From Gemmobacter lutimaris (GTDB lineage Bacteria; Pseudomonadota; Alphaproteobacteria; Rhodobacterales; Rhodobacteraceae), in NCBI RefSeq assembly GCF_003570715.1, contig NZ_QXXQ01000006.1:124001-188000 (forward strand): 64,000 nt of DNA. The letters run 5' to 3'. Below the pieces are notes generated by a model. The model searched no databases, had not been told where the DNA came from, and worked only from the letters and a program-made list of their open reading frames with translations. The stretch's first letter is position 1. Each line of letters starts with the position of its first letter. This document shows positions 1 to 64,000 of this stretch, piece after piece. A program made the translations under genes and the position numbers.

Positions 1-17
1 AACAGGGAACCGCTGAT

Positions 18-1109
18 ATGCCTCAACACCCGATGCTCTCGGGCGATCGCTTTCGCCTTGGCACTTTCTCGACCAACTGCTCGTCGGGGATGACGCCGAC
101 GAAGATTGCCGAACGCTGGGACAATTCCTGGGACAACAACCTGGAACTGGCGAAAATGCTGGATGCCGCCGGGATCGACTTCATGCTGCCGATTGCCCGC
201 TGGATCGGTTACGGCGGCGAGACCGATTTTCACGGTGGTGTGCTGGAAACGATGACCTGGGCGGCGGGTCTGCTGGCCGCAACGAAGAACATCGCGGTCT
301 TCGCCACCATCCACACCACCGCCAATCACCCGGTCGTGGTGGCGAAACAGATCGCCACCATCGACCAGATCGGCCATGGCCGCGCGGGGCTGAACATCGT
401 GGCGGGCTGGAACAAGCCGGAATACGAGGCGCTGGGGCTGGACCTGCCGGACGATCACGAAACCCGCTATGGCTATGCGCAGGAATGGTTCGATCTGGTG
501 AAGAAGCTCTGGGCCGCGGACGAGCATTTCGACTGGAACGGCAAGTATTTCAAGGCCAAGCGTGTGAAGGGCGATCCGAAGCCGCAGCGCGGTTCGGTGC
601 CGATCCTCAATGCCGCAGGCAGCCCGCAGGGCCGCGCCTTCGCCACCGACAACGCCGATTTCCTGTTCACCCCGGCCATCGACCTTGAACGGTCGAAAGG
701 CGAGATCGCGGATCTGAAGGCGCAGGCCGCCGGCAAGGGCCGCAAGGTCGAGGTACTGACCTTCAGCCATGTGATCTGTCGCCCGACCGAGAAAGAGGCG
801 CAGGACTGGCTGCATTACACCGCGGTCGAGAATTGCGATACCGAGGCGGTGGACAATCTGGTGAACCTGCAATTCGCCCATGCCCACAGCTTTCCGCATG
901 ACCTGCTGGCGCAGATCAAGCACCTGTTTGCCATGGGCCACGGCGGCTTCCCGCTGGTCGGAACCCCCGATCAGGTGGCGGCAGGCATCGTGAAACTGCA
1001 CGAAACGGGCTTTGCGGGCACCACCCTCAGCTTCGTCGATTACATCAAGGAATTCCCCTATTTCCGCGACGAGGTGCTGCCGCGTCTGGAAAAGGCCGGC
1101 ATTCGCTGA
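18..1109 (+). CDS. LLM-class flavin-dependent monooxygenase (RutA/SfnG-like)
   Basis: A 363-residue protein of the bacterial luciferase-like (alkanesulfonate monooxygenase) fold. Such enzymes use FMNH2 from a partner reductase and O2 to oxidise a small substrate in the cytoplasm. The segments AAKQIATIDQIGHGRAGLN-like (around residues 108-127, here VVAKQIATIDQIGHGRAGLN) and NIVAGWNKPEYEALG (around 127-141) are the conserved core, and the GW-x-KPEYE stretch recalls RutA. The length is usual for the family. The ATG follows AGGGAA at 3-8. The next gene on the same strand is an enolase-superfamily enzyme, which suggests a catabolic pair, although a terminator lies between them. The substrate cannot be read from the sequence; pyrimidine, sulfone or sulfonate substrates are all possible. 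Confidence 0.85.
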   Translation: MPQHPMLSGDRFRLGTFSTNCSSGMTPTKIAERWDNSWDNNLELAKMLDAAGIDFMLPIARWIGYGGETDFHGGVLETMTWAAGLLAATKNIAVFATIHTTANHPVVVAKQIATIDQIGHGRAGLNIVAGWNKPEYEALGLDLPDDHETRYGYAQEWFDLVKKLWAADEHFDWNGKYFKAKRVKGDPKPQRGSVPILNAAGSPQGRAFATDNADFLFTPAIDLERSKGEIADLKAQAAGKGRKVEVLTFSHVICRPTEKEAQDWLHYTAVENCDTEAVDNLVNLQFAHAHSFPHDLLAQIKHLFAMGHGGFPLVGTPDQVAAGIVKLHETGFAGTTLSFVDYIKEFPYFRDEVLPRLEKAGIR

Positions 1110-1129
1110 TCCTGTCCTAACCCCCGACT

Positions 1130-1159
1130 GGCCCGGCTGCCGCCGGGCCTTTTCTTTTT
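1130..1159 (+). terminator. Rho-independent terminator after the LLM monooxygenase
   Basis: GGCCCGG (1130-1136) pairs with CCGGGCC (1143-1149) around a six-base loop and is followed by a T-rich run (1150-1159). It lies 20 bases after the stop at 1109 and separates this gene from the downstream enolase-superfamily gene. Confidence 0.85.
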
Positions 1160-1247
1160 GAGTGCCGGGGTCGGATTGTCCCGAAACGCTCTAGGCAAGG
1201 GCGCGCAGGTCGCGCAGGATGGCCCCGACGCGCCTGTGGAGGGGAAG

Positions 1248-2399
1248 ATGCTCACCATCGCCCGGCTGGAAACCTTTTCCAACGAATTCGTCTGCTTCGT
1301 GCGGGTGACCGCGCAGGATGGCTCTTTCGGCTGGGGGCAATGCGCGCCCTATAACGCCGACATTACGGCAACCATTTTCCACCGCCAGATCGCGCCCTGG
1401 GCGCTTGGCTGGCCGGTGGCCAAGGCGGCTGAACTGGGCACCCATATCCTGACGATGGAACACAAATACCCCGGCAGCTATCTGCTACGCGCGCTGGCGG
1501 GGCTGGATACGGCGCTCTGGGATCTGCGGGGGCGGGTGGCGGAACAGCCGGTCGCGGCGCTGATCGGCGGGCGGCCGGGCAGGGTGCGGCTTTATGCCAG
1601 TTCGATGCGCCGTGACATCCAGCCGGATCTGGAGGCGGAACGCCTTGCGCGCCTTTGCGGTGAACAGGGTTTTACCGCCGCGAAATGGCGCATCGGGGCG
1701 GAATGCGGCGCCGACCGCGATCAGTGGGAGGGGCGGACCGAGGTCATCATCCCCACCGTCGCCGCGCGTCTGGGGCAGGGGATCGACATGCTGGTCGATG
1801 CCAATTCCGGCTTCACCGTGCCGCGCGCCATCGAGGTCGGGCAGATGCTGCAAGACAATGGCGTCACCCATTACGAGGAACCCGTGGCCTGGTGGGACAT
1901 CAAGGCCACCCGCGCCGTGACCGAAGCGCTGGAGATCGACGTGACCGGCGGCGAGCAGGATTGCGACATGGCCCAATGGCAGCGCATCGTCGCAGGCCCG
2001 GCAGTGGATGTGGTGCAACCCGATATCCTGTATCTCGGCGGGCTGACCCGCACGCTCGATGTCGCGCGGATGGCGGCCCATGCCGGGCTGCCCTGCACGC
2101 CGCATGCCGCGAACCTGTCGCTGGTGACCATCGCCACCGCGCATCTGTTGCGCGCCCTGCCCAATGCCGGAAAATACCTCGAATTCTCCATCGAGGGCGA
2201 TGATTACTACCCGTGGCAGCGCGGGCTGTTCGAGGGCGATCCCTTCCGCGTCACCGAAGGTCATATCGAAGTCACCGACGCCCCCGGCTGGGGTGTCGAA
2301 CCCGCTGCCGCATGGCTCGCGCAGGCGGAACACCGCGAAACCTCGACCGAGGGCTACGCCCCCTCCGCCTACAACCGCCTCTATCACGGGCAAAGCTGA
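1248..2399 (+). CDS. Mandelate racemase/muconate-lactonizing enzyme family protein (enolase superfamily)
   Basis: A 383-residue TIM-barrel enzyme that would abstract a proton alpha to a carboxylate with Mg2+ bound. Visible motifs in order are AAKWRIG (KxK-like strand), VDANSGF (first metal ligand Asp), YEEPV (second ligand Glu), TGGEQD (third ligand Glu), then VQPDILYLGG and CTPHAANLS, whose His is the usual general base, and EFSIE near the end. This set fits acid-sugar dehydratases or racemases, but the exact substrate is not determined. I start at the ATG at 1248 because GGAGGGGAAG lies just before it and homology begins there; the frame stays open upstream to a TTG at 1158 that overlaps the terminator. 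Confidence 0.85.
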   Translation: MLTIARLETFSNEFVCFVRVTAQDGSFGWGQCAPYNADITATIFHRQIAPWALGWPVAKAAELGTHILTMEHKYPGSYLLRALAGLDTALWDLRGRVAEQPVAALIGGRPGRVRLYASSMRRDIQPDLEAERLARLCGEQGFTAAKWRIGAECGADRDQWEGRTEVIIPTVAARLGQGIDMLVDANSGFTVPRAIEVGQMLQDNGVTHYEEPVAWWDIKATRAVTEALEIDVTGGEQDCDMAQWQRIVAGPAVDVVQPDILYLGGLTRTLDVARMAAHAGLPCTPHAANLSLVTIATAHLLRALPNAGKYLEFSIEGDDYYPWQRGLFEGDPFRVTEGHIEVTDAPGWGVEPAAAWLAQAEHRETSTEGYAPSAYNRLYHGQS

Positions 2400-2420
2400 C
2401 CCCGATCATTTTCTGTCCAT

Positions 2421-2468
2421 AAATATCCCGGGGGAATCGCGCGGCACGCGCGATGGGGGCTGGCCCCC
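2421..2468. repeat. Tandem hairpin intergenic element
   Basis: Two stem-loops sit side by side between the enolase-superfamily gene and tgt. ATCGCGCG (2436-2443) pairs perfectly with CGCGCGAT (2447-2454), then GGGGG (2455-2459) pairs with CCCCC (2464-2468). The lead-in AAATATCCCGGGGG (2421-2434) resembles interspersed intergenic elements I recall from Rhodobacterales genomes. Only one copy is in this window, so repeat status is inferred. It may act as a terminator or mRNA stabiliser for the upstream gene. Confidence 0.4.
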
Positions 2469-2548
2469 AAATCCGGCCGCCATCTGCGCGAGGCTTGGCT
2501 TTTGCCGCATTTCCCGGCATCAAGCGCGCCGGACCGAAGGACAGGACC

Positions 2549-3679
2549 ATGACGCAAAGATTCGGCTTTCAGCTTCACGCCACCGATGGCCGCGCCCGCA
2601 CCGGCGTGATCTCCACCCCGCGCGGCGAGATCCGCACCCCCGCCTTCATGCCGGTCGGCACCGCCGCCACGGTGAAGGCCATGCTACCGGAATCGGTCCG
2701 CGCGACCGGGGCCGACATCCTTCTGGGCAATACCTATCACCTGATGCTGCGCCCCACTGCCGAACGCATCGCGCGTCTGGGGGGGCTGCACAAGTTCATG
2801 AACTGGGATCGCCCGATCCTGACGGATTCCGGCGGCTTTCAGGTGATGAGCCTCGCCAGCCTGCGCAAGCTGACCGAGGAAGGCGTGCGGTTTTCCAGCC
2901 ATGTTGATGGCTCGAAACACATGCTTTCACCGGAACGCAGCATGGAAATCCAGCGCCTGCTCGGCTCGGACATTGTGATGTGTTTCGACGAATGCCCGGC
3001 GCTGCCCGCGACCGAGGACGAGGTCGCGAAATCCATGCGCCTCTCGATGCGGTGGGCGCAGCGGTCGCGCGATGCCTTTGGCGACCGGCCGGGCCATGCG
3101 CTGTTCGGCATCATGCAGGGCGGCGTGACGCCCGAGCTGCGCGAGGAAAGCGCCGAGGCGCTGAAAGCCATCGGCTTTGACGGCTACGCCGTCGGCGGCC
3201 TTGCCGTGGGCGAGGGGCAGGAGGCGATGTTCGGCGTTCTGGACTATGCGCCGGGCTATCTGCCCGAAGACAAGCCGCGCTATCTGATGGGCGTGGGCAA
3301 GCCTGATGACATCGTGGGGGCGGTGGAACGCGGCATCGACATGATGGATTGCGTGCTGCCATCCCGCTCGGGCCGCACGGGTCAGGCCTGGACCCGGCGC
3401 GGGCAGGTCAATATCAAGAATGCCCGCCATCAGGATGATCCGCGCCCGCTGGACGAAAACTGCACCTGCCCGGCCTGCCGCAGCTACAGCCGGGCCTATC
3501 TGCACCATGTTTTCCGGGCCGGTGAGATGATTTCCGGCATGCTGCTGACCTGGCACAACCTGCATTACTATCAGGAACTGATGCAGGGGTTGCGCGACGC
3601 CATCGCCGAAGGCCGACTGGCGGCTTTCGTCGCGGATTTCCATGCGCAGCGCGGGGCGGGCGACATCGAGCCGCTCTGA
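2549..3679 (+). CDS. tgt: tRNA-guanine transglycosylase
   Basis: A 376-residue enzyme that swaps guanine-34 for preQ1 in GUN-anticodon tRNAs during queuosine synthesis. [11 protein letters not shown] (Asp93 opens the active site), the GGLAVGEG loop, [16 protein letters not shown] (nucleophile Asp) and the zinc site [16 protein letters not shown] near the C terminus are all present. Length is normal for bacterial Tgt. The start at 2549 follows AGGACC and gives the standard N terminus [14 protein letters not shown]; the open frame extends upstream but has no homology. No queA or queuosine neighbour lies in the window. The gene ends five bases before the convergent RTX gene. Confidence 0.97.
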
Positions 3680-3696
3680 TCGGCTTATCCGATCAG
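3676..3696. terminator. Hairpin between convergent tgt and RTX genes
   Basis: CTGATCGG (3676-3683) pairs perfectly with CCGATCAG (3689-3696) over a five-base loop. The stem covers the tgt stop codon and the loop covers the RTX stop codon. There is no T tract, so it may block convergent readthrough rather than act as a classical terminator. Confidence 0.4.
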
Positions 3697-5736
3697 GAAC
3701 TGCTGGTGATTCAGCGTCAGTCCGGCCCCAAGATCGGCGAGCAGCCATGCTGCCTCGCCGCCCTTGCCATCAATGTCGAACAGCAAGGCCCCGGTCTTGC
3801 TGTTGTAGATCAGGTGGTCGTTTGAATCGCGGGCCGAAGCGCCGATGTGCAATTCCCCTGCCGTGATGCTGTTCCCCAGCGCGGCGAAGGCACTTGCATT
3901 GTCCAGCATGATCCGGTCCTGCGTGCCGAAGTCGGTCAGCCGGTCCTCGTCGCCAGGGGCAGGGCGACCGGAAAAGACGAAGGTGTCGCGCCCCGCACCG
4001 CCGGTCAGCACGTCCTTGCCCGATCCGCCTTCCAGTGTGTCATTTCCGTTCCCGCCGAGGATCGTATCATCCCCGCTGCTGCCAGACAGATGGTTCGCGG
4101 TCTTCGACCCGATGATCTTCGCGCTTTCGGTGCCGTAATACAGGCTCACCGATTCGATCCCTTTCACCGAGACCACCAGCCCGTCATCGGTGGTCAGGCG
4201 ACCGCGTGACAGGTCGATCACGGCGCTGGTCCAGTCGCTGAACAGATCGCCCGCCGCCAGCATGTCGTGACCGGAGCCGCCGTCGATCGTATCTGCGCCG
4301 TTCACGAATTCCAGCGTGTCATTGCCGGTGCCGCCCTGCATCAGGTCGTCGCCATCGTCGTCGCGGATCAGATCGCCCCCGGCGCCGCCGATCAGCGTGT
4401 CATTGCCGCTTCCTGCGTCCAGCGTGTCATTGCCGCCGCGCCCGTCGAGGCTGTCATTGCCGGACGAACTGTCGAAATACTCGGCTTTGTTGCTACCCAG
4501 CAGGGTGTCATCGCCATAGCTGGTCGAGATTTCCTCGACCCCGGAGACTTGCAGGACGGTGCGATACACCTGATCCAGTTCGGCGTTGTAAAGATCGCCC
4601 TTGCCGCTTTCCAGATCCAGACGCAGCGAATACCGAATGCCCTGAGGGTGGTTCTGGTAGTCGCTGTAATCGGTGTGGACTTCGTTGTAATACAGGTCAT
4701 CGGTGCCCGAACCGCCCTTGACCACGCTGCGCCCGGTGCCAGAGACGAAGAAATGGTCGTCGCCGGAGCCGCCGTAAAGGCTGTCATTGCCGTCGTCATA
4801 GCCTCCGGTCAGGAAATCGTTCCCCGCGCGTCCGTCCAGAATATCGTTGCCATCACCGCCATTGAACTTGTCGTCGCCCGCTCCGCCGCGGATCGTGTCA
4901 CGCCCGTCAGACCCCTCCCAATCCTCGATAGAGAAATAGACATCGCCCTTGGCGCCACCGCCGAAGGTGCCGGTCTTCAGGTCGACGAGAATGGCCATCG
5001 CTTCGCCCTCGAAGCTGACGGTATCGTTGCCTGTGCCACCCTTGATGGTATCGGCGCCGGTGCCGCCGCGCAGGTGATCGTCACCCGCGCCGCCAAGGAC
5101 AAGATCGTTGCCCGAGCCACCATAAAGGTAGTCGCGCCCGTCGCCGCCCGTCAGCCGGTCGTTGCCACCAAGACCCGAAAATATCCCGCCGGAATTCGCG
5201 GTCTTCAGCGTGTCGCCGAAATTCGATCCCTCCAGCACATAGACCGAGGTCAGCACATCGCCCGAGGCATGGCCACCGCTGGCCGTGCCCTTTTCCAGAT
5301 CGATCTTCACACCCGCGCCGGAACTGGCATAGGTCACCGTCATCAGGCTGCCCGCGATGCCGGTGATCGTATCGGCGCCGGTGCCGCCTTCGGCACGGCC
5401 GGTGAAGCCGGAAAGCGTCAGCCTGTCATCGCCCTTGCCGCCGAAGATATTGGCGTAATTGCCTCCGGCGACCACCACGTCATCGCCATCGCCGCCGTAA
5501 AGCGAATCATAGTTGTCGCCATAGACCCAGCCGTTGCCATCCAGCGTGTCATTGCCGCTGCCGCCATAGATCGTGTCGCCCCGGCCAGAGCCGACGAGGC
5601 TGTCATTGCCGCCAAGGCCCGAGATCACGTCGCCCTCGGCGTCGCGCAGATCCTCAAGACTGCCGGCAAAGCCGACGATCTTGTCGGTATCAGGATCAAG
5701 AATATCCTTGCCGGATGTGCCTGTGAAGCTGGTCAT
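3685..5736 (-). CDS. RTX-type calcium-binding protein, probably exported by type I secretion
   Basis: A 683-residue acidic protein made almost wholly of Gly-Asp nonapeptide repeats (GGxGxDxLx, such as GGNGNDTLEG and GGSGNDTLDG). These blocks alternate with spacer segments typical of beta-roll proteins. In the family the repeats fold into a calcium-loaded parallel beta-roll after secretion. The last residues, LTLNHQQFLIG, resemble the C-terminal type I secretion signal of alphaproteobacterial RTX proteins. No protease, lipase or other catalytic domain is recognisable. I start at 5736 (MTSFTGTSGKD), where AGG lies six bases upstream; longer starts at 5748 and 5838 have no good binding site. No secretion ABC transporter is adjacent. 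It may be a surface or matrix protein. Confidence 0.85.
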   Translation of the reverse strand: MTSFTGTSGKDILDPDTDKIVGFAGSLEDLRDAEGDVISGLGGNDSLVGSGRGDTIYGGSGNDTLDGNGWVYGDNYDSLYGGDGDDVVVAGGNYANIFGGKGDDRLTLSGFTGRAEGGTGADTITGIAGSLMTVTYASSGAGVKIDLEKGTASGGHASGDVLTSVYVLEGSNFGDTLKTANSGGIFSGLGGNDRLTGGDGRDYLYGGSGNDLVLGGAGDDHLRGGTGADTIKGGTGNDTVSFEGEAMAILVDLKTGTFGGGAKGDVYFSIEDWEGSDGRDTIRGGAGDDKFNGGDGNDILDGRAGNDFLTGGYDDGNDSLYGGSGDDHFFVSGTGRSVVKGGSGTDDLYYNEVHTDYSDYQNHPQGIRYSLRLDLESGKGDLYNAELDQVYRTVLQVSGVEEISTSYGDDTLLGSNKAEYFDSSSGNDSLDGRGGNDTLDAGSGNDTLIGGAGGDLIRDDDGDDLMQGGTGNDTLEFVNGADTIDGGSGHDMLAAGDLFSDWTSAVIDLSRGRLTTDDGLVVSVKGIESVSLYYGTESAKIIGSKTANHLSGSSGDDTILGGNGNDTLEGGSGKDVLTGGAGRDTFVFSGRPAPGDEDRLTDFGTQDRIMLDNASAFAALGNSITAGELHIGASARDSNDHLIYNSKTGALLFDIDGKGGEAAWLLADLGAGLTLNHQQFLIG

Positions 5737-5904
5737 GGCGGGCCTCATGCAATGCGATCTGGGGAACGGCAGGCCGGAAATGCGTGGTTCGGGCAGAATG
5801 TGATGCGGCATCCTGCCAGCCCCCGCGATTCCCTGCAACTGCCGCGCCGGGGCGAAGGCCGGCCGATCCGTCCGCCGATCCGTCCAATGTTACCCGAGCC
5901 GTGG

Positions 5905-5934
5905 TTGACAGTTCCATGACAGCCCCCCAGATAT
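5905..5934 (+). promoter_or_regulatory. Candidate heat-shock-like promoter of lon
   Basis: TTGACA (5905-5910) is followed after 12 bases by CCCCCCAGATAT (5923-5934), about 70 bases before the lon start. Spacing and the C-run resemble sigma-32 promoters, and lon is a heat-shock gene in many proteobacteria. It could equally be read as a sigma-70 promoter with CAGATA as the -10. The rest of the 270-base gap between the RTX gene and lon shows no other clear feature. Confidence 0.35.
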
Positions 5935-6006
5935 GGAGGCCAGAGGGGGAAGCCGGGCTGCCGATGGTCGGGGCCGGGGTCTTCCTGCCAGAGGAAGGAA
6001 ACGCGC

Positions 6007-8415
6007 ATGAGCGATATTCACACGCAAAGCTTCCCGGTCCTGCCGCTGCGCGACATCGTGGTGTTCCCGCATATGATCGTGCCGCTGTTCGTCGGACGGG
6101 ACAAGTCGGTGCGTGCGCTGGAAGAGGTGATGGCAGAGGATCGCCAGATCCTGCTGTCCAGCCAGATGGACCCGACGATTGACGACCCCAGCGCGGAAGG
6201 CATTTACCGCACCGGCGTGCTGGCCAATGTGCTGCAACTGCTCAAGCTGCCCGATGGCACCGTGAAGGTGCTGGTTGAGGGCAAGACGCGGGTGCGCATC
6301 ACCGAATTCCTGACGAACGACTCGTTCTTCGAGGCCCGCATCGCGCCGCTGGAGGAGACCCCCGGCGACATCGACGTGGTTGAGGCGCTGCTGCGCGCCG
6401 TGGCCGAGGAATTTGAACGCTACGCCAAGATCAAGAAGAACATCCCCGAAGAGGCGCTAGCCGCCGTTTCGGATACCCGCGAACCCGCGCGTCTGGCTGA
6501 CCTTGTCGCCGGGCATCTGGGTGTTCCTGTTGCACAGAAGCAGGAGCTTCTGGAAACGCTCGACGTGGGCGAGCGGATGGAGAAGGTCTATGGCCACATG
6601 CAGGGCGAAATGTCGGTCCTGCAAGTGGAGAAGAAGATCAAGTCCCGCGTGAAGAGCCAGATGGAGCGCACGCAGCGCGAATACTATCTGAATGAGCAGA
6701 TGAAGGCCATTCAGAAGGAGCTGGGTGATGGTGAGGATGGCCAGAACGAGCTGAACGAGCTGGAAGAGCGTGTCCGCAAGACCGAGCTGTCGAAAGAGGC
6801 GCGCGAAAAGGCCGAGGGCGAGCTGAAAAAGCTCAAGTCCATGAGCCCGATGAGCGCCGAGGCGACGGTGGTGCGTAACTACCTCGACTGGCTTCTGGGC
6901 GTGCCGTGGGGCGTGAAGTCCCGCGTCAAGAAAGACCTGAACGCCGCGCAAAAGGTGCTGGACGCCGATCACTACGGGCTTGAGAAGGTCAAGGAACGCA
7001 TCGTCGAATATCTGGCGGTGCAGGCGCGGTCGGCCAAGCTGAAAGGCCCGATCCTGTGCCTCGTCGGCCCGCCCGGTGTCGGCAAGACCTCGCTGGGTCG
7101 GTCGGTCGCCAAGGCCACGGGGCGCGAATTCATCCGCATCTCGCTGGGCGGGGTGCGCGACGAATCCGAGATCCGCGGCCATCGGCGCACCTATATCGGC
7201 TCCATGCCCGGCAAGATCATCCAGGCGCTGAAAAAGGCCAAGACGACCAACCCGCTGATCCTGCTCGATGAAATCGACAAGATGGGGCAGGATTTCAGGG
7301 GCGACCCGGCGTCGGCCATGCTGGAGGTGCTGGACCCGGAACAGAACGCGACTTTCGTCGATCACTATATGGAGGTCGAATATGACCTCTCGAACGTGAT
7401 GTTCCTGACCACGGCCAACAGCTACAATATGCCCGGCCCGCTGCTGGACCGGATGGAGATCATTTCTCTGGCCGGCTACACCGAGGATGAAAAGCGCGAG
7501 ATCGCGCGTCAGCATCTGCTGCCCAAGCAGGTAGAGGCGAACGGTCTGAAGAAGGGCGAGTTCAGCATCACCGACGATGCGCTGAACGACGTGATCCGCT
7601 ATTACACCCGCGAGGCCGGGGTGCGGAACCTTGAGCGCGAGATCGCGAAACTTGCCCGCAAGGCGGTGACCGACATCCTCAAGAAGAAGGCGAAAGCCGT
7701 CGAGGTGACGCCCGAGAAGGTGGGCGAATATCTGGGCGTGCAGCGTTTCCGCTATGGTCTGGCCGAGAAGGAAGACCAGGTCGGCGTTGTGACGGGTCTG
7801 GCCTGGACCAGCGTGGGCGGCGATCTCTTGCAGATCGAGGCGCTGAAGCTGCCGGGCAAGGGCCGGATGAAGACGACCGGGAAACTGGGCGATGTGATGA
7901 AGGAATCGATCGAGGCGGCTTCCAGCTATGTCCGTTCGATCAGCCCGGACATCGGGGTGAAACCGCCGAAGTTCGAATCGCTCGACATCCACGTCCACGT
8001 TCCCGACGGGGCCACGCCCAAGGACGGGCCTTCGGCCGGTCTTGCGATGGTGACGGCGATCGTGTCGGTGCTGACTGGCATCCCGGTCCGCAAGGACATC
8101 GCCATGACCGGCGAGGTGACGCTGCGCGGCAACGCAAGCGCCATCGGCGGGCTGAAGGAGAAGCTGCTGGCGGCGCTCAGGGGCGGCATCAAGACCGTTC
8201 TGATCCCCGAGGAGAACGAGAAGGATCTGGCCGAGATTCCCGACAATGTGAAGGAAGGGCTGACGATCATTCCCGTGACCCATGTGCGCGAGGTGCTGGC
8301 CCGCGCGCTGGTGCGCACGCCCGAGCCGGTGGAATGGGACGAGGCGGCCGAGGAGGCCGCCGCCGCCGCAGCGGCCGCCAAGGCTGGGCCGCAGACCGGG
8401 CAGGTTGCCCACTGA
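6007..8415 (+). CDS. lon: ATP-dependent protease Lon
   Basis: An 802-residue cytosolic AAA+ serine protease that degrades misfolded and regulatory proteins. The N-terminal substrate domain begins [14 protein letters not shown]. It is followed by a coiled linker, the Walker [10 protein letters not shown] near residue 354, Walker [10 protein letters not shown] near 418, and the protease domain with DGPSAG (catalytic Ser676) and GGLKEK (catalytic Lys717). The length is that of classical LonA. The C terminus ends in an Ala-rich tail. AGGAAA precedes the ATG. The gene is followed by its own terminator and by an HU-like gene, an order common in Rhodobacterales. Confidence 0.98.
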
Positions 8416-8438
8416 CGAAAATTGCCTGACAGGGCAGG

Positions 8439-8464
8439 GGGCGCGGGAAACCGCGCCCTTTTTT
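8439..8464 (+). terminator. Rho-independent terminator after lon
   Basis: GGGCGCGG (8439-8446) pairs with CCGCGCCC (8451-8458) around a GAAA loop, followed by six T residues. It lies about 25 bases after the lon stop. Confidence 0.9.
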
Positions 8465-8566
8465 CATGCAAGGCTGTTTCGTTTTGACGAACGGTTCCTG
8501 CCGTCTGTTTCCACAAGGGAAATTCTGGCTTATGGTCGCCGGAGAAGTCGAGTCCATGGGGATGAT

Positions 8567-9025
8567 ATGGCCACGAAACCCTCCGATGCCGCGAAGACGG
8601 CACCCAAACGCACCAAGACCCGCAGCGCCACGGCGGCTCGCAAGCCTGCTGGCGCCGCGAAGGCCAAAGCGGCCCCGCGGGCGTTGGCCGAAGCCACCGG
8701 AACCGAGGCGGCGACCACCACCGCACCTGTCGCCAAAGCGGCGGGCGAGGCGCTGAAGATGAAGCAACTGGTGACCCAGGTCGCCGCTGCAACCGGCGCC
8801 AAGAAACCCGTGGTGAAAAGCGTGGCCGAGGCCGTTCTGGCGCTGATGGGCGATGCGCTGTCGAAAGGTCAGGATCTGAATCTGCCACCGCTGGGCAAGG
8901 CCAAGGTCGGCCGCCAGAAGGGCACCGCGGGCGATGAACTGATTGTCGTGAAACTGAAGCGCGGGGGCGGCAAGCCAGCAGGCAAAAAAGATGTGACAGA
9001 GGGGGTTGCGGAGGCCGAAGACTGA
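8567..9025 (+). CDS. HU-family DNA-binding protein with basic Ala/Lys-rich N-terminal tail
   Basis: A 152-residue nucleoid protein. Residues 1-60 are a histone-H1-like tail rich in Lys, Ala, Thr and Pro (KTAPKRTKTRSATAARKPAG). From about residue 65 onward an HU fold follows (MKQLVTQVAAATGAKKPVVK, then LPPLGKAKVGRQKGTAGDEL, the beta-arm region). HU proteins bend and compact DNA. The ATG at 8567 follows GGGG and gives MATKPSDAAK; the open frame upstream has no homology. It lies directly after lon and before tRNA-Val. Typical HU is about 90 residues, so the extra tail is the notable feature. Confidence 0.85.
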   Translation: MATKPSDAAKTAPKRTKTRSATAARKPAGAAKAKAAPRALAEATGTEAATTTAPVAKAAGEALKMKQLVTQVAAATGAKKPVVKSVAEAVLALMGDALSKGQDLNLPPLGKAKVGRQKGTAGDELIVVKLKRGGGKPAGKKDVTEGVAEAED

Positions 9026-9044
9026 GGCTAAACACCCGCTTATC

Positions 9045-9119
9045 GGGCGATTAGCTCAGCGGTAGAGCGCTTCGTTCACATCGAAGATGTCAGCGGTTCA
9101 AATCCGTTATCGCCCACCA
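9045..9119 (+). tRNA. tRNA-Val(CAC), prophage attachment site
   Basis: A full 75-base cloverleaf with encoded CCA (9117-9119). The acceptor GGGCGAT (9045-9051) pairs with ATCGCCC (9109-9115). The anticodon stem CTTCG/CGAAG encloses the loop TTCACAT, giving anticodon CAC (decodes GUG). The 3' half from 9075 is identical to the copy at the far prophage end, so the phage replaced it without breaking the tRNA. Confidence 0.95.
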
Positions 9120-9120
9120 T
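9075..9120 (+). repeat. attL (46-bp direct repeat)
   Basis: The segment starts TTCACATCGAAGATG and ends CGCCCACCAT. It is identical to 51548-51593 and diverges on both sides (G versus C before it, C versus G after it). It covers the anticodon loop to the CCA end plus one base of the tRNA gene. The integrase gene lies close by at 9627-10637. Confidence 0.95.
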
Positions 9121-9129
9121 CAATAGCTT

Positions 9130-9162
9130 GAAAAGCCTCGGAAAATTCCGGGGCTTTTCTGC
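9130..9162. terminator. Bidirectional terminator just inside attL
   Basis: GAAAAGCCTCGG (9130-9141) pairs with CCGGGGCTTTTC (9148-9159) with a single G-T pair and a six-base loop. The A-run on one side and T-run on the other let it stop transcription of the tRNA from the left and of the integrase operon from the right. Confidence 0.8.
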
Positions 9163-9192
9163 TTTTGCGAAGTGCCCCTGAGTTCACTGAAC

Positions 9193-9630
9193 CTACTTTC
9201 GACCAAACCGTTTTTCCCTGATGCCTTCTGACATCAATTTTTCTGCGCTAGAAACCTGAGTAAGTTGGTCTAGCAGGTATCCTGCATGGACGCGCATGGC
9301 ACCGTCGATGATCTTGCGTTCTGCATAGTGTTCATCCGTTTCCATGCTCAATGGATCTACCCAATCACGATACTCCAAGAGCGCAACGTCAGCATTCGCG
9401 TAATGCGCTAGGTGGCCTTCGGCGTGAAATGGCGATCCGGTGGCCGCTTCATAATCTCGTGTGGCTTTGGCGTAGTCTGCTATCTGGTCCAAAATCAGAT
9501 GCGGCTTGCCCGCGCCAGCCGCGATCCTCAGAACATTGGCTGTAAGCCTCCGCCATGCCATCTTGATCTCAACTTCGGCAGCGTGCCGTTTGATCTCAGC
9601 CTCGCTATTTTCGGAAACGACTTGCATCAT
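9193..9630 (-). CDS. Hypothetical protein downstream of the integrase
   Basis: A 145-residue mostly alpha-helical, charged protein that I do not recognise. Its start codon overlaps the integrase stop in an ATGA junction (9627-9630), so it is probably translated with the integrase. It is the last gene before attL and ends 30 bases from the bidirectional terminator. No signal peptide or membrane segment is seen. A role in excision control or lysogenic conversion is possible but only from its position. Confidence 0.7.
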   Translation of the reverse strand: MMQVVSENSEAEIKRHAAEVEIKMAWRRLTANVLRIAAGAGKPHLILDQIADYAKATRDYEAATGSPFHAEGHLAHYANADVALLEYRDWVDPLSMETDEHYAERKIIDGAMRVHAGYLLDQLTQVSSAEKLMSEGIREKRFGRK

Positions 9631-10637
9631 TTGACTACCCTCAATTGTGTGAAATCCAGCACTTCCGCAGCATCGGCCAGATGATCCGGGGCAAACCGGC
9701 CATAGGTCGAATAGGTAATGGTCGTGTTGCTGTGGCCCAGATACTGCGCGACCTGGGTGATCGGGATACCGTTCGAAACCATGGCGACGGCGGCCGAATG
9801 CCGGATGGTGTGTAGCGTGACATCTTCAAGGCCGGCGCGCTTCACTGCTGCCTCGAATCCCTTGCGGATACTCGCGACCGGCTTGCCGCCCCATTCGACA
9901 ACATGATCTGACAGGGCTGCATCCCGCGCGGTCTGAAGCGCCGCCAGCAGGCCCCGGTTGATCGGGACGATGGCGCGGCCTTTCCGCGTCCGGGCATCAT
10001 CCAGCCGCAGGTTGATCACCCCGCGTTCCATATCGACGCGATCCCATGTCAATTGTAGCACGGCCGAAACCCGCCCTGCCGTTGCGAACAGCAGGTGGAT
10101 GGCCAGCGCAATATGCGGGGCTTCGGCGTGGTCGATCAGCCGCGCCACTTCGTCTTTCCTGATGAACCGTTCTTTCGGTGTCGGCTTGGCTGGCCGTTCG
10201 ATATGCGGCGCGGCCTCGATCATCCGGTTTCGCTCTGCCCATGTCATCGTGCTACGCAGATGCCCCAGTTCAGTATGCACTGCGCCTTGCGAAATACCTG
10301 CCGCCATACGGGCGCGGGCATAGGTGCGGCAAAGCTCGGTTGTGATCTGGTCCGGGCGGTAATGGCCGAAGTGAGTGAGAACCGCTTTTCCGGTGTAGCC
10401 CATGGTCTTGGCGGTGGGCTTGTCGCCCAGATCGCGCCGGTATTCATCCCAAAGCTCTGCCACCGTTGCCCCGGTTTGCGCCTGGGCGAAGTGCTTCAAC
10501 CGATAGACGTCAATGGCCTCGGCTTCCGCTTCCGCTCGGGTGCGTGCCTTAAGCTGATGCCGGGATCTCTTGCCATCGGCGCCGGTCCAGAAGACACAGT
10601 ATCCGCCTCTGAGCCTGCCGATGCTGATGTCTGGCAC
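9627..10637 (-). CDS. int: Phage tyrosine integrase
   Basis: A 336-residue tyrosine recombinase that would insert and excise the prophage at tRNA-Val. An N-terminal arm-binding-like segment (GGYCVFWTGADGKRS, residues 11-25) is followed by a SAM-like core-binding domain. The catalytic domain has Arg189 (TAGRVSAVL), HTIRH with His276, Arg279 and His280, GHS with His302, and nucleophile Tyr312 (STYGRF). The full set is intact. The 5' end overlaps the excisionase-like gene by 142 bases in another frame. It points toward attL, as is usual. Confidence 0.95.
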   Translation of the reverse strand: MPDISIGRLRGGYCVFWTGADGKRSRHQLKARTRAEAEAEAIDVYRLKHFAQAQTGATVAELWDEYRRDLGDKPTAKTMGYTGKAVLTHFGHYRPDQITTELCRTYARARMAAGISQGAVHTELGHLRSTMTWAERNRMIEAAPHIERPAKPTPKERFIRKDEVARLIDHAEAPHIALAIHLLFATAGRVSAVLQLTWDRVDMERGVINLRLDDARTRKGRAIVPINRGLLAALQTARDAALSDHVVEWGGKPVASIRKGFEAAVKRAGLEDVTLHTIRHSAAVAMVSNGIPITQVAQYLGHSNTTITYSTYGRFAPDHLADAAEVLDFTQLRVVK

Positions 10638-10807
10638 TGTTCGATCTCCTCAACAACGCGGGCCGGGATGCGGTAAAGTTTGCCGAACCGGAAATGCTCC
10701 AGCTCGCCAGATGCGCATTTTTTGCGCACAGCATTTGCGGTTACGCCCCACCGCTTTGCAAGGGTTTCCGGCGTGAATGGCGGACAGATGGTTTCATGTC
10801 TGCCCAT
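10496..10807 (-). CDS. Excisionase-like helix-turn-helix protein
   Basis: A 103-residue protein. Residues 12-56 form a MerR/HTH_17-type winged helix (TPETLAKRWGVTANAVRKKC, then FRFGKLYRIPARVVEEIE), the shape of phage excisionases and helix-turn-helix adaptors. The remaining 45 or so residues are Ser, Pro and Arg rich and are encoded in the region that overlaps the start of int. It sits immediately upstream of int in the same operon, the standard place for xis. A general regulator cannot be excluded. Confidence 0.75.
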   Translation of the reverse strand: MGRHETICPPFTPETLAKRWGVTANAVRKKCASGELEHFRFGKLYRIPARVVEEIEQCQTSASAGSEADTVSSGPAPMARDPGISLRHAPERKRKPRPLTSIG

Positions 10808-10809
10808 TG

Positions 10810-11052
10810 TCAGCCCTCCTGTGGTCGCGTGGCAGCGCCTGCCTCGGTCGCCATGCGCTCGATCTGGTGGATGTCGCGGAAGACCCGTGTGACGAACTTG
10901 TCATGCTCCCGCTTCGCCGCGACCGGGATACCGGCGCGGCGGCGCAGCTCGTGCGACAGGCTGCTGACCGCGCTCATGCCTGCTGCCTGCCGCTCGGCCT
11001 TGCCGGGCACGCGGCCCCGGATCAGATGTTCCCCGCGCCAGTCGTCAGTCAT
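10810..11052 (-). CDS. Hypothetical basic protein upstream of xis
   Basis: An 80-residue Arg-rich protein starting MTDDWRGEHLIRGRVPGK. It overlaps the preceding small gene by eight bases and ends two bases before the excisionase start, so it is part of the coupled operon. It has no Cys pairs or membrane segment and I do not recognise the family. I prefer the start at 11052 over upstream ATGs because those fall inside the neighbouring gene. Confidence 0.6.
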   Translation of the reverse strand: MTDDWRGEHLIRGRVPGKAERQAAGMSAVSSLSHELRRRAGIPVAAKREHDKFVTRVFRDIHQIERMATEAGAATRPQEG

Positions 11053-11197
11053 CTGCCTGCACACCCGCGAGGATGCGGGTGATCTCCTGACTGGTGGCGG
11101 GATGGGCGCGGCCACATTTGACGCAATAGACTGCCTGTCCGGTCTGGGTAGCCGCGCGATAGAGGCGCTGGTTCTTGGCATCGTCACAGCAGCTCAT
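11045..11197 (-). CDS. Small Cys-containing protein, possible zinc-binding
   Basis: A 50-residue protein beginning MSCCDDAKNQRLYRAA with a later CVKCGRAHP segment. The CC and CxxC-x3-H pattern suggests one metal site, like a minimal zinc ribbon. The ATG overlaps the stop of the ParB-like gene (ATGA at 11194-11197), and its own end overlaps the next gene by eight bases. Its place in this tightly packed chain is the best argument that it is real. Confidence 0.6.
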   Translation of the reverse strand: MSCCDDAKNQRLYRAATQTGQAVYCVKCGRAHPATSQEITRILAGVQADD

Positions 11198-13065
11198 GCT
11201 GCATCCTCCTCGATCGCGGCGGGGCCTTCGGCATCGGGCAGGCGCAGTTCGGGTGGCAGCCAGCGGTCGATCGCGGCGTTCTGGTCGCGCGAAAGGGCGA
11301 GGGCCTCGCGGTAATCCGCGTCATGGATGATGCGGTGCAGTTCGGCCGCCTTGGCGGCTTTCTTCAGCTCACGGAACCTTTGCGCCTCGTCCGCCATATG
11401 CGGCAGCAGTTCGTCGCGGATCTGATCCAGCATGCCCATCGGCAGGCGTTTGAAATAGTTCTCGGCCGTCGGATGCCACACGTTGCGCGGGTTGACCCGC
11501 AGGCGGGCGGCGAGGGCTTTGCCGAAATCGCTGCCCGCCGTGTGAATGGTGCGCACAAGGGCGGCGGTGATCGCCGCGTTGCGCGCCTTGCGGCCAAGGC
11601 TCTGAACATCAGACAGCAGGGCAATCGTCAGATCGGCCTTGCCGGTGCGATCATCCGTCGGGATGGCCCGTGCCAGACGCGCGTCGATATGGGTTTCGTC
11701 CGGCTTGGACGGGCTGAGGGTTTGCGCTGTGGGGCTGAGAGCCAGCGGGCGATGCCATGGCCAGACATCGGCATTGAGGGTGATGGCCAGAAGATCCAGC
11801 ACCAGCTCGGGCTTTTCCAGCAAGGCAGTTTGCAGGGCCAGCGTCTGGATGATGCGCAGATCGTCGCGCAGGTTCTGCGGGATGGTTTCCGCCTTGCCGG
11901 TGATGACCGCGCCGCTGCCTGCCTCGGCCTCTGGCGCCTCGCGTGGCAACCATGCGCCTTCCATGACGATTTCACCCTGATGACCTACGCGGATGAAGGC
12001 CGTGGCGCGGGCGCGGGCGGCATCGTCATAGTCGCCCTCGGCCCGTGTCTCCAGATCGCGCATGCGCGCCAGATCTTCCTGCCCCAGTTCCTCGACCTCG
12101 GCCCGTGCTTGCAGCTCATCCAGTTCCTCGGCATCGGGACCGGGCAATTCGCAGGGGGTCCGTTGCAGCCGGGCGCCATAGCGCTCATGAATCAGGTTGT
12201 AATCGACGGGCCCGGTAAAGGCATGCACCTCAGCCCAGCCTTCGGCGGCAACCTGCAAGCGGGCGGCTTCCAGCTTTTCCGCAAAGAGTTCGTCCAGCAG
12301 TTTGGGGTCCAGTAGCACGGTGTACTCGGAAAACAGGTCAGCCCAAATGCGTCCTCCTCGACCAGTATAGGTTTCAAGCCCGACGAATTTGGCACGGCGG
12401 TCGGATGTGGGCACTGCTTCAAGGGTTAGTTCGCGGCGAATCTGGCTTGCGCTCATGCTGCTGTATCCACCGGCTGATCTTATGATGCGCGGGATCATCT
12501 CGATCATTGCATCCTCGCTCTGAGCTGCGGTAAGCGCACCGGCCTGATCAATCGAGATCTGCCCGGCGCGCAGCGCTTCCAGTGCCAAGTCGGGGAGTTC
12601 GGCGAGCTTCAGGCGGCCCAGCACATGCCGTTCACGCACCGCAAAGGCTCTGGCGATGGCGGTGGGGCTGGCGCCTTGTGCGCGCATCCTGCGATAGGCC
12701 ACCACCTCATCTGCCGGATTCAGCGCGGCGCGGGCGGTGTTTTCGGTGCCTGCCCATTCGGCCGCGGTGGCGGCGTCGAAGGTGATCAGCACCGGCACTT
12801 CGACATCGCCGCCCGCATCACCGTGCAGCAGCTGGAGCGCGCGCAGGCGGCGCCCGCCGGCGACGATGCCGATGCGACGGGATTGCAGGTTAGTGCCATC
12901 GGCGAAACCGCCCTCCGGGTCGGCATAGCCCATCAGGTTTTGCAGCAGCCCGGCGGTGCGGATGCTTTCGGACAGCAACTCGATCTCCGCCGGCGGCGGC
13001 TCGGAGCGGCTGTTGAGGGGGTGCAGATAGAGGCGCGAAAGCGGCTCCCAGGTAATCTCGGCCAT
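11194..13065 (-). CDS. Large ParB-like DNA-binding protein
   Basis: A 623-residue protein with the ParB/Spo0J layout in its first third. It has an N-terminal HPLNSR box, the GGRRLRALQLL nucleotide-binding box near residue 85, and then a helix-turn-helix (GASPTAIARAFAVRERHVLG) followed by LPDLALEALRAGQISIDQAG. In the family these parts bind CTP and a centromere-like or operator site. The last 400 residues are a long extension of unknown function. No ParA partner is nearby. I start at 13065 (MAEITWEPL); an in-frame ATG at 13077 and one at 13101 are alternatives. Such proteins occur on alphaproteobacterial plasmids and phages. Confidence 0.8.
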   Translation of the reverse strand: MAEITWEPLSRLYLHPLNSRSEPPPAEIELLSESIRTAGLLQNLMGYADPEGGFADGTNLQSRRIGIVAGGRRLRALQLLHGDAGGDVEVPVLITFDAATAAEWAGTENTARAALNPADEVVAYRRMRAQGASPTAIARAFAVRERHVLGRLKLAELPDLALEALRAGQISIDQAGALTAAQSEDAMIEMIPRIIRSAGGYSSMSASQIRRELTLEAVPTSDRRAKFVGLETYTGRGGRIWADLFSEYTVLLDPKLLDELFAEKLEAARLQVAAEGWAEVHAFTGPVDYNLIHERYGARLQRTPCELPGPDAEELDELQARAEVEELGQEDLARMRDLETRAEGDYDDAARARATAFIRVGHQGEIVMEGAWLPREAPEAEAGSGAVITGKAETIPQNLRDDLRIIQTLALQTALLEKPELVLDLLAITLNADVWPWHRPLALSPTAQTLSPSKPDETHIDARLARAIPTDDRTGKADLTIALLSDVQSLGRKARNAAITAALVRTIHTAGSDFGKALAARLRVNPRNVWHPTAENYFKRLPMGMLDQIRDELLPHMADEAQRFRELKKAAKAAELHRIIHDADYREALALSRDQNAAIDRWLPPELRLPDAEGPAAIEEDAA

Positions 13066-13130
13066 GGTCAAATCCATTTCTAAGAGGGGCAGGACCGGCA
13101 CTGTCTTGCCGGGGCGGCAGGGGCAGCGCT

Positions 13131-13325
13131 TCAGGGCTTGTGGCCGTGACGGGTCAGGGTCACGCGGGCCATGCGTTGCAGATCGCGGAACAGGCCGTTC
13201 CAGACTTGCTGGCTGAAGGCCTCGTCCGATTCCGGTGAGCAGGTGGGCGTGTGCCGGGCGATGGCCAGAAGGGTCTCGCGGTAATCGGCCAGTTCCGCCT
13301 CGGGGGTGGTGGGCGTATCGGCCAT
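13131..13325 (-). CDS. Small hypothetical phage early protein
   Basis: A 64-residue protein (MADTPTTPEAELADYRETL...) predicted helical, ending in a basic tail RVTLTRHGHKP. It starts one base after the stop of the 40-residue membrane peptide. No domain is recognised. It belongs to the leftward early operon. Confidence 0.6.
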   Translation of the reverse strand: MADTPTTPEAELADYRETLLAIARHTPTCSPESDEAFSQQVWNGLFRDLQRMARVTLTRHGHKP

Positions 13326-13326
13326 G

Positions 13327-13449
13327 TCACCACCCCGAGCTGATACAGGCGCGGGGGCTTGGCTGCGGCCAGACCACGGCCACGGCAAAGGCCGAGGCGG
13401 CGAAGGTCAGCACGGCCAGAACCACAGCGGCATGATGATGGCCCTGCAT
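13327..13449 (-). CDS. Putative 40-residue membrane peptide
   Basis: MQGHHHAAVVLAVLTFAASA opens a 40-residue peptide with one hydrophobic stretch of about 20 residues and a short polar tail. GGAGG lies seven bases before the ATG. The ATG overlaps the previous stop in a TGATG junction, and the next gene begins one base after its own stop. That packing supports translation although the peptide is very short. Function unknown. Confidence 0.5.
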   Translation of the reverse strand: MQGHHHAAVVLAVLTFAASAFAVAVVWPQPSPRACISSGW

Positions 13450-13772
13450 CACGAGGCCTCCGGCAGCGCATCGGCCAGCGGCAGGCGCAGGGCCACCGGG
13501 TCACTGTCCGGGCCGTGGCGCAGGATGGACAGGTGATCATCGGCTGTGATGCAGACGTGCAGAATGCCGCCGCCCGAGGCCAAGCCCTCCAGCACCCAGT
13601 TGTCACCACGGGCATGCACCGGGCGCAGGGCACCGCAGGTCACGGCAATGGCAGCCACCTGCGGATCGTCGCGGCAGGCGGTCGCCCAGGCGAGGGTCAG
13701 GCGGGCCAGTCCGGGGTGCAGCACCACCACCTCGGCACGCGGCGGATTGCGGGGGAAACGAGGGTCCATCAT
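13449..13772 (-). CDS. Hypothetical phage early protein
   Basis: A 107-residue protein (MMDPRFPRNPPRAEVVVLHP...), mixed alpha/beta, with no recognised domain. The two adjacent ATGs at 13772 and 13769 overlap the stop of the preceding gene, and its own stop overlaps the start of the membrane peptide. A longer open frame upstream to 13868 would run deep into the previous gene and is not used. Confidence 0.6.
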   Translation of the reverse strand: MMDPRFPRNPPRAEVVVLHPGLARLTLAWATACRDDPQVAAIAVTCGALRPVHARGDNWVLEGLASGGGILHVCITADDHLSILRHGPDSDPVALRLPLADALPEAS

Positions 13773-14002
13773 GCCGCCTCGCCCCCCGCGCTCTGGTCGA
13801 TCATGTGGCTGGCGCGCAGGCGGTGCTGATGCACGATCTGGCCGCGGGCAGATTTCAGGGTGAGCCATGCCATGGCGTAAAGGCTGGGCCGATGGGCATG
13901 ATCACCGGGCGCGGCGCAGATCGCCATGGCGTCACGCTGCAAGAGCGGTGTCCGGCCGTGGCGGGAGGAAGGATAGGGGATAATGGTCACGGGGGCCTCC
14001 AT
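13769..14002 (-). CDS. First gene of the leftward early operon, hypothetical
   Basis: A 77-residue protein starting MEAPVTIIPYPSSRHGRTPL. It is the first gene of the chain that leads to the integrase, with the candidate operator and promoter region directly upstream at 14003-14141. The segment YAMAWLTLKSARGQIVHQHR suggests a small alpha/beta fold. No family recognised. Confidence 0.6.
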   Translation of the reverse strand: MEAPVTIIPYPSSRHGRTPLLQRDAMAICAAPGDHAHRPSLYAMAWLTLKSARGQIVHQHRLRASHMIDQSAGGEAA

Positions 14003-14026
14003 CGGGTTGGCGATGGAGAATAGTAA

Positions 14027-14074
14027 GCATATAGCGAACTATTGCGCAATGCTATTTGTTAGCATATCGAGAAC
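14027..14074. promoter_or_regulatory. Candidate phage repressor operator upstream of the integrase operon
   Basis: GCATATAGCGAAC (14027-14039) is identical, in inverted orientation, to 15613-15625 beside the repressor and Cro-like genes. A related copy GCATATCGAGAAC lies at 14062-14074, and between them is the perfect palindrome ATTGCGCAAT (14041-14050). The cluster is placed 25-72 bases upstream of the leftward operon and ahead of the rightward DUF2513 gene, as expected for an operator controlling both. Confidence 0.6.
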
Positions 14075-14141
14075 TTCCGTGATGCACCATGTATCTGTTC
14101 CAGAATCACCGGGCGGAGCCACGCAACAGAAGGAATGCAAA

Positions 14142-14573
14142 ATGGCCGAAAGGGCTTGCAGGAATCGACTGCCTCGCCTCTCCATGGCTGAGGTCATGGA
14201 GAGGGTGGATGATGTGAAGCGAGACGATGAACTGATCCGGTCAGTCATGTTTGAACTGGAAGATGCGCCGGAATGGGTGGTTTTCGTCCTGCCGGACTGG
14301 GACGATGAGGACGCTGAAGAAGTGCGCAAATACTATCATCTGAGGCTGCTCGCAGATGAAGGGTATCTGGAAGAGACGGGTGCGCATGGTGGCAACTTCC
14401 GCATTACAGGTGCGGGCCATGATTTCCTGCGCATGATGAGGGAAGAGGGGCTATGGCATCAGATAAAGGCCAAGGCTTCGGAGGTTCCGGGCTACTCGCT
14501 GCGGCTCATGTTCGAAATAGGCCATGCAATGCTGAAGCAAAAGCTCAAAGAGTTGGGGCTTCCTCTCCCCTGA
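14142..14573 (+). CDS. DUF2513-like protein
   Basis: A 143-residue protein with the DUF2513 winged-helix layout. VKRDDELIRSVMFELEDAP is followed by YYHLRLLADEGYLEE, then FRITGAGHDFLRMMREEGLW and a final helix. DUF2513 proteins are common in phages and islands but their job is not established. The ATG at 14142 follows AAGGAA; the frame is open further upstream but crosses the operator cluster. The gene is convergent with the HIRAN gene and divergent from the integrase operon, inside the lysogeny control region. Confidence 0.75.
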   Translation: MAERACRNRLPRLSMAEVMERVDDVKRDDELIRSVMFELEDAPEWVVFVLPDWDDEDAEEVRKYYHLRLLADEGYLEETGAHGGNFRITGAGHDFLRMMREEGLWHQIKAKASEVPGYSLRLMFEIGHAMLKQKLKELGLPLP

Positions 14574-14610
14574 CGGGCCGGAAGCCGCCTGACCGAAGTG
14601 AGTGCTGCAT

Positions 14611-14982
14611 TCAGCCGATGTCGAGTTTGACGCCAAACGTGCCTTCAGTGATCGTCCCGTCACGCCGTTCACGACGCCAGCCACCAATGATCACGGCGTC
14701 TACGATCATGGATTGGCCCGGCAGGCCAACCCGCGTCATCATGTCCCGCCACATCTTTGCGGCCTCCCGAGGCAGATACCCTACCTTGCATTCCTCGATC
14801 TCGACGCGAACGGCATTCGGGTCATGGGGGTTTGATGGTTCCGGTGAAAGCGTCGCTTCGCATTCATATTCAACGCCGTCCGGGCATTTTGGGCCAGCGA
14901 TCGCCTCCCGCGCGTCCTGGTAGTGAGACTCTCCGACAATATGGAATTCGAAAGTGCCTTCGCCTTCAACTTTCAGCATCAT
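14611..14982 (-). CDS. Stand-alone HIRAN-domain protein
   Basis: A 123-residue protein that is essentially one HIRAN domain: FHIVGESHYQDAREAI, then LSPEPSNPHDPNAVRVEIE and KVGYLPREAAKMW. In eukaryotic HLTF this domain grips 3' ends of single-stranded DNA; in bacteria it is often fused to helicases or nucleases, but here no partner domain is present. The start at 14982 (MMLKVEG) has AGGTGG just upstream. An open extension to 15174 would add a Cys-rich hydrophobic segment and is less likely. It lies in the lysogeny region next to the repressor. Confidence 0.75.
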   Translation of the reverse strand: MMLKVEGEGTFEFHIVGESHYQDAREAIAGPKCPDGVEYECEATLSPEPSNPHDPNAVRVEIEECKVGYLPREAAKMWRDMMTRVGLPGQSMIVDAVIIGGWRRERRDGTITEGTFGVKLDIG

Positions 14983-15163
14983 GTCCACCTGAAAAAACTG
15001 ATTCCTGACCTGATTTTCACAGGCGACGGTGCATCCGCAAAGCGAAAACAGGAGTCGCACTGGCCTTGCGGTTGTCCACGGATTTATCCCCCAAAACCTA
15101 CGCACTGGCGGCTTGTGTTCCCGTAATGTTCGCATCACGTTAACAATACCAATGGGGGTAGCT

Positions 15164-15313
15164 ATGACGGACAATGAATTTACAGAGCTGATTGAGCGGC
15201 TGGAACCCGCGCACCGAAAGCAAGTGCTGGAACTTATTCGTTCCGCTTGGCGAGCAGACCAAGCGCGGCGCGCTCAATCGACCTGCGATCATCCGCCGAG
15301 AGCTGAGACATGA
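15164..15313 (+). CDS. Possible small helical protein convergent with the repressor
   Basis: A 49-residue frame, MTDNEFTELIERLEPAHRKQ onward, with a strong ribosome site (GGGGGTAGCT before ATG). It reads as two amphipathic helices followed by a polar tail. Its last 80 bases overlap the end of the repressor gene on the other strand, which lowers confidence. No family recognised. Confidence 0.4.
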   Translation: MTDNEFTELIERLEPAHRKQVLELIRSAWRADQARRAQSTCDHPPRAET

Positions 15314-15545
15314 CTTCCAGATGCGTTGCCAGTGATGCCGTATCCCGCTCGCTTTGAGATCCTGAAAACAGTTCGTGCACTTCACAGTGCAGTGCATCAG
15401 CGAGGCGCATCAAGAGATCGGCGCCTGGTGATTTTTTTCCGGTTTCCAGTTCAGAGACATAGCCCTTAGAAATCCCTACCAAGTCAGCGAGCTGTTCGCC
15501 CGTTAACTTGTTGGATTTCCGCAGCTCTCTGATCCGAAGTTTCAT
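15234..15545 (-). CDS. XRE-family transcriptional regulator, probable prophage repressor
   Basis: A 103-residue protein with an N-terminal Cro/CI-type helix-turn-helix (LTGEQLADLVGISKGYVSEL, then ETGKKSPGADLLMRLADAL). A helical C-terminal part would serve for dimerisation; no LexA-type protease domain is present. It is divergent from the Cro-like gene with operator half-sites between them, the classic lysogeny switch layout. I start at 15545 (MKLRIRELRKSN), where homology begins; the open frame extends to 15587. Because it lacks a self-cleaving domain, induction may work through an antirepressor or partner. Confidence 0.85.
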   Translation of the reverse strand: MKLRIRELRKSNKLTGEQLADLVGISKGYVSELETGKKSPGADLLMRLADALHCEVHELFSGSQSERDTASLATHLEVMSQLSADDRRSIERAALGLLAKRNE

Positions 15546-15589
15546 GTTCACTTGATGCCAGATTCTTGTTGCGATTGCTAATCGCACCC

Positions 15590-15625
15590 AGCGAACTTCT
15601 TCTTGCCAAGATGTTCGCTATATGC
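15590..15625. promoter_or_regulatory. Candidate operator between repressor and Cro-like gene
   Basis: AGCGAAC (15590-15596) and its inverted copy GTTCGCT (15613-15619) are separated by 16 bases. The right half extends to GTTCGCTATATGC (15613-15625), the reverse complement of the site at 14027-14039. The cluster lies 45 bases from the repressor start and 13 bases before the Cro-like start, so bound protein could block both promoters. Confidence 0.6.
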
Positions 15626-15637
15626 CAACTATCGGCT

Positions 15638-15865
15638 ATGAGCCAACTTCGCACATATCTCACCCAGACCAAAACCAAGCAGGCAGTGCTGGCCAAGCTC
15701 GTTGGCGTGTCGTGCGGCTATATGAGCGAGTTGGTTAAGGGCGACAAAACGCCCGGTCTCGAACTGGCCGTGAAGATCGAAGACGCGACGGGGGGCGCAG
15801 TGCCTGCGCGGTCTTGGGTAGCACTGCCCCCCGTCGCGGAAGACCCCGAAAAGGATGTCGCCTGA
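15638..15865 (+). CDS. Cro-like XRE regulator
   Basis: A 75-residue helix-turn-helix protein (TKTKQAVLAKLVGVSCGYMS, then ELVKGDKTPGLELAVKIEDA). It is the first gene of the rightward early operon and is divergent from the probable repressor, which is the Cro position. The C-terminal tail is short and acidic. The stop overlaps the next start (TGATG). The open frame continues upstream to 15566 through the operator, so the ATG at 15638 is chosen. Confidence 0.85.
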   Translation: MSQLRTYLTQTKTKQAVLAKLVGVSCGYMSELVKGDKTPGLELAVKIEDATGGAVPARSWVALPPVAEDPEKDVA

Positions 15866-16197
15866 TGTCATCGTCACCACTCCGTAAACTCGCACCTGCT
15901 GACCTTGCCCCGCGCCGGGGTCAAATGTCCCGTGCCAACGGTTTTGACCGCGCGGGTCGGGGCAGGGGGGCGGCGTCGGCGCGGCGGGTCACGGTTGCGC
16001 CAGTCATCACGCGCCATGCGGCGACGGTGTTCTGGGCCGATCTGGTGGCGCGGCGCTGCGCCAGCCGCGAGGAATGCGCGGTGGTGTTCGCGGTCACGTT
16101 TCAAACCGCCTGCAACTGGTTCGACGGGTTCAGCTGCCCTACTGGCGACAAAATGCTGATGGCCATGCGGATGTGGCCCGAGGAGTTCGCGGAATGA
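15865..16197 (+). CDS. Hypothetical phage early protein
   Basis: A 110-residue protein with a basic, probably disordered first half and a helical second half (FWADLVARRCASREECAVVF, then TACNWFDGFSCPTGDKMLM). The second half looks like a helix-turn-helix of the kind found in phage early regulators, but I cannot assign a family. It overlaps the Cro-like stop and the next start, so it is translationally coupled. Confidence 0.6.
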   Translation: MSSSPLRKLAPADLAPRRGQMSRANGFDRAGRGRGAASARRVTVAPVITRHAATVFWADLVARRCASREECAVVFAVTFQTACNWFDGFSCPTGDKMLMAMRMWPEEFAE

Positions 16198-16511
16198 GCG
16201 GGTTGACCATCAGTTTCGCGCGGCCCTGCCAGACCCGCCTTGAACTGGCGCAGCGGATGCGCGTGACAGCGGCGCTGATCCAGCCGGATCAGGTGTTGCA
16301 ACTGCAAGCGCGCGCCGGGGATCTGCGGCTGTGGGCGCAGGCGATCGAGGCGCTGGAAGATCGGCCCGCCGTCGTCGTGTCCGAGGCCGAGCGTGAGCCG
16401 ACCTGGCTGTGGGTGATGCTGCTGACGATGAGCGCCATGACAACTGCGCTGACCGTGCTGGAGCCGGTTGCGCGTTTTGCCGCCGCGATCCTGCTGCGGG
16501 GGCTGCAATGA
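16194..16511 (+). CDS. Hypothetical protein with C-terminal membrane segment
   Basis: A 105-residue protein. Residues 1-70 are soluble and helical; residues 73-100 (WLWVMLLTMSAMTTALTVLE and on) form one hydrophobic segment. It begins in an ATGA overlap with the gene before and ends in another with the gene after. Function unknown; position in the early operon suggests a host-takeover or regulatory role. Confidence 0.6.
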   Translation: MSGLTISFARPCQTRLELAQRMRVTAALIQPDQVLQLQARAGDLRLWAQAIEALEDRPAVVVSEAEREPTWLWVMLLTMSAMTTALTVLEPVARFAAAILLRGLQ

Positions 16512-16753
16512 GCCTGCCCGCGCGTTCCACTTTCTCGCACCTCCTCCCTGTTCGGTGCGGCCACGGCGACCTGACTGCTCGGTCGGCTGTGGTAACTGCG
16601 GGCGGCACTGCCCTGCCGCCCGCCTTTTCCTTGCCATTTGCGGCGGGTGCCGCAGATGCGTGCCGGGCGCTTTCCCGGTTTCTCTCTGTTGTCCCGGCGC
16701 GCTGGTTCGGGGTGTTCCCCTCGGGCCAGCGCTTCGGCGGGGAGGTGGTGTGA
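16508..16753 (+). CDS. Hypothetical phage early protein
   Basis: An 81-residue protein (MSLPARSTFSHLLPVRCGHG...), hydrophobic and Ala/Pro rich, with no recognised domain. Both ends overlap neighbours (ATGA at 16508, TGATG at 16751-16755). Composition alone is not convincing, so the coupled junctions are the main support. Confidence 0.5.
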   Translation: MSLPARSTFSHLLPVRCGHGDLTARSAVVTAGGTALPPAFSLPFAAGAADACRALSRFLSVVPARWFGVFPSGQRFGGEVV

Positions 16754-17031
16754 TGCGGCGGCAGATAGACGCCTGGACCGATGACCAGCAACTGGATGCG
16801 CTGGACCGGATCGAGAGGCAGGGGCAGAGCGCGACCGAGGTCGGCGCGGCCTATGGGCGATCCCGCAGCAGCGTTCTGGGCATGGTCAAGCGAGTGCGAG
16901 ACGATCTCGCGGCCTCCGAGGTTGCGGATTTTGCGCCCGGCACTGGCCCGGCCGTCAAACCTGCAAATCAGGATGGTGCCTTGGGGCCGCTGTGGTGGCG
17001 TCGGTCCACCTCGCATCTGAGGCGGCGGTGA
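16753..17031 (+). CDS. GcrA-like helix-turn-helix protein
   Basis: A 92-residue protein whose first 45 residues (IDAWTDDQQLDALDRIERQG, then SATEVGAAYGRSRSSVLGMV) match the pattern of the N-terminal DNA-binding domain of GcrA, an alphaproteobacterial cell-cycle regulator. The rest is low complexity and lacks the zinc motif of full GcrA. A phage version could act on host or phage promoters. The family call is by eye only. Confidence 0.55.
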   Translation: MRRQIDAWTDDQQLDALDRIERQGQSATEVGAAYGRSRSSVLGMVKRVRDDLAASEVADFAPGTGPAVKPANQDGALGPLWWRRSTSHLRRR

Positions 17032-17300
17032 TGGGCTTTCGGTCGATCGGCAGCATTGCGGCGCAGCTGGTGGCAGTCACCCGTCGGGATGACATCCCGG
17101 TCGGCGATTGCACCGCGACGGTGCTGGTGGCCGAGGGCGCGGCGCAGCTGATCTGGCACCGGGGAGTGGCGGGGCCGCTGGCCGGGAATGCGCTGTTCAA
17201 CGATTTTCTGGCGCCCGGCATGGGTGCGCAACTTCGTCAACTCGCCGATGCGGTGGATGCCGCACAGGCGCTGATCGAACCGAATGGGGGCTTCAAATGA
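17031..17300 (+). CDS. Hypothetical phage early protein
   Basis: An 89-residue protein (MGFRSIGSIAAQLVAVTRRD...), mixed alpha/beta, without recognised domains. It starts in a TGATG junction and ends in an ATGA junction, so it is part of the coupled early operon. Confidence 0.6.
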   Translation: MGFRSIGSIAAQLVAVTRRDDIPVGDCTATVLVAEGAAQLIWHRGVAGPLAGNALFNDFLAPGMGAQLRQLADAVDAAQALIEPNGGFK

Positions 17301-18487
17301 ATTTGAGTGACATGAGTCTCGATGACCTGCGGCGCCACCAAGAGAAGAACGCGCGGATCATCGAAGCCTGCGAGATCCTCGATGGGCTACCACGGGACGC
17401 TGAGGATAGTGTGCTGTCGATCGACATGACGCCGGGCCTGCCGACAGTCATCACGCTGCCCTGCGGCATGCCGTCCGCGCGGTATTTCGATCCGCCGCCT
17501 GAGTTTGAAGTGGTGGAAACTGATCGTCGCCCCGGAGAATCTGCGGAAGCGGCGGGCTGGCGGCGGGTTGACGAAAAATACTGGCGCGAGCTTGATGCCA
17601 ATAGCCGTGCTGCATTGGCCGCCGATGTGGTGGCCGCTGAGATGCTGGGCGGGTCGGGGGACCTGCAACGGCATAGTCTTGTGGAGAGTCCCCCCGCTGC
17701 TGGCCAGCGTGAACAAGCCGGAACGTGCGAGGTCGCGCCCGAGGCGGGGACCGGAGCGGGTGAGAGCCCCGCACACGTTTCAGAGACCCCGGTGAGCGCG
17801 CCGCCTGCGGTTGCACCCGCTGCGCGGAAGGATCAGACCGCAGGGCAGGTGACGGGTCCGCTGACCGATGATGAGCGGGCCGAGATTCAGCGCCTCGATG
17901 CCGAGGGCGTGTCGCGCAAAGAGATCGCGCGCCGCCTCGGGCGGCGCACGCAGACCGTGGCGCTGTATCTGCACGGGCTGGCGCACCCGCCCAAGGGCGC
18001 CGCAGGCAAAACAGAAGAATCCAAGGCGGCCCAGCCCGCCCCCGTGGCCGAACAGGCTTCGGTTGCCGTTTCAGACGGTGCCGATGCGGTTGCGGAAGCG
18101 CCGGTGGCGGTGAAGGCCGCGCCGGTGGGTGAGATCGCCGAAGGGGTGGTGCCGGTGGCAGCCCCGACCCCCGCGCCGGTGGCTGGCGGTGCGGCCCCCT
18201 TCACCGCCCGGCAGCGCCAGATTGCCGCCCATGTCATGCGCCTGCATGGGCGCGGCGATTTTGATGCGGCAACCGATCTGGCGCTGGTCGAGCAACTGAC
18301 CTCGGGCACCAAGGCGGGGCAGGTGGCGCTGGATCTGGGGCTGGATTCGGCTGCGGTGGTCGGCCGGTTTCGCGCCCTGACCGCCGTGATCCGGGATGAC
18401 CGCGACCGCGTGACGATCGACGGGCAAGCCGATCTGTTGCTGGTTCTGCGCGTGGCGGCCGGTGTGGCCCGGCCGGAGGCGGCCTGA
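17297..18487 (+). CDS. Large early protein with central helix-turn-helix
   Basis: A 396-residue protein. The N-terminal 110 residues are helical, then a Pro/Ala-rich linker leads to a resolvase-like helix-turn-helix at about 195-230 (LTDDERAEIQRLDAEGVSRK, then EIARRLGRRTQTVALYLHGL). A second Ala/Pro linker and a helical C-terminal domain (TARQRQIAAHVMRLHGRGDF) follow. The architecture suggests a DNA-binding phage protein, perhaps a replication initiator or regulator just upstream of the primase genes. No closer family recognised. It begins in an ATGA overlap. Confidence 0.65.
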   Translation: MNLSDMSLDDLRRHQEKNARIIEACEILDGLPRDAEDSVLSIDMTPGLPTVITLPCGMPSARYFDPPPEFEVVETDRRPGESAEAAGWRRVDEKYWRELDANSRAALAADVVAAEMLGGSGDLQRHSLVESPPAAGQREQAGTCEVAPEAGTGAGESPAHVSETPVSAPPAVAPAARKDQTAGQVTGPLTDDERAEIQRLDAEGVSRKEIARRLGRRTQTVALYLHGLAHPPKGAAGKTEESKAAQPAPVAEQASVAVSDGADAVAEAPVAVKAAPVGEIAEGVVPVAAPTPAPVAGGAAPFTARQRQIAAHVMRLHGRGDFDAATDLALVEQLTSGTKAGQVALDLGLDSAAVVGRFRALTAVIRDDRDRVTIDGQADLLLVLRVAAGVARPEAA

Positions 18488-18526
18488 GCGGCGTGAGACC
18501 GCAGGCCAGAATGCAGTGAGGCGGGC

Positions 18527-19015
18527 ATGGTGACAGCTAATCATCCGGTGGATTGGCGGCGCGTGATGGCGCCGCAGGGGTCGGACTCGGCCCTTGTGCG
18601 GGTCGGGTCAGACCCGGCGCAGGTGGCGCGGCATTGCAGCGGCATCGCCTATGTGGCGGCGCCCTATGATGCCCATGCCGGGCAGCGCCGCAAATGGCAG
18701 ATCGACCGTTCGACGATGATGTCAACGCTGGCCGCGCGCGAGGTGCTGCGGCTGATCTGCGAGCATGTCAGCGCGATCTGCCCGACCGTGCTGCGGGCCG
18801 AGGCGATGCATGCCGCCCCGACGGTCAAGGACGCGGTGATCAATCCGCTGGATCTGGAGTTCTGGGCGCGCTGGTCGGCGCCGTATCTGACTGCCTGTGG
18901 CATCGTCGTTGTGCCGGATATCCGCGGCTGGCAGCGCTGCCCGATGGTGGCGCGGGATGTCACATGGGCGCTCGATCACAATGTGCCGGTGCATCTCTAT
19001 GCGGGGGCGGCATGA
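18527..19015 (+). CDS. DUF1937-like (nucleoside deoxyribosyltransferase-like) protein
   Basis: A 162-residue protein with the DUF1937 pattern: IAYVAAPYDAH at about 45-55 and PDIRGWQRCPMVARDVTWAL, then DHNVPVHLY near the end. The fold is related to nucleoside 2-deoxyribosyltransferases, so a role in nucleotide handling is possible, but activity is not shown by the sequence. The start follows a 39-base gap after the previous gene; the end overlaps the primase start (ATGA). Confidence 0.7.
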   Translation: MVTANHPVDWRRVMAPQGSDSALVRVGSDPAQVARHCSGIAYVAAPYDAHAGQRRKWQIDRSTMMSTLAAREVLRLICEHVSAICPTVLRAEAMHAAPTVKDAVINPLDLEFWARWSAPYLTACGIVVVPDIRGWQRCPMVARDVTWALDHNVPVHLYAGAA

Positions 19016-20139
19016 CCCGCGATGATCCACGCCCGGCCGAAGCGGCGGCCATGGATATGGCCGAGGTCGCCAACCGGCTGGCCATTCAGGGCCTGACCCG
19101 CGCGGGCCGGGAAATGATCGGGCCATGCCCGCGCTGTGGTGGCAAAGATCGCTTCGGGATCAACATCCAGAAGCGGGTATTCCAGTGCCGCAAATGCGGT
19201 GGCAAGGGCGGCAATGTCGATCTGGTGATGTTTGTGATGGGGCTGGCCTTCCCGGCTGCGCTGGAATGGCTGTGCGGATCGGTGGAGGGCGTCAGCCCCG
19301 AGGAACGCCGCCAGCGCGAGCGGAAGGCGGCCGAGAACAAGGCGCGGAACGATGCGAAAGCCGCCGCCGCGCGGGAACAGGCCCGGCGCGAGGCGCGCGA
19401 GATCTGGGAACAGGGCCAACCGGCGCAGGATAGCCCGGTGCATGATTACCTCGCGCTGCGGGGCATCCCGCGCGCGCGATTCCCGCGCCTGCCGGTGTGC
19501 CTGCGGTTTCACCCCTCGCTCGGCTATATGGTGCAGGTCGATCGGCAATGGGTCGAGGCGCATCGGGGCCCGGCGATGCTGGCCGCCATTCAGGGGCCGG
19601 ATGGCCGGTTCATCGGTGTGCACCGCACCTGGTTCGACCCGTCCAGGCCGAAGGGCAAGCCCGCGATCCTGCACCCGGTTTCCGGTGATCGGCTGAAGGT
19701 CAAGAAATCGCTCGGCTCGGTCAAGGGCGGGGCGATCCGTCTGACGCCGCCGGGTCGGGTGCTGATCATGGGCGAGGGGATCGAAACGACGCTGACCGCG
19801 CTGCTGGCCGATGAACCGCCGGGTGCCGCCTATTGGGCCGGGGTCAGCCTCGGCAATATGGCGGGCCAGCGTCAGCTGGGGCAGGGCCTGAAATACGCCG
19901 GGCTGCCCGATCTGGGCGATACCGAGGCCTTCGTGCCGCCCGCCGGCGTCGAACGGCTGATCTTCGTCCAGGACGGCGACTCCGAACCGCGCCTGACGCG
20001 GTCGCAACTGCTGTCCGGCATTCGCCGCGCCATGGCGCTGCGCCCCGGCCTGCGCGGTCAGGTGGCGCCATGCCCAGCCGGCGTCGATCTCAATGATGTG
20101 CTGATGGAAAGGCCGGAGGCATCCGACCCGGTGCCATGA
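19012..20139 (+). CDS. Zinc-ribbon/Toprim DNA primase-like protein
   Basis: A 375-residue primase-type protein. A zinc ribbon at about 38-66 (CPRCGGKDRFGIN ... CRKCGGKGG) is followed by a charged helical linker, and a Toprim domain (GRVLIMGEGIETTLTALL near 245-262, then LIFVQDGD) supplies the acidic metal site. Such proteins make or extend RNA primers at phage forks. It pairs with the D5-type helicase two genes downstream. The start overlaps the DUF1937 stop. Confidence 0.85.
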   Translation: MTRDDPRPAEAAAMDMAEVANRLAIQGLTRAGREMIGPCPRCGGKDRFGINIQKRVFQCRKCGGKGGNVDLVMFVMGLAFPAALEWLCGSVEGVSPEERRQRERKAAENKARNDAKAAAAREQARREAREIWEQGQPAQDSPVHDYLALRGIPRARFPRLPVCLRFHPSLGYMVQVDRQWVEAHRGPAMLAAIQGPDGRFIGVHRTWFDPSRPKGKPAILHPVSGDRLKVKKSLGSVKGGAIRLTPPGRVLIMGEGIETTLTALLADEPPGAAYWAGVSLGNMAGQRQLGQGLKYAGLPDLGDTEAFVPPAGVERLIFVQDGDSEPRLTRSQLLSGIRRAMALRPGLRGQVAPCPAGVDLNDVLMERPEASDPVP

Positions 20140-20372
20140 CGGCGCCCCTCGAAATCACGCTGTGCCGCGAAACCGGCACGGCCCTGATGTGCAAGGCCGG
20201 ATGGTCGGAGCGCATCCCGATAGCCGATCTGCCCCGGAAGCTGCGGTTTTACCGCAGTCTCTGGTCGCGCGGGTCGAAGGTCAAAGGCGAACCCGGTCCC
20301 TGGGCCGGGCATTACGAACAGGATCTGCGCGCCCTCGAGGCCGCGATCCGGGAGGCAGGCAGTGACGGATAA
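20136..20372 (+). CDS. Small hypothetical protein between primase and helicase
   Basis: A 78-residue protein (MTAPLEITLCRETGTALMCK...) with an acidic helical end. It starts in an ATGA overlap with the primase stop and overlaps the helicase start by 11 bases. Position suggests a replication accessory protein; no family recognised. Confidence 0.65.
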   Translation: MTAPLEITLCRETGTALMCKAGWSERIPIADLPRKLRFYRSLWSRGSKVKGEPGPWAGHYEQDLRALEAAIREAGSDG

Positions 20373-22212
20373 TCTCGACAAGGTGCGCCAGATCATGGCC
20401 TCGGCCGAGGATGTGGACATGCCGGAGGGGCTGGTGGCGCCGGAGGCGGAGCCTGATCACGATGTGCCGCTGGGGGATGAGGATGTCGGTTATCCCGGCG
20501 ATGACGCCATGCCCCCGCACCCCCCTCTTGAAGACGATGATGCTCCCCCGCCCGAGGCTGAGTGCGTCATGTTTCCGCTCAATGACTTCGGCAATGCGCA
20601 GCGGTTCATACGCCATTTCGGGGAGGATGTGCGCTTCGTGCAGGATCTTGGCTGGGTCGCGTGGAACGGAACGCACTTCCAGCTTGATCCGCAGGGTCTG
20701 GTGGTGCGCGCCTTGTCACAGCAGTTGGGCGATCTGATCGCCAAGGAAATCCCGTACATCACGCTGGATGACTGGCAGATGGAAGCCATCGGCAAGGAAG
20801 CGGATCTGCGCGCCAGGGTGACCGAGCTTCAGGCCGAGACGGGAGAGGATGGTCGTCTGACCCCGGATGCCGAGCGCGAGATTGCAGAGATCGGCACGCG
20901 GCTGCGCGCCATCGCCGATCTGAAGAAGACCCTGAGCGACAAGCGGAAGGCGCATCGCAACTTTGCCCGCACGGCCGGGAACTCCGGTCGGATCAAGGCG
21001 GCGCTTGAAGAGGCTGCGCCGCATGTGAAGTTGCGCCATGAAGATCTGGATTCGGACCCACTGGCGATCAACTGCCAGTCTGGCACGCTGCGCATGGCGT
21101 TAGATATAGATCCAGATACCGGAACCCGGACGGCCTCGGTCCGGCTCGATCCGCATGACAGGGCCGACAATATCTCCAAGCGTATCGAAGCCGGATATGA
21201 CCCGGCCGCCAAGTGCCCGAAGTTCATGACCTTCCTCGAGCGCGTCCAGCCGGCAGAGGAAATGCGGCGCTATCTTCAGCGTTGGCTCGGACTGTCGATC
21301 TCCGGTCTGCCGGTGCAAGCAATGATGTTCTGGTATGGCGCCGGCGCAAACGGGAAGTCCGTGCTGAGCGAGATAATGGCAAAGCTGCTTGGCGATTACG
21401 CGGCAGATATTCGTATCGAAACTCTCACCGGAAAGGGCCAGCAAAGCGGGGCACAGGCGACGCCAGATCTCGTCTATCTGGTCGGGGCGCGCTTTGCCCG
21501 AGCCATGGAACCTCGCGAGGGCGAGCAACTGCAAGCCGCGCTGATCAAGTCGATCACTTCGGGCGAGCCGATCATGGTTCGGGCAAACTACGGGGCATTC
21601 TTCCGACTATACCCCTATTTCAAGCTCACGATGTCGGGAAACCACAAGCCCGATATCCGGGAAACCGACGATGGGATCTGGCGTCGTATGAAGTTGGTGC
21701 CTTGGGGTGTGCAGATTCCCGAGGCCGAGCGCGATCCAGATCTGATTTCCAAGCTGTTGGAAGAGCGTGACGGGATTCTGCAATGGCTGATTGACGGGCT
21801 GGTCGATTATCTGGAAGGCGGCATGCGGGAACCAGATCAGGTGCGTCTGGCGACGCAGGAATACCGCGAGGACAGTGACCCGATCGGATCCTTCATCGCA
21901 GGCTGCTGCCATTGCACCGGCAATGACAAGGACAGGATCGGTGCGCGCGATCTTGGTATGGCCTTCAATTACTGGCTGCAACTCCGCGGCGAAACACGCT
22001 GGTCTGATCGCCGCATCGCCATGCGGCTGAAGGAAAAGGTGGGTCGCTGGCGAAGTCCACGCGATGGGCAGGGCTATGACGTGGTTAAGGCCCACGGTGT
22101 CATGACCTACACGGGCATTCGCTTCGATGAGGAATTCGGCCCCCGCTTCTGGGATGCTCCCCGCGATCAGGACGGCCGCCCCATACCGGGCCGAACCCCG
22201 TTCTATGGATGA
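20362..22212 (+). CDS. D5/P4-type phage replicative helicase
   Basis: A 616-residue superfamily-3 helicase like the C-terminal part of P4 alpha and poxvirus D5. The first 70 residues are acidic and disordered. The D5 N-terminal region spans about 75-290. The ATPase core has Walker A GAGANGKS with Lys332, then RFARAMEPREGEQLQ and LTMSGNHKPDIRETDDGIWR, the SF3 C motif region. A winged-helix end follows. The start is a GTG at 20362 preceded by GGGAGGCAGG. This is the last gene of the rightward early operon and lies next to the G-rich inverted repeat. Confidence 0.9.
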   Translation: MTDNLDKVRQIMASAEDVDMPEGLVAPEAEPDHDVPLGDEDVGYPGDDAMPPHPPLEDDDAPPPEAECVMFPLNDFGNAQRFIRHFGEDVRFVQDLGWVAWNGTHFQLDPQGLVVRALSQQLGDLIAKEIPYITLDDWQMEAIGKEADLRARVTELQAETGEDGRLTPDAEREIAEIGTRLRAIADLKKTLSDKRKAHRNFARTAGNSGRIKAALEEAAPHVKLRHEDLDSDPLAINCQSGTLRMALDIDPDTGTRTASVRLDPHDRADNISKRIEAGYDPAAKCPKFMTFLERVQPAEEMRRYLQRWLGLSISGLPVQAMMFWYGAGANGKSVLSEIMAKLLGDYAADIRIETLTGKGQQSGAQATPDLVYLVGARFARAMEPREGEQLQAALIKSITSGEPIMVRANYGAFFRLYPYFKLTMSGNHKPDIRETDDGIWRRMKLVPWGVQIPEAERDPDLISKLLEERDGILQWLIDGLVDYLEGGMREPDQVRLATQEYREDSDPIGSFIAGCCHCTGNDKDRIGARDLGMAFNYWLQLRGETRWSDRRIAMRLKEKVGRWRSPRDGQGYDVVKAHGVMTYTGIRFDEEFGPRFWDAPRDQDGRPIPGRTPFYG

Positions 22213-22624
22213 TCTCCCCGCACCCCTCGCCCGATTTCGGGGAGGATGGGGAACATACGACGGCTATGGGGAGGTTTGTTTCTGCTCGGGGGTGAGGGGT
22301 GGAAATTCAGCGGTGACAATGGGTTGATGTGATTTCGGGGAGGTCGGGGAGTTGGGGGAGCATTCTGCGCGTGATGTATGAGGATGTATCTTCCAAGGGG
22401 TTGGGGGGCAGATATTGGCGGTGAAATTCATGTGTATGACTGAATATACTCCCCCAACTCCCCGACCTCCCCTAGTTCTGCGCATGTTATTGAATGTGCT
22501 TGGTAATTCATACTCATGCGCCTTCGTTTCTTCCTCCCCATTCATCTTCACTTGCTCCCCATACTCCCCAAGAAAAACGACGAAAGACAAGGTTAAGTGA
22601 AAAAAGGGCTAAAAGGCACAAGAT
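22213..22624. other. Gene-free region after the helicase: possible replication origin or regulatory element
   Basis: This 412-base gap holds no convincing gene. It is built from G-runs on the left half and C-runs on the right half, with GGGGAGG repeated (around 22236, 22269, 22337) and matching CCTCCCC copies on the other side. The middle carries the 24-bp inverted repeat described separately, and the last 120 bases are AT-rich. A 40-codon frame at 22205-22327 overlaps the helicase end but has no support beyond its ATG. Confidence 0.5.
22337..22472. repeat. Perfect 24-bp G-rich inverted repeat
   Basis: The arm 22337-22360 (starts GGGGAGGTCGGGG, ends GGGGGAG) is the exact reverse complement of 22449-22472. 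The arms are 88 bases apart. Each arm has three runs of four or five G (or C), and the loop adds GGGGTTGGGGGG, so quadruplex formation on one strand is also conceivable. Confidence 0.8.
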
Positions 22625-23392
22625 ATGGGAAACGCGATGCTGGAACGGGAAATCGAGGCAACGGTGCTGCGGATGGTGGCGCGGCGGACAGAGGTGGTGC
22701 GGGCCATTGCCTCGGCCATGGGGATGGCTGATCCGACCATGGGCGAGGGGGACCGGCTGGCCACGCTGAAGGCGCGGGCGGTGGCGCCAGAGACTTGCGG
22801 GCCGGATATGCCGGTCGCCCCGGCACGGGGTCGCATGGTGCGGGTAGCGCCGGTTGCAATGCAGTTGACAGAAGGGGGCTGGGCGCCGCAGCACGGTGGC
22901 TTCCGGGGCAGGGATGCGGCGCGCGCGGCGGATGTGTTCGACGAAATGGCCCGGCAGGCCAGGCGCAAGGGAAGTGATGACCCCTTCACTCAGCGCCAGA
23001 AGGGCGCAGGCCGGGCCTATGCCACGCTGGTGGAGCGGCATTCGGCGGTCGGCCTGAAGGGCCGTTCGGTCGAGACCATGCTGACCGGCCGCAGCGGTGG
23101 TGGCGGTGACGGCGTGGTGGACATCATCCTTGATGAGGGCGCGGCGATTGCAGCCATGCGGTCGGCGGTCGGGGATGGCTGGGCGCTGGTGGTGGTGCGC
23201 CAGAGCAAGCGCAAGCGCACGCCTCTGACCGTGGCCGAGCTGGTGGATCGTGTCTGCCTTGGCGGTGAGACGGTGAGCGCCATCCTCGATGCCTGCGGCT
23301 GGTCGGTCTACGGCGAGTCCGTCGATTGGGCGCGGGCTGCTTTGGCTGAGGCGCTCGACCGCATGGCAGATACCATGCCGAAAGTGTCTTGA
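22625..23392 (+). CDS. Putative late-gene regulator (hypothetical)
   Basis: A 255-residue protein that I cannot place firmly. Residues 115-150 (DPFTQRQKGAGRAYATLVER onward) and 205-235 (PLTVAELVDRVCLGGETVSA, a helix-turn-helix-like stretch) resemble phage regulatory proteins that sit before the terminase genes. It is the first gene after the G-rich region and before HNH and terminase, the usual place of a late activator or antiterminator. The ribosome site before 22625 is weak (AAAGGCAC). Confidence 0.55.
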   Translation: MGNAMLEREIEATVLRMVARRTEVVRAIASAMGMADPTMGEGDRLATLKARAVAPETCGPDMPVAPARGRMVRVAPVAMQLTEGGWAPQHGGFRGRDAARAADVFDEMARQARRKGSDDPFTQRQKGAGRAYATLVERHSAVGLKGRSVETMLTGRSGGGGDGVVDIILDEGAAIAAMRSAVGDGWALVVVRQSKRKRTPLTVAELVDRVCLGGETVSAILDACGWSVYGESVDWARAALAEALDRMADTMPKVS

Positions 23393-23499
23393 CGGCTTAA
23401 CTCAACCGGATGTAGTTCTATTGACATGATCCACAGATGCGCCCGGAGGAACCCCCTCGCGGGCGCTTCGCGTTTCAACCCTCCCAACCAAGGTCAGCC

Positions 23500-23871
23500 A
23501 TGCGTATCAGGAAGCTGCGCGACAGTGGTCGCAAGCTGTCCCTCGGGGCCAAGTATCTGGAGCGGACAGAACGGGACCATGATCGGGCGCGGCTTGCTGC
23601 CAACCCGCTGCGCGCGCAATACGGCACTGCCCGTTGGCAACGGCTGCGCTGGTCCATCCTTGTGCGGGACGGTCAGCAGTGCCGCATCTGCGGCCTTGTC
23701 GAGACGGATACCTCAAAGCTGGTCGCGGACCATATCCAGCCGCATCGCGGAGATGAGGCGCTGTTCTGGGATGCGAGCAACCTCCAGTGCCTGTGCAAGC
23801 CTTGCCATGACAAGGTGAAGCAGAGGGAGGAAGTCCGCGCCCGCCGCACCGCGAGGGAGGGGGGGGGCTAA
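23500..23871 (+). CDS. HNH endonuclease
   Basis: A 123-residue HNH nuclease with a basic N terminus. CRICG and CKPC form the zinc site, and ADHIQPHRGD with NLQCLCKPCHDKVK is the HNH core. In HK97-like phages this gene next to the terminase helps DNA packaging by nicking concatemers. AGG precedes the ATG at 23500. The preceding 107 bases hold no clear gene. Confidence 0.9.
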   Translation: MRIRKLRDSGRKLSLGAKYLERTERDHDRARLAANPLRAQYGTARWQRLRWSILVRDGQQCRICGLVETDTSKLVADHIQPHRGDEALFWDASNLQCLCKPCHDKVKQREEVRARRTAREGGG

Positions 23872-23929
23872 TCGCTGGGAGGCGGCATGGCCTAGACCGG
23901 CTCGCTCACTCATCTGGAGGTTTTTTTTT

Positions 23930-24409
23930 ATGGGCGATTGCGTTTTGGACCTGTTCGGCAACCCAGTGCGTGACAATCACGGCAAGCGCGGGCGGCCTGC
24001 TTTTGAGGTGACGGAGAGAAACCGCAATAAAGTCAAGCTGTTGCTGGCCTGTGGCTGGTCGAACGAACGTATTGCGAATGCAATCGAGTGCTCCCTCGCC
24101 ACGCTCAAGAGGTATTTTAGAGCCGAGCTGTCGGTGCGGGATGCGATGCGCGACCGGCTGGATGCTGAGCGCATGATGCAGGTTGCCGAGCAGGCGGCTG
24201 CCGGCAACGTAGGGGCGCATCGGATCTTCGGGCAGATGCTCGACCGCAATGACCAAATGGAGGCCGAGCGTCGTATTTCCAAGCCAGACCGGCCTGCCGC
24301 TGATGAGCGTCTGGGCAAGAAGGCGGAACGAGACCGCATGGCACAGGATGCCGATGCGGACATGATGGCCCTCCTGGAAGAAGAATCGGCTGTGGATGTC
24401 CGCCACTGA
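23930..24409 (+). CDS. Terminase small subunit-like protein
   Basis: A 159-residue protein that begins with a helix-turn-helix (LLLACGWSNERIANAIECSL, then ATLKRYFRAEL). A helical region and an acidic tail follow. It precedes the large terminase and overlaps it by 14 bases, which identifies it as the DNA-recognising small subunit. GGAGG followed by nine T residues stands before the ATG. Confidence 0.8.
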   Translation: MGDCVLDLFGNPVRDNHGKRGRPAFEVTERNRNKVKLLLACGWSNERIANAIECSLATLKRYFRAELSVRDAMRDRLDAERMMQVAEQAAAGNVGAHRIFGQMLDRNDQMEAERRISKPDRPAADERLGKKAERDRMAQDADADMMALLEEESAVDVRH

Positions 24410-26111
24410 GGCCCTGCCGCGCTTCGCCTGCCCGGACTGGTGGCAGCGCCTTCAGGCTGGCGACGTCCCGTTCGCCGACGTGCCGGTCAATCGCGCGCGG
24501 GCAGGCAAGGCACTGGCCTTCTTCAACCGGCTTCAGCTTGCTGATCAGCCGGGCATGCCGACGCTGGCCGAGGGATGTGGTGAGTGGTTCAAGGCGATTG
24601 TCGAGGTGTTTTTCGGGTCGGAAGATCCAGAGACACTACTTCCGCAGGTCTGGGAACTGCTTTGCATGGTCCCGAAAAAGAACAGCAAGACGACGTATGC
24701 CGGCGCACTGGGTTTGACAGCCTTGATGCTGGAAGAGGCACATAACCGGCAAATGCTCTTGGTGGGGCCAACGCAGGCGATTTCCAGGCGCTGTTTCAAG
24801 CAGGCTGCTGACATGATCCGCGCCAGCGAGAAGCTGCTGAAGATCTTCCACATCAACGACCCGGACATGGTTATCACCCGGCGCGCCACCCGCACCAAGC
24901 TCGCGGTCAAGACATTTGCGACCAACATTGTGACGGGCGAGATCCCGATCCTGACCATTATCGATGAGGTTCACCTGCTCGGGGCGATGCCAAAGGCCGC
25001 GGCGGTGATGCAGCAGATTCGGGGAGGGGGGATCACACGCCAACGCGGCAAGATCCTGATGATCACGACGCAGAGCGATGAATCGCCGGCAGGCATCTGG
25101 CGCACAGAACTCGACAAGGCGCGGAAGATCAGGGACGGCAAGGCTGGTTCAAAGCCGATCATGTTGCCTGTGCTGTATGAGTTCCCGGCCGAGTTGCAGA
25201 AGAACCCGGAATTCTGGCGCGACACGCGAAACTGGAAGCTGGTGCTGCCGAACCTCGGCATGTCGATCCCGGACGAACAGCCGTTGATCGAGGATTATGA
25301 AAATAACGGCAAGATCAATCGCCACGCCGAACAGGTCTGGGCCAGTCAGCATCTGAATATCGAAATCGGCGTCGGCCTGTCTGCCGGATGGGCAGGGGCA
25401 AAATACTGGGATGATGCGGCCCAGCCCGGCCTGACGCTGGACGAGCTGATTGAACGCAGTGAGGTCGCTGTGATGGGCGTCGATGGCGGGGGCCTTGATG
25501 ACCTGTTCGGCGTGGCTGTCCTGGGCCGCTGCCGCGAAACCGGCGACTTGCTCCATTGGGCGAAGGCTTGGGCGCATCCCGATGTTCTTGAAGAGCGGAA
25601 AGAGATCGCAGCCAGATTGCGCGGCTTCGCGGATGATGGCGATCTCGTGTTGCTGGATGACGAGAATGTCAGTGGTGATACCGATGATGTCGCAGAGATC
25701 GCAAGCCGCCTGATCGACGCGGGGTTGCTGCCTGAAGAGGATGCAATCGGTGTTGATACCACAAATCTGGCTGCGATTCAGCGTCCCTTGTTCAGGGTCG
25801 GTGTGACGTATGAACAGCTGGTTGTGATCGGGCAAGACTACCGTCTTTCGCCAGCCTGGTGGGGCATGGAGCGTATGCTCAAGACCAGAACCTTCCGGCA
25901 CGCCGGCCAACCGATGATGGCGTGGTGTGTTGGAAATGCCAAACCTGAACAGAAGGGCTCCGCGATGCGCATCACCAAGGAAGTGGCGGGGAAGGCGAAG
26001 ATCGACCCACTGGTCGCAACTGCGCAGGCCGTAATCCTGATGGCCCGCAATCCCGAGGCGGGTGGTGCTGGCACCGTCATCACGATTCCTGAAGATTATG
26101 TGGTGGGATGA
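24396..26111 (+). CDS. Terminase large subunit
   Basis: A 571-residue packaging motor of the HK97 type. The ATPase domain has a variant Walker A VPKKNSKT (Lys98) and Walker B TIIDEVH (Asp190-Glu191). The RNase H-like nuclease domain starts with VDGGGLDD (Asp363) and has later acidic ligands around LLDDENVSGDTDD. It cuts and pumps phage DNA into the head. The stop overlaps the start region of the portal gene. Confidence 0.95.
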   Translation: MSATEALPRFACPDWWQRLQAGDVPFADVPVNRARAGKALAFFNRLQLADQPGMPTLAEGCGEWFKAIVEVFFGSEDPETLLPQVWELLCMVPKKNSKTTYAGALGLTALMLEEAHNRQMLLVGPTQAISRRCFKQAADMIRASEKLLKIFHINDPDMVITRRATRTKLAVKTFATNIVTGEIPILTIIDEVHLLGAMPKAAAVMQQIRGGGITRQRGKILMITTQSDESPAGIWRTELDKARKIRDGKAGSKPIMLPVLYEFPAELQKNPEFWRDTRNWKLVLPNLGMSIPDEQPLIEDYENNGKINRHAEQVWASQHLNIEIGVGLSAGWAGAKYWDDAAQPGLTLDELIERSEVAVMGVDGGGLDDLFGVAVLGRCRETGDLLHWAKAWAHPDVLEERKEIAARLRGFADDGDLVLLDDENVSGDTDDVAEIASRLIDAGLLPEEDAIGVDTTNLAAIQRPLFRVGVTYEQLVVIGQDYRLSPAWWGMERMLKTRTFRHAGQPMMAWCVGNAKPEQKGSAMRITKEVAGKAKIDPLVATAQAVILMARNPEAGGAGTVITIPEDYVVG

Positions 26112-26112
26112 A

Positions 26113-27420
26113 ATGGGGTTGATGTCGATCTTTCGCGGCAGCATGCAGGCCGATGCGCCGCAGGCTCCAGACCGCGATGCCAGCGATGACAGGTGGTTTC
26201 AGCCGATCGGCCTGCCAACGCGGTCAGGCCAAACCGTATCCACAATCACGGCGCGTCGCGTTCCTGTGGTGCGCGACTGCCTTGCTGTTCTGTCGCAAAG
26301 CGTGGCTGCGCTGACCTTCGGTGTTTTCGAACGGAATGACGATGATACGCGCAAGCGCCTGCGCGACCATCCGGTCGCCCGGCTGATGCGTGATCCAAAC
26401 CCGCGCGATTCATCGTTCGAATTTCTTGCGACGATGATCGATGATCTGGCGGCGGAGGGCGAGTTCCTTGCAGAGCGGGTTGCGCCATACACCAGCCTTG
26501 AGCAGCTCTGGCGCATCCGTCCCGGCGATTACATCATCGAAAAGATGAGTGACCGCAGTCGTCGGTTCCGTATTCGCGAGCCGGGCATGCCCGAACGGGT
26601 GCTGCTTGAAGATGAAGTCTGGTATATCCCGCTTCCGCCCGTCCTGGACGGGCTGCGAGGCAGATCTCCGATCCTGACCGATGGCCGCGAACAGATCGGC
26701 GCCGCCATGGCCTTGCAGGCCTATGCCAACAGTTTCTTCGGCAATGATGCGACGCCCTCGCTGATCTTCACCCACAAGGGCAATTTCGCGGATCAGGCGT
26801 CGAAGGCGAGCTTCCTTTCCGCCTGGACAAAATGGTTTTCCGGTCGCAACCGGCATCGCCCGGCGGTTCTGGAATACGGGATGGATGTCAAGCAACTGGC
26901 AATCACCCCGGAGCAGGCCCAGTTTCTGGAAACCCGGCAGGAACTGAACGTGGACATTGCGCGGCTCTGGCGGATGCCGCCGCACAAGGTCGGTATCCTC
27001 GACAAGGCGACTTTCTCGAATATCGAGCACCAAGGGCTTGAATTCGTGACAGACACGCTGGCGCCATGGCTGACCCTGATCGAGCGCAGCATCGCCAAAC
27101 ACTTCCTTGCCGGCGAGGATGGTGTGTACTTCGAGTTCAATGTGGCGAGCCTTCTGCGCGGCGATATCAAGAGCCGTTACGAATCCTATGCCGTCGCACG
27201 GCAGTGGGGATGGTTGTCGGTCAACGAGATCCGGCGCCTCGAAAACCAGAATGGCATCGGCCCCGCCGGGGATCGGTACATCGAACCCTTGAACATGACG
27301 CCTGTGGGTGTGCCGCCGGACCAAAGCCGGGGCGCCGAAAAGGCCATCGCATTCCTGCGCGAAAGCGTTGCGGCCAATGGTGGCCGCCCCAGACTGAAGG
27401 TGATCCGCAATGCCGCATGA
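26113..27420 (+). CDS. HK97-type portal protein
   Basis: A 435-residue portal that would form the twelve-fold ring for DNA entry. Recognisable are VVRDCLAVLSQSVAALTFGV in the wing, RGRSPI-like GLRGRSPILT, PHKVGILDKATFSNIEHQ and the C-terminal stem. I start at 26113 (MGLMSIFRG); 26122 is an equal alternative. The longer frame from 26062 lies in terminase. It overlaps the next gene by 11 bases. Confidence 0.93.
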   Translation: MGLMSIFRGSMQADAPQAPDRDASDDRWFQPIGLPTRSGQTVSTITARRVPVVRDCLAVLSQSVAALTFGVFERNDDDTRKRLRDHPVARLMRDPNPRDSSFEFLATMIDDLAAEGEFLAERVAPYTSLEQLWRIRPGDYIIEKMSDRSRRFRIREPGMPERVLLEDEVWYIPLPPVLDGLRGRSPILTDGREQIGAAMALQAYANSFFGNDATPSLIFTHKGNFADQASKASFLSAWTKWFSGRNRHRPAVLEYGMDVKQLAITPEQAQFLETRQELNVDIARLWRMPPHKVGILDKATFSNIEHQGLEFVTDTLAPWLTLIERSIAKHFLAGEDGVYFEFNVASLLRGDIKSRYESYAVARQWGWLSVNEIRRLENQNGIGPAGDRYIEPLNMTPVGVPPDQSRGAEKAIAFLRESVAANGGRPRLKVIRNAA

Positions 27421-28333
27421 AATCGAACGCATCCTGCGCGCCGCAGGGCGTGGCGTCTGGCTGATCGATGCAGCCAAGGCTGATGAGATTCTGGCGCTGA
27501 TCGAGATGAGGCTTGCCGGACCAAGGTCAGACACCGCCTTTCCCGACCGGGAACAGTCTGCCATGACAGAGGATATGCGCGCGGGACCGAAACTCGTCCG
27601 GGTGATCCGCCTGCATGGCACGATCATGCCGCGTGGCAATATGCTTTCCGATATGTCCGGTGCGGTTTCGCTGGAACGGTTCGGGCAGGTGTTTCGTCAG
27701 GCGGCCAATGATCCGCAGACCGGGGCAATTGTTCTGGATATTGACAGTCCGGGTGGCAATGTCGCGCTGGTGCCTGAAACAGTTGCGATGATCCGCGCGG
27801 CGCGGCGCGATGATCGCCCCATCGTGGCCGTTGCCAATACCACCTGCGCTTCTGCGGCCTACTGGATTGCCTGCGCCACGGATGAGCTGGTGGCGACCAC
27901 CTCGGCCACGGTCGGTTCCGTGGGTGTCTACATGATGCATCAGGACATGAGCGAACGGGCCAAGATGGAAGGCGTCAAGGTCACCTATCTCTCGCAGGGG
28001 CCGCGCAAGGTTGAAGGCAACCCGTTCGAACCGTTGGACGAGGTTGCGAAAGGTGCTTTCCTCGCCGAGGTGCGGGAAACCTATAATGCATTCACCAGCG
28101 ATGTCGCCAAGGCGCGGGGCGTTGCGGTTTCTGTTGTGCGGGCTGATCCCGAAACCGATGCACAGCATTTTGGCGGTGGCAGAAGCTATGGTGCGGCGGC
28201 TGCAAAGCGGCTGGGCATGATCGACCGCATTGCCACGCTGGATGAGACTATCGCACGGCTGGCCAAGGGGGGCCGCTCAGGCGGGTCACGCGGCCGGGCG
28301 TCGATCGAGCGCGAGCGTCTCGGCCTCATCTGA
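27410..28333 (+). CDS. S49-family head maturation protease
   Basis: A 307-residue serine peptidase of the SppA/S49 type. It has GAIVLDIDSPGGNVAL, then CASAAYWIACATDEL with the nucleophile Ser, TVGSVGV, and the Lys-bearing segment near PRKVEGNPFEPLDE. In phages it cleaves the capsid protein and scaffold during head maturation. It sits between portal and capsid. The first 50 residues look like a phage-specific extension. Confidence 0.9.
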   Translation: MPHEIERILRAAGRGVWLIDAAKADEILALIEMRLAGPRSDTAFPDREQSAMTEDMRAGPKLVRVIRLHGTIMPRGNMLSDMSGAVSLERFGQVFRQAANDPQTGAIVLDIDSPGGNVALVPETVAMIRAARRDDRPIVAVANTTCASAAYWIACATDELVATTSATVGSVGVYMMHQDMSERAKMEGVKVTYLSQGPRKVEGNPFEPLDEVAKGAFLAEVRETYNAFTSDVAKARGVAVSVVRADPETDAQHFGGGRSYGAAAAKRLGMIDRIATLDETIARLAKGGRSGGSRGRASIERERLGLI

Positions 28334-28420
28334 TCAGATCACAGACCATTCGGTCGCCCAACCCATTCGCGCCGGGCGGATGGGGTCGGCAGAGTTGTCA
28401 CCCGGCTATGGAGAGAGCCA

Positions 28421-29689
28421 ATGAAGAAACTGGCTGAACTGCGGGCGAAGCTGGCCGATCTGAAGAAACAGGCGCTGGCAATGCTCGACAAGGCGGACGC
28501 GGCCGGCGGTTTCGACCAGGCGGCGCAGGATGCCTATGACGCCAAGAAGGCCGAGATCGAGGCGACGCAGGCCGATATCGCCGCGGCCGAGCGGTTGCTG
28601 GAAGAGCGCCGCGCCATGGACGCCCTGCCGGCTGCGGGTGAAAACACCGTGCACGATACCGATCCGGCCAAGACCCATGGCTTCAAGGATATCGCCGAAT
28701 TCGCATCCTGCGTTCGTCAGGCCAGCCGTCCGGGTGGTCAGCCGGATGCGCGGCTCTTCGGGGCCCCGACAGACGTGCATATCGGCGGTGCGCCTTCGGG
28801 GGAAGGCTATGAGGTTCCGCCCGAATACCGCAATTCCATCTTCGAAGTGGTGAACAAGCTGGACGAGTTCGGGCCGCTGGTGGACGAAGAGCCCACGGCG
28901 AAACGCGAGGTCAAGGGGCTCGCCGATGAAACCACGCCGTGGGGGGCGACCGGCGTTCAGGCGCGTTGGCGTGGCGAGGGCACCAAGATGGAGCCTTCCA
29001 AGCTGGTGACGGAGCCGCGCACGACGGTCCTTCACGAACTCTATGCTTTCGTGCTGGCGACCGAAGAGCTGCTGGAAGATGCGCCGCGGCTTGCCTCCCG
29101 GATTACCAACAAGGCCGGGCAGGCGATTGCCTGGAAGAAGAACAGTGCCATGGTCTATGGGACTGGCGTGGGTCAGCCTCTGGGCTGGATGAACAGCAAG
29201 GCTCTGGTGACCATTCCGAAGGAAAGCGGTCAGGTGGCCGATACGATCGTGCCCGAGAATATCATCAAGATGTTCTCGCGCTTGCTGACCGTGCCGGGCG
29301 ATGCGCCTTTCTGGATCACCAATTCCGATTGCCTGCCGTCGCTGATGACGATGACCATCGGTGACCGTCCGATCTGGATGCCGCCCAACGGCCTTGTGGA
29401 CGCCCCCGGCGGGTTCATTCTCGGCCGGCCGGTCAAGCTGTCCGAACATGCAAAGACCGTTGGCGACAAGGGCGATATCCAGCTTGTTTCGCCGAAGGGC
29501 TATTACGCGGCCCGCCGCGAGAATGGCCCGAAGTTCGCGCAGTCGATGCACCTCTACTTTGACTATGCGATCGAGGCGTTCCGCTGGACCTTCCGCTTTG
29601 GCGGCCAGCCCCATCTGTCGAATCCGGTTTCCCCGGCCAACGGGTCGGCGACGAAATCGCATTTCATCGCCGTCGAAAACCGGGCCTGA
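28421..29689 (+). CDS. HK97-type major capsid protein
   Basis: A 422-residue capsid protein. Residues 1-68 are a coiled-coil delta domain that acts as built-in scaffold. The HK97 fold follows, with GYEVPPEYRNSIFEVV, FVLATEELLEDAPRLASRI, QPLGWMNSKA and FRFGGQP-like elements. The protease upstream probably removes the delta domain. GGAGAGAG precedes the ATG. An 87-base spacer separates it from the protease. Confidence 0.95.
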   Translation: MKKLAELRAKLADLKKQALAMLDKADAAGGFDQAAQDAYDAKKAEIEATQADIAAAERLLEERRAMDALPAAGENTVHDTDPAKTHGFKDIAEFASCVRQASRPGGQPDARLFGAPTDVHIGGAPSGEGYEVPPEYRNSIFEVVNKLDEFGPLVDEEPTAKREVKGLADETTPWGATGVQARWRGEGTKMEPSKLVTEPRTTVLHELYAFVLATEELLEDAPRLASRITNKAGQAIAWKKNSAMVYGTGVGQPLGWMNSKALVTIPKESGQVADTIVPENIIKMFSRLLTVPGDAPFWITNSDCLPSLMTMTIGDRPIWMPPNGLVDAPGGFILGRPVKLSEHAKTVGDKGDIQLVSPKGYYAARRENGPKFAQSMHLYFDYAIEAFRWTFRFGGQPHLSNPVSPANGSATKSHFIAVENRA

Positions 29690-29707
29690 CCTTTTTCAAG
29701 GCCAAAC

Positions 29708-29733
29708 ACCGGGGCTAACCCGCCCCGGTTTTC
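29708..29733 (+). terminator. Hairpin terminator after the capsid gene
   Basis: ACCGGGGC (29708-29715) pairs with GCCCCGGT (29722-29729), followed by TTTTCCCTTT. It would reduce transcription of downstream tail genes relative to capsid. Confidence 0.7.
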
Positions 29734-29758
29734 CCTTTCTTCTGTCTGGAGATCACAG

Positions 29759-30217
29759 ATGACGCAGAAAACCGTTTCGCTCGCCATGGCTGCCGCAGCT
29801 CTGGCCTGTATCGACCCCGATGCCTATGCGGCAAGCACTGTCACCACCGGCTGGGTGAGCGCCGACAATTTTCAGGACTTCATGGGTGTGGTGCTTGCGG
29901 GCGATCTGGGCACCAATGCCACGCTCGACGCGAAAATCGAGCAAGCGACCAGTGCGGCCGGGGCAGGTGCCAAGGATATCACCGGCGCGGCGATCACGCA
30001 GCTCACGCAGGCCGGTGGCGATTCCAACAAACAGGCAATCATCGCCTTTTCGAGCTCGGATCTGGACGCCAATGGCGGCTACACCCATTTCCGGCTTTCG
30101 ATGACCGTGGGCACCGCCACCTCGGATGCTGCCGCCCTCGTCCTGGGCGCGACGCCCCGTTTCGGGCCTGCCTCCGGCGATGATGCGAGCACCGTCGATG
30201 AGATTGTGACGGTCTGA
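29759..30217 (+). CDS. Hypothetical virion protein after the capsid
   Basis: A 152-residue protein rich in Ala, Ser, Thr and Gly, with beta-type segments (NGGYTHFRLSMTVGTATSDA). It is located between capsid and connector genes. The position fits a head decoration or minor head protein, but no family match is claimed. A first stretch of Ala residues resembles a signal peptide but secretion is not expected here. Confidence 0.65.
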   Translation: MTQKTVSLAMAAAALACIDPDAYAASTVTTGWVSADNFQDFMGVVLAGDLGTNATLDAKIEQATSAAGAGAKDITGAAITQLTQAGGDSNKQAIIAFSSSDLDANGGYTHFRLSMTVGTATSDAAALVLGATPRFGPASGDDASTVDEIVTV

Positions 30218-30221
30218 CCCC

Positions 30222-30788
30222 ATGCGGATGCTTACCGTATCACCGCCGGCCAGTGAGCCGCTGACGCTTGACGAAGCAAAGGCGGTGGTGCGGCAAGATT
30301 TCTCGATCGAGGATGGCTTGCTGTCCTCGATCATCAGCTCTGCCCGTGCGCGCGTGGAAACCTTTACGCGCCGTCGGCTGATCTCGCAGCAGGTGCAACT
30401 GCGGCTTGATGGCCTGCCAGCATCCATCACCATCCCCTGCGATCCGATTATTTCGCTCGGGGCGGTGACTTATCTCGACCCAGATGGTGTCACGCAGGAA
30501 ATGCCGGATATCGGTTTGCGCCTTGTCGAGTCGTCCCTGCCTGCGCGGCTTGTCTGGGATCGCAATTCCAGCTTGCCCGACATTATGGCGGGGCAGGACA
30601 CAGTGCGCATCACCCTGACCGTCGGCTATGGTGCTGATGCCTCCGCCATTCCGTCCGATCTGCTGGCTGCTGTGCGCTTGCTGGTTGCGCATTACTTCGT
30701 CAACCGCAGTGCTGTGATCGAAGGGGGCGCGACGGAAATTCCACTTGGGGTGCAGGATCTGTTGCTGCCCCATGTTTTGTGGGTGTGA
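30222..30788 (+). CDS. Head-tail connector (gp6-like)
   Basis: A 188-residue protein with the phage gp6/connector pattern. EPLTLDEAKAVVRQDFSIED, SARARVETFTRRRLI and LLAAVRLLVAHYFVNRSAVI are typical helices around a beta insert. It would bind under the portal as the adaptor ring. It ends in a GTGA-type overlap with the next gene. Confidence 0.85.
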   Translation: MRMLTVSPPASEPLTLDEAKAVVRQDFSIEDGLLSSIISSARARVETFTRRRLISQQVQLRLDGLPASITIPCDPIISLGAVTYLDPDGVTQEMPDIGLRLVESSLPARLVWDRNSSLPDIMAGQDTVRITLTVGYGADASAIPSDLLAAVRLLVAHYFVNRSAVIEGGATEIPLGVQDLLLPHVLWV

Positions 30789-31126
30789 TCGTGCAGAAGA
30801 TACCCCTTCTCGATACCCGCACGGCCTTCGACGAACCAACCGGGGTCACCACCGCAACAGGTGGTCAGATCACCGCCTGGGCCGAACGGATCAGCGGTAT
30901 CTGGGCAGGGTTCCGATATCTGCGCGGTGGGGAGGTGGTTCTTGCCGCGCGTCTGTCCGGCAAACAGCCGGCAGTGGTAACGGTGCGGTTGGCACCTGAA
31001 ACACTTGCGATCAAGCCGCATTGGCGTTTGCGAAATCTTCGCGACGGGCTGGTCTATGAGATCAAGGCCATCGTCCCGACCGCAGACCGTGCATTTCTGG
31101 AAATCACCTGTGAGGCCACGAAATGA
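30785..31126 (+). CDS. Head closure/stopper protein
   Basis: A 113-residue beta-rich protein with the SPP1 gp16-like pattern. WAERISGIWAGFRYLRGGEV is followed by WRLRNLRDGLVYEIKAI and a C-terminal strand. It would close the head after packaging. The start is uncertain among GTG codons at 30779, 30785 and 30791; I use 30785, which overlaps the previous stop. Confidence 0.8.
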   Translation: MIVQKIPLLDTRTAFDEPTGVTTATGGQITAWAERISGIWAGFRYLRGGEVVLAARLSGKQPAVVTVRLAPETLAIKPHWRLRNLRDGLVYEIKAIVPTADRAFLEITCEATK

Positions 31127-31524
31127 GCGTTTCAGAGGGGTTACAAGCTGTTCTGCGAGACCGCCTTGTTTCCGACACCGCTGTCAGCAGCTTTGTCGGA
31201 GAGCGTGTTCTGGACGAGCCGAAAGCGCCGGTGACATTTCCTTATATCACCTTCGGGCCCAGCGATGTGACCCCGGACGATGCGGATTGCATCGCGGCAC
31301 GGATCGAGACCCAGCAGATCGATGTCTGGTCGAATGCGGATGACGGCAAGGCCGAAGCCAAGCGCATATGCGATGCGGTTCGCAAGGCGCTGCATGGGTT
31401 CTCGGCCGAGATGAGCGATGGGGCTTTGGTCGAATCCTATGTGACGCTGGTTCGGGTCATGGGCGACCCGGAGGAAGGTATCAGCCATGGCGTGCTGACC
31501 GTCGAATGCACGGTTGAGGAATAG
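31123..31524 (+). CDS. DUF3168 tail completion protein
   Basis: A 133-residue DUF3168 protein: LVSDTAVSSFVGERVLDEPK, YITFGPSDVTPDDADC, then TQQIDVWSNADDGKAEAKRI. In siphophages it is the tail terminator that caps the tube and joins it to the head. It begins in an ATGA overlap. Confidence 0.9.
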   Translation: MSVSEGLQAVLRDRLVSDTAVSSFVGERVLDEPKAPVTFPYITFGPSDVTPDDADCIAARIETQQIDVWSNADDGKAEAKRICDAVRKALHGFSAEMSDGALVESYVTLVRVMGDPEEGISHGVLTVECTVEE

Positions 31525-31938
31525 GTGGCCGCCGTTTCCCCCGCCTTTCGGCGCCGGCTTCAGAACGTGGTGCCGCAGGTCTCAGCGGCTGTGCGTCCGG
31601 TCCTGATCAAATCGGCCGATGAACTGGTCGCGCTGATGAAACGGCTCTGCCCGGTCGAGGATGGGGATCTGCGCGACAGTATCGGCTGGGCCTGGGGCGA
31701 TGCTCCGCGTGGTGCCGTCGTGATCGACAAGTTGTCCGGGCGCGGCCGCGGCCGGGATCGCATCGTGATCTATGCCGGGAATGCCAAGGCCTATTACGCC
31801 CGCTGGGTCGAATTCGGCACCCGTAAATCCAAGGCGCACCCGTTCTTTTTTCCCGCGTATCGCGCGCTGAAGCGCCGCATCCGCAGCCGGATTTCCCGCG
31901 CGACGCGCAAGGCCCTACGGGAGATCGGCAGTGGATGA
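31525..31938 (+). CDS. HK97 gp10-like tail component
   Basis: A 137-residue protein that starts with GTG immediately after the previous TAG. LCPVEDGDLRDSIGW, YYARWVEFGTRKSKAHPFFF and PAYRALKRRIRSRI are the family signature. Role is in tail or head-tail joining. The C terminus is strongly basic. Confidence 0.88.
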   Translation: MAAVSPAFRRRLQNVVPQVSAAVRPVLIKSADELVALMKRLCPVEDGDLRDSIGWAWGDAPRGAVVIDKLSGRGRGRDRIVIYAGNAKAYYARWVEFGTRKSKAHPFFFPAYRALKRRIRSRISRATRKALREIGSG

Positions 31939-32161
31939 ACGGTGCAGCGTCCGCGCGATCTTCGTAGGCGAGTTTCACTATTCCAGCCGTCGCCGGAATG
32001 CCGGCTGGTCGGCTTATCCATCGCCAGATCCGCAGATGTTTCCGCGCGAATTCATCACCGCCGCGATCAATGCCGGTCGGGCGTTACCCATACCGAAACG
32101 GCGCGGCGGCGGCGTGACGGGCATCACAGCCGCCGTGCCGGTGGCAAAATCAGGAGACTGA
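31931..32161 (+). CDS. Small hypothetical tail-region protein
   Basis: A 76-residue protein read from a GTG at 31931 that overlaps the previous stop by eight bases, with GGGAG upstream. It has an FVGEFHYSSRRRNAGW segment and a basic Gly-rich tail. It ends one base before the tail tube gene. No family recognised. Confidence 0.55.
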   Translation: MDERCSVRAIFVGEFHYSSRRRNAGWSAYPSPDPQMFPREFITAAINAGRALPIPKRRGGGVTGITAAVPVAKSGD

Positions 32162-32162
32162 C

Positions 32163-32606
32163 ATGGCAAAGCCTATCACCCAACGGTTCGACCAGATGGT
32201 GCTGGAGGTGTCGGATGACGGCACCACCTGGCGCAAGCTCTGCGGTATGGTTGGCGTCACCATCACGCGCAGCACCAATATGGACACGTCCGAAGTGCCG
32301 CAGGATTGCGACGACGAAAGCCTGCCGATGGACATCGCCCGCGAGCCGCGGTCGCAGGAGGTCACGGTGTCCGCAACGGGCGTCTGGGCGCAGCAATCGC
32401 ATGAAGAGGTGCTGGACTGGTGGTATGGCGCCGAATCGAAACAGGTGCGCATCGGCAACCTGAATGCGGCGTCGGGCGACACCGAATATGAAAAGGGCCC
32501 GTGCTTTCTGACCAACGTGACCAACCAGCGCACCAAGGGCCAGCGCGTGACCTCGAATATCGAGCTGGCCTTCGATGGCCTGCCGACGCGGACGGTCAAA
32601 GCCTGA
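32163..32606 (+). CDS. Major tail tube protein
   Basis: A 147-residue protein of the TP901-1/GTA tail tube kind: FDQMVLEVSDDGTTWRKLCG, then VTITRSTNMDTSEVPQDCDD and SQEVTVSATGVWAQQSHEE. It would stack into the tail tube. The preceding gene ends one base before it and its own stop overlaps the chaperone start (TGATG). Confidence 0.85.
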   Translation: MAKPITQRFDQMVLEVSDDGTTWRKLCGMVGVTITRSTNMDTSEVPQDCDDESLPMDIAREPRSQEVTVSATGVWAQQSHEEVLDWWYGAESKQVRIGNLNAASGDTEYEKGPCFLTNVTNQRTKGQRVTSNIELAFDGLPTRTVKA

Positions 32607-33013
32607 TGGCGGGGGCGGTTGATCTGGTCTGGCCGGGGGGCGAAAACGCCTTCCGGCTGGGCATCGGCGAGCTTCAGGCCTTGCAGACGGCCACGGGCAT
32701 GGGGCCTGAGCATCTGCTTGGCCTGTTGCAGCTGGGTTCGTGGAAGGTCGAGCAGCTCGAGGCCATTCTGCGCAACGGTCTGATTGGCGGCGGCATGGAA
32801 AAGGCCGAGGCCACACGGCTGATCCGCCAGACGTTTTCGCGCGGGTTCGGCGTGGCACTGTTCAAACCTGCCTGCATCCAGATCATGCAGGCCGCACTCT
32901 ATGGGCCGGAGGATGACCCCGTGGGGGAGTTGTCGGCGGTACCGGAGACGGTGCCGCCCGACTTGAACACGGACGATGGCGCTTCAGCAGCTTCTACCGA
33001 CTTGGCGCCGTGA
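32606..33013 (+). CDS. Tail assembly chaperone (GTA gp10-like)
   Basis: A 135-residue protein (FRLGIGELQALQTATGMGPE, then LRNGLIGGGMEKAEATRLIR). It matches the gene-transfer-agent tail chaperone that wraps the tape measure during assembly. It lies directly after the tube gene and before the small second chaperone. The Pro/Thr-rich C terminus is variable. Confidence 0.85.
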   Translation: MAGAVDLVWPGGENAFRLGIGELQALQTATGMGPEHLLGLLQLGSWKVEQLEAILRNGLIGGGMEKAEATRLIRQTFSRGFGVALFKPACIQIMQAALYGPEDDPVGELSAVPETVPPDLNTDDGASAASTDLAP

Positions 33014-33165
33014 TGGGCTTTGCGCCTGCCGATGTGCAGGCGATGAGCCTTTGGGAGTTTCAGGCCTGTCAGGATGGCTGGTTGCTGCTGCATGGCGGCA
33101 AGAAAGCCTCGGGCGGCGATCTGACCGATGATCAGCTGGCGGAAATGGGGATTGAGGGTTTCTGA
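33013..33165 (+). CDS. Second small tail chaperone
   Basis: A 50-residue protein (MGFAPADVQAMSLWEFQACQ...). It is encoded in TGATG junctions with the chaperone before it and the tape measure after it. The MSLWEFQACQDGW pattern is common in the short chaperone partner of GTA-like phages. In lambda the equivalent product is made by frameshifting; here it is a separate coupled gene. Confidence 0.75.
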   Translation: MGFAPADVQAMSLWEFQACQDGWLLLHGGKKASGGDLTDDQLAEMGIEGF

Positions 33166-36155
33166 TGAATGACATGACGCCTGATCTGGCCATGAACATC
33201 GGCATCAACATGGCGGCCTTGGCAAAGCAGCTTGCCAAGCTTGAAAAAGACACCGTCGATATGGTCAGGGGGATCGAAAAGAAAGCCCAGATCCGCATCG
33301 GCACGAATTCCGCTGCCAAGTCTGCCGAGATTTTCGAGGCCGAGCTTGAGCGTATGCGCAACAAGTTCGACCCGCTCTACGCCGCATCGAAGAGATATGA
33401 GACGCAGCTGGAAGAACTGAACCTCGCGCATCGCATGGGCGTGTTGAACGCCAAGCAGTATGAGCTGGCGCTGGAGCGGCTGGGTCAAGAATACCTTGCG
33501 GCAGACAGCGCCGCTGGCCGTGCTGGCCGTGGGCAAGCTCAGTTCGGGCGGTTTTCCTCGCAGGCCGGGTTGCAGGTTCAGGATTTCTTCGTGCAGGTCA
33601 GCGCTGGCACTTCGGCGGTTCAAGCCTTTTCGCAGCAGGCCCCGCAGTTGCTGGGTCTCTTTGGTGCATGGGGCGCTTGGGCTGGCGCAGCCATCGCAAT
33701 AGGTCTGCCTGCCATCGCGATGCTCACTAAAATGGGTGACGAAACCAAATCGCTGGCTGACCTGACCGATGAATTGCAACAGGCCACCAGCGCGCATGCA
33801 GATGCGGCTGAGGCGGCCAAGGTGTCGATCGAGGATCTGCGCGCGAAATATGGCGATATGGCCGATGAAATCCAGCGGGCGCTGGAGCTTCAGGTGCAGT
33901 TGACCGCCGCGCAGGGTGAGGCTGCCCTGCTAAATGCTGCCAGGGGCGGGGGCGCGCTTCTTGGTCGCGGCATCACTCAGACGCGACCGGCCACGCAGTC
34001 AGACGAGGAATTTGCCGCTTGGCAAGAGGCGAGGCTGCAAAGGCTAATGAATGTCACTGGTGGAACCCGCGAAGAGGCCGAGCGGCTCCAGCGTGCGCTG
34101 CGTATGCTGGAAACCGCCAATGGGCCGGAAGCTGCACATCGTGACGCGATCCGGCTGCGAGATCTTCTGATCGAGATTTCTGGCGGCATCCCGCAGGCAG
34201 TGCAAAAGTTCGGAGATGAATTCGCCATTCTTGGCTCGATCATTGCCGAGTCGGAGCGTCAGATCGAACTCGGCATGTCTGATACCGAACGCCGGGGCGT
34301 TGAACTGGCCGAGGCCTATGACCGCCGCACCCGTGATCTGGCGCGTCTGGCAACGGATCGTGCCGATGCCGAGAAGCAACTCGCGCTGGCGCGTGAGAAG
34401 GGGGATGAGACGGCCATCGCCTCGGCCGAGCGGATGATCGGGACCATCGACGATGAGATCGCGCGCACCCGCGATGTGAAGGCGCGGGTCGAGGATGTCG
34501 GGGAAGAGATGAAGCGGGTCCGCGATCTTGCGGGCAAGGCGGCGCTGAACCCGGAATTCGAGGCACAATACACGGCGCTTCAGAAAGAGGTCGAGCGCGC
34601 CCGTCGCGAGGGCGAAAAACTGGGCGAGGTCGATCTTTCGCGGCTTGAAACCGCCGTGCGCAAGCTGATGGAAATGGCCGGGCTGATGGCCGATGGCTTT
34701 GCGCGGGCGGGCGAAGGCCTGTCGAGCGGTGTGGCGGATGCCTATCGCCAATATGGTGCCTCGCGCCGGGCAGGCGAATGGATGGCTTCCTCGGATGCGA
34801 TGTCGGCGGCGCGTGCCCTTATCGCCGCGAAGGAAGGCTTCAAGCTCGAAGCATACAAGGACGTGAACCATTATCGGGCAGGCTATGGCTCCGATACCGG
34901 CACCCGCGCGGATGGGTCTACTTATTCGATCCAGAAGGGCATGGTGATCAGTGCCGATGATGCGCAGCGCGATCTTGACCGGCGTATCCAGTCCTATTTC
35001 GACACGTTGATCGGCCAGATCGGCCAGACCACGTTTGAGGCCCTGTCAGCCGCGCAGAAAGCCGCTCTGGCCTCGCTGCTGCACAATTACGGCGAGGGGG
35101 AGCTGAAGGCCGGCGGCGATCTGGGCGGCGTATTGTCGGCGCTGCGCGACGGCAACAGTCAGGGTGTGGCCGATGCCATCGCGGCGCGCGCGTCTGACAA
35201 TGCCGGGATCAACCGCTCGCGGCGGCTGGAAGAGGCACAGGCCTTCGGTGGCGCTTCGGGCGCGATGGAGGCGCGGCTGTCAGCCGAGCAGAAGGCCCTG
35301 CAAGAACAGGTCAAGGCGCGAGAGGATCTGACACGGGCACATGATCGGTTTTCGGAAAGCCTGCTGAAGGGCATTGCCGATGCGGAGTTTGAACGGTCCA
35401 TTTTGGGCAAGTCGAAGGAGGATCAGGCCCGGCTGCGCGCAGAATATCTGCTGACCGCACAGGCCAAGCGTGACGGCCTCGATCTGAATGCGCGCCTCGC
35501 CGGATCTGAGATGACGGTGGCGGAAGCGATTCAGGCGAAAGCGAAGGCGGATGCCGAGGCAGCGTTGGCGGCCGAAAAGCGCCGTATTTCCGAGGAACTG
35601 GCGACCCAGCGGCTTCGGCAGGCCGCGCAGGTGCAAAAGCAGTTCGCGGATCAGCTGGTTGACTCCATCGTCGCCGGGCGCGGACTGGACGGCGTGCTGG
35701 CAAACCTTGCTGCGACGCTGGCGAAATCGGCGGTGCAGAACCTCTTGTTCGGATCGGTACAGGCCGGGGTGTCCAGCGGCGGTCTGCTGTCAGGTCTGTT
35801 CAATGTCATCGGAAAGGTGGCCAGCTTTGAGGGTGGTGGCGAAACGCCGTCCGGTGCGCGGTCTGGCGGTCTGGACGGGCGCGGCGGTTTCCTTGCCATG
35901 TTGCACCCGGATGAAACGGTGATTGATCATGTTGCCGGGCGGTCCCGAGTGCCATCTGCGGTGGCCTCGCCTGCGTCGCCTGCGATTTCTGGCGGTGCCG
36001 GGCGGCAGGCGGTTTCACTGCAGGTCATCCCGAGCCCATATTTTGACGTAAGGGTCGGGGCGATCTCCAACGGTGTATCAGTCCAGCACCAGCGCGAGGC
36101 GCAGCGGGCCATGCCTTATACCATGCGAGAAATGCAGGCGCGGGGCACGGTCTGA
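33165..36155 (+). CDS. Tape measure protein with embedded GH24 lysozyme-like domain
   Basis: A 996-residue tail length protein. Coiled-coil segments flank hydrophobic helices near 165-190 (WGAWAGAAIAIGLPAIAML). A lysozyme-like domain spans about 546-695: LIAAKEGFKLEAYKD with Glu557 and Asp566 spaced nine apart exactly as the T4 lysozyme Glu11/Asp20 pair, then GYGSDTGTRADGS. The position of the third catalytic Thr is Arg571 or Ala572. The C terminus holds another hydrophobic region and a Gly-rich tail. The enzyme domain probably helps DNA ejection through peptidoglycan. Confidence 0.92.
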   Translation: MNDMTPDLAMNIGINMAALAKQLAKLEKDTVDMVRGIEKKAQIRIGTNSAAKSAEIFEAELERMRNKFDPLYAASKRYETQLEELNLAHRMGVLNAKQYELALERLGQEYLAADSAAGRAGRGQAQFGRFSSQAGLQVQDFFVQVSAGTSAVQAFSQQAPQLLGLFGAWGAWAGAAIAIGLPAIAMLTKMGDETKSLADLTDELQQATSAHADAAEAAKVSIEDLRAKYGDMADEIQRALELQVQLTAAQGEAALLNAARGGGALLGRGITQTRPATQSDEEFAAWQEARLQRLMNVTGGTREEAERLQRALRMLETANGPEAAHRDAIRLRDLLIEISGGIPQAVQKFGDEFAILGSIIAESERQIELGMSDTERRGVELAEAYDRRTRDLARLATDRADAEKQLALAREKGDETAIASAERMIGTIDDEIARTRDVKARVEDVGEEMKRVRDLAGKAALNPEFEAQYTALQKEVERARREGEKLGEVDLSRLETAVRKLMEMAGLMADGFARAGEGLSSGVADAYRQYGASRRAGEWMASSDAMSAARALIAAKEGFKLEAYKDVNHYRAGYGSDTGTRADGSTYSIQKGMVISADDAQRDLDRRIQSYFDTLIGQIGQTTFEALSAAQKAALASLLHNYGEGELKAGGDLGGVLSALRDGNSQGVADAIAARASDNAGINRSRRLEEAQAFGGASGAMEARLSAEQKALQEQVKAREDLTRAHDRFSESLLKGIADAEFERSILGKSKEDQARLRAEYLLTAQAKRDGLDLNARLAGSEMTVAEAIQAKAKADAEAALAAEKRRISEELATQRLRQAAQVQKQFADQLVDSIVAGRGLDGVLANLAATLAKSAVQNLLFGSVQAGVSSGGLLSGLFNVIGKVASFEGGGETPSGARSGGLDGRGGFLAMLHPDETVIDHVAGRSRVPSAVASPASPAISGGAGRQAVSLQVIPSPYFDVRVGAISNGVSVQHQREAQRAMPYTMREMQARGTV

Positions 36156-36811
36156 TGTTGCGCAATATCATCGACGTGCCGTCACTGTTCATGCCGTGGG
36201 TGCAGGTGGATTGGCGGCCAGACTGGCGCGGGCAATCGACGATGCAGGCCAATGATGGATCGGAGCAGGTTGTCTACAATCGCCTGCCGCGCTTCATCGG
36301 GGCCCCGCAAATTGCCTTGCCGCGTGAAATGGCCGGTCATTGGCGGGCGCTGATCTTGCAGGGGCAGGGGCGGGTCAACGCCTACCGGCTGCGCATGATT
36401 GACCCGATGACCTGTCGCCGGCGTCGGGCGGACTGGCGCGAGGATTGGCGGGCCTATCAGGCCGGGCTTTATGTCGAGGTCAGTCCGCAGGTTGAATGCC
36501 CGGCCGGTGCCGCTGCGGGCGCGACCTCGATCATCGTTGATGAGACCACGGCACCCCGCCCGATCTCTGTCGGGACATACCTCAGCTATGATGACTGGCC
36601 ATTTGCAGTGGTATCCCGATCCGGTTCCGGCGCGTCCGTCACATTGGGTGTCACGATGTTGCGCAAGGCGATTCCGGCGGAGGCGCAGATTGATCTGGTG
36701 GCGCGGGGCCTCTTTGTCTCGACCTCGGACGCCAATGGCCTGCCGAGTTTCGAGCGCGGCCGCCCGGTGGTCGGGATGGATCTCGAATTCGTGGAATGGA
36801 TCACCCGATGA
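36155..36811 (+). CDS. Distal/minor tail protein
   Basis: A 218-residue beta-rich protein directly after the tape measure: MLRNIIDVPSLFMPWVQVDW at the start, then YRLRMIDPMTCRRRRADWRE and a C-terminal FVEWITR. The place matches the distal tail protein that opens the tip complex. No named family is claimed. It overlaps the next gene at ATGA. Confidence 0.7.
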   Translation: MLRNIIDVPSLFMPWVQVDWRPDWRGQSTMQANDGSEQVVYNRLPRFIGAPQIALPREMAGHWRALILQGQGRVNAYRLRMIDPMTCRRRRADWREDWRAYQAGLYVEVSPQVECPAGAAAGATSIIVDETTAPRPISVGTYLSYDDWPFAVVSRSGSGASVTLGVTMLRKAIPAEAQIDLVARGLFVSTSDANGLPSFERGRPVVGMDLEFVEWITR

Positions 36812-37395
36812 GCTTCTTTCCCGTCGGTTTCAACCCGCGCGACCCCTCGGTCGGGCTTCTCGATCTGGTGTCGATCGACACGGTGGATGGGGTATTCCGG
36901 TTCATCTTGGGCGGTGACGGGCGCTTTGTGGATGTGGACGGCCACGCATGGATCGGCTGCCAACTGCTTGAGGCGCCGGATTTGCAGGTGTCGCTGAACG
37001 GCACGGCCCCGGCGGGCTCGATCTCGCTGACCTATATCCCCGACCCGTCCGACGGCGATCTGGTGGCCGAGCTGCGGGCGCTGGGAACGGAATACATCCT
37101 CGACCGCGAGATTGTGTTCTGGGTGCAGCCCATCGGGGCGATGGCCGAGTTTCACGCCCCGGTGCATGCGCCGATCCGCTGGTTGACCCGCAAGGGCGCC
37201 AGCGTGGCGTTCGATCTGTCGGGTCCGATGGAGCGGCGGATCACGCTCAATTTCGAGAGCATCGGCGCGGGCCGCAACACCGCGTCGCGGCTGACCAACA
37301 CCACGAATGATCACGCGGCGCTGATCGGGGAGGCGAATAGCTCCTTGCGCTTCGCCCCGACTGATACCTTTCAGGAACAGAAGCTGTTCGGATGA
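36808..37395 (+). CDS. Tail tip protein, GTA-like
   Basis: A 195-residue protein (VGLLDLVSIDTVDGVFRFIL, then ISLTYIPDPSDGDLVAELRA). It stands in the place of GTA gp13-type proteins, between the distal tail protein and the peptidase. The start at 36808 overlaps the previous stop; an ATG at 36796 is possible. Function within the tip is inferred from order. Confidence 0.7.
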   Translation: MSFFPVGFNPRDPSVGLLDLVSIDTVDGVFRFILGGDGRFVDVDGHAWIGCQLLEAPDLQVSLNGTAPAGSISLTYIPDPSDGDLVAELRALGTEYILDREIVFWVQPIGAMAEFHAPVHAPIRWLTRKGASVAFDLSGPMERRITLNFESIGAGRNTASRLTNTTNDHAALIGEANSSLRFAPTDTFQEQKLFG

Positions 37396-37808
37396 CCCCA
37401 CTCTATGTCGAGCTGAACCGCTGGCGGAGGCTGACATACCGCTGGGGCGAGGCGGATTGCGTCACGCTCTGCGCCGATTGGTGTGCGCGCTGCGGCTGGC
37501 CCGATCCGGCTGCCGATCTGCGCCTGACTTATGAAAGCATGTCCGAATGCCAGCGCGTCACGCGGTTTTTCTCGGACCCGCTGGCGGTGGTGGCGCCGCG
37601 CATGGCGGCGGCGGGGCTGGCCCTGACTGCGCAGCCGGTGGCCGGTGACGTGGGTATTGTGCTTCAGATCGCGCCGGGCGTGACGCGGCCCCATGCGGCG
37701 CTGTGCCTGGGCGAGACATGGGCGGTGAAAGAGACCTCGGGCGCGGTGACGGCGTTCCGCCCGCAGAAGGTGCTTGCAGCTTGGGGAGTGGGCTATGCGC
37801 ATCCGTAA
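37392..37808 (+). CDS. NlpC/P60-like tail peptidase
   Basis: A 138-residue protein with RWGEADCVTLCADW, where the Cys at about 23 is the likely nucleophile. A PHAALCLGETWAV segment holds the likely His. This is the compact papain-like fold of phage tail peptidases (DUF6950-like). It would cut peptide stems during infection. Order (tip protein, peptidase, hub) is that of the gene transfer agent. It overlaps the hub gene by 14 bases. Confidence 0.82.
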   Translation: MTPLYVELNRWRRLTYRWGEADCVTLCADWCARCGWPDPAADLRLTYESMSECQRVTRFFSDPLAVVAPRMAAAGLALTAQPVAGDVGIVLQIAPGVTRPHAALCLGETWAVKETSGAVTAFRPQKVLAAWGVGYAHP

Positions 37809-40533
37809 TCTCGCGCTGGCCGCGCTGCTGTCCACAACCTGTCTGGCGGGGCAAGCCAAGGCCGATCCGGTCACCGCCTTTATCGGCGGGTTTCTGAACG
37901 CAGCGGGCTTTGGCACCTATCTGGCGACGGGCGCAGTTGGTGCTTGGAGCGCGGGTTTCACCGCCGGTTCATGGCTCGCGGGCGGATCGCTGTTGTCGCG
38001 TGTGGTGCTGTCCGTTGGCCTGTCGGCGCTGTCGCAAGCGTTGATGCCCACGCCCTCGGTCCCGTCGCCCTCCGACCGGCAGGTCAACTGGGCGCAGCCT
38101 GTCAGCTACCAAGAGCGCGTCTATGGCCGGGTGCGAAAGGGCGGGCCGTTCTGCTTCTCGGCCGCGAGCCGGGCCGATGTCACCAACCCGGACGGGACCG
38201 ATGATCGGTTCAAAAGGCATTATGGCATCTTGATCGCTGCGCACAGCACGCGCGGGCCGGTGCAGCACTTTCTTGACAAGCGCCCGGTCGAGTTGGAGGG
38301 CGATTTCGTCTCGACCGAACCGATCTGGTATGACGGCAAGGGGCGGTGGGCGTGGCATGGCTCTATCCGCACCTATACCGGCCAGCCGGGGCAGGCGGTC
38401 GATCCGATATGGGATGCGGTTTTCCCGGAGGTTACCGCTGCCGATGATTTCAAGGGGCTGAGCTACGCCGCGCTTTACGCCGCCCGGCCACCGAACAACG
38501 TGTTTTCGAAGATCTACCCGAGCGGGCGGGAATGGGTTTATGCGCCGGTCTGGGATGGCTGCGATACGGTCTATGACCCGCGCGTGGGCGATGACACGCT
38601 GCGCTGGAACTACTGCCTGCGGTCCGAGGATTTCGGGCATGCGGTATGGTCCAAGGCGGCGGTGACGGTCACGACGGATGGGGCTGCCGCGCCGGGTGGC
38701 GCGCTGACTGCTGATCTTGTTGTGCCGACGACGGCAAACTCGTCTCACTATGTGCTGCAATCCATCACGCTCGACCCGTCAACCGATCATGTCGTCAGCG
38801 TCTATGCCAAGGCCGCCGCGCGGGACCGGCTGCGCATCCAGTGCGGCACGGGCAGCGGGTGGTCGGCGTCCACGCTGGCCGATTTTAACCTGACAGCGGG
38901 GACCGCCACCGCGACGGCGGGACTGACGCCGCAAATCGAGGGTGTCGGCGGCGGCTGGTATCGCTGTAGCGTGCGGGCAACGACCAACGCCAGCACCGGC
39001 AGCCGGTCCTTCCTGTTGCTGCTGATGTCGCCGACCGGGGCGCAGACCTATGCTGGCGACGGATCGTCGGGGATGCTGCTTTGGGGGGCGCAGGTCGAGG
39101 CCGGGGCAGAGGTATCGACCTACAAGCCGACGGAAGGCGCGGCGGTGTCGGCGATCTGGGGCCGGGGCTGGACCGACAATGCCGCCCTGATCATTGCCGA
39201 TGTGGCCGAGCTCTATGGCTTCGCTGTCGATTGGGATGAGGTCGCGGCCGAGGCGGACATCTGCGACCAACTGGTGACAAACCGCGACGGCGGCACCCAG
39301 CGGCGCTGGACGATCAACATGGTGATCGACAGCAGCATGACTTGGGAACAAGTCAGGTCCGAGATGATGAAGGCTTGCGACGCGTTCTTTTATGAACGGC
39401 GCGACGGCAAGCTGGGCTTCAAGGTGGGCTATTACAGCGCGCCGACCGTCACGCTGACCGATGCGGATTTCCTGTCCATCTCGATCCGCGACCGGGCGTG
39501 GGGCTCGGATGTGATAGGGCAGGTCGCCGTGAAATACGTCGAACCGGCGCTGGATTATCAAGAGGAACTCACCGGCGCGGTGGTGGCCGATGCGCAGGGT
39601 GACCGCCACGAAGAACCCTGCGGGGCGATCAACAGCCACAATCAAGCGTGGCGCGTGGGCTATCGCTGGCTGGCGACGGCGCGGCCGCCCTATTCGGTCA
39701 GCGGCACCATCGGACCCATCGGATATGAATGCATGGAACAGCGGTTCCTGCGCATCACCCATGCCGAGGCCGGGTTTGATGAAGTGGTCGAGGTGTCGCG
39801 GCTGACGCGCAACGGCGGGTCGCACACCTTTTCGCTGGATGTGGTTTCGGTTGATGCGGGCGATTTCGCCCCAGACGCGCTGACGCTGGAGCCTGCCCGC
39901 CCGCTGCGCGCGGTGGTGGCCGAGGAAGATGATGTGGCGGCCCCGGCCAGCCTGACGGGCGAGGCGGTCGAGGGCACGGGCGGTGTGGCGCTGATCGAAT
40001 GGGCGTGGCCGGTGCAGCCCGAGGATCTGCGCCAGCAGCTGCAAATACGGTCGGTCGATGGCGGCGTGCCAGACTGGCAGATCGTGGATGCGGGGGAGGG
40101 GCAATCCTCCCTTGTCTCGACCGGGCTTGTCGATGGCGCCACCTATGAGGCGCAGGTGCGCAACCGGACGCCGGGCGGGCGGGTCTCGCCCTGGTATCCT
40201 GCCGTGCCGCTGGCGGTGCAGGCGGTGGCGAACAGCGCGGCCCCGGCGGCGCTGGTGGCCTTCGGCGCTGCGGTGTCCGGGTCTGACGCTGTGCTGACCT
40301 TCACCGCGCCCAATGACGGGCAATATGCCGCGACGCGGATCTGGCGCGCGGACGGGTCAACAGATTTCGGCGATGCGGTGGCGATCCGCACAGAGTTCGG
40401 CGCGCCGAATGCGGCGGACAGCTATACAGACGTGGGGCCCGGTGTCGGGTCGCACAGCTACTGGGCCGAGCCGATCAATGGCAGCGGCATCGCGGGGCCG
40501 CGCAGCGGGCCGCAGACGATCACCATCATCTAA
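37795..40533 (+). CDS. Tail hub/host-specificity protein with inserted binding module and FN3-like end
   Basis: A 912-residue baseplate hub. An N-terminal hydrophobic and Gly-rich part (1-80) leads into the hub core. At about 270-450 a jelly-roll-like module (starting NYCLRSEDFGHAVW, ending WGAQVEAGAEVSTYKPT) interrupts the core between VYDPRVGDDTLRW and WTDNAALIIADV, segments normally joined in relatives. The core then resumes (DWDEVAAEADICDQ). About 720-910 looks like fibronectin type III repeats. GGGAGTG precedes the ATG at 37795. The insert resembles a module in the protein at 44361-45707. Confidence 0.85.
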   Translation: MRIRNLALAALLSTTCLAGQAKADPVTAFIGGFLNAAGFGTYLATGAVGAWSAGFTAGSWLAGGSLLSRVVLSVGLSALSQALMPTPSVPSPSDRQVNWAQPVSYQERVYGRVRKGGPFCFSAASRADVTNPDGTDDRFKRHYGILIAAHSTRGPVQHFLDKRPVELEGDFVSTEPIWYDGKGRWAWHGSIRTYTGQPGQAVDPIWDAVFPEVTAADDFKGLSYAALYAARPPNNVFSKIYPSGREWVYAPVWDGCDTVYDPRVGDDTLRWNYCLRSEDFGHAVWSKAAVTVTTDGAAAPGGALTADLVVPTTANSSHYVLQSITLDPSTDHVVSVYAKAAARDRLRIQCGTGSGWSASTLADFNLTAGTATATAGLTPQIEGVGGGWYRCSVRATTNASTGSRSFLLLLMSPTGAQTYAGDGSSGMLLWGAQVEAGAEVSTYKPTEGAAVSAIWGRGWTDNAALIIADVAELYGFAVDWDEVAAEADICDQLVTNRDGGTQRRWTINMVIDSSMTWEQVRSEMMKACDAFFYERRDGKLGFKVGYYSAPTVTLTDADFLSISIRDRAWGSDVIGQVAVKYVEPALDYQEELTGAVVADAQGDRHEEPCGAINSHNQAWRVGYRWLATARPPYSVSGTIGPIGYECMEQRFLRITHAEAGFDEVVEVSRLTRNGGSHTFSLDVVSVDAGDFAPDALTLEPARPLRAVVAEEDDVAAPASLTGEAVEGTGGVALIEWAWPVQPEDLRQQLQIRSVDGGVPDWQIVDAGEGQSSLVSTGLVDGATYEAQVRNRTPGGRVSPWYPAVPLAVQAVANSAAPAALVAFGAAVSGSDAVLTFTAPNDGQYAATRIWRADGSTDFGDAVAIRTEFGAPNAADSYTDVGPGVGSHSYWAEPINGSGIAGPRSGPQTITII

Positions 40534-40542
40534 GAGGGTCAC

Positions 40543-41175
40543 ATGGCAACAACTGTCGCCGGTCCCGTCCGCTTGCCGGACGGGTCGCAGCCCGCGCATG
40601 GCCGGGTGCTGTTCACACCGCGCGCGCCGATTGTCGGCTCGCCCGTGGTCACCACCAGCCCGGTCGCGGCCACGATCACGGCAGGCGCGATCAGCATCGA
40701 CCTGCAAGGCGCGGCCGATGGCAGCCGCTATGCCGTGGCGGTGGAGCATTGGAGCGCGGTCGAGGGCCGCCTGCTGACCACCGATCTGCCCGACATTGTG
40801 GTGACGGACAGCGGATCGGTCACGATTGCCGATGCGGTGGCACTGGACGTGCCGGAGGGGCCGCAGGAACACCGGATCAAGCGGGGCGATTCCCTGAGCC
40901 TCGGCTGCATCTATGCCGATGCTCTGGGTCGCCCGAAATCCCTGACAGGGATCACCGTCACCTCGGCCTTGGGCGGCCCGGACGGCGTGACGCGGGCGCT
41001 GATCGTGACCGTCCTCGATGCGGCAGCCGGGCAGTTCGAGGTGACGCTGGCGCCCGCGCAGACGGCCGCCCTGCCGCTGGGTGCCCATGCCTGGGACATG
41101 AAATTCGCGGTTGGCGGTCGGGTCTACCGCACGATCACCGATACCATCCACATTGATCAGGAGGTCACGCCGTGA
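40543..41175 (+). CDS. Tail protein with BppU-like C-terminal domain
   Basis: A 210-residue protein. The N-terminal half is beta-rich (LPDGSQPAHGRVLFTPRAPI). The C-terminal half (HRIKRGDSLSLGCIYADALG, then GAHAWDMKFAVGGRVYRTIT) matches the Ig-like BppU pattern of baseplate proteins that hold receptor-binding fibres. It lies between the hub and the esterase fibre and ends in a GTGA overlap with the fibre. Confidence 0.75.
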   Translation: MATTVAGPVRLPDGSQPAHGRVLFTPRAPIVGSPVVTTSPVAATITAGAISIDLQGAADGSRYAVAVEHWSAVEGRLLTTDLPDIVVTDSGSVTIADAVALDVPEGPQEHRIKRGDSLSLGCIYADALGRPKSLTGITVTSALGGPDGVTRALIVTVLDAAAGQFEVTLAPAQTAALPLGAHAWDMKFAVGGRVYRTITDTIHIDQEVTP

Positions 41176-44081
41176 CGGATCGCGTTGTCACTTTTCGCAA
41201 TGGCACCCTGCCAACCGGCGGTGTGTCGCCCGGAGATCTGGCGGCCGAGGCGGCGGCGCGGGAAGCTGCGGATGATGCTGAAGTTACCGCCCGCGAGGCG
41301 GCGGAAAACCTCGGCTCAATCCTGCGGCTGACCGGATCGACCGGCACGGCGCAGGAAGTTACAGCGACGGTCGGCACGGCTCAACTGCACATTGGGATGG
41401 AAATCGGCCAACGAATGCAGGCGCGATGGCTGGAGAACAACACCGGACCCGGCGCGAAGCTGATCGTCAGCCGGGACGGTGTCGAGACCGAATGCACCAT
41501 CAAGCGTCGCAACGGTGCCGACCTCGCCGCCAATGATTTGCTTGGATCTGCTCGCTACGACTTCGTTGTCCACTCTGTGGACCCATACGTTGTGCGGGTC
41601 GTGGGCGCTGTGGCGAAGGATGACATCAACGGCCTGCCCGAGGCGCTGGATGATGCGTTTCAGGATGCGGCCGAGGCCATGAACGCCGCGATGGATGCGC
41701 AGGACACAGCCGACAGTGCGGTGGCTGCGGCTTCTGCGGCGCAGACGGCGGCGGATGATGCGCAGGCGACTGCGGATGCGGCGTTGCAGGATGCAGCCGA
41801 GGCTACCAATGACCTGATCGACCTCGAAGCGTTGCTGGATGACGGTGCAAAGCTGCCTGCGACCAAGCTGCTCGGCATTGTCCGCTCGGGCGAAAACCCT
41901 GCGACGGTCCTTGCCGCCTACGGTGCCGTGCAGCCGTATGTCTGGTTTGAGCGGCTTGATGGCAGCTATCGCATCTGGGGTGCGGTTGCTGACGGCGCTC
42001 CGGGATCGACGCAATACGGCACGCGCTGGTATGCTCCGCGAGCGGTTCTTTCCGATGATATTGCGGCGCAGATCGCTGCCAGATTGATCGCTGCAAACAA
42101 CCTGTCCGACCTGGCGGACAAGGCGCTCGCGCGCGAAAATCTCTCTGTCTACAGCAGGGCGTCCGTCGATCTTTTGCTGACTGACAAGGCCAGCGCCACC
42201 GCGTTTCAGCAGTTCGTCACGCGGGTTCTGGGGGCGCTCACCGGGCTGGCCTATCGCGTGGTGCCGTATACTGTCAGCCCTTACGACGGGGCGATCAAGA
42301 TCGCCGCCGACGAAATCAGCTATCCACAACTGTGGGTGACCACGCCTGACGACTTGGCGGCGCTGGTGCCTGGAGACGAAGGGCCGTTTCTTGTCAGCGG
42401 TGCAATCCTGACGTTCCCGACGAAAGACGATCCGCTGGGGACCACGCGGACTTACTTTGTTGATATGGCGGCAAGCCCCCGCGTGGTCACGTCCGAGGTG
42501 GGGATCGCCGTCAACTACTCGAAAGATCGTCTGATCCTCGGTGTGGCGCACCGCGGCTGGTATGTCGATATGGCGAACCTGCCGGTGACGTGGGCACTGC
42601 TGCCGACCGAATCCGACCCTGTGATCATGTTCGACCGGGCGACGCTGCGGACCGAGGCCTTGCAGCTCGCCGTGGCTGCGCTGCCCGTGCCGGATGATGT
42701 CGTCGGCGGGCCTGCGTGGGTGACGGCCGCCGCTGGCCCGATCCAGATCGGCGGTCCCATGCGGTCGCAGACTGTGGTCCTGCAAGCTGCCGGGGTGAAG
42801 GCCGATTGCAGCCATATGACGGTTGCGAGTGATGCGGTGCTGAATTTCGTGGCAGGCGGCACGGTGTTCGCGGGTCACGGGCGGACCTTTGCGGGGCAGG
42901 CCGGGATGCACACCGCAACTGTCCCGGCGGGCGGGCTGGTTCGCGTCACGCGGATCTCGGCCAATGCGACCTTCGGCACCGTGATCGAACCGCTGGGCGG
43001 GACCGTGCTGTCTTATGCGGGCGGGGCCGAGCCGGTGCATGATGTGTCGATCGCGCTGGGTGGTCAAAGCCAGTTGTCGCTGGGCTATTATCGCGGCCTT
43101 CCGGGTTCATTTGCGCATGCTGTCCGCGACGCGGGCTGGATGGCCACGCCGCTGGATGTTGATGCGCACTGGATCAATGGCGCCACCGGCGGCTCCTCGA
43201 TGCTGGTCACGCCGAACAACTGGTGGACGGTTGGCAATACCGAAGGGCCCGCGCTGACGGCGTGGAAAGCGGCCGTTACCGCCGCCGATGCGGCTGGGCA
43301 GCCGGTGCCGGAATGCGTGATCTGGATGCAGGGCGAGGCCGATGCCTGGGTTGTGCAGCAAGGCACCTATTCCAGCACTGTCTATAAAGACGCGATCAAA
43401 AGCGTCTGGTCGGCAATGCGGTCGCATCTGACCAGCCTCGGGGCCAGCGATCCGCAGTTCCTCGTGGTGCAGCTCGGGGCATGGGATTTTGAGGGCGACG
43501 ACTATCCGACCGGCGCCAGCGCAGTGCGGTGGGCCTATCAGCGGGCCATCGACGAAGTGGCCTATGCGCATTTCGCGGCCGATTCCTACGACATCCCGCG
43601 CCCTTGGGGGGATGTGCATCTGGGCGGTATGGGGCATTACCATCTGGCCCATCGTCTCGCGCGCGCTTATGCCAACGTGATCGAGGGGCAGGCCAATAGC
43701 CTCGGGCCGCAGATCACCGGGGCGACATGGCGTTCGGCCACTGATTTCCGCGCCGCTGTTGTGGGCCTGCCGTCCGGGCTGCACTTGCCACCGGGCGACA
43801 TGGGCGACGTGGCATCTGGCCCTTATCCTTGGGGTTTCCAGATCCTGAGCGGGGCCAACATGACGGTCGAAGTGCCGATCATTCGCGGCATCCTCGACCG
43901 CGTGTCGCGCACCGTGACGCTGGAAACCAACACAAACCTTTCGGGCTGCCGCGTGGCGTTCCCGGCGGGTTTTGCAACCGACCAGCGCGCCGGCCACCTC
44001 ATCCGCGACGAACAGGCGCACGGCCGCCTGATGGGCCTGCCGCTGCGCTCGGGCATGTCCGCCGCTCTCATCGCTCCCTGA
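41172..44081 (+). CDS. Tail fibre with SGNH-type esterase domain
   Basis: A 969-residue fibre read from a GTG preceded by AGGAGG. Residues 15-50 and 155-220 are Ala-rich helices typical of trimeric coiled-coil shafts. From about 620 to 850 lies an SGNH/sialate esterase-like domain: LGGQSQLS with Ser633, WMQGEAD at 718-724, and GDVHLGGMGH with Asp814 and His816. Such domains remove acetyl groups from surface sugars. The C-terminal 100 residues form a separate beta domain. It probably binds and trims host polysaccharide at adsorption. Confidence 0.85.
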   Translation: MTDRVVTFRNGTLPTGGVSPGDLAAEAAAREAADDAEVTAREAAENLGSILRLTGSTGTAQEVTATVGTAQLHIGMEIGQRMQARWLENNTGPGAKLIVSRDGVETECTIKRRNGADLAANDLLGSARYDFVVHSVDPYVVRVVGAVAKDDINGLPEALDDAFQDAAEAMNAAMDAQDTADSAVAAASAAQTAADDAQATADAALQDAAEATNDLIDLEALLDDGAKLPATKLLGIVRSGENPATVLAAYGAVQPYVWFERLDGSYRIWGAVADGAPGSTQYGTRWYAPRAVLSDDIAAQIAARLIAANNLSDLADKALARENLSVYSRASVDLLLTDKASATAFQQFVTRVLGALTGLAYRVVPYTVSPYDGAIKIAADEISYPQLWVTTPDDLAALVPGDEGPFLVSGAILTFPTKDDPLGTTRTYFVDMAASPRVVTSEVGIAVNYSKDRLILGVAHRGWYVDMANLPVTWALLPTESDPVIMFDRATLRTEALQLAVAALPVPDDVVGGPAWVTAAAGPIQIGGPMRSQTVVLQAAGVKADCSHMTVASDAVLNFVAGGTVFAGHGRTFAGQAGMHTATVPAGGLVRVTRISANATFGTVIEPLGGTVLSYAGGAEPVHDVSIALGGQSQLSLGYYRGLPGSFAHAVRDAGWMATPLDVDAHWINGATGGSSMLVTPNNWWTVGNTEGPALTAWKAAVTAADAAGQPVPECVIWMQGEADAWVVQQGTYSSTVYKDAIKSVWSAMRSHLTSLGASDPQFLVVQLGAWDFEGDDYPTGASAVRWAYQRAIDEVAYAHFAADSYDIPRPWGDVHLGGMGHYHLAHRLARAYANVIEGQANSLGPQITGATWRSATDFRAAVVGLPSGLHLPPGDMGDVASGPYPWGFQILSGANMTVEVPIIRGILDRVSRTVTLETNTNLSGCRVAFPAGFATDQRAGHLIRDEQAHGRLMGLPLRSGMSAALIAP

Positions 44082-44097
44082 TCATAAGGAGGCCGTA

Positions 44098-44361
44098 ATG
44101 GCTGATGCATTCCTCTACAACACGTCGGGCCTCGAAAGCCCGGCGTCCAATGCCGCGGCGATCACGCCCTCGGATAGCGTGGACCTCGCCAATGTCCCTC
44201 GCGCGCTTTATGCGCTGACCGACGGCACCGTACGGGTGACGATGCGCGGGGGCGGATCGCCCGTCACCGTCCAGATGATCGCGGGTGTCCCGCTGCCGTT
44301 TCGGGTGACGCGCGTCTGGGCCACCGGCACCACCGCCACCGGGATCGTGGGGGTCTGGTGA
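44098..44361 (+). CDS. Spike base protein of the RCAP_rcc01079 (GTA) kind
   Basis: An 87-residue protein (ITPSDSVDLANVPRALYALT, then LPFRVTRVWATGTTATGIVG). It matches the small GTA spike base protein pattern of Rhodobacterales. It likely joins a head or tail spike to the particle. AAGGAGG precedes the ATG. Its stop overlaps the next start (TGATG). Confidence 0.75.
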   Translation: MADAFLYNTSGLESPASNAAAITPSDSVDLANVPRALYALTDGTVRVTMRGGGSPVTVQMIAGVPLPFRVTRVWATGTTATGIVGVW

Positions 44362-45707
44362 TGCTGGGAGTCGGTTACGGCATTGCCTCGCCCGCGCTCT
44401 GGGCCGCGCGGTGGTCTCCCGGCCTTGTCTACGGCCCGTCCGGGCAGGGTGCACTGTTTCGCGCAAACCGTTTTGACACGCTGTTTCAGGACGCGGCAGG
44501 CACGATCCCTGTCAACGCACCCGGCCAGCCTGTGGGCCTCATCCGCGACCTGAGCGGGCGCGGCAATCACGCAAGTCAGGCCGTCGCATTGAGCCGACCG
44601 ATCCTCGCACGGCATCCAGCGAGCGGGTTGCGGCAGTTGCTGAGCAACAGCACTGATCTGACGGCGTGGGGTGGTAGTGCTGGCGTGGCGCTGCATCAGA
44701 CGCTGGCGTCTGGCGAACTGGTCTACGAGATCAGCGATAACGATTCCGCCGTCAACCACTCGCGCAGTCTGTCGGTTAATCTTACCTCGGGCCAATCATA
44801 CTGTTTTTCTGCACGGGTCCGGGCCGGGTCCGCCGAAAAGACCCAGATATCATGTCAAACACCTGGATCGTCTGCGGGCGTAGTCGTCACATGGTCTGGT
44901 GGCGCACCGTCATCTGTTGTCACTAATGGGCCGCAGACAGGCGCAGTGAGTTGCGATCCAGATCCGGTCAATGCCGGGTATTACATACTGCGTGGTGTAT
45001 TGAACGCGGCTGTTAGCGGATTGCACACCATGTATCTTTGGCCGTCTGCATACGAGGCCAGTGGTCTAACGACCGGAACCAGCTATTTTAGCTCGCCCCA
45101 GATCGAGACCGGGACCGTGCGCACCGGGTATCAGGCGGCCACCTCCACCTATGATGTGTCCGAGGCGGGGTATGGCAGCGTCTGGGGGCTGCGGACGAAT
45201 GGCATCAATCAATGGCTGGAGATTGCAGCATTTGCATCTGGTTCGGCAGGCAGGACCATTGTCGCGGCGATCAGAAAACGAAGTGATGTGGCGCGTGGGA
45301 CTGTCATCGAGCACAGGCCGAATTTCTCGCGCCCGGGTGGTATTGGACTGTTCGCGCCAGCAGCGGATGGCGCGGCGTCCTACGGCGTCAATGTTTATCC
45401 GGCCTCATCAGGCTCGGCAATATCTAGCGGCTATCCAGCACTAACGGATTGTATCGTAACGGCAGTGGCCCAAAACGGATCGTGCATCATGCGCATCAAT
45501 GGCGCGCAGGTAGCGTCGGCGACGCTGGCCGGAGGTGACTGGGTGACATTTAACGCGGGCATGACTATCGGCGCGCGGGACGGATCCAGTCTGTTCGGCG
45601 ATCTGATGATCTACGGTCTGCTCTATATCGACCGACCGCTGGCAGCCGCCGAATATGCCCGCGCTGAACAATACATGGCCCGCCTCGCAGGAGTGACCCT
45701 CGCATGA
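44361..45707 (+). CDS. Tail/spike protein with lectin-like modules
   Basis: A 448-residue protein. The N-terminal part has LFQDAAGTIPVNAPGQPVG and LIRDLSGRGNHASQAV, a motif of phage tail and spike proteins. The middle (about 95-270) is a jelly-roll module like the hub insert, beginning QLLSNSTDLTAWGG and ending SSPQIETGTVRTGYQAATST. The C-terminal 170 residues look like a LamG/concanavalin fold. It is coupled to the spike base gene, so it is probably the spike itself, binding host glycans. Confidence 0.7.
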   Translation: MLGVGYGIASPALWAARWSPGLVYGPSGQGALFRANRFDTLFQDAAGTIPVNAPGQPVGLIRDLSGRGNHASQAVALSRPILARHPASGLRQLLSNSTDLTAWGGSAGVALHQTLASGELVYEISDNDSAVNHSRSLSVNLTSGQSYCFSARVRAGSAEKTQISCQTPGSSAGVVVTWSGGAPSSVVTNGPQTGAVSCDPDPVNAGYYILRGVLNAAVSGLHTMYLWPSAYEASGLTTGTSYFSSPQIETGTVRTGYQAATSTYDVSEAGYGSVWGLRTNGINQWLEIAAFASGSAGRTIVAAIRKRSDVARGTVIEHRPNFSRPGGIGLFAPAADGAASYGVNVYPASSGSAISSGYPALTDCIVTAVAQNGSCIMRINGAQVASATLAGGDWVTFNAGMTIGARDGSSLFGDLMIYGLLYIDRPLAAAEYARAEQYMARLAGVTLA

Positions 45708-46084
45708 TTACCATCACCATCGCATGCCCCGAGGCGCTGATCGCGGACGCCAACCAACTCGCGCGCTGCATCGGCTACGGCCCCGACGACGACCAGACCT
45801 ATGGCGCGGCATCGTGGCAGGATGCGGGCGGCAACCGTTATGCTGTGGCCTCCGGGCCGGTCGGCGCGGCGTTTCCACAGGCCGCCGCCTCGCTGCTGGC
45901 ATCCCCGCAATGGGGTGCCGACATGGCCGCCGCCGCACGCGCGCAAGCCGCAATCCGCATCTGGACCGAGGATCAGCCCATCACCGCATCGCCGGACCAC
46001 ATCGCGGTGGTGATCGGTGACGATGCCCGCGCCGCGCTGGCGGGGCTGGGGGTGACGCAGGTGCCGGAGGAGGCAGAGGCGTGA
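45704..46084 (+). CDS. Hypothetical virion-associated protein
   Basis: A 126-residue Ala-rich alpha/beta protein (MITITIACPEALIADANQLA...). It overlaps the spike gene start-stop at ATGA and the next gene at GTGA. Similar small proteins follow spike genes in Rhodobacterales phages; function unknown. Confidence 0.65.
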   Translation: MITITIACPEALIADANQLARCIGYGPDDDQTYGAASWQDAGGNRYAVASGPVGAAFPQAAASLLASPQWGADMAAAARAQAAIRIWTEDQPITASPDHIAVVIGDDARAALAGLGVTQVPEEAEA

Positions 46085-46356
46085 CCGTCCAGTTTGACAA
46101 CAAAATCAGCCTCGGCCACGTCATCAGCATCGTGACCGTGCTGGCCGCCTGCATCATGGGTTACGCCACGCTGTCAGCCCGGCAGGAGCGTCTGTCGCTG
46201 GACGTGCTGGCGATGCAGCGTGCGGCCGAGGCGAGGGAGAGTCGCATACGCGCGGTCGAGATCGCACAGGCCAGCCAATCCAGCGACCTGCGCAGCATCC
46301 AGATCGGTATCAGCAGGATCGAGGCACAGCTCGAAAAGCTGCAACCGAAACCCTGA
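46081..46356 (+). CDS. Small single-span membrane protein with coiled coil
   Basis: A 91-residue protein started by GTG. Residues 11-29 (LGHVISIVTVLAACIMGYA) form one membrane span and the rest is a helical coiled coil (RIRAVEIAQASQSSDLRSIQ, then ISRIEAQLEKL). It lies just before the amidase, so a spanin-like or holin-like lysis role is possible. A terminator follows it. Confidence 0.65.
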   Translation: MTVQFDNKISLGHVISIVTVLAACIMGYATLSARQERLSLDVLAMQRAAEARESRIRAVEIAQASQSSDLRSIQIGISRIEAQLEKLQPKP

Positions 46357-46359
46357 CCC

Positions 46360-46381
46360 GCCCGCTGCGCGCGGGCTTTTT
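46360..46381 (+). terminator. Terminator before the amidase
   Basis: GCCCGC (46360-46365) pairs with GCGGGC (46371-46376), with five T residues after it. It sits four bases after the previous stop and 15 bases before the amidase ATG. Confidence 0.7.
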
Positions 46382-46395
46382 CATGGAGCAACATC

Positions 46396-47013
46396 ATGGC
46401 AGACGAAAACATCCGGTCCATCCAGACCGGGCTGGCAGGGGTTGGTTATTCGCCGGGCCCCATTGACGGGATCGACGGCCCGCGCACCCGTGCGACGGCT
46501 GTGCGCTGGGGGCAGGGCGCCCCGGTTGCCGCGCGGGACGTGGCGCCGGTCACCACCTCGATGATCTACCAAGGCAGCGCGCGGTATCCAGTGCGCGAGG
46601 TGATCGTGCATTGCAGCGCGACGCGGCCCGAGTGGATGGATGGCGACGGGATCGACGCGCAGGTGGCCGAGATCCGGCGCTGGCACAAGGCACAGGGCTG
46701 GCGTGACATCGGCTATCACTGGGTGCTGGGTCGGTCGGGTGAGCTGCGCGCGGGCCGCCGCGAAACCGAAATTGGTGCGCATGTGATGGGTCGGAATAAC
46801 GGCACAATCGGCATTTGCCTGATCGGTGGTTTCGGCTCGGCCGAGACGGATCGGCCCGAGGTGCATTTCACCGACCGCCAGCTGGTGCAGTTGCGCAACC
46901 AGATCGAGGCCATCTCCATGCGCACTCAGATCACCACAGTTTCCGGGCACAACCAGTATGCCGCCAAGGCATGCCCCGGTTTCCACGTCCCCACCTGGTT
47001 CAAAGGAGCCTAA
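46396..47013 (+). CDS. N-acetylmuramoyl-L-alanine amidase endolysin
   Basis: A 205-residue endolysin. Residues 1-40 resemble a peptidoglycan-binding repeat (IRSIQTGLAGVGYSPGPIDG). An amidase_2 domain follows with VIVHCSATRP (zinc His), GWRDIGYHWVLGRSGEL, and GHNQYAAKACPGFHVP (zinc His and Cys-Pro). It would cut the glycan-peptide bond for host lysis. A holin-like gene follows within three bases. No signal peptide is seen, so export depends on the holin. Confidence 0.92.
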   Translation: MADENIRSIQTGLAGVGYSPGPIDGIDGPRTRATAVRWGQGAPVAARDVAPVTTSMIYQGSARYPVREVIVHCSATRPEWMDGDGIDAQVAEIRRWHKAQGWRDIGYHWVLGRSGELRAGRRETEIGAHVMGRNNGTIGICLIGGFGSAETDRPEVHFTDRQLVQLRNQIEAISMRTQITTVSGHNQYAAKACPGFHVPTWFKGA

Positions 47014-47015
47014 TC

Positions 47016-47192
47016 ATGCAGACCGAAATCGCCCGTCTCGCCCGCCATGCCCTGCCGCCTGCGCTGGCCTATGCCGTCGCAAAGGGGTGGATTCCGGCGG
47101 ACCTGCAACAGCCGATCATCGAGGCCGCGCTTGCCGTGGGCGCCGTGCTTGCAGCGCTTTGGGCCAGCCGCCAGCGCGACAAGGCACGGTGA
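47016..47192 (+). CDS. Holin-like small membrane protein
   Basis: A 58-residue protein with a strong ribosome site (AGGAG). The first half is amphipathic and the span IIEAALAVGAVLAALWAS is followed by a basic tail RQRDKAR. Size, position directly after the endolysin and charge distribution fit a holin. This is the last gene of the late operon. Confidence 0.75.
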   Translation: MQTEIARLARHALPPALAYAVAKGWIPADLQQPIIEAALAVGAVLAALWASRQRDKAR

Positions 47193-47508
47193 CGGGTTCT
47201 TGAAATGAAACGCCCCGCCGATCTTGGGGGGATGGCGGGGCGTTGCGCGCTCTATGAGCAGCGCGGGCAGTTTTGGGGTTGGAAAACATGCAGCGTCGGC
47301 GGGGCGAATGACACAGAATGAAGTTCCAATCGAAAAGCATAGCCTGTTGCCTTCGCGGCCGAGCCCGGAGAAGAGGCACCGTTACGAGTGGGTATACGCT
47401 TTGCCGACATGCTCAATAATTCGACGGTATAAAGCTGGGTGTCGTGAACGGAGAGATGTCTGAGCGGAATATGTCAGTTTCATATCCGGTTGTTATGGCA
47501 GAATAATA
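47193..47508. other. Intergenic end of the phage late region
   Basis: This 316-base stretch holds an 11-bp perfect hairpin (AACGCCCCGCC at 47209-47219 with GGCGGGGCGTT at 47234-47244) without T tract, which probably ends the late transcript. The remainder falls in GC content toward the cargo genes. A 51-codon frame at 47308-47463 is open but unconvincing. Confidence 0.5.
47209..47244 (+). terminator. Probable end-of-operon hairpin after the holin
   Basis: An 11-bp perfect stem with a 14-base loop lies 16 bases after the holin stop. No T run follows, so termination efficiency is unclear. Confidence 0.5.
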
Positions 47509-47748
47509 TCAAATGCGTCGGACAGAGTTCCCGCTGTCGATGATGTGGTGAATCAAGTTTGCAACTTCTTGATGCAGAACCGGATTACCACTTGTTTCCG
47601 AGGCGTTTTCATGCGCAGCAGCAGCGTCTTGGAGGATGCCCAAGATCTCCTGTTCAGGCAGAATCCTGCGGTCGTTCAGGGCCAACAAGAGTGACTCGCA
47701 GATCGCGAGAGCAGCATGCCCGGCAACGTCTGGATTGTGATCTATCAT
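47509..47748 (-). CDS. Small hypothetical cargo protein
   Basis: A 79-residue helical protein (MIDHNPDVAGHAALAICESL, then LLALNDRRILPEQEILGILQ). I recall similar short proteins as hypotheticals in alphaproteobacteria, but no function. It is divergent from the Crp/Fnr gene with a 171-base gap between. The start at 47748 is chosen over 47790, which would add an unrelated leader. Confidence 0.6.
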   Translation of the reverse strand: MIDHNPDVAGHAALAICESLLLALNDRRILPEQEILGILQDAAAAHENASETSGNPVLHQEVANLIHHIIDSGNSVRRI

Positions 47749-47919
47749 TTTTCGACTTTCTGTGCAGTTTCTGCCATGCTGGAAAAACATGCAGCCAACC
47801 TATGGAAATGTGGCAGGAAATAGCATGAGCGCGCTGACGCAGATCAGCATGTTGCCCTTCTTTTTCTGAACAAAATCGGTTGTGAGCAGACAACTGCCGC
47901 GTAGCTCGAAGGAATGTCC

Positions 47920-48672
47920 ATGACGGAGCGACCTGCCACCCCAAGTTCCCAAGACAACCCGTTGGTAAGAAAGCTATCTGCCTTTGTTCGGCTCTCACCG
48001 AATGATGTTGAGGTCGTGGCGGGCATGTTCCGCCGGCGGCGCAACTTTGCCATGGGTGTCGAGCTCATCCACCAAGGACAGGTGGGGCAGTCGGCCTTTG
48101 TATTGGCTTCAGGCTGGGCCTGCTCCTACAAACTGCTGAGCGGAGGCACGCGACAAATTGTTGATTTTCAGGTGCCGGGAGATTTTCTTGGCTTACGATC
48201 TGTGCTGTTTCGTACATCAGATCATAATGTGGAGGCAGTAACGACTATTCAGGCATCAGAGGTTACACAACGTGATCTATTGGCTGCATTTACCGAAACA
48301 CCACGTCTGGCCACTGCTGTTCTATGGGCGGCGTCTCGGGATGAAGCAATGGTCGTGGAGCACCTTGTTAATCTGGGGCGACGGTCTGCATCCGAACGGA
48401 TGGCGCACTTCCTGCTGGAACTGGGCGCGCGGCTGAGGTTGGTTGGAATGGGAAACAGCACAGGGTTTGCCTGTCCGCTTTCACAGTATCTCTTGGCCGA
48501 CGCTCTTGGATTGAGCGCGGTTCATGTGAACCGCGTCTTGCGGGAATTGCGCGAGGATGGATTGGTTACATTCCGTCGGGGGCGCGTGGAGTTCAGAAAT
48601 TATGATGCTTTGGTGGATTTTGCTAGCTTTGACCGGGCGTATCTTGATCATGATGGGCCATTGCTGAGTTAA
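47920..48672 (+). CDS. Crp/Fnr-family transcriptional regulator (prophage cargo)
   Basis: A 250-residue regulator. The cyclic-nucleotide-type beta-roll spans about 15-135 (LIHQGQVGQSAFVLASGWAC, then IVDFQVPGDFLGLRSVLF). The helix-turn-helix lies near 195-235 (QYLLADALGLSAVHVNRVLR). It lacks the N-terminal Cys set of oxygen-sensing Fnr, so the signal is unknown. GAAGGA is six bases before the ATG at 47920 and too close to the ATG at 47914. It sits between phage lysis genes and attR, so it is likely lysogenic-conversion cargo that acts on host promoters. Confidence 0.88.
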   Translation: MTERPATPSSQDNPLVRKLSAFVRLSPNDVEVVAGMFRRRRNFAMGVELIHQGQVGQSAFVLASGWACSYKLLSGGTRQIVDFQVPGDFLGLRSVLFRTSDHNVEAVTTIQASEVTQRDLLAAFTETPRLATAVLWAASRDEAMVVEHLVNLGRRSASERMAHFLLELGARLRLVGMGNSTGFACPLSQYLLADALGLSAVHVNRVLRELREDGLVTFRRGRVEFRNYDALVDFASFDRAYLDHDGPLLS

Positions 48673-48903
48673 AGGATTTTGGAAATAGGAAGGTGAAATT
48701 TGAAATGGCAGGAACGAGTACCGGGTCAATGTGAAGTTCCATCTTTGCAGCCCGGAGGTTTCGTCATCGCTCAGTTCATATCCTAATCTGTGTTAAGGTA
48801 GACTTCTGATGTGACCTTGAGGCAGTCCACATCGAGAGGTGGAAAGTGAGAGATGGCTTTATATTATTCAATTGGGGTTACACAGTGCTTTGATCGCCCC
48901 CGA

Positions 48904-49290
48904 TCAATTCGCCCCGTCAGGCTCGTGCAAGAGAAACGCAATGTCTCTTAAAGCTCGTCGAGCCAGACTTTGATTGCTGCTGTTTTGCCCGTCGAGGGTT
49001 AGAAGATATCGTTCCACCACATAACGCAAGCGACCTGCCGCATCTGGCCACCTCCGCGCAGGCCCTTGTAGCAGGAGGGCATCTGCGGTCTTCAAGTGTA
49101 GACGAGAATCAAATGAGGCGGTTCCGCGCATTGATCTCCGAAGGAAAACGAGGAACAAGTCGGCAGAAGTTCTGCTGTCGTCGAGATCAATTACGGTCCC
49201 GGCGCTATGGGAAGGCGCATCAATCTCGATACCTGAAGGGGCCAGCGTAATTGTCCCGGTGGCAGGAGGCTCATCAAGATTGTCTGTCAT
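48904..49290 (-). CDS. Hypothetical cargo protein, third gene of a three-gene operon
   Basis: A 128-residue protein. It starts with a polar region (MTDNLDEPPATGTITLAPSG) and ends helical (LRYVVERYLLTLDGQNSSNQ, then RRALRDIAFLLHEPDG). It begins in an ATGA overlap with the membrane-anchored gene. No domain recognised. The 230 bases between it and the Crp/Fnr gene hold nothing clear. Confidence 0.6.
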   Translation of the reverse strand: MTDNLDEPPATGTITLAPSGIEIDAPSHSAGTVIDLDDSRTSADLFLVFLRRSMRGTASFDSRLHLKTADALLLQGPARRWPDAAGRLRYVVERYLLTLDGQNSSNQSLARRALRDIAFLLHEPDGAN

Positions 49291-49640
49291 GGTGCTGTGA
49301 TCGCCAGTGCCTTAAGACAAGCTCTCGCAAGAATGATATCAGGATTGTCTTTTCCCGGCGGCGTGGCCCAGCCTGTTTTCATCAGGGCGGCGGGCTGTCC
49401 AATCGACGACTCTGCGCGCAGTGCTTCGAGTTTGGAGGTTCCCGCCGGGTCGGTGCGGGATCTCTCGACGCAAATGGGGACCAGTGCTGCCGTTACGTCG
49501 ACGGATGACCGGCTCGCTGCCAGTTGCTCGGCGCCTCCCGAGGTCTTCCAGCCGCCCCAGTTGAACCCAATCAAAGCCAGCGCGGCTGCACCGACGAGCG
49601 CTCCGTACAGGCCGGGCTTCAGCCATTTAGGCGTGTTCAT
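49287..49640 (-). CDS. Membrane-anchored periplasmic cargo protein
   Basis: A 117-residue protein with an uncleaved-looking signal anchor (KPGLYGALVGAAALALIGFN, residues 8-27). A short periplasmic domain follows with two Cys (ALVPICVERSR, ILARACLKAL), which might form one disulfide. Similar proteins are widespread hypotheticals in alphaproteobacteria. It is the middle gene of the operon, overlapping both neighbours at ATGA. Confidence 0.65.
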   Translation of the reverse strand: MNTPKWLKPGLYGALVGAAALALIGFNWGGWKTSGGAEQLAASRSSVDVTAALVPICVERSRTDPAGTSKLEALRAESSIGQPAALMKTGWATPPGKDNPDIILARACLKALAITAP

Positions 49641-49936
49641 TTTGTTTCCTTCGATGAAATGGATACCGTGGCGTCGGAGATTTCGTGACTGGCCGTGTCC
49701 CTTGCCAAGGCGGCCTCCAAGTCGTTTTCTGTCGTAGGGAGTAGCTCCGTCACGCCTGCTCGAGCTTCGACGCGTAAGAAGGTTGAAACTCGACGGTGGG
49801 CTTGAAAGCTCAACCCATACAGCAATTCATACTCTGTCAGTACATCATAGGAGCCTGCTGGAAACGTTTCGTGGTAACCAGCAAGGTTGAATGGATGTAC
49901 AAACGTGAGATGCAAGATGGATGATCGGATCGTCAT
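49637..49936 (-). CDS. Hypothetical cargo protein, first gene of the three-gene operon
   Basis: A 99-residue beta-rich protein (MTIRSSILHLTFVHPFNLAG, then YDVLTEYELLYGLSFQAHRR). GGGGGTTGC precedes the ATG at 49936, which is why I use it over the start at 49972. The family is unknown to me. It overlaps the next gene at ATGA, so the three proteins are probably made together. Confidence 0.6.
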   Translation of the reverse strand: MTIRSSILHLTFVHPFNLAGYHETFPAGSYDVLTEYELLYGLSFQAHRRVSTFLRVEARAGVTELLPTTENDLEAALARDTASHEISDATVSISSKETK

Positions 49937-50321
49937 GCAACCCCCTTTGACCGCGCGGAAGCAGATTTTCATTGGTTGTGATGCGGCTTGTCATGTTAAC
50001 CCAGCCTGAAGCGGCCGTAGTTATCACAGGTTAGGATGATAGGAGGTATATTAATCCCATATCCCGTATAATGCATTGAATTTAATGATAAGCTGCTTTC
50101 GGTGCCTCTGGAGAAAATTATGAGGAACAGTGAAGATCGACCCTTATCTGAATTTCCTGTTGCTATTTTTTTTCTGTCCACCACGCGTGATAGAAAAAAG
50201 AAATGAGCATTCGTATATGCTTACGCTGAGCCACCGAGAAAGCGTTAGGAGAATGGCGGTTTTGGGCCTATGTATTTCTTGTCGCGGGAAAATCCCGAGC
50301 GACGATATGGAGGACCCCATC
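49937..50321. other. AT-rich intergenic stretch in the cargo region
   Basis: No convincing gene in 385 bases. It carries the promoter side of the leftward three-gene operon and of the rightward small genes. Base composition is clearly more AT-rich than the phage core. Just before the next gene, GTCGCGGGA (50281-50289) pairs with TCCC-GA-GCGAC (50293-50303) with a small bulge. Confidence 0.5.
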
Positions 50322-50477
50322 ATGGGTACCGACAAAAAGCACACTGGCTACGGCCAGGCACAAGATCCCAAGCAGAAGCAGCAGGGCGAACCTTCGGAAA
50401 CCGACCCGAAGCGCCGCGAAGCTGGCGACCCTCCGGCAACGGAACAGACACGCGCAGAAAAGCCCCAACAGGCTTGA
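50322..50477 (+). CDS. Small hydrophilic disordered protein
   Basis: A 51-residue protein (MGTDKKHTGYGQAQDPKQKQ...) made mostly of Lys, Gln, Glu, Asp and Pro. It is probably unstructured, like small stress-response proteins. GGAGG lies eight bases before the ATG. The open frame extends upstream but without coding character. Function unknown. Confidence 0.55.
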   Translation: MGTDKKHTGYGQAQDPKQKQQGEPSETDPKRREAGDPPATEQTRAEKPQQA

Positions 50478-50691
50478 TCATGCTGTTGCGCGACGGGTTG
50501 GCATCTGCGGGCGCTTACATTGCAAAGTTTCTGCCGCCAGCCTGAACGGAGCTTGGCGAAAGTTTGGGCAAAGAGGTATAGCTTCTTCAGCTCTCTGGAA
50601 CCATTCGCATGAATTAGCCGAGCTGCGGGGCGGCGGGAGTTTCTGCCGGCCGCCTCGTAATTCGTTCTCAATTTTCCCTTTGGAGGTTGCC

Positions 50692-51327
50692 ATGCTCTAT
50701 AATGACACCGCGCAACCGATATTCTTCGGTTACAAGCCTGAGAACAGGCAGGTGATCAAGGATCAAATCGAACGGGCGGAGAATGAAGGAATGCCGGTTC
50801 TTCAGGACGCCATGCCCGCAAGCTCGCAAGATAAAGCTTCGGAAGTGACAACTCTTGAGCGGCGCGTCCTGGCACATGAACGCATACTGCAATCCCTGAT
50901 TGCGCATCTGACTGAACTCGACCCTCAGTATATGGAAAGGTTGAAAAAGACCTTTGTGACGCCTCTGCTCATGAAGCGTTATGAGCAAAATTATGTCGAA
51001 ACAGAAGACTATGCGGCAGAGTTCATTCGCGCGATTGAGATTCTCGGTCAAAGTGTTCCAGACTTTGCCAAGGTTATCCTCACCGAGGTGCTCCCAACTG
51101 AAGAGAAATCGGCAGGAGATGCGCGGGTCCTCGGCTTCTTCACCCCGACGCTTTTCATGATCCGGCAGCGCGAGAACTCCTGGGACCTGCTGGTGGACGG
51201 CAGGCTGGTCCGCAGTTTCGAGCTCGAAACCGAAGCTTTCGACGAAGCTGTGCGCATGGCGCGGCGCATCGCATCTCGAGGGCCTCTGCAAGCCAGTGGT
51301 GGGCAAACTCCGGATAGCTGGTCCTGA
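50692..51327 (+). CDS. Hypothetical protein next to attR
   Basis: A 211-residue protein with a central coiled-coil segment (TTLERRVLAHERILQSLIAH) and a mixed C-terminal half (LGFFTPTLFMIRQRENSWDL, then DEAVRMARRIASRGP). GGAGG is five bases before the ATG. It is the last prophage gene before the right attachment site. No family recognised; cargo by position. Confidence 0.65.
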   Translation: MLYNDTAQPIFFGYKPENRQVIKDQIERAENEGMPVLQDAMPASSQDKASEVTTLERRVLAHERILQSLIAHLTELDPQYMERLKKTFVTPLLMKRYEQNYVETEDYAAEFIRAIEILGQSVPDFAKVILTEVLPTEEKSAGDARVLGFFTPTLFMIRQRENSWDLLVDGRLVRSFELETEAFDEAVRMARRIASRGPLQASGGQTPDSWS

Positions 51328-51333
51328 ACAGGT

Positions 51334-51376
51334 CGATGCTGTCCCTGAACGTGGTGTAGGTTCCGGGACAGCATCG
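51334..51376. repeat. 12-bp inverted repeat near attR
   Basis: CGATGCTGTCCC (51334-51345) pairs with GGGACAGCATCG (51365-51376) across 19 bases. It starts six bases after the last cargo gene, so it may terminate that gene, although no T tract follows. The rest of 51377-51547 shows nothing I can name. Confidence 0.5.
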
Positions 51377-51547
51377 CTAGTTGAGGCAACCTTCAGCCGC
51401 CGGGTGCGCCTTTAGGCATCTTGTACAAAGTGCTCCTTGGTTCAGTGAACCGCACGAAACGCGAACAGGTGGCGCAAGTGGCGATTTCGGTTCAACACAA
51501 AGCGGTCGTATGTTGCCAGAACCGCAGGTTACGGTGACGCCGCTTTC

Positions 51548-51593
51548 TTCACATCGAAGATGTCAGCGGTTCAAATCCGTTATCGCCCACCAT
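51548..51593 (+). repeat. attR (46-bp direct repeat)
   Basis: Identical to 9075-9120. It is the displaced original 3' half of the host tRNA-Val(CAC), with no 5' half in front of it, so it marks the right junction of the prophage. Confidence 0.95.
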
Positions 51594-51600
51594 GATTATG

Positions 51601-51628
51601 AAAAGCACGGCTTCGGTCGTGCTTTTTC
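51601..51628 (+). terminator. Original host terminator of tRNA-Val(CAC)
   Basis: AAAAGCACGGC (51601-51611) pairs with GTCGTGCTTTT (51616-51626) around a TTCG tetraloop, with a T tract. It follows attR by seven bases and would have ended the tRNA transcript before phage insertion. Confidence 0.85.
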
Positions 51629-51718
51629 ATTTTCCGGATCGGGCCCGACTCGGCGATTTGACTTGAGGAATGTGCCCCTTGCACCCGCTGCCGCGATCCG
51701 CTAGGTCGGGCGCAGGGC

Positions 51719-51794
51719 GGGCGGTTAGCTCAGTTGGTAGAGCGTCTCGTTTACACCGAGAATGTCGGGGGTTCGAGTCCCTCACCGCCCACCA
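51719..51794 (+). tRNA. tRNA-Val(TAC)
   Basis: A 76-base cloverleaf with encoded CCA (51792-51794). Acceptor GGGCGGT (51719-51725) pairs with ACCGCCC (51784-51790). The anticodon loop TTTACAC gives TAC. It lies about 90 bases after the displaced tRNA terminator, so two valine tRNA genes were neighbours before phage insertion. Confidence 0.95.
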
Positions 51795-51821
51795 TTCCCC
51801 TCCCTGACAGCAGATGCCCTT

Positions 51822-52211
51822 TCAGGCCGCGAGAGACTGGGTCCACAGCGCCACGATCTGTGCGGCAAGCTGCATCGGATCGAAGGGTTTCACGATCACA
51901 TCCAGCGCGCCCGCCTCGATGAACTGGCGCACGTCAGAGTGCTGGGCCTTCGCGGTCATGAAAATCGCTGGGGTCTTGGCGAATTGCGGCAGGGCGCGCA
52001 GCGCCAGCAGCGTCTCTTCGCCGGTCATGCCCGGCATCATCACATCCAGCAGGAACAGATCGGGGGCCGCCGCTGCGGCACCTTCCAGCGCCTCCTGCCC
52101 CGAGGCGAATTGCACCACCTCCAGCCCCCCGACCATTTCAAGCGCGATCAGGGCAATTTCGCGGATGTCCGGGTCATCCTCGACATGCATCACCTTGGGC
52201 AGTTGCGGCAT
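51822..52211 (-). CDS. CheY-like single-domain response regulator
   Basis: A 129-residue receiver with no output domain. Acidic pocket Glu11, Asp12 and Asp13 (HVEDDPD), phosphoacceptor Asp56 (LLDVMMPG), Thr in FMTAKA and Lys in VKPF are all present. It should accept phosphate from the PAS kinase encoded 18 bases upstream and pass the signal by protein contact or through a phosphorelay. Confidence 0.93.
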   Translation of the reverse strand: MPQLPKVMHVEDDPDIREIALIALEMVGGLEVVQFASGQEALEGAAAAAPDLFLLDVMMPGMTGEETLLALRALPQFAKTPAIFMTAKAQHSDVRQFIEAGALDVIVKPFDPMQLAAQIVALWTQSLAA

Positions 52212-52229
52212 TGTTTTTCCTTCGGATCT

Positions 52230-53816
52230 TCAGGCGACAGAGCGCAGTTCGGAGCTGCGCGGCAGATCAATGTAGAATGTGGTTCCGACGCCGACTTCGC
52301 TGGTAAAGGAAATACGGCCGCCGTGTTTGGTGACGATGGATTTGGCGATGCTCAGCCCGAGGCCGGTGCCGATGCGCGAGCGGTCAGGGTCCGCATGGGC
52401 CTGAACGAACCGGGCGAACAGCGTCTGATGGGCTTCGGGCGGGATGCCGGGGCCGCGATCCGTCACACTCAGCCGCACGCCGGAAGGGGTTTCGCTGACG
52501 GTCAGATCCACCCATTGCGCGCGGGGCGAAAACTTGACCGCATTTGACAGAAGATTGGTCAGAACCTGCAACATGCCGTCGCGGCTGATGTCGGCGATGA
52601 TCGGGCTGCGCGGGCCGACATAGCGCAGCTTCACCCCGTATTCGAGCCCGTAACCCGCGTTGGCCGCCACCGCCTCTTCGGCAAGGGCAACCACATCCAT
52701 CGGGGCCATCGTCAGTTCCATCATGTCGGCGTCGAGCTTTTCAAGATCAAGCAGATTGTTGATCAGGCGCAGCAGCCGGTCAACATTGCGCAGGGCGACC
52801 TCGACCATGCTGCCCGCCTTGTCGGGCAGGGCGCCCAGAACCCCGGAATTGATCAGGTTGAGCGAACCTTTCACCGAGGTCAGCGGCGAACGCAACTCAT
52901 GGCTGACGGTCGCCACGAATTCGGCGCGGTTGCGTTCGGCCCGCTTGCGTTTGGAAATGTCGCGCACCACGGCAATGAAACGTGCCTTGCCGTCTAGGCT
53001 GAGTTCCTGTTGCAGGTTGATCTCGACCGGGCAGCCGCGCCAGTTGGCTTCGTGCAGGATCGAATCCACCTCGCCGGTCAGAAGCCGGGCCACGCGGGCG
53101 CGGAACTTGGCCTCGTCGAACGGCTGGATCAGGTCCGTCAGGCGCTTGCCACGCACTTCCTCGGGGGTCACGTCCATCGAAACCAGCGAATGCTTGTTGA
53201 GATACAGAAGCTCCAGCGTGTCGGCCGCGAAGATGTAAACCTCGTCGCGCAGGCGGTCGATCATGGCGCGTTCCTGCAATTCGGCCTGAATCAGCTTGGA
53301 TTGCGTGATGTCGGTGCGCAACGAGACACTGCGCCGCAGATCGCCGTCAGGGCCCAGAACCGGAACGATGGTGGCGCGGGTCCAGATCAGGCGGCCATCC
53401 TTGCGCCGGATACGGGTCTCGCCATACCAGGTGCGGCCCTCGCGCAGGAAGCTGTCCAACTCGGGCGGCGATTCCGCGCGGCTGACCAGAAGGGTGTCGC
53501 GGAATTGCTGACCGACCAGTTCCTCTGGCGTATAGCCGGTCGCCTCGGCCATGGTGCCGTTGGCATAGGTGATCCTGCCGTCGGCGCTGGTGATATTGAT
53601 CATCACATGGGCATCCACCGCGCGAAGATCTGCCTCCAGATCGTTGATCCGCCGCCGAAGCCCGTCCGCCTCGGCCTTGCTGGACCGGCTCGTCAGGGCA
53701 AAAGCAAGTAGCAGCGCAAACAGGATCAGGGCAAAGAAAGCACGTTCAAAAAGAAGTCCACCCGGAGAGTCCTGCGGCGTATACAGGATCTGCTGAAGCA
53801 ACTCGTACATTTGCAA
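52230..53816 (-). CDS. PAS-domain sensor histidine kinase
   Basis: A 528-residue kinase. One membrane span near 24-42 (FERAFFALILFALLLAFALT) is followed by PAS at about 68-175 (TYANGTMAEATGYTPEELVG), a second PAS at about 185-290, HisKA with His306 (FVATVSHELRSPL), and an ATPase domain with NLLSNAVKFSPRAQ, DRGPGIP and GTGLGLSIAKSI. Both kinase motifs are intact. It is paired with the CheY-like gene downstream. The signal sensed is not known. Confidence 0.93.
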   Translation of the reverse strand: MQMYELLQQILYTPQDSPGGLLFERAFFALILFALLLAFALTSRSSKAEADGLRRRINDLEADLRAVDAHVMINITSADGRITYANGTMAEATGYTPEELVGQQFRDTLLVSRAESPPELDSFLREGRTWYGETRIRRKDGRLIWTRATIVPVLGPDGDLRRSVSLRTDITQSKLIQAELQERAMIDRLRDEVYIFAADTLELLYLNKHSLVSMDVTPEEVRGKRLTDLIQPFDEAKFRARVARLLTGEVDSILHEANWRGCPVEINLQQELSLDGKARFIAVVRDISKRKRAERNRAEFVATVSHELRSPLTSVKGSLNLINSGVLGALPDKAGSMVEVALRNVDRLLRLINNLLDLEKLDADMMELTMAPMDVVALAEEAVAANAGYGLEYGVKLRYVGPRSPIIADISRDGMLQVLTNLLSNAVKFSPRAQWVDLTVSETPSGVRLSVTDRGPGIPPEAHQTLFARFVQAHADPDRSRIGTGLGLSIAKSIVTKHGGRISFTSEVGVGTTFYIDLPRSSELRSVA

Positions 53817-53875
53817 TTCCTCTGTGATGATCGCGCTGGCCCTGCGGCCGAGTAGTCACCGTGTGAGAATTCATG

Positions 53876-53933
53876 GTTATCGGATGCAAATTTGTCAGAA
53901 ACTGTGGCGATTTTTGGCTGCCAATCCGATAAC
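53876..53933. promoter_or_regulatory. Inverted repeat upstream of the PAS kinase
   Basis: GTTATCGGAT (53876-53885) and ATCCGATAAC (53924-53933) are perfect inverted copies 38 bases apart, in the 157-base gap between the two kinase genes. They may bind a regulator of the kinase/receiver pair or form a long hairpin at the end of the hybrid kinase mRNA. Confidence 0.45.
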
Positions 53934-53973
53934 ACCAAGGCACCCCGGAATTTCGGGTGCGAAAAATGGCATT

Positions 53974-56900
53974 TCAGCCAGCGCGGACCTTCTTGCCGGG
54001 ATGCTTGTTCGACCGGATGATCTCAAGACAGCGCGCCGCCACATTGTGCAGGGTGATCCGCGATTTCGTGAAGCTTTCCAGAACCCGCGGGTCGGCCCGG
54101 CGCTGCGCGTCCGCAGTCAGTGTGACCACCGGCACCCCCGGCTGCCAGATCGCCACATCTTTCAGCAACGCGTCGCCGCTGCCGGTCTCCACGCTCCAGC
54201 CCAGCACGACCAGATCGAAATTCTGTTGTGACAGCACCTTGCGCGCGCGCTCTTCGTTCGCTGCATTGACAAGGGTTGCTGCTGCGCCGAAGGCGGAGGC
54301 CAGCAGCTCCGATGCCGCCGCATCGCATTCGACATGCAGCACGCGTGCCTGCCGCCCGCCAGTGTCGGCGGGGGGCCGTGCGGGCCGTTCGGAAGGGGCG
54401 TCAGCGGGCAGGGTGAACCAGAAGGTCGTCTGCACTTCGGGTTCGGATGTAAAGTCGATCTCGCCGCCAAACTGTTCGACAATCCGCTTGGCGATATGCA
54501 GACCCAGTCCCGACCCTTCGGTCACACGGTGGGCAGAACTGTCAACCTGCGAGAAGGGCCGGAACAGCCGGTCACGGAAGTCCGGCGGGATGCCCTTGCC
54601 CGCATTGCTGACGCTGATCTTGACCGAATCCGGACCTCGTTCCAGCCGGATGCCGACCTCGCTGCCGCGGGGCGAGAATTTGGCGGCATTCGACAGCAGG
54701 TTGGCCATAACCTGATGAAAGCGGTTTTCGTCCAGCCGCACAATGGTTCCCGGCACATCCGCAAGAATGCGATAGGTCACATCGAACCGGGCCGCGAAGG
54801 GCTGGTTGACCAGAACGGTGTTTTTCAGCAGCGCCGAAATGTCGGTCGCCACCATCTCGGGGCGCTGCATCACGCCATCCAGCTTTTCCATGTCCAGAAT
54901 GTCGTTCACCAGATGGATCAGCCGGTCACAGTTCTTTTGCGCGATCGTCAGCATCCGTTTGGCGGGATCGGGCACCCCGGACGCCATCGTGTTCAGCAGC
55001 AGTGACAGCGACCCGTTGATCGAGGTGAGCGGCGTGCGCAATTCATGGCTGACGGTCGAGACGAACTGTTTCTTCATCTCGTCAAGCTGGCGCTGGTCGG
55101 TCACGTCGGTCTGCACCCCGATCAGCCGCCACGCCCGCCCGGTTTCGTCCCTCTCTTCACCCACGGCGTTCGACTGCATCCAGCGCCAGCTTCCGTCATC
55201 CATGCGGATACGGTAATCGCTGATCGACCTTTCGCTGCGGCCCTCGATGCAGGCGCGATCCGCCTCCTGCACGGTGGGCAGGTCGTCAGGGTGGATGCGC
55301 TGAAGCCAGTGTTGCTGCGCATCGGCTGCCGCCGCATCCTCCAGCCCCAGAAGGTCCAGCCATGTGCGCGACACCACGGATTTCCCGGTGTGCAGATCAA
55401 TGTCAAAAACACCGATCCGCGCGCCGGTCAGGGCGAGATCCAGCCGGTGCTGGGTGGTGCGCAACTGGTCCGAGATGCGGCGCATCTCGGTGATGTTGCG
55501 CATCACCACCGTATAGCGCCGCTTGCCGTCACTGTTGCGCCACGGATTTACCTGCACATCCAGAACCAGCGTCTGCCCGTCCTTTGTCCGTGCAACCAGT
55601 TCGCCGCGATAGGTCGGGGGCAGGGTGGTCTTTCCGGTCTGGCCGAAATATTCGTCAAGCTGGCCCTGAAGCAGCGCCGAGAAGGGCTTGCCAAGTATTT
55701 CGTGTTCCTCCAGCCGCAGAAGGCGGGGAAGGGCGTCGTTCATCCGCAGCACATGGCCCGTGTCATCCAGCAGGGCGATCTTGGTCAGCGCGGTCTCGAT
55801 GATGGACCTGTTTTCCTCGACTTGCGTGGCCAGTTCACGGGTGCGGCGCGCGACAGTTTCGCGCACCAGTTCCTCGCGCCGCATGAGCGACATCAGAAAC
55901 ACCGCCAGAAGGCCCGAGAAGGACAACCCGCCCAGAAGCACGACCAGCGGTTCCCCGTTCCAGAAGCGCGCTTCAAGGGCGGGTGTGCTTTCCCACACGA
56001 CCGTCCAGTTTTGGCCGTAGACAGCCATCTGTTCGACATAGCGGAACCGGGGCTTGTGCCCCTCGGTCGCGCCGCTTTCATAGAACTTGCGCTCGGGCAC
56101 AATGTCGGTGCCGTCGTAAAGCGCGATATGGGTCAAGGAGTTGCCGTGATCCTGCAAGGTGGCCATCATCCGCTCGGTGATGATCGGCGCATAGACCCAG
56201 CCCAGGAAATGCGCCCGCCGGCCCAGCACCGTGGGCGGGTTGCCGCTGTGATCGTAAAGCGGGGCCAGCAACAGGAAGCCCGATCCATGCGCGCGGTCCT
56301 GCACAAGGGTCACGGGGCGGCTGATCGTTATCTTGCCACTGTCGCGGGCGGCGATGGCCGCGCTGCGGCGTCTTTCCTCGAAAGCGATGTTCAGGCCGCG
56401 CGCCGTGGCATTCCATTCCATCGGTTCGACATATTTGATGACGAACATATCTTCGGCATCCTGCCGGGCCGTAATGTTCAGATCCGCGATCCCGTCCTCC
56501 TGCGCCTGTGCGATGAAGGCGTCACCGCCCCCCGGCGCAACCGGCGCGATGAAGCCGATGCCGGTCAGTCCGTCGCGTTCGGCATAGGCGGCGGCAAAGT
56601 TGCGCCAGTCCGCTGCCGTCACGGTGTCAGAGGCCTGAAACAGCCCGACCCCGCCGCTGAGCGCAAGCGTGAAAGCCTCAAGCCGGTGGCGCAGGGCATG
56701 GGCGGAATCGCGGGCCAGAATTTCGAACTGCGCCTCGTCCGTCCGGTTGCCGAGGCGCGAAACCTGATGCCAGGCGATGAAAGTGCCGACCACTGCAAGG
56801 GCAAGATAAAAGATCGCCTGTCCGCTGAACCGCGGCAGCGCCGCGCCCTTCCAGTAAAGGGCCGGCATCGGGTGCCATGGTCCCAGCAGTGCGACGGGAA

Positions 56901-57465
56901 TGGCCATGAAGGCGCCCAGAACATTGCCCATCCACCAGATCAGCCAGTGCCAGCCGGGGTCCGTCGAAAGCTCGGGCGCAGAGGTCAGGACAATCAGCAT
57001 GGCGGCGGAAGGCAGAATCGCGCTGCTTGCCGGAACAACGATCAGAAGCGCAGCCAGAAGATGCCGCGTCCGGTTGATCCGCAGCGGATAGCCGAACAGC
57101 CAGCGCAACCCCGCCGCACCCGCGACGGCCTGTGCCGTTGCGGCCGCGGCCTGAAGCAGCATCGAGGGCAGCCGGCCATCGCCGCCGACATTGGCATATC
57201 CAAGCGCGAGCATGATCATCTGCCCCGCCATGGACCCCACAAGAACCGCAGGCCAGAACCGCAATCCCATCACCAGCAAGCTTGCGACGGCGACGCCGGT
57301 GCCACGCAGCACGACCACATCCACATCGCCGTTCGGTGCCAGCAGAACGCCGGTCAGGCTGAAGGCCGTCACCAGCGCGGCAAGCGGCACAAGGCGCGTG
57401 ATCCGGGCGAGGCCGGTCGTCTGGTCATCCGGGCGTGAAGGGGTGTTTGTATCGTTCCGGGGCAT
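53974..57465 (-). CDS. MASE1/CHASE hybrid sensor kinase with pseudo-receiver
   Basis: A 1163-residue protein. A multi-span MASE1-like region (about 20-235) is followed by a periplasmic CHASE-like domain (about 260-500), a span near 505-525, two PAS regions (about 550-795) and HisKA with His807 (FVSTVSHELRTPL). The ATPase domain (NLLSNAAKFSPRG, NAGKGIP, GSGLGLHIAKRI) has Asn where the G1 box usually has Asp. The C-terminal receiver-like domain has Gly1089 where the phosphoacceptor Asp should be (DLVVLGWSV) and lacks the usual acidic pocket (HVECDA). It can probably autophosphorylate but not use its own receiver. Confidence 0.9.
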   Translation of the reverse strand: MPRNDTNTPSRPDDQTTGLARITRLVPLAALVTAFSLTGVLLAPNGDVDVVVLRGTGVAVASLLVMGLRFWPAVLVGSMAGQMIMLALGYANVGGDGRLPSMLLQAAAATAQAVAGAAGLRWLFGYPLRINRTRHLLAALLIVVPASSAILPSAAMLIVLTSAPELSTDPGWHWLIWWMGNVLGAFMAIPVALLGPWHPMPALYWKGAALPRFSGQAIFYLALAVVGTFIAWHQVSRLGNRTDEAQFEILARDSAHALRHRLEAFTLALSGGVGLFQASDTVTAADWRNFAAAYAERDGLTGIGFIAPVAPGGGDAFIAQAQEDGIADLNITARQDAEDMFVIKYVEPMEWNATARGLNIAFEERRRSAAIAARDSGKITISRPVTLVQDRAHGSGFLLLAPLYDHSGNPPTVLGRRAHFLGWVYAPIITERMMATLQDHGNSLTHIALYDGTDIVPERKFYESGATEGHKPRFRYVEQMAVYGQNWTVVWESTPALEARFWNGEPLVVLLGGLSFSGLLAVFLMSLMRREELVRETVARRTRELATQVEENRSIIETALTKIALLDDTGHVLRMNDALPRLLRLEEHEILGKPFSALLQGQLDEYFGQTGKTTLPPTYRGELVARTKDGQTLVLDVQVNPWRNSDGKRRYTVVMRNITEMRRISDQLRTTQHRLDLALTGARIGVFDIDLHTGKSVVSRTWLDLLGLEDAAAADAQQHWLQRIHPDDLPTVQEADRACIEGRSERSISDYRIRMDDGSWRWMQSNAVGEERDETGRAWRLIGVQTDVTDQRQLDEMKKQFVSTVSHELRTPLTSINGSLSLLLNTMASGVPDPAKRMLTIAQKNCDRLIHLVNDILDMEKLDGVMQRPEMVATDISALLKNTVLVNQPFAARFDVTYRILADVPGTIVRLDENRFHQVMANLLSNAAKFSPRGSEVGIRLERGPDSVKISVSNAGKGIPPDFRDRLFRPFSQVDSSAHRVTEGSGLGLHIAKRIVEQFGGEIDFTSEPEVQTTFWFTLPADAPSERPARPPADTGGRQARVLHVECDAAASELLASAFGAAATLVNAANEERARKVLSQQNFDLVVLGWSVETGSGDALLKDVAIWQPGVPVVTLTADAQRRADPRVLESFTKSRITLHNVAARCLEIIRSNKHPGKKVRAG

Positions 57466-57737
57466 GCCGAACTTCTTGTATGGATCGGGCGAAGACTACA
57501 CGCTCTGATTGAGAACGCAAAGCACCGGTTCCAGAATTTAGTGTTTCATGTCCGATAGGTGACAGAAATAGGGCTTTTCTGCGGTATCCGTAACATGGCG
57601 GAAAACTCTGAAATTTCGATCCTGCCGCCACATTCTGGCCGCAAAGCCATACAATTTTTAAGGGAGTGATTCATGGCACTCGTCCCTCTGCGTGTTTGGG
57701 GGCGTTGCGGAAGCATCCTCTGACTGGGCACAATCCG

Positions 57738-58742
57738 ATGAGACTACTGGCTGTCGATGATGACGCGCTGATCCTTGACCTTCTGAAAACCACGCTTCTG
57801 GCGAATGGGTATGACAAGGTCGTCACGGCGGGTGACGCAAAGCAAGCGGCCGCCATCATTTCGGGCGCGACAGAGCCTTTCGATGCGTTTCTGCTGGACA
57901 TCATGATGCCCGAGGTGACCGGGATCGAACTGGCGCGCTGGATCCGCAAGATCCCGCAGTATCAGGCCGCGCCGATCCTTATGATCACCTCGATGAGCGA
58001 GAAAACCTTCATCGATTCCGCGTTCAAGGCGGGGGCGTCGGATTACATCACCAAGCCCTTCGATCCGGTGGAGGTGGTCACCCGTGTCCGTCTGGCGGAA
58101 CGTCAGTATCAAAGCTCGCGGCAGGTCCGTGACAGCAGCCTTCAGATCAAGGCGCTGACCGCGCAACTGGAAGACCATTACCGTGCCGCGCTGTCCGAGC
58201 CCGTGGTGCTGGAAGATGTGGATGGGCTGATCGAATACATGGCCTTGCAGAATTACCTTCTGCAACTGTCGCGCGGCGATTTCTTCGCCACCAGCGTACT
58301 GGCCATGCGCATCGTCGATGTCGGCAATATCTATACCCGCTGTTCCGCGAGCCTGTTCCGCGACATTCTTGCCGATGTGGCCGAATGTGCGTTGTCGGCG
58401 CTGGCGCAGACCGAATGCATCATGGCCTATGCGGGCAATGGCGCCTTTGCCGGGGTCATCGCCTTTCCCGAACAGCATGATTTCGACGAGATCGAGCTGA
58501 TGATCAACCTGATGATCGAGCGGCTGGACCTGACCGACGACAAGCAGCAGCCGATCGAGGTGCGCGTGGCCGTGGGCAAGCCGATCCCGGTGGGCATCAC
58601 CAAATCGGGGCGCGACGCGGTGGCCAAGATGCAGCGCGCGGTCGAGGATCTGAACTGGAACCAGCCCAAGCCGGGCCGCAGGCAGGGGCGTGCCGCAACG
58701 GCGCGCAGCCTGTTCTCGCGGGCCTTTTCAATGTCCTTCTGA
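57738..58742 (+). CDS. Response regulator with degenerate GGDEF-like output
   Basis: A 334-residue protein. The receiver (1-125) is intact: Asp7, Asp8, Asp9, phosphoacceptor Asp54 (LLDIMMPE) and Lys in TKPFDP. After a helical linker the C-terminal half has the layout of a diguanylate cyclase (MRIVDVGNIY, then a signature place reading YAGNGAFAGVI instead of GGDEF, then EVRVAVGKPI). Catalysis is therefore unlikely; binding of a partner or nucleotide is possible. It is divergent from the hybrid kinase and followed 12 bases later by the Hpt gene. I start at 57738 (MRLLAVDDD), where homology begins. Confidence 0.85.
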   Translation: MRLLAVDDDALILDLLKTTLLANGYDKVVTAGDAKQAAAIISGATEPFDAFLLDIMMPEVTGIELARWIRKIPQYQAAPILMITSMSEKTFIDSAFKAGASDYITKPFDPVEVVTRVRLAERQYQSSRQVRDSSLQIKALTAQLEDHYRAALSEPVVLEDVDGLIEYMALQNYLLQLSRGDFFATSVLAMRIVDVGNIYTRCSASLFRDILADVAECALSALAQTECIMAYAGNGAFAGVIAFPEQHDFDEIELMINLMIERLDLTDDKQQPIEVRVAVGKPIPVGITKSGRDAVAKMQRAVEDLNWNQPKPGRRQGRAATARSLFSRAFSMSF

Positions 58743-58754
58743 CGGGCGCATACC

Positions 58755-59099
58755 ATGAACGTCATGCAGCATTCCGACATCATCGCCCGCAAGATCGCAG
58801 AAATCCGCCCCCGGTTTCTGGCCGAGCTTTCGGTGCGGCTGGACAGGTTCGATGTGCTGCGCGACCAGATCGACACGGTCGCGGACCCCGGCCCGTTGTT
58901 GGACGAACTGATGCAGGGGGCGCATCGCAATTCAGGGCTTGCGGCGACTCTGGGGTTCCATGAGCTCGGCCAGTTGTCGCATCGGGCGGAACTGGCCATC
59001 CGCGATCACAGGGCCACGGCCAGACCTCGGCCCACGTCAGACCTTCTGGACCTGATCGACGATCTTCTGGGGGAAATGGCCCTGATCCTGCAAGACTGA
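58755..59099 (+). CDS. Hpt-domain phosphotransfer protein
   Basis: A 114-residue four-helix protein with AHRNSGLAATLGF, the Hpt signature, in which His57 would carry phosphate. No kinase or output domain is attached. Its position after a response regulator and opposite a hybrid kinase suggests a shuttle in a multistep relay among the proteins of this cluster. The ribosome site is weak. Confidence 0.82.
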   Translation: MNVMQHSDIIARKIAEIRPRFLAELSVRLDRFDVLRDQIDTVADPGPLLDELMQGAHRNSGLAATLGFHELGQLSHRAELAIRDHRATARPRPTSDLLDLIDDLLGEMALILQD

Positions 59100-59237
59100 G
59101 AAGGCGGTTTTGGCCGATACCATGGCGATTGCGAACGCGCGGGTGTCGCTTGGCAATCTTGCCGGATGACGTGATCGTGGTATCCCTTTCGTCAGGTCTC
59201 GGGCGGGCAGGGATGCGCCGTTCCGGCATCTGTCGGC

Positions 59238-59286
59238 GCCGGATGTCCCCGGTTCCGGCCCTCCTCCTCCTGAAAGGACATCCGGC
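59238..59286 (+). promoter_or_regulatory. Leader hairpin covering the purU ribosome binding site
   Basis: GCCGGATGTCC (59238-59248) is the exact reverse complement of GGACATCCGGC (59276-59286), which ends at the base before the purU ATG and contains the AGGA ribosome site. The 27-base loop is pyrimidine-rich (CCTCCTCCTCC). When folded it would hide the start region. No known riboswitch class was recognised. Confidence 0.6.
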
Positions 59287-60171
59287 ATGACCACCTATGT
59301 GCTGACCGTGCAGTGCGAATCCCGTCGCGGGATCGTTGCGGCGGTTTCCACTTTCCTTGCGAACAGCGGCTGCAACATCACCGATTCCGCGCAATTCGAC
59401 GATGCGCTGACCGGCAAATTCTTTGCCCGCATCAGCTTTCGCCCCGAAACCGGCGCCGCGCTGGCGGCTTTGCGCGAGGGCTTCGCCGCCGTGGCAGAGC
59501 CCTTTGCGATGGACTGGGCGATCCATGATCAGGCCGAGCGCATGAAGGTGCTGCTCATGGTGTCGAACTTCGGACACTGCCTGAACGACCTGCTGTATCG
59601 CTGGCGCATCGGCGCGCTGCCCATCGACATCGTGGGCGTGGTGTCGAACCATATGACCTATCAGAAGGTCGTGGTGAACCATGACCTGCCGTTCCATTGC
59701 ATCAAGGTCACAAAGGACAACAAGCCGCAGGCCGAGGCGCAGCTGATGGCCGTGGTCGAGGATACGGGGGCCGAGCTTGTGGTGCTGGCGCGCTACATGC
59801 AGGTGTTGTCGGATGCGCTGTGCAAGAAGATGTCGGGCAAGATCATCAATATCCACCATTCCTTCCTGCCCTCCTTCAAGGGGGCCAATCCCTACAAGCA
59901 GGCCTATGAACGCGGGGTGAAGCTGATCGGGGCGACGGCGCATTATGTGACCGCCGATCTGGATGAAGGCCCGATCATCGAACAGGACATCGTGCGCATT
60001 ACCCATGCGCAAAGCGCCGAGGATTACGTCAGCCTTGGCCGCGATGTCGAGGCGCAGGTGCTGGCGCGGGCGATCCATGCGCATATCCACCACCGCTCTT
60101 TCCTGAACGGCAACAAGACGGTCGTGTTCCCGGCCTCGCCGGGGTCTTACGCCTCGGAACGGATGGGCTGA
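59287..60171 (+). CDS. purU: Formyltetrahydrofolate deformylase
   Basis: A 294-residue enzyme that hydrolyses 10-formyl-THF to THF and formate, balancing one-carbon pools. An ACT domain (1-85; TVQCESRRGIVAAVSTFLAN) is followed by the formyltransferase fold. MVSNFGHCLNDLL, NIHHSFLPSFKGANPY (Asn188 and His190) and TADLDEGPIIEQD (Asp226) form the active site. Length is normal. The end is three bases from the convergent dctD-like gene, with GGCTGA/TCAGCC pairing across the stop codons (60166-60180). Confidence 0.96.
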   Translation: MTTYVLTVQCESRRGIVAAVSTFLANSGCNITDSAQFDDALTGKFFARISFRPETGAALAALREGFAAVAEPFAMDWAIHDQAERMKVLLMVSNFGHCLNDLLYRWRIGALPIDIVGVVSNHMTYQKVVVNHDLPFHCIKVTKDNKPQAEAQLMAVVEDTGAELVVLARYMQVLSDALCKKMSGKIINIHHSFLPSFKGANPYKQAYERGVKLIGATAHYVTADLDEGPIIEQDIVRITHAQSAEDYVSLGRDVEAQVLARAIHAHIHHRSFLNGNKTVVFPASPGSYASERMG

Positions 60172-60174
60172 GGT

Positions 60175-61506
60175 TCAGCCGCCCAGACCGTAGCGCCGCA
60201 TCTTGTCGTTCAGGGTGCGGCGCGGCAGGCCAAGGTGATCGGCCACCCGCAGGGTATTGCCGCGAAAGCGGTCCAGCGCTGCGGCGATCTCGCGCGCCTC
60301 GAAGGCCGCCACCCGGTCGGCCAGCGTGGTATCGGGCAGCGCGGGCGTGTCGTCGGCGCGCAGATCCAGCAGGCCCAGCGCAAAGGCCTCCGCCGCCGCC
60401 TTCAGCTCGCGCATGTTGCCGGGCCAGCCGCGCCGGAGCAACTCGCGCCGGAAGGCCCAGCCCGGCTCCGGGTCGGGGCGGCCATAGCGGCGGGCGGCAA
60501 GCTGGGCGTAATGGCTGAAGATCAGCGCGATGTCCTCGCCGGTTTCGCGCAAGGGTGGCGTGGCGATCTCGGCGCCTGCAAGGCGGTAAAACAGATCGGG
60601 GCGGAAACTGCCCGCCTGTGCCGCCGCCCGCAGATCGGTTTTCGATATGGCGATGACACGCAGATCCAGCGCCCGCGCCGTCACCTCGCCCAGCCGTTCG
60701 ACGCTGCGTTCCTGAAGCGCGCGCAGAAGCTTTGCCTGTGCGGGGGGCGCCAGCGCCTCCACCTCGTCAAGGATCAGCGTGCCGCCCTGCGCTGCCTCCA
60801 GCTTGCCGGGGCGGGCAGGGCCGGCGCCGGGAAAGGCGCCTTCGGCATGACCGAACATCAGGGTTTCCACCATGCTGTCAGGCAGGGCGGCGCAGTTCAC
60901 CGCGACATAGGGGCCGCGCGCGCGCGGGCTGCCGTCATGCAGGGCGCGGGCCACCAGTTCCTTGCCGGTGCCGGTCTCACCAGTGATCACCACGTCAATA
61001 TCCAGCGGCGCCAGTGCCGCGATACGATCCCGCAGGGCGCGGATGGGGCGGCTTTCACCAAGGATTTCCGGCCCGTCCCCGGCCAGCGCACCTTGCAGCC
61101 GCGCCACCTCGGCCCGTGTGGCCCGCGCCGCCAGCGCCCGCGCGATGACCATGACGAGATGCGCCGCATCATAGGGCTTTTCCAGAAAATCCTCGGCCCC
61201 GGCCCGGATCGCCTCCACCGCATGCACCACATCGCCGTGGCCGGTCAGCATGATGACCGGCAGGTCGCGTTCCGGCAGGGCCTTCACCGCGCGCAGGAAC
61301 GCCATGCCATCCATGCCCGGCATCCGCAGATCGGTGAGGATCAGCGCGGGCGTCGCGGTGTCCAGCGCCGCCAGCGCCTCGGTTGCGCTTGAAAAGCCCT
61401 GCGGCACATGGCCGGCGGCATCCAGCAGGTCGCAAAGCGCGGCAAGGTGATCGGCGTCATCCTCGACGATGAACAGGCGGGCGGGGGACAGGGTGGCGGA
61501 AGTCAT
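60175..61506 (-). CDS. DctD-like sigma-54 family response regulator with GAFPGA
   Basis: A 443-residue regulator: receiver with Asp59 (LTDLRMPG), AAA+ domain with GETGTGKE and LILDEVEAL, and a Fis-type helix-turn-helix at the end (NTLRVADHLGLPRRTLNDKM). The loop that touches sigma-54 reads GAFPGA (223-228) instead of GAFTGA, a change of the key Thr to Pro. DctD relatives turn on C4-dicarboxylate transporters. The kinase gene overlaps its start (ATGA). Whether it acts through sigma-54 is uncertain because of the Pro. Confidence 0.88.
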   Translation of the reverse strand: MTSATLSPARLFIVEDDADHLAALCDLLDAAGHVPQGFSSATEALAALDTATPALILTDLRMPGMDGMAFLRAVKALPERDLPVIMLTGHGDVVHAVEAIRAGAEDFLEKPYDAAHLVMVIARALAARATRAEVARLQGALAGDGPEILGESRPIRALRDRIAALAPLDIDVVITGETGTGKELVARALHDGSPRARGPYVAVNCAALPDSMVETLMFGHAEGAFPGAGPARPGKLEAAQGGTLILDEVEALAPPAQAKLLRALQERSVERLGEVTARALDLRVIAISKTDLRAAAQAGSFRPDLFYRLAGAEIATPPLRETGEDIALIFSHYAQLAARRYGRPDPEPGWAFRRELLRRGWPGNMRELKAAAEAFALGLLDLRADDTPALPDTTLADRVAAFEAREIAAALDRFRGNTLRVADHLGLPRRTLNDKMRRYGLGG

Positions 61507-63242
61507 GCGGCGGCCTCGGCAGTTGCGGCGGGCAGGGTGACGGTGACCTCGGTGCCGCGACCGGGTTCCGAGGCCAGCGTCAGCGCGCCGCCGAACTCAC
61601 CCACGATGGCACGACAGATCGACAGGCCAAGACCCAGCCCCGCGCCGCCGGGCTTGGTGGAAAAGAACGGCTCGGCCACGCGGGGCAGATCCTCGGGTGC
61701 AATGCCGGGGCCGGTGTCGGTGACGCGGATGCAGACGGTTTCGCCCGTACTGTCCAGCGTCACGGTGATTGCAGCACCTGTGCAGCCTTCCACCGCGTCC
61801 AGTGCATTCAGAAGCAGGTTCACCACCACCTGTTCCATCCGCACCACGCCCGCCATCACCAGTTGCGGCACATCCGGTGCCACGAAAACCGGGCTGACCC
61901 CGACCGCACGGGCGCGCGGCGTGACCAGTTCGATGGCCGAGGCGATGACCGGGCCAAGATCGGTCAGCCGCCGCTCGCCCGGCTCTTTCCGGCCAAAGCT
62001 TTTCAGATGCTTGATGGTGCGCTGCATGCGGCGGATCAGACCTTTGGCGGTGGCGAGGCGCGGGGCGGTGCGGCTTTCACCGGCGGGCAGCGTGATTTCC
62101 GCCGCCGTCAGCGTCGCCTCCATCGCGGCAAGCGGCTGGCTGATCTCATGCACGATGGCGGTAGACATGCGGCCAAGCGCGGCCATCTTCTCGGCATGGA
62201 TCAGGCCCTCCTGCGCCGCGCGCAGGTCGTTCTCGGCCTGCCGCCGCGCCTCGACCTCGCGCGCCAGATCGGCGGTGCGTTCCGTCACCATCGCCTCCAG
62301 CCGTTCCGATTGCGACAGCCGCAGCGCGAGGATTTGCCGCCGCTGCTGCCAGACCATGGCGGCCCCTGCCAGCGCCAGTGTTGCCAGGGCCGCCACCGCC
62401 GCCCAGACGGCGGCCATGGCGGTGATGGTGGCGGAAGGGGTGGCGGCGATCAGGCGCCAACCTTCGGCGGGCAGCGGCGCATCGCGGCCAATCCAGCCCG
62501 CGCCGCCCAGAAAGCCGTCCGGCGCATCGGCGCGCAGCAGGGGCGTCGCCCCGGCGGGATCGGTGCCGACCCAGGTGCGTTCGCGCGCGATCTTGTCCAG
62601 AACCGGCTGCGGCAGCGGCGAAAGCGGGCGGTAAAGCCAGTCTGAACGGCCCGAGAGAAACACCATGCCATCAGCATCCGCCAGCGCGGTTTCCAGCCCG
62701 GCGGCCTGCCATGTCGCCTGCAAGGGTCGTAGGTCGATCTTCACCACCAGCACGCCCTTGTGCGGCGTGTCGATCCGGCGCGACAGGAAATAGCCGGGGA
62801 TGCCGGTGGTTACCCCGATGGCATAGAACTGGCCCCGGCCAGTGGCCATGGCATCGCGAAAATAGGGCCGGAAGTTATAGTCCTGCCCGACGAAACTTTC
62901 GGGCCGGTTCCAGTTTGACGCGGCGATGGTGCGGCCGTTGGCGGCGATCAGGTAGATGTCGGCGCCGGTATGGGCGGCGATACGTTCCAGATAAAGGTTC
63001 GCGTTGTTGATCCCGGCCGGATCGGCCAATGCGGCGCGGATGCGCGCATCTTCGCCCGCCACATCCGGCAGGGCGCGGAAGCGGCCGATCTCGGCCTCCA
63101 CCGCGCGTGCGGTCAGCAAGAGCGACTGGTCCAGCCCCTCGGCCGCCGCCCGGTAGCCCAGCCGTTCCGCCGCCGCGAAAGCCAGTGCGGCGGCGAGGAT
63201 CGCGGCAAGGACGGGCAGCAGGATCGGGCGGGGTGCGGACAT
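61503..63242 (-). CDS. DctB-like sensor histidine kinase
   Basis: A 579-residue kinase. A first span near 7-25 and a second near 300-322 enclose a periplasmic double-PAS/Cache sensor (DIYLIAANGRTIAASNWNRP, then QFYAIGVTTGIPGYFLSRRI) like that of DctB. The cytoplasmic part has a coiled coil, HisKA with His365 (STAIVHEISQPLAAM) and an ATPase domain (NLLLNALDAVEG, DTGPGIA, GLGLGLSICRAI). I start at 63242 (MSAPRPILLPV); upstream frame is Pro-rich and unlikely. It is probably tuned to C4-dicarboxylates or a related acid. Confidence 0.9.
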   Translation of the reverse strand: MSAPRPILLPVLAAILAAALAFAAAERLGYRAAAEGLDQSLLLTARAVEAEIGRFRALPDVAGEDARIRAALADPAGINNANLYLERIAAHTGADIYLIAANGRTIAASNWNRPESFVGQDYNFRPYFRDAMATGRGQFYAIGVTTGIPGYFLSRRIDTPHKGVLVVKIDLRPLQATWQAAGLETALADADGMVFLSGRSDWLYRPLSPLPQPVLDKIARERTWVGTDPAGATPLLRADAPDGFLGGAGWIGRDAPLPAEGWRLIAATPSATITAMAAVWAAVAALATLALAGAAMVWQQRRQILALRLSQSERLEAMVTERTADLAREVEARRQAENDLRAAQEGLIHAEKMAALGRMSTAIVHEISQPLAAMEATLTAAEITLPAGESRTAPRLATAKGLIRRMQRTIKHLKSFGRKEPGERRLTDLGPVIASAIELVTPRARAVGVSPVFVAPDVPQLVMAGVVRMEQVVVNLLLNALDAVEGCTGAAITVTLDSTGETVCIRVTDTGPGIAPEDLPRVAEPFFSTKPGGAGLGLGLSICRAIVGEFGGALTLASEPGRGTEVTVTLPAATAEAAA

Positions 63243-63249
63243 GGGTGGC

Positions 63250-64000
63250 TCAGCCCTCCGCCAGCAATTGATCGGCGATATGGGCGCCAATGGGCAGGGC
63301 CGAGGTGGCGGCGGGCGAGGGGGCATTGCAGACATGCAGCGAATGTCGCCCGCGCAAGAACAGGAAATCGTCGATCAGCTTCCCGTCGCGCGCCACCGCC
63401 TGCGCCCGTACCCCCGCCCGATAGGGCGTGAGGTGGGCGCCGGTGATGCGCGGGCAGTAGCGTTGCACCTTCTTCAGATAAAGCCCCCGCAGCGCCGAGG
63501 CCGAAAGCTCGGACAGTGCCGGGCCGAGGTTGCGGCCCAGCATGCGCCAGAACCCCGGCCAGCCGAAGGTCGCCGCCAGATCGGCGGGCGAGATGTCGGT
63601 CTTGGCATAGCCCTCACGTTTCATGGCCAGCACGGCATTCGGCCCCACGGTGAACCCGCCATCCATCTTGCGCGTCAGATGCACGCCAAGGAAGGGGCGT
63701 TCGGGGTCGGGGACCGGATAGATCAGCCGGCGCACCAGATCGGCGGGCTGGTTCCGGATGCGGAAATATTCGCCCCGGAACGGGATGATGCGGAAGACGG
63801 GGTCCAGCCCCATCGCCGCGGCCATCCGGTCGGCATGCAGGCCCGCGCAGATCACCGCGCGCCCGGCATGCACCTCGCCCGAGGGCGTGGTCAGCCGGAT
63901 GCCGGCGGCATCTTCCGAGGCCGCCGTGACGCGGGTGTTCAGCCGGATCGCGCCGCCGCGTTCGGTGAACAGATCGGCCATCCGCCGCGCCACCGCGCCG
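63250..64000 (-). CDS. lhgO: L-2-hydroxyglutarate oxidase, 3' part
   Basis: About 250 C-terminal residues of an FAD-dependent DAO-family oxidase; the 5' part is beyond the window. RMADLFTERGGAIRLNTRVT, VICAGLHADRMAAAMGLDPV, PFRGEYFRI and PYRAGVRAQAV are the LhgO signature, with a PSPAATSALPIGAHIADQL FAD-loop end. It oxidises L-2-hydroxyglutarate to 2-oxoglutarate. The seven-base gap to the DctB-like gene suggests co-transcription. The gene symbol rests on the C-terminal half only. Confidence 0.85.
   Translation of the reverse strand, partial: GAVARRMADLFTERGGAIRLNTRVTAASEDAAGIRLTTPSGEVHAGRAVICAGLHADRMAAAMGLDPVFRIIPFRGEYFRIRNQPADLVRRLIYPVPDPERPFLGVHLTRKMDGGFTVGPNAVLAMKREGYAKTDISPADLAATFGWPGFWRMLGRNLGPALSELSASALRGLYLKKVQRYCPRITGAHLTPYRAGVRAQAVARDGKLIDDFLFLRGRHSLHVCNAPSPAATSALPIGAHIADQLLAEG

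Follow-up and report, generated by a model that had tools for sequence, protein, structure and literature searches.

A module of the GTA head-spike fibre family inserted into the predicted tail-tip hub of a Gemmobacter lutimaris prophage

The window analysed here is a 64,000-nucleotide stretch of the Gemmobacter lutimaris genome, taken from a continuous contig of 248.5 kb. It holds a prophage with integrase, primase, terminase, portal, head protease and major head genes. A 46-bp direct repeat was found at 9075-9120, in a tRNA-Val gene whose 3′ part it includes, and again at 51548-51593; the two copies, spaced about 42.5 kb, are likely the attachment sites of the prophage. The features discussed below are listed in Table 1.

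Table 1 Positions of the prophage, the parts of its hub gene and its putative head-spike genes in the window.
Feature	Position	Strand	Evidence
Prophage holding the hub and spike genes	9075..51593	.	46-bp direct repeat at both ends, integrase
Integrase	9627-10637	-	Inside prophage
Hub, N-terminal part, ending ...VYDPR	37774..38583	+	phrog_5616 match 48-270; model pLDDT; 96.8% identity to L003/L004
Inserted GTA_spike_fiber (NF048003) jelly-roll module with junction residues, hub residues 271-465	38584..39168	+	NF048003, Rcc01080, empty site, model
Hub, C-terminal part: central/HDIV-type domain, then two FN3 domains	39169..40530	+	PF13550, phrog_5616, phrog_31, Foldseek/VIA
Head-spike base protein (Rcc01079 family)	44098..44361	+	NF048002 E 2e-32; PDB 6tb9_E3 E 4.2e-14
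Probable head-spike fibre, N-terminal part, hydrophobic-Gly repeat MLGVGYGI	44358..44633	+	Likeness to Rcc01080 capsid anchor by eye; conserved in L003
Probable head-spike fibre, exchangeable central module, divergent relative of hub module	44634..45149	+	NF048003 3.7e-7; hhalign; intermediate copy
Probable head-spike fibre, C-terminal LamG-like part	45150..45704	+	Laminin_G_3 hint, E 0.052; alignable in C6 fibre and L003

A single open frame of 919 residues (37774-40533, + strand) is, judged from its modelled structure, the central tail-tip hub of a siphophage-type prophage and has the fold of the J / pb3 / megatron class. Its N-terminal part consists of signal-like/iris helices followed by an adhesin-like/HDII-type domain. 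Both ends of the protein matched one tail family, phrog_5616 (4.4e-66 for the C-terminal part), but the coverage ran to profile position 218 and resumed at 239 with 195 protein residues in between. The C-terminal part also matched phrog_31, central tail fiber J (2.6e-17), and PF13550, the latter with 23.4 bits, barely over the cut-off of 23. The full-length model had a mean pLDDT of 81.2 and a pTM of 0.62; the two hub halves were confident (pLDDT about 90 for most of residues 111-270), and the module between them was of low confidence (pLDDT blocks 31-80), its orientation not being fixed by the model. In a Foldseek search with this model, tail-tip chains of T1 and lambda took ranks 1-4 and those of T5 and DT57C ranks 5-6, and JBD30 was also among the first matches. 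By VIA-align, the best match was 6tba_8A of the RcGTA virion (Z 23.7, rmsd 3.2, 360 aligned, 17% identity), followed by Sf11 and by 8gtc_M of roseophage R4C (Z 21.6, rmsd 7.9, 532 aligned). We take 6tba_8A and 8gtc_M to be megatrons from their residue numbering and the papers rather than from entry titles. A profile search of the hub protein showed that the TIM-barrel peripheral domain PF13547 is absent, and the protein is thus not a megatron of the RcGTA type; likewise, hub sequence profiles gave no match to the genome's own GTA megatron. GTA_TIM (PF13547, megatron) genes are found at two other places of the genome (L210 on contig C11 and L211 on C53), which suggests that it has two GTA-type tail clusters.

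The hub gene was compared at the nucleotide level with L003, an IMG/VR contig whose hub has an empty site. The two agree in all of the 44 bases that lead up to 38583, identity begins again from 39168, and between these junctions the window has 584 bases and L003 has 14. The added unit therefore comprises 195 residues (271-465) replacing a 5-residue linker in frame, and the frame is open across both junctions. The earlier note had proposed a hub core split after VYDPRVGDDTLRW (38569-38607) and resumed at WTDNAALIIADV (39169-39204), with an inserted segment running from NYCLRSEDF (from 38608) to VSTYKPT (to 39132). All of these peptides are present and the insert itself held, but its limits did not: the L003 comparison gave a wider unit, which includes VGDDTLRW ahead of that segment and EGAAVSAIWGRG behind it. 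The site is also empty in L004, which is alike L003 there, and in L002. The N- and C-terminal hub flanks are 96.8% and 94.3% identical to those of the window in L003/L004, and 88.5% and 95.6% identical in L002. Empty hubs were further observed in Paracoccus phage Pben1 and Rhodobacter phage RcapNL. These results confirmed that the domain insertion is real; it looks recent and has good precedents in kind.

The inserted module was then assigned to a family. NCBIfam NF048003 (GTA_spike_fiber) matched hub residues 278-459 with E 2.9e-36 and 125.7 bits, well above its curated cut-off of 36 bits and over nearly the full profile (7-179 of 182), which places the module in this family. The nearest PDB sequence was the RcGTA head-spike fibre Rcc01080 (residues 88-269, E 6.4e-28). 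When the module was modelled alone with 61 relatives, a 13-strand jelly-roll was obtained (pLDDT 90.2, pTM 0.87). Tail fibres of two Pseudomonas phages matched it best, that of Pa193 with a Z of 21.3 and an rmsd of 3.1 (186 aligned) and that of E217 with a Z of 19.0 and an rmsd of 4.3 (189 aligned). The next matches were CBM16, CBM61, CBM4 and CBM22 with Z of about 11-13. Weaker jelly-roll matches extended to proteins that are unrelated or not concerned with sugars, among them insecticidal Cry toxins and components of clostridial toxins; therefore, the fold by itself is no proof of sugar binding. NF048003 is a broad family whose name does not fix a function. It is common in phage fibre proteins, as the IMG/VR scan gave 161 related loci (best 80 used), and matches were found in 5 of 14 control genomes, 3 of them over the cut-off. 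Among the best 80 of the 161 loci, the nearest kin of the hub module was L030 with 41-44% identity. phrog_34853, considered as a hub with the insert, was rejected since it matches the module alone.

The distribution of the insert was investigated in hub relatives from three sources: phage records, 73 IMG/VR loci, and genomes that share the genus, family, order or class of the host. Among 85 distinct hub ORFs (108 loci), the insert was found in two, namely that of the window with its identical copies and that of the IMG/VR contig L129. It was absent from 79, including those with flanks 94-97% identical. A segment native to the hub in all relatives, which the earlier note had named as refuting its reading, was therefore not found. 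The remaining four were left uncalled, two of which (L204 and L206) look empty by eye. The insert of L129 lies at this site too, its junctions resembling those of the window's insert (GDD...N.CL.S.D and SA[IV]WGR), and the two modules are 34% identical, against 63% for the hub core. In a first examination of module-bearing ORFs, both hub halves occurred only in copies of the window's gene; L129 was found later. Scans seeded with the L129 module and with the spike module gave matches only in their own source contigs. Hub-type proteins with the module family near the C-terminal end were seen in L021 (Synechococcus phage Sc-Yong805-1) and L023 (Rhizobium phage P106B), where the module lies far downstream of the hub part.

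The shared site and junctions of L129 raise the question of whether the module was ancestral in this hub lineage, by one old gain, and was lost several times in relatives. A tree built from 72 hub cores requires two changes to account for both carriers, and a clade of the window plus L129 was rejected (p-AU 1.2e-5), which fits two gains or cassette exchange. The motif DPR-x5-[WYF]xxN occurs at the site in 65 of the 85 hub ORFs, and empty hubs retain a 5-residue linker whose pattern is common to far relatives, which speaks against deletion because ragged deletions would not restore it. The module trees were based on 101 rows, those below 50% identity to each other out of 134, and most rows came from the hub-module-seeded search (best 80 of 161 loci), so that nearness to the hub copy is favoured in them. 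FastTree separated the window and L129 hub modules, but under a better model the two fell into a weak five-row group (SH-aLRT 87), and an AU test on 48 of the 101 rows did not reject their pairing (p 0.838). Taken together, an ancestral module with repeated loss seems rather unlikely, and insertion into a hub with a short linker is the reading we follow below.

We next considered which part of the hub the module occupies. The VIA match of the hub model to 6tba_8A runs from model residue 93 (chain 53) to model residue 710 (chain 984). Carrying these offsets inward places model residue 271 near chain residue 231 and model residue 466 near chain residue 740. According to the consulted parts of the published RcGTA description, the adhesin-like domain of the megatron spans 47-229, its peripheral domain 230-744 and its central domain 745-984. 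Judged from the end points of the alignment, the hub module thus appears to occupy the place of the megatron peripheral domain. The R4C megatron is likewise a Rhodobacteraceae siphophage hub with an accessory CBM-like domain that is absent from the RcGTA homologue, as far as the consulted sections of PMC10276861 describe it. There, the extra domain (482-629) lies inside a peripheral domain (212-903) and is likened to CtCBM11; its likeness to the window module is one of description. Unlike that of R4C, the window hub lacks a peripheral domain, and its slot is taken up by the module alone.

Similar arrangements have been described for evolved Dit and evolved Tal proteins, in which, according to the parts of PMC7291167 consulted, CBMs are carried in the structural core of tail-tip proteins and are variably present within a phage group, as in the window hub. 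The structural hallmark of these proteins, a CBM-like fold inserted between two hub halves, was also found here. They differ in that their hosts are Gram-positive and their hub class is another one, and the window module, of the GTA_spike_fiber family, can be set beside the BppA-type CBM of that source by description. The best solved match of the module was the tail fibre gp46 of E217/Pa193 (chain residues 182-396/400, 25% identity). In gp46, the domain lies in a side fibre of a contractile-tail phage, whereas in the window it lies in the central hub.

From these comparisons, we consider it fairly probable that a hub of the J/pb3/megatron class gained, in place of a 5-residue linker, a self-folding CBM-like module likely to bind a host glycan. 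The 195-residue unit would have replaced the linker between the HDII-type and HDIV-type domains in frame and, by folding on its own, would have left the hub still able to assemble. Judged from relatives, three hub copies may be present per tail tip, each presumably exposing one module near the tip. The module might then bind a host surface glycan, probably the capsule, to the presumed benefit of the phage, and its grip could add to the binding by the probable head-spike fibre, itself equipped with a distantly related module, and by a further fibre. The latter is a tail-fibre protein encoded at 41172-44081; its residues 647-834 match a SASA carbohydrate-esterase domain, as would suit a host coated in glycan. 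By analogy with the following systems, the hub module would provide a low-affinity hold on glycans at the tail tip. In the sections of PMC10218006 available, the tagged RcGTA head-spike fibre bound capsulated wild-type cells, with about 4% binding on a capsule-less mutant, and the RcGTA tail fibre also bound capsule. In the consulted parts of PMC7291167, Dit/Tal CBMs recognise the host that the main receptor-binding protein also binds, with lower affinity in the case of evolved Dits.

The module could instead be a structural or docking element, for example for a neighbouring fibre, that binds no sugar. Jelly-rolls are common scaffolds, and in the RcGTA and R4C megatrons the region near the slot adjoins fibre-binding parts, as described in the portions of those reports consulted. 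However, very close hubs without the module keep the next gene, of 210 residues, almost unchanged. Moreover, the nearest solved relatives are in tail fibres binding the hosts of O-antigen phages, and the E217 fibre is annotated with carbohydrate-binding domains. We therefore regard a purely docking role as improbable and retain glycan binding as the preferred function.

The origin proposed by the earlier note, a transfer of the module between the hub and a spike gene of the same phage, was evaluated after the identity of that spike. The ORF at 44098-44361 belongs to the head-spike base family NF048002 (E 2e-32, 111.3 bits against a cut-off of 28, profile 1-85 of 85) and overlaps the start of the spike ORF (44358-45707). 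The latter begins with (V/M)MLGVGYGIASP, which looks by eye like the RcGTA anchor IALGLGLGL. In RcGTA, the head spike is a base pentamer with one fibre held by this anchor, fibre residues 2-10, according to the consulted text of PMC7296036. Because a head-spike base gene precedes it and its N terminus is anchor-like, the spike is most likely a capsid head-spike fibre and not a tail spike. The order of base and then fibre gene is the GhsA-GhsB order (Rcc01079 and Rcc01080) of RcGTA. In RcGTA, the module is on the capsid, whereas the copy of the window matching it best lies inside the tail hub. The RcGTA fibre is resolved at residues 2-10 only, and the fold of the module is not known from RcGTA itself. 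In L003, the spike fibre (16367-17716) is alike that of the window in its first 92 residues and its end; its middle module differs and gave no NF048003 match. A second base-fibre pair, L212 on contig C6, was identified in the same genome, and its fibre carries a clear NF048003 module.

The peptides bounding the spike module in the earlier note, QLLSNSTDL (from 44634) and GYQAATST (to 45149), are present. Direct BLASTP of the hub module against the spike module gave no match at E<=100, and a plain local alignment brought the two out of register with a score reached by 14 of 500 shuffles. The NF048003 profile matched the spike ORF at residues 94-263 (E 3.7e-7) with 30.8 bits, or 35.2 in the genome search, against the cut-off of 36; by its sequence, the spike module is a divergent relative and not a member of NF048003. 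An hhalign comparison, with a module profile built without the spike, was colinear to spike residues 93-262 (E 1.4e-4, probability 53%, 16% identity). Furthermore, the C6 fibre bridges the two as a third copy, with 35% identity to the spike ORF (E 5e-56) and 31% to the hub module (E 2e-12). Since the NF048003 profile, hhalign and the intermediate copy agree, the two modules can be regarded as homologues; judged by these comparisons, the relationship is real but remote and the fold is probably the same. The second refuting result named in the earlier note, different folds of the two modules, was thus not found at the level of sequence homology. The claimed resemblance thus survives as homology, but not as closeness.

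The divergence between the modules, at 16% identity, excludes recent copying between the two genes. Third-position GC differs as well (0.815 in the hub module versus 0.616 in the spike module), the closest kin of the hub module among the best 80 of the 161 loci are in other phages, and the spike module sits on a very long tree branch (3.78). An AU test on 48 of the 101 rows did not reject the hub-spike pair (p 0.535), and an old exchange may have taken place. Nevertheless, we judge it very improbable that the module was copied between the spike and hub genes of this phage, and the module transfer suggested earlier was not borne out. An assembly chimera has almost no likelihood, since both junctions are in open frame on a continuous 248.5-kb contig and L129 independently has the same architecture, even though the 100% copy L001 may be the same isolate.

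In the open-access literature searched, no paper describing an insertion of this kind in the J-type hubs of the group was found. As far as these searches go, the module family in this hub class, its presence or absence among near-identical hubs, and a head-spike relative in the same prophage are new. It is conceivable, although we hold it only tentatively, that accessory domains generally dock at the HDII-type/HDIV-type joint of such hubs, a slot left empty in most of those compared, taken by a TIM-barrel peripheral domain in GTA megatrons, and taken in the window and in L129 by a capsule-binding module of the head-spike type. One module family would then serve at both virion ends and be passed between phages as a cassette with its junctions. 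The present case points to one hub joint as a place where tail-tip hubs take up accessory domains. It also offers a natural pair with and without the module, in hubs 94-97% identical in their flanks and from one host group. With this pair, one can ask directly whether a single accessory glycan-binding domain on the tail tip alters host range or adsorption, and whether binding parts are common to head spikes and tail tips.

Two further observations were made in the course of these comparisons. In L134, L136 and L191, the hub N-terminal part is about 250-280 residues long, against about 160-180 in most others, and perhaps contains further insertions elsewhere. In the window, residues 556-673 of the tape-measure-like protein (33165-36155) form a Phage_lysozyme domain (PF00959, E 3.1e-7).
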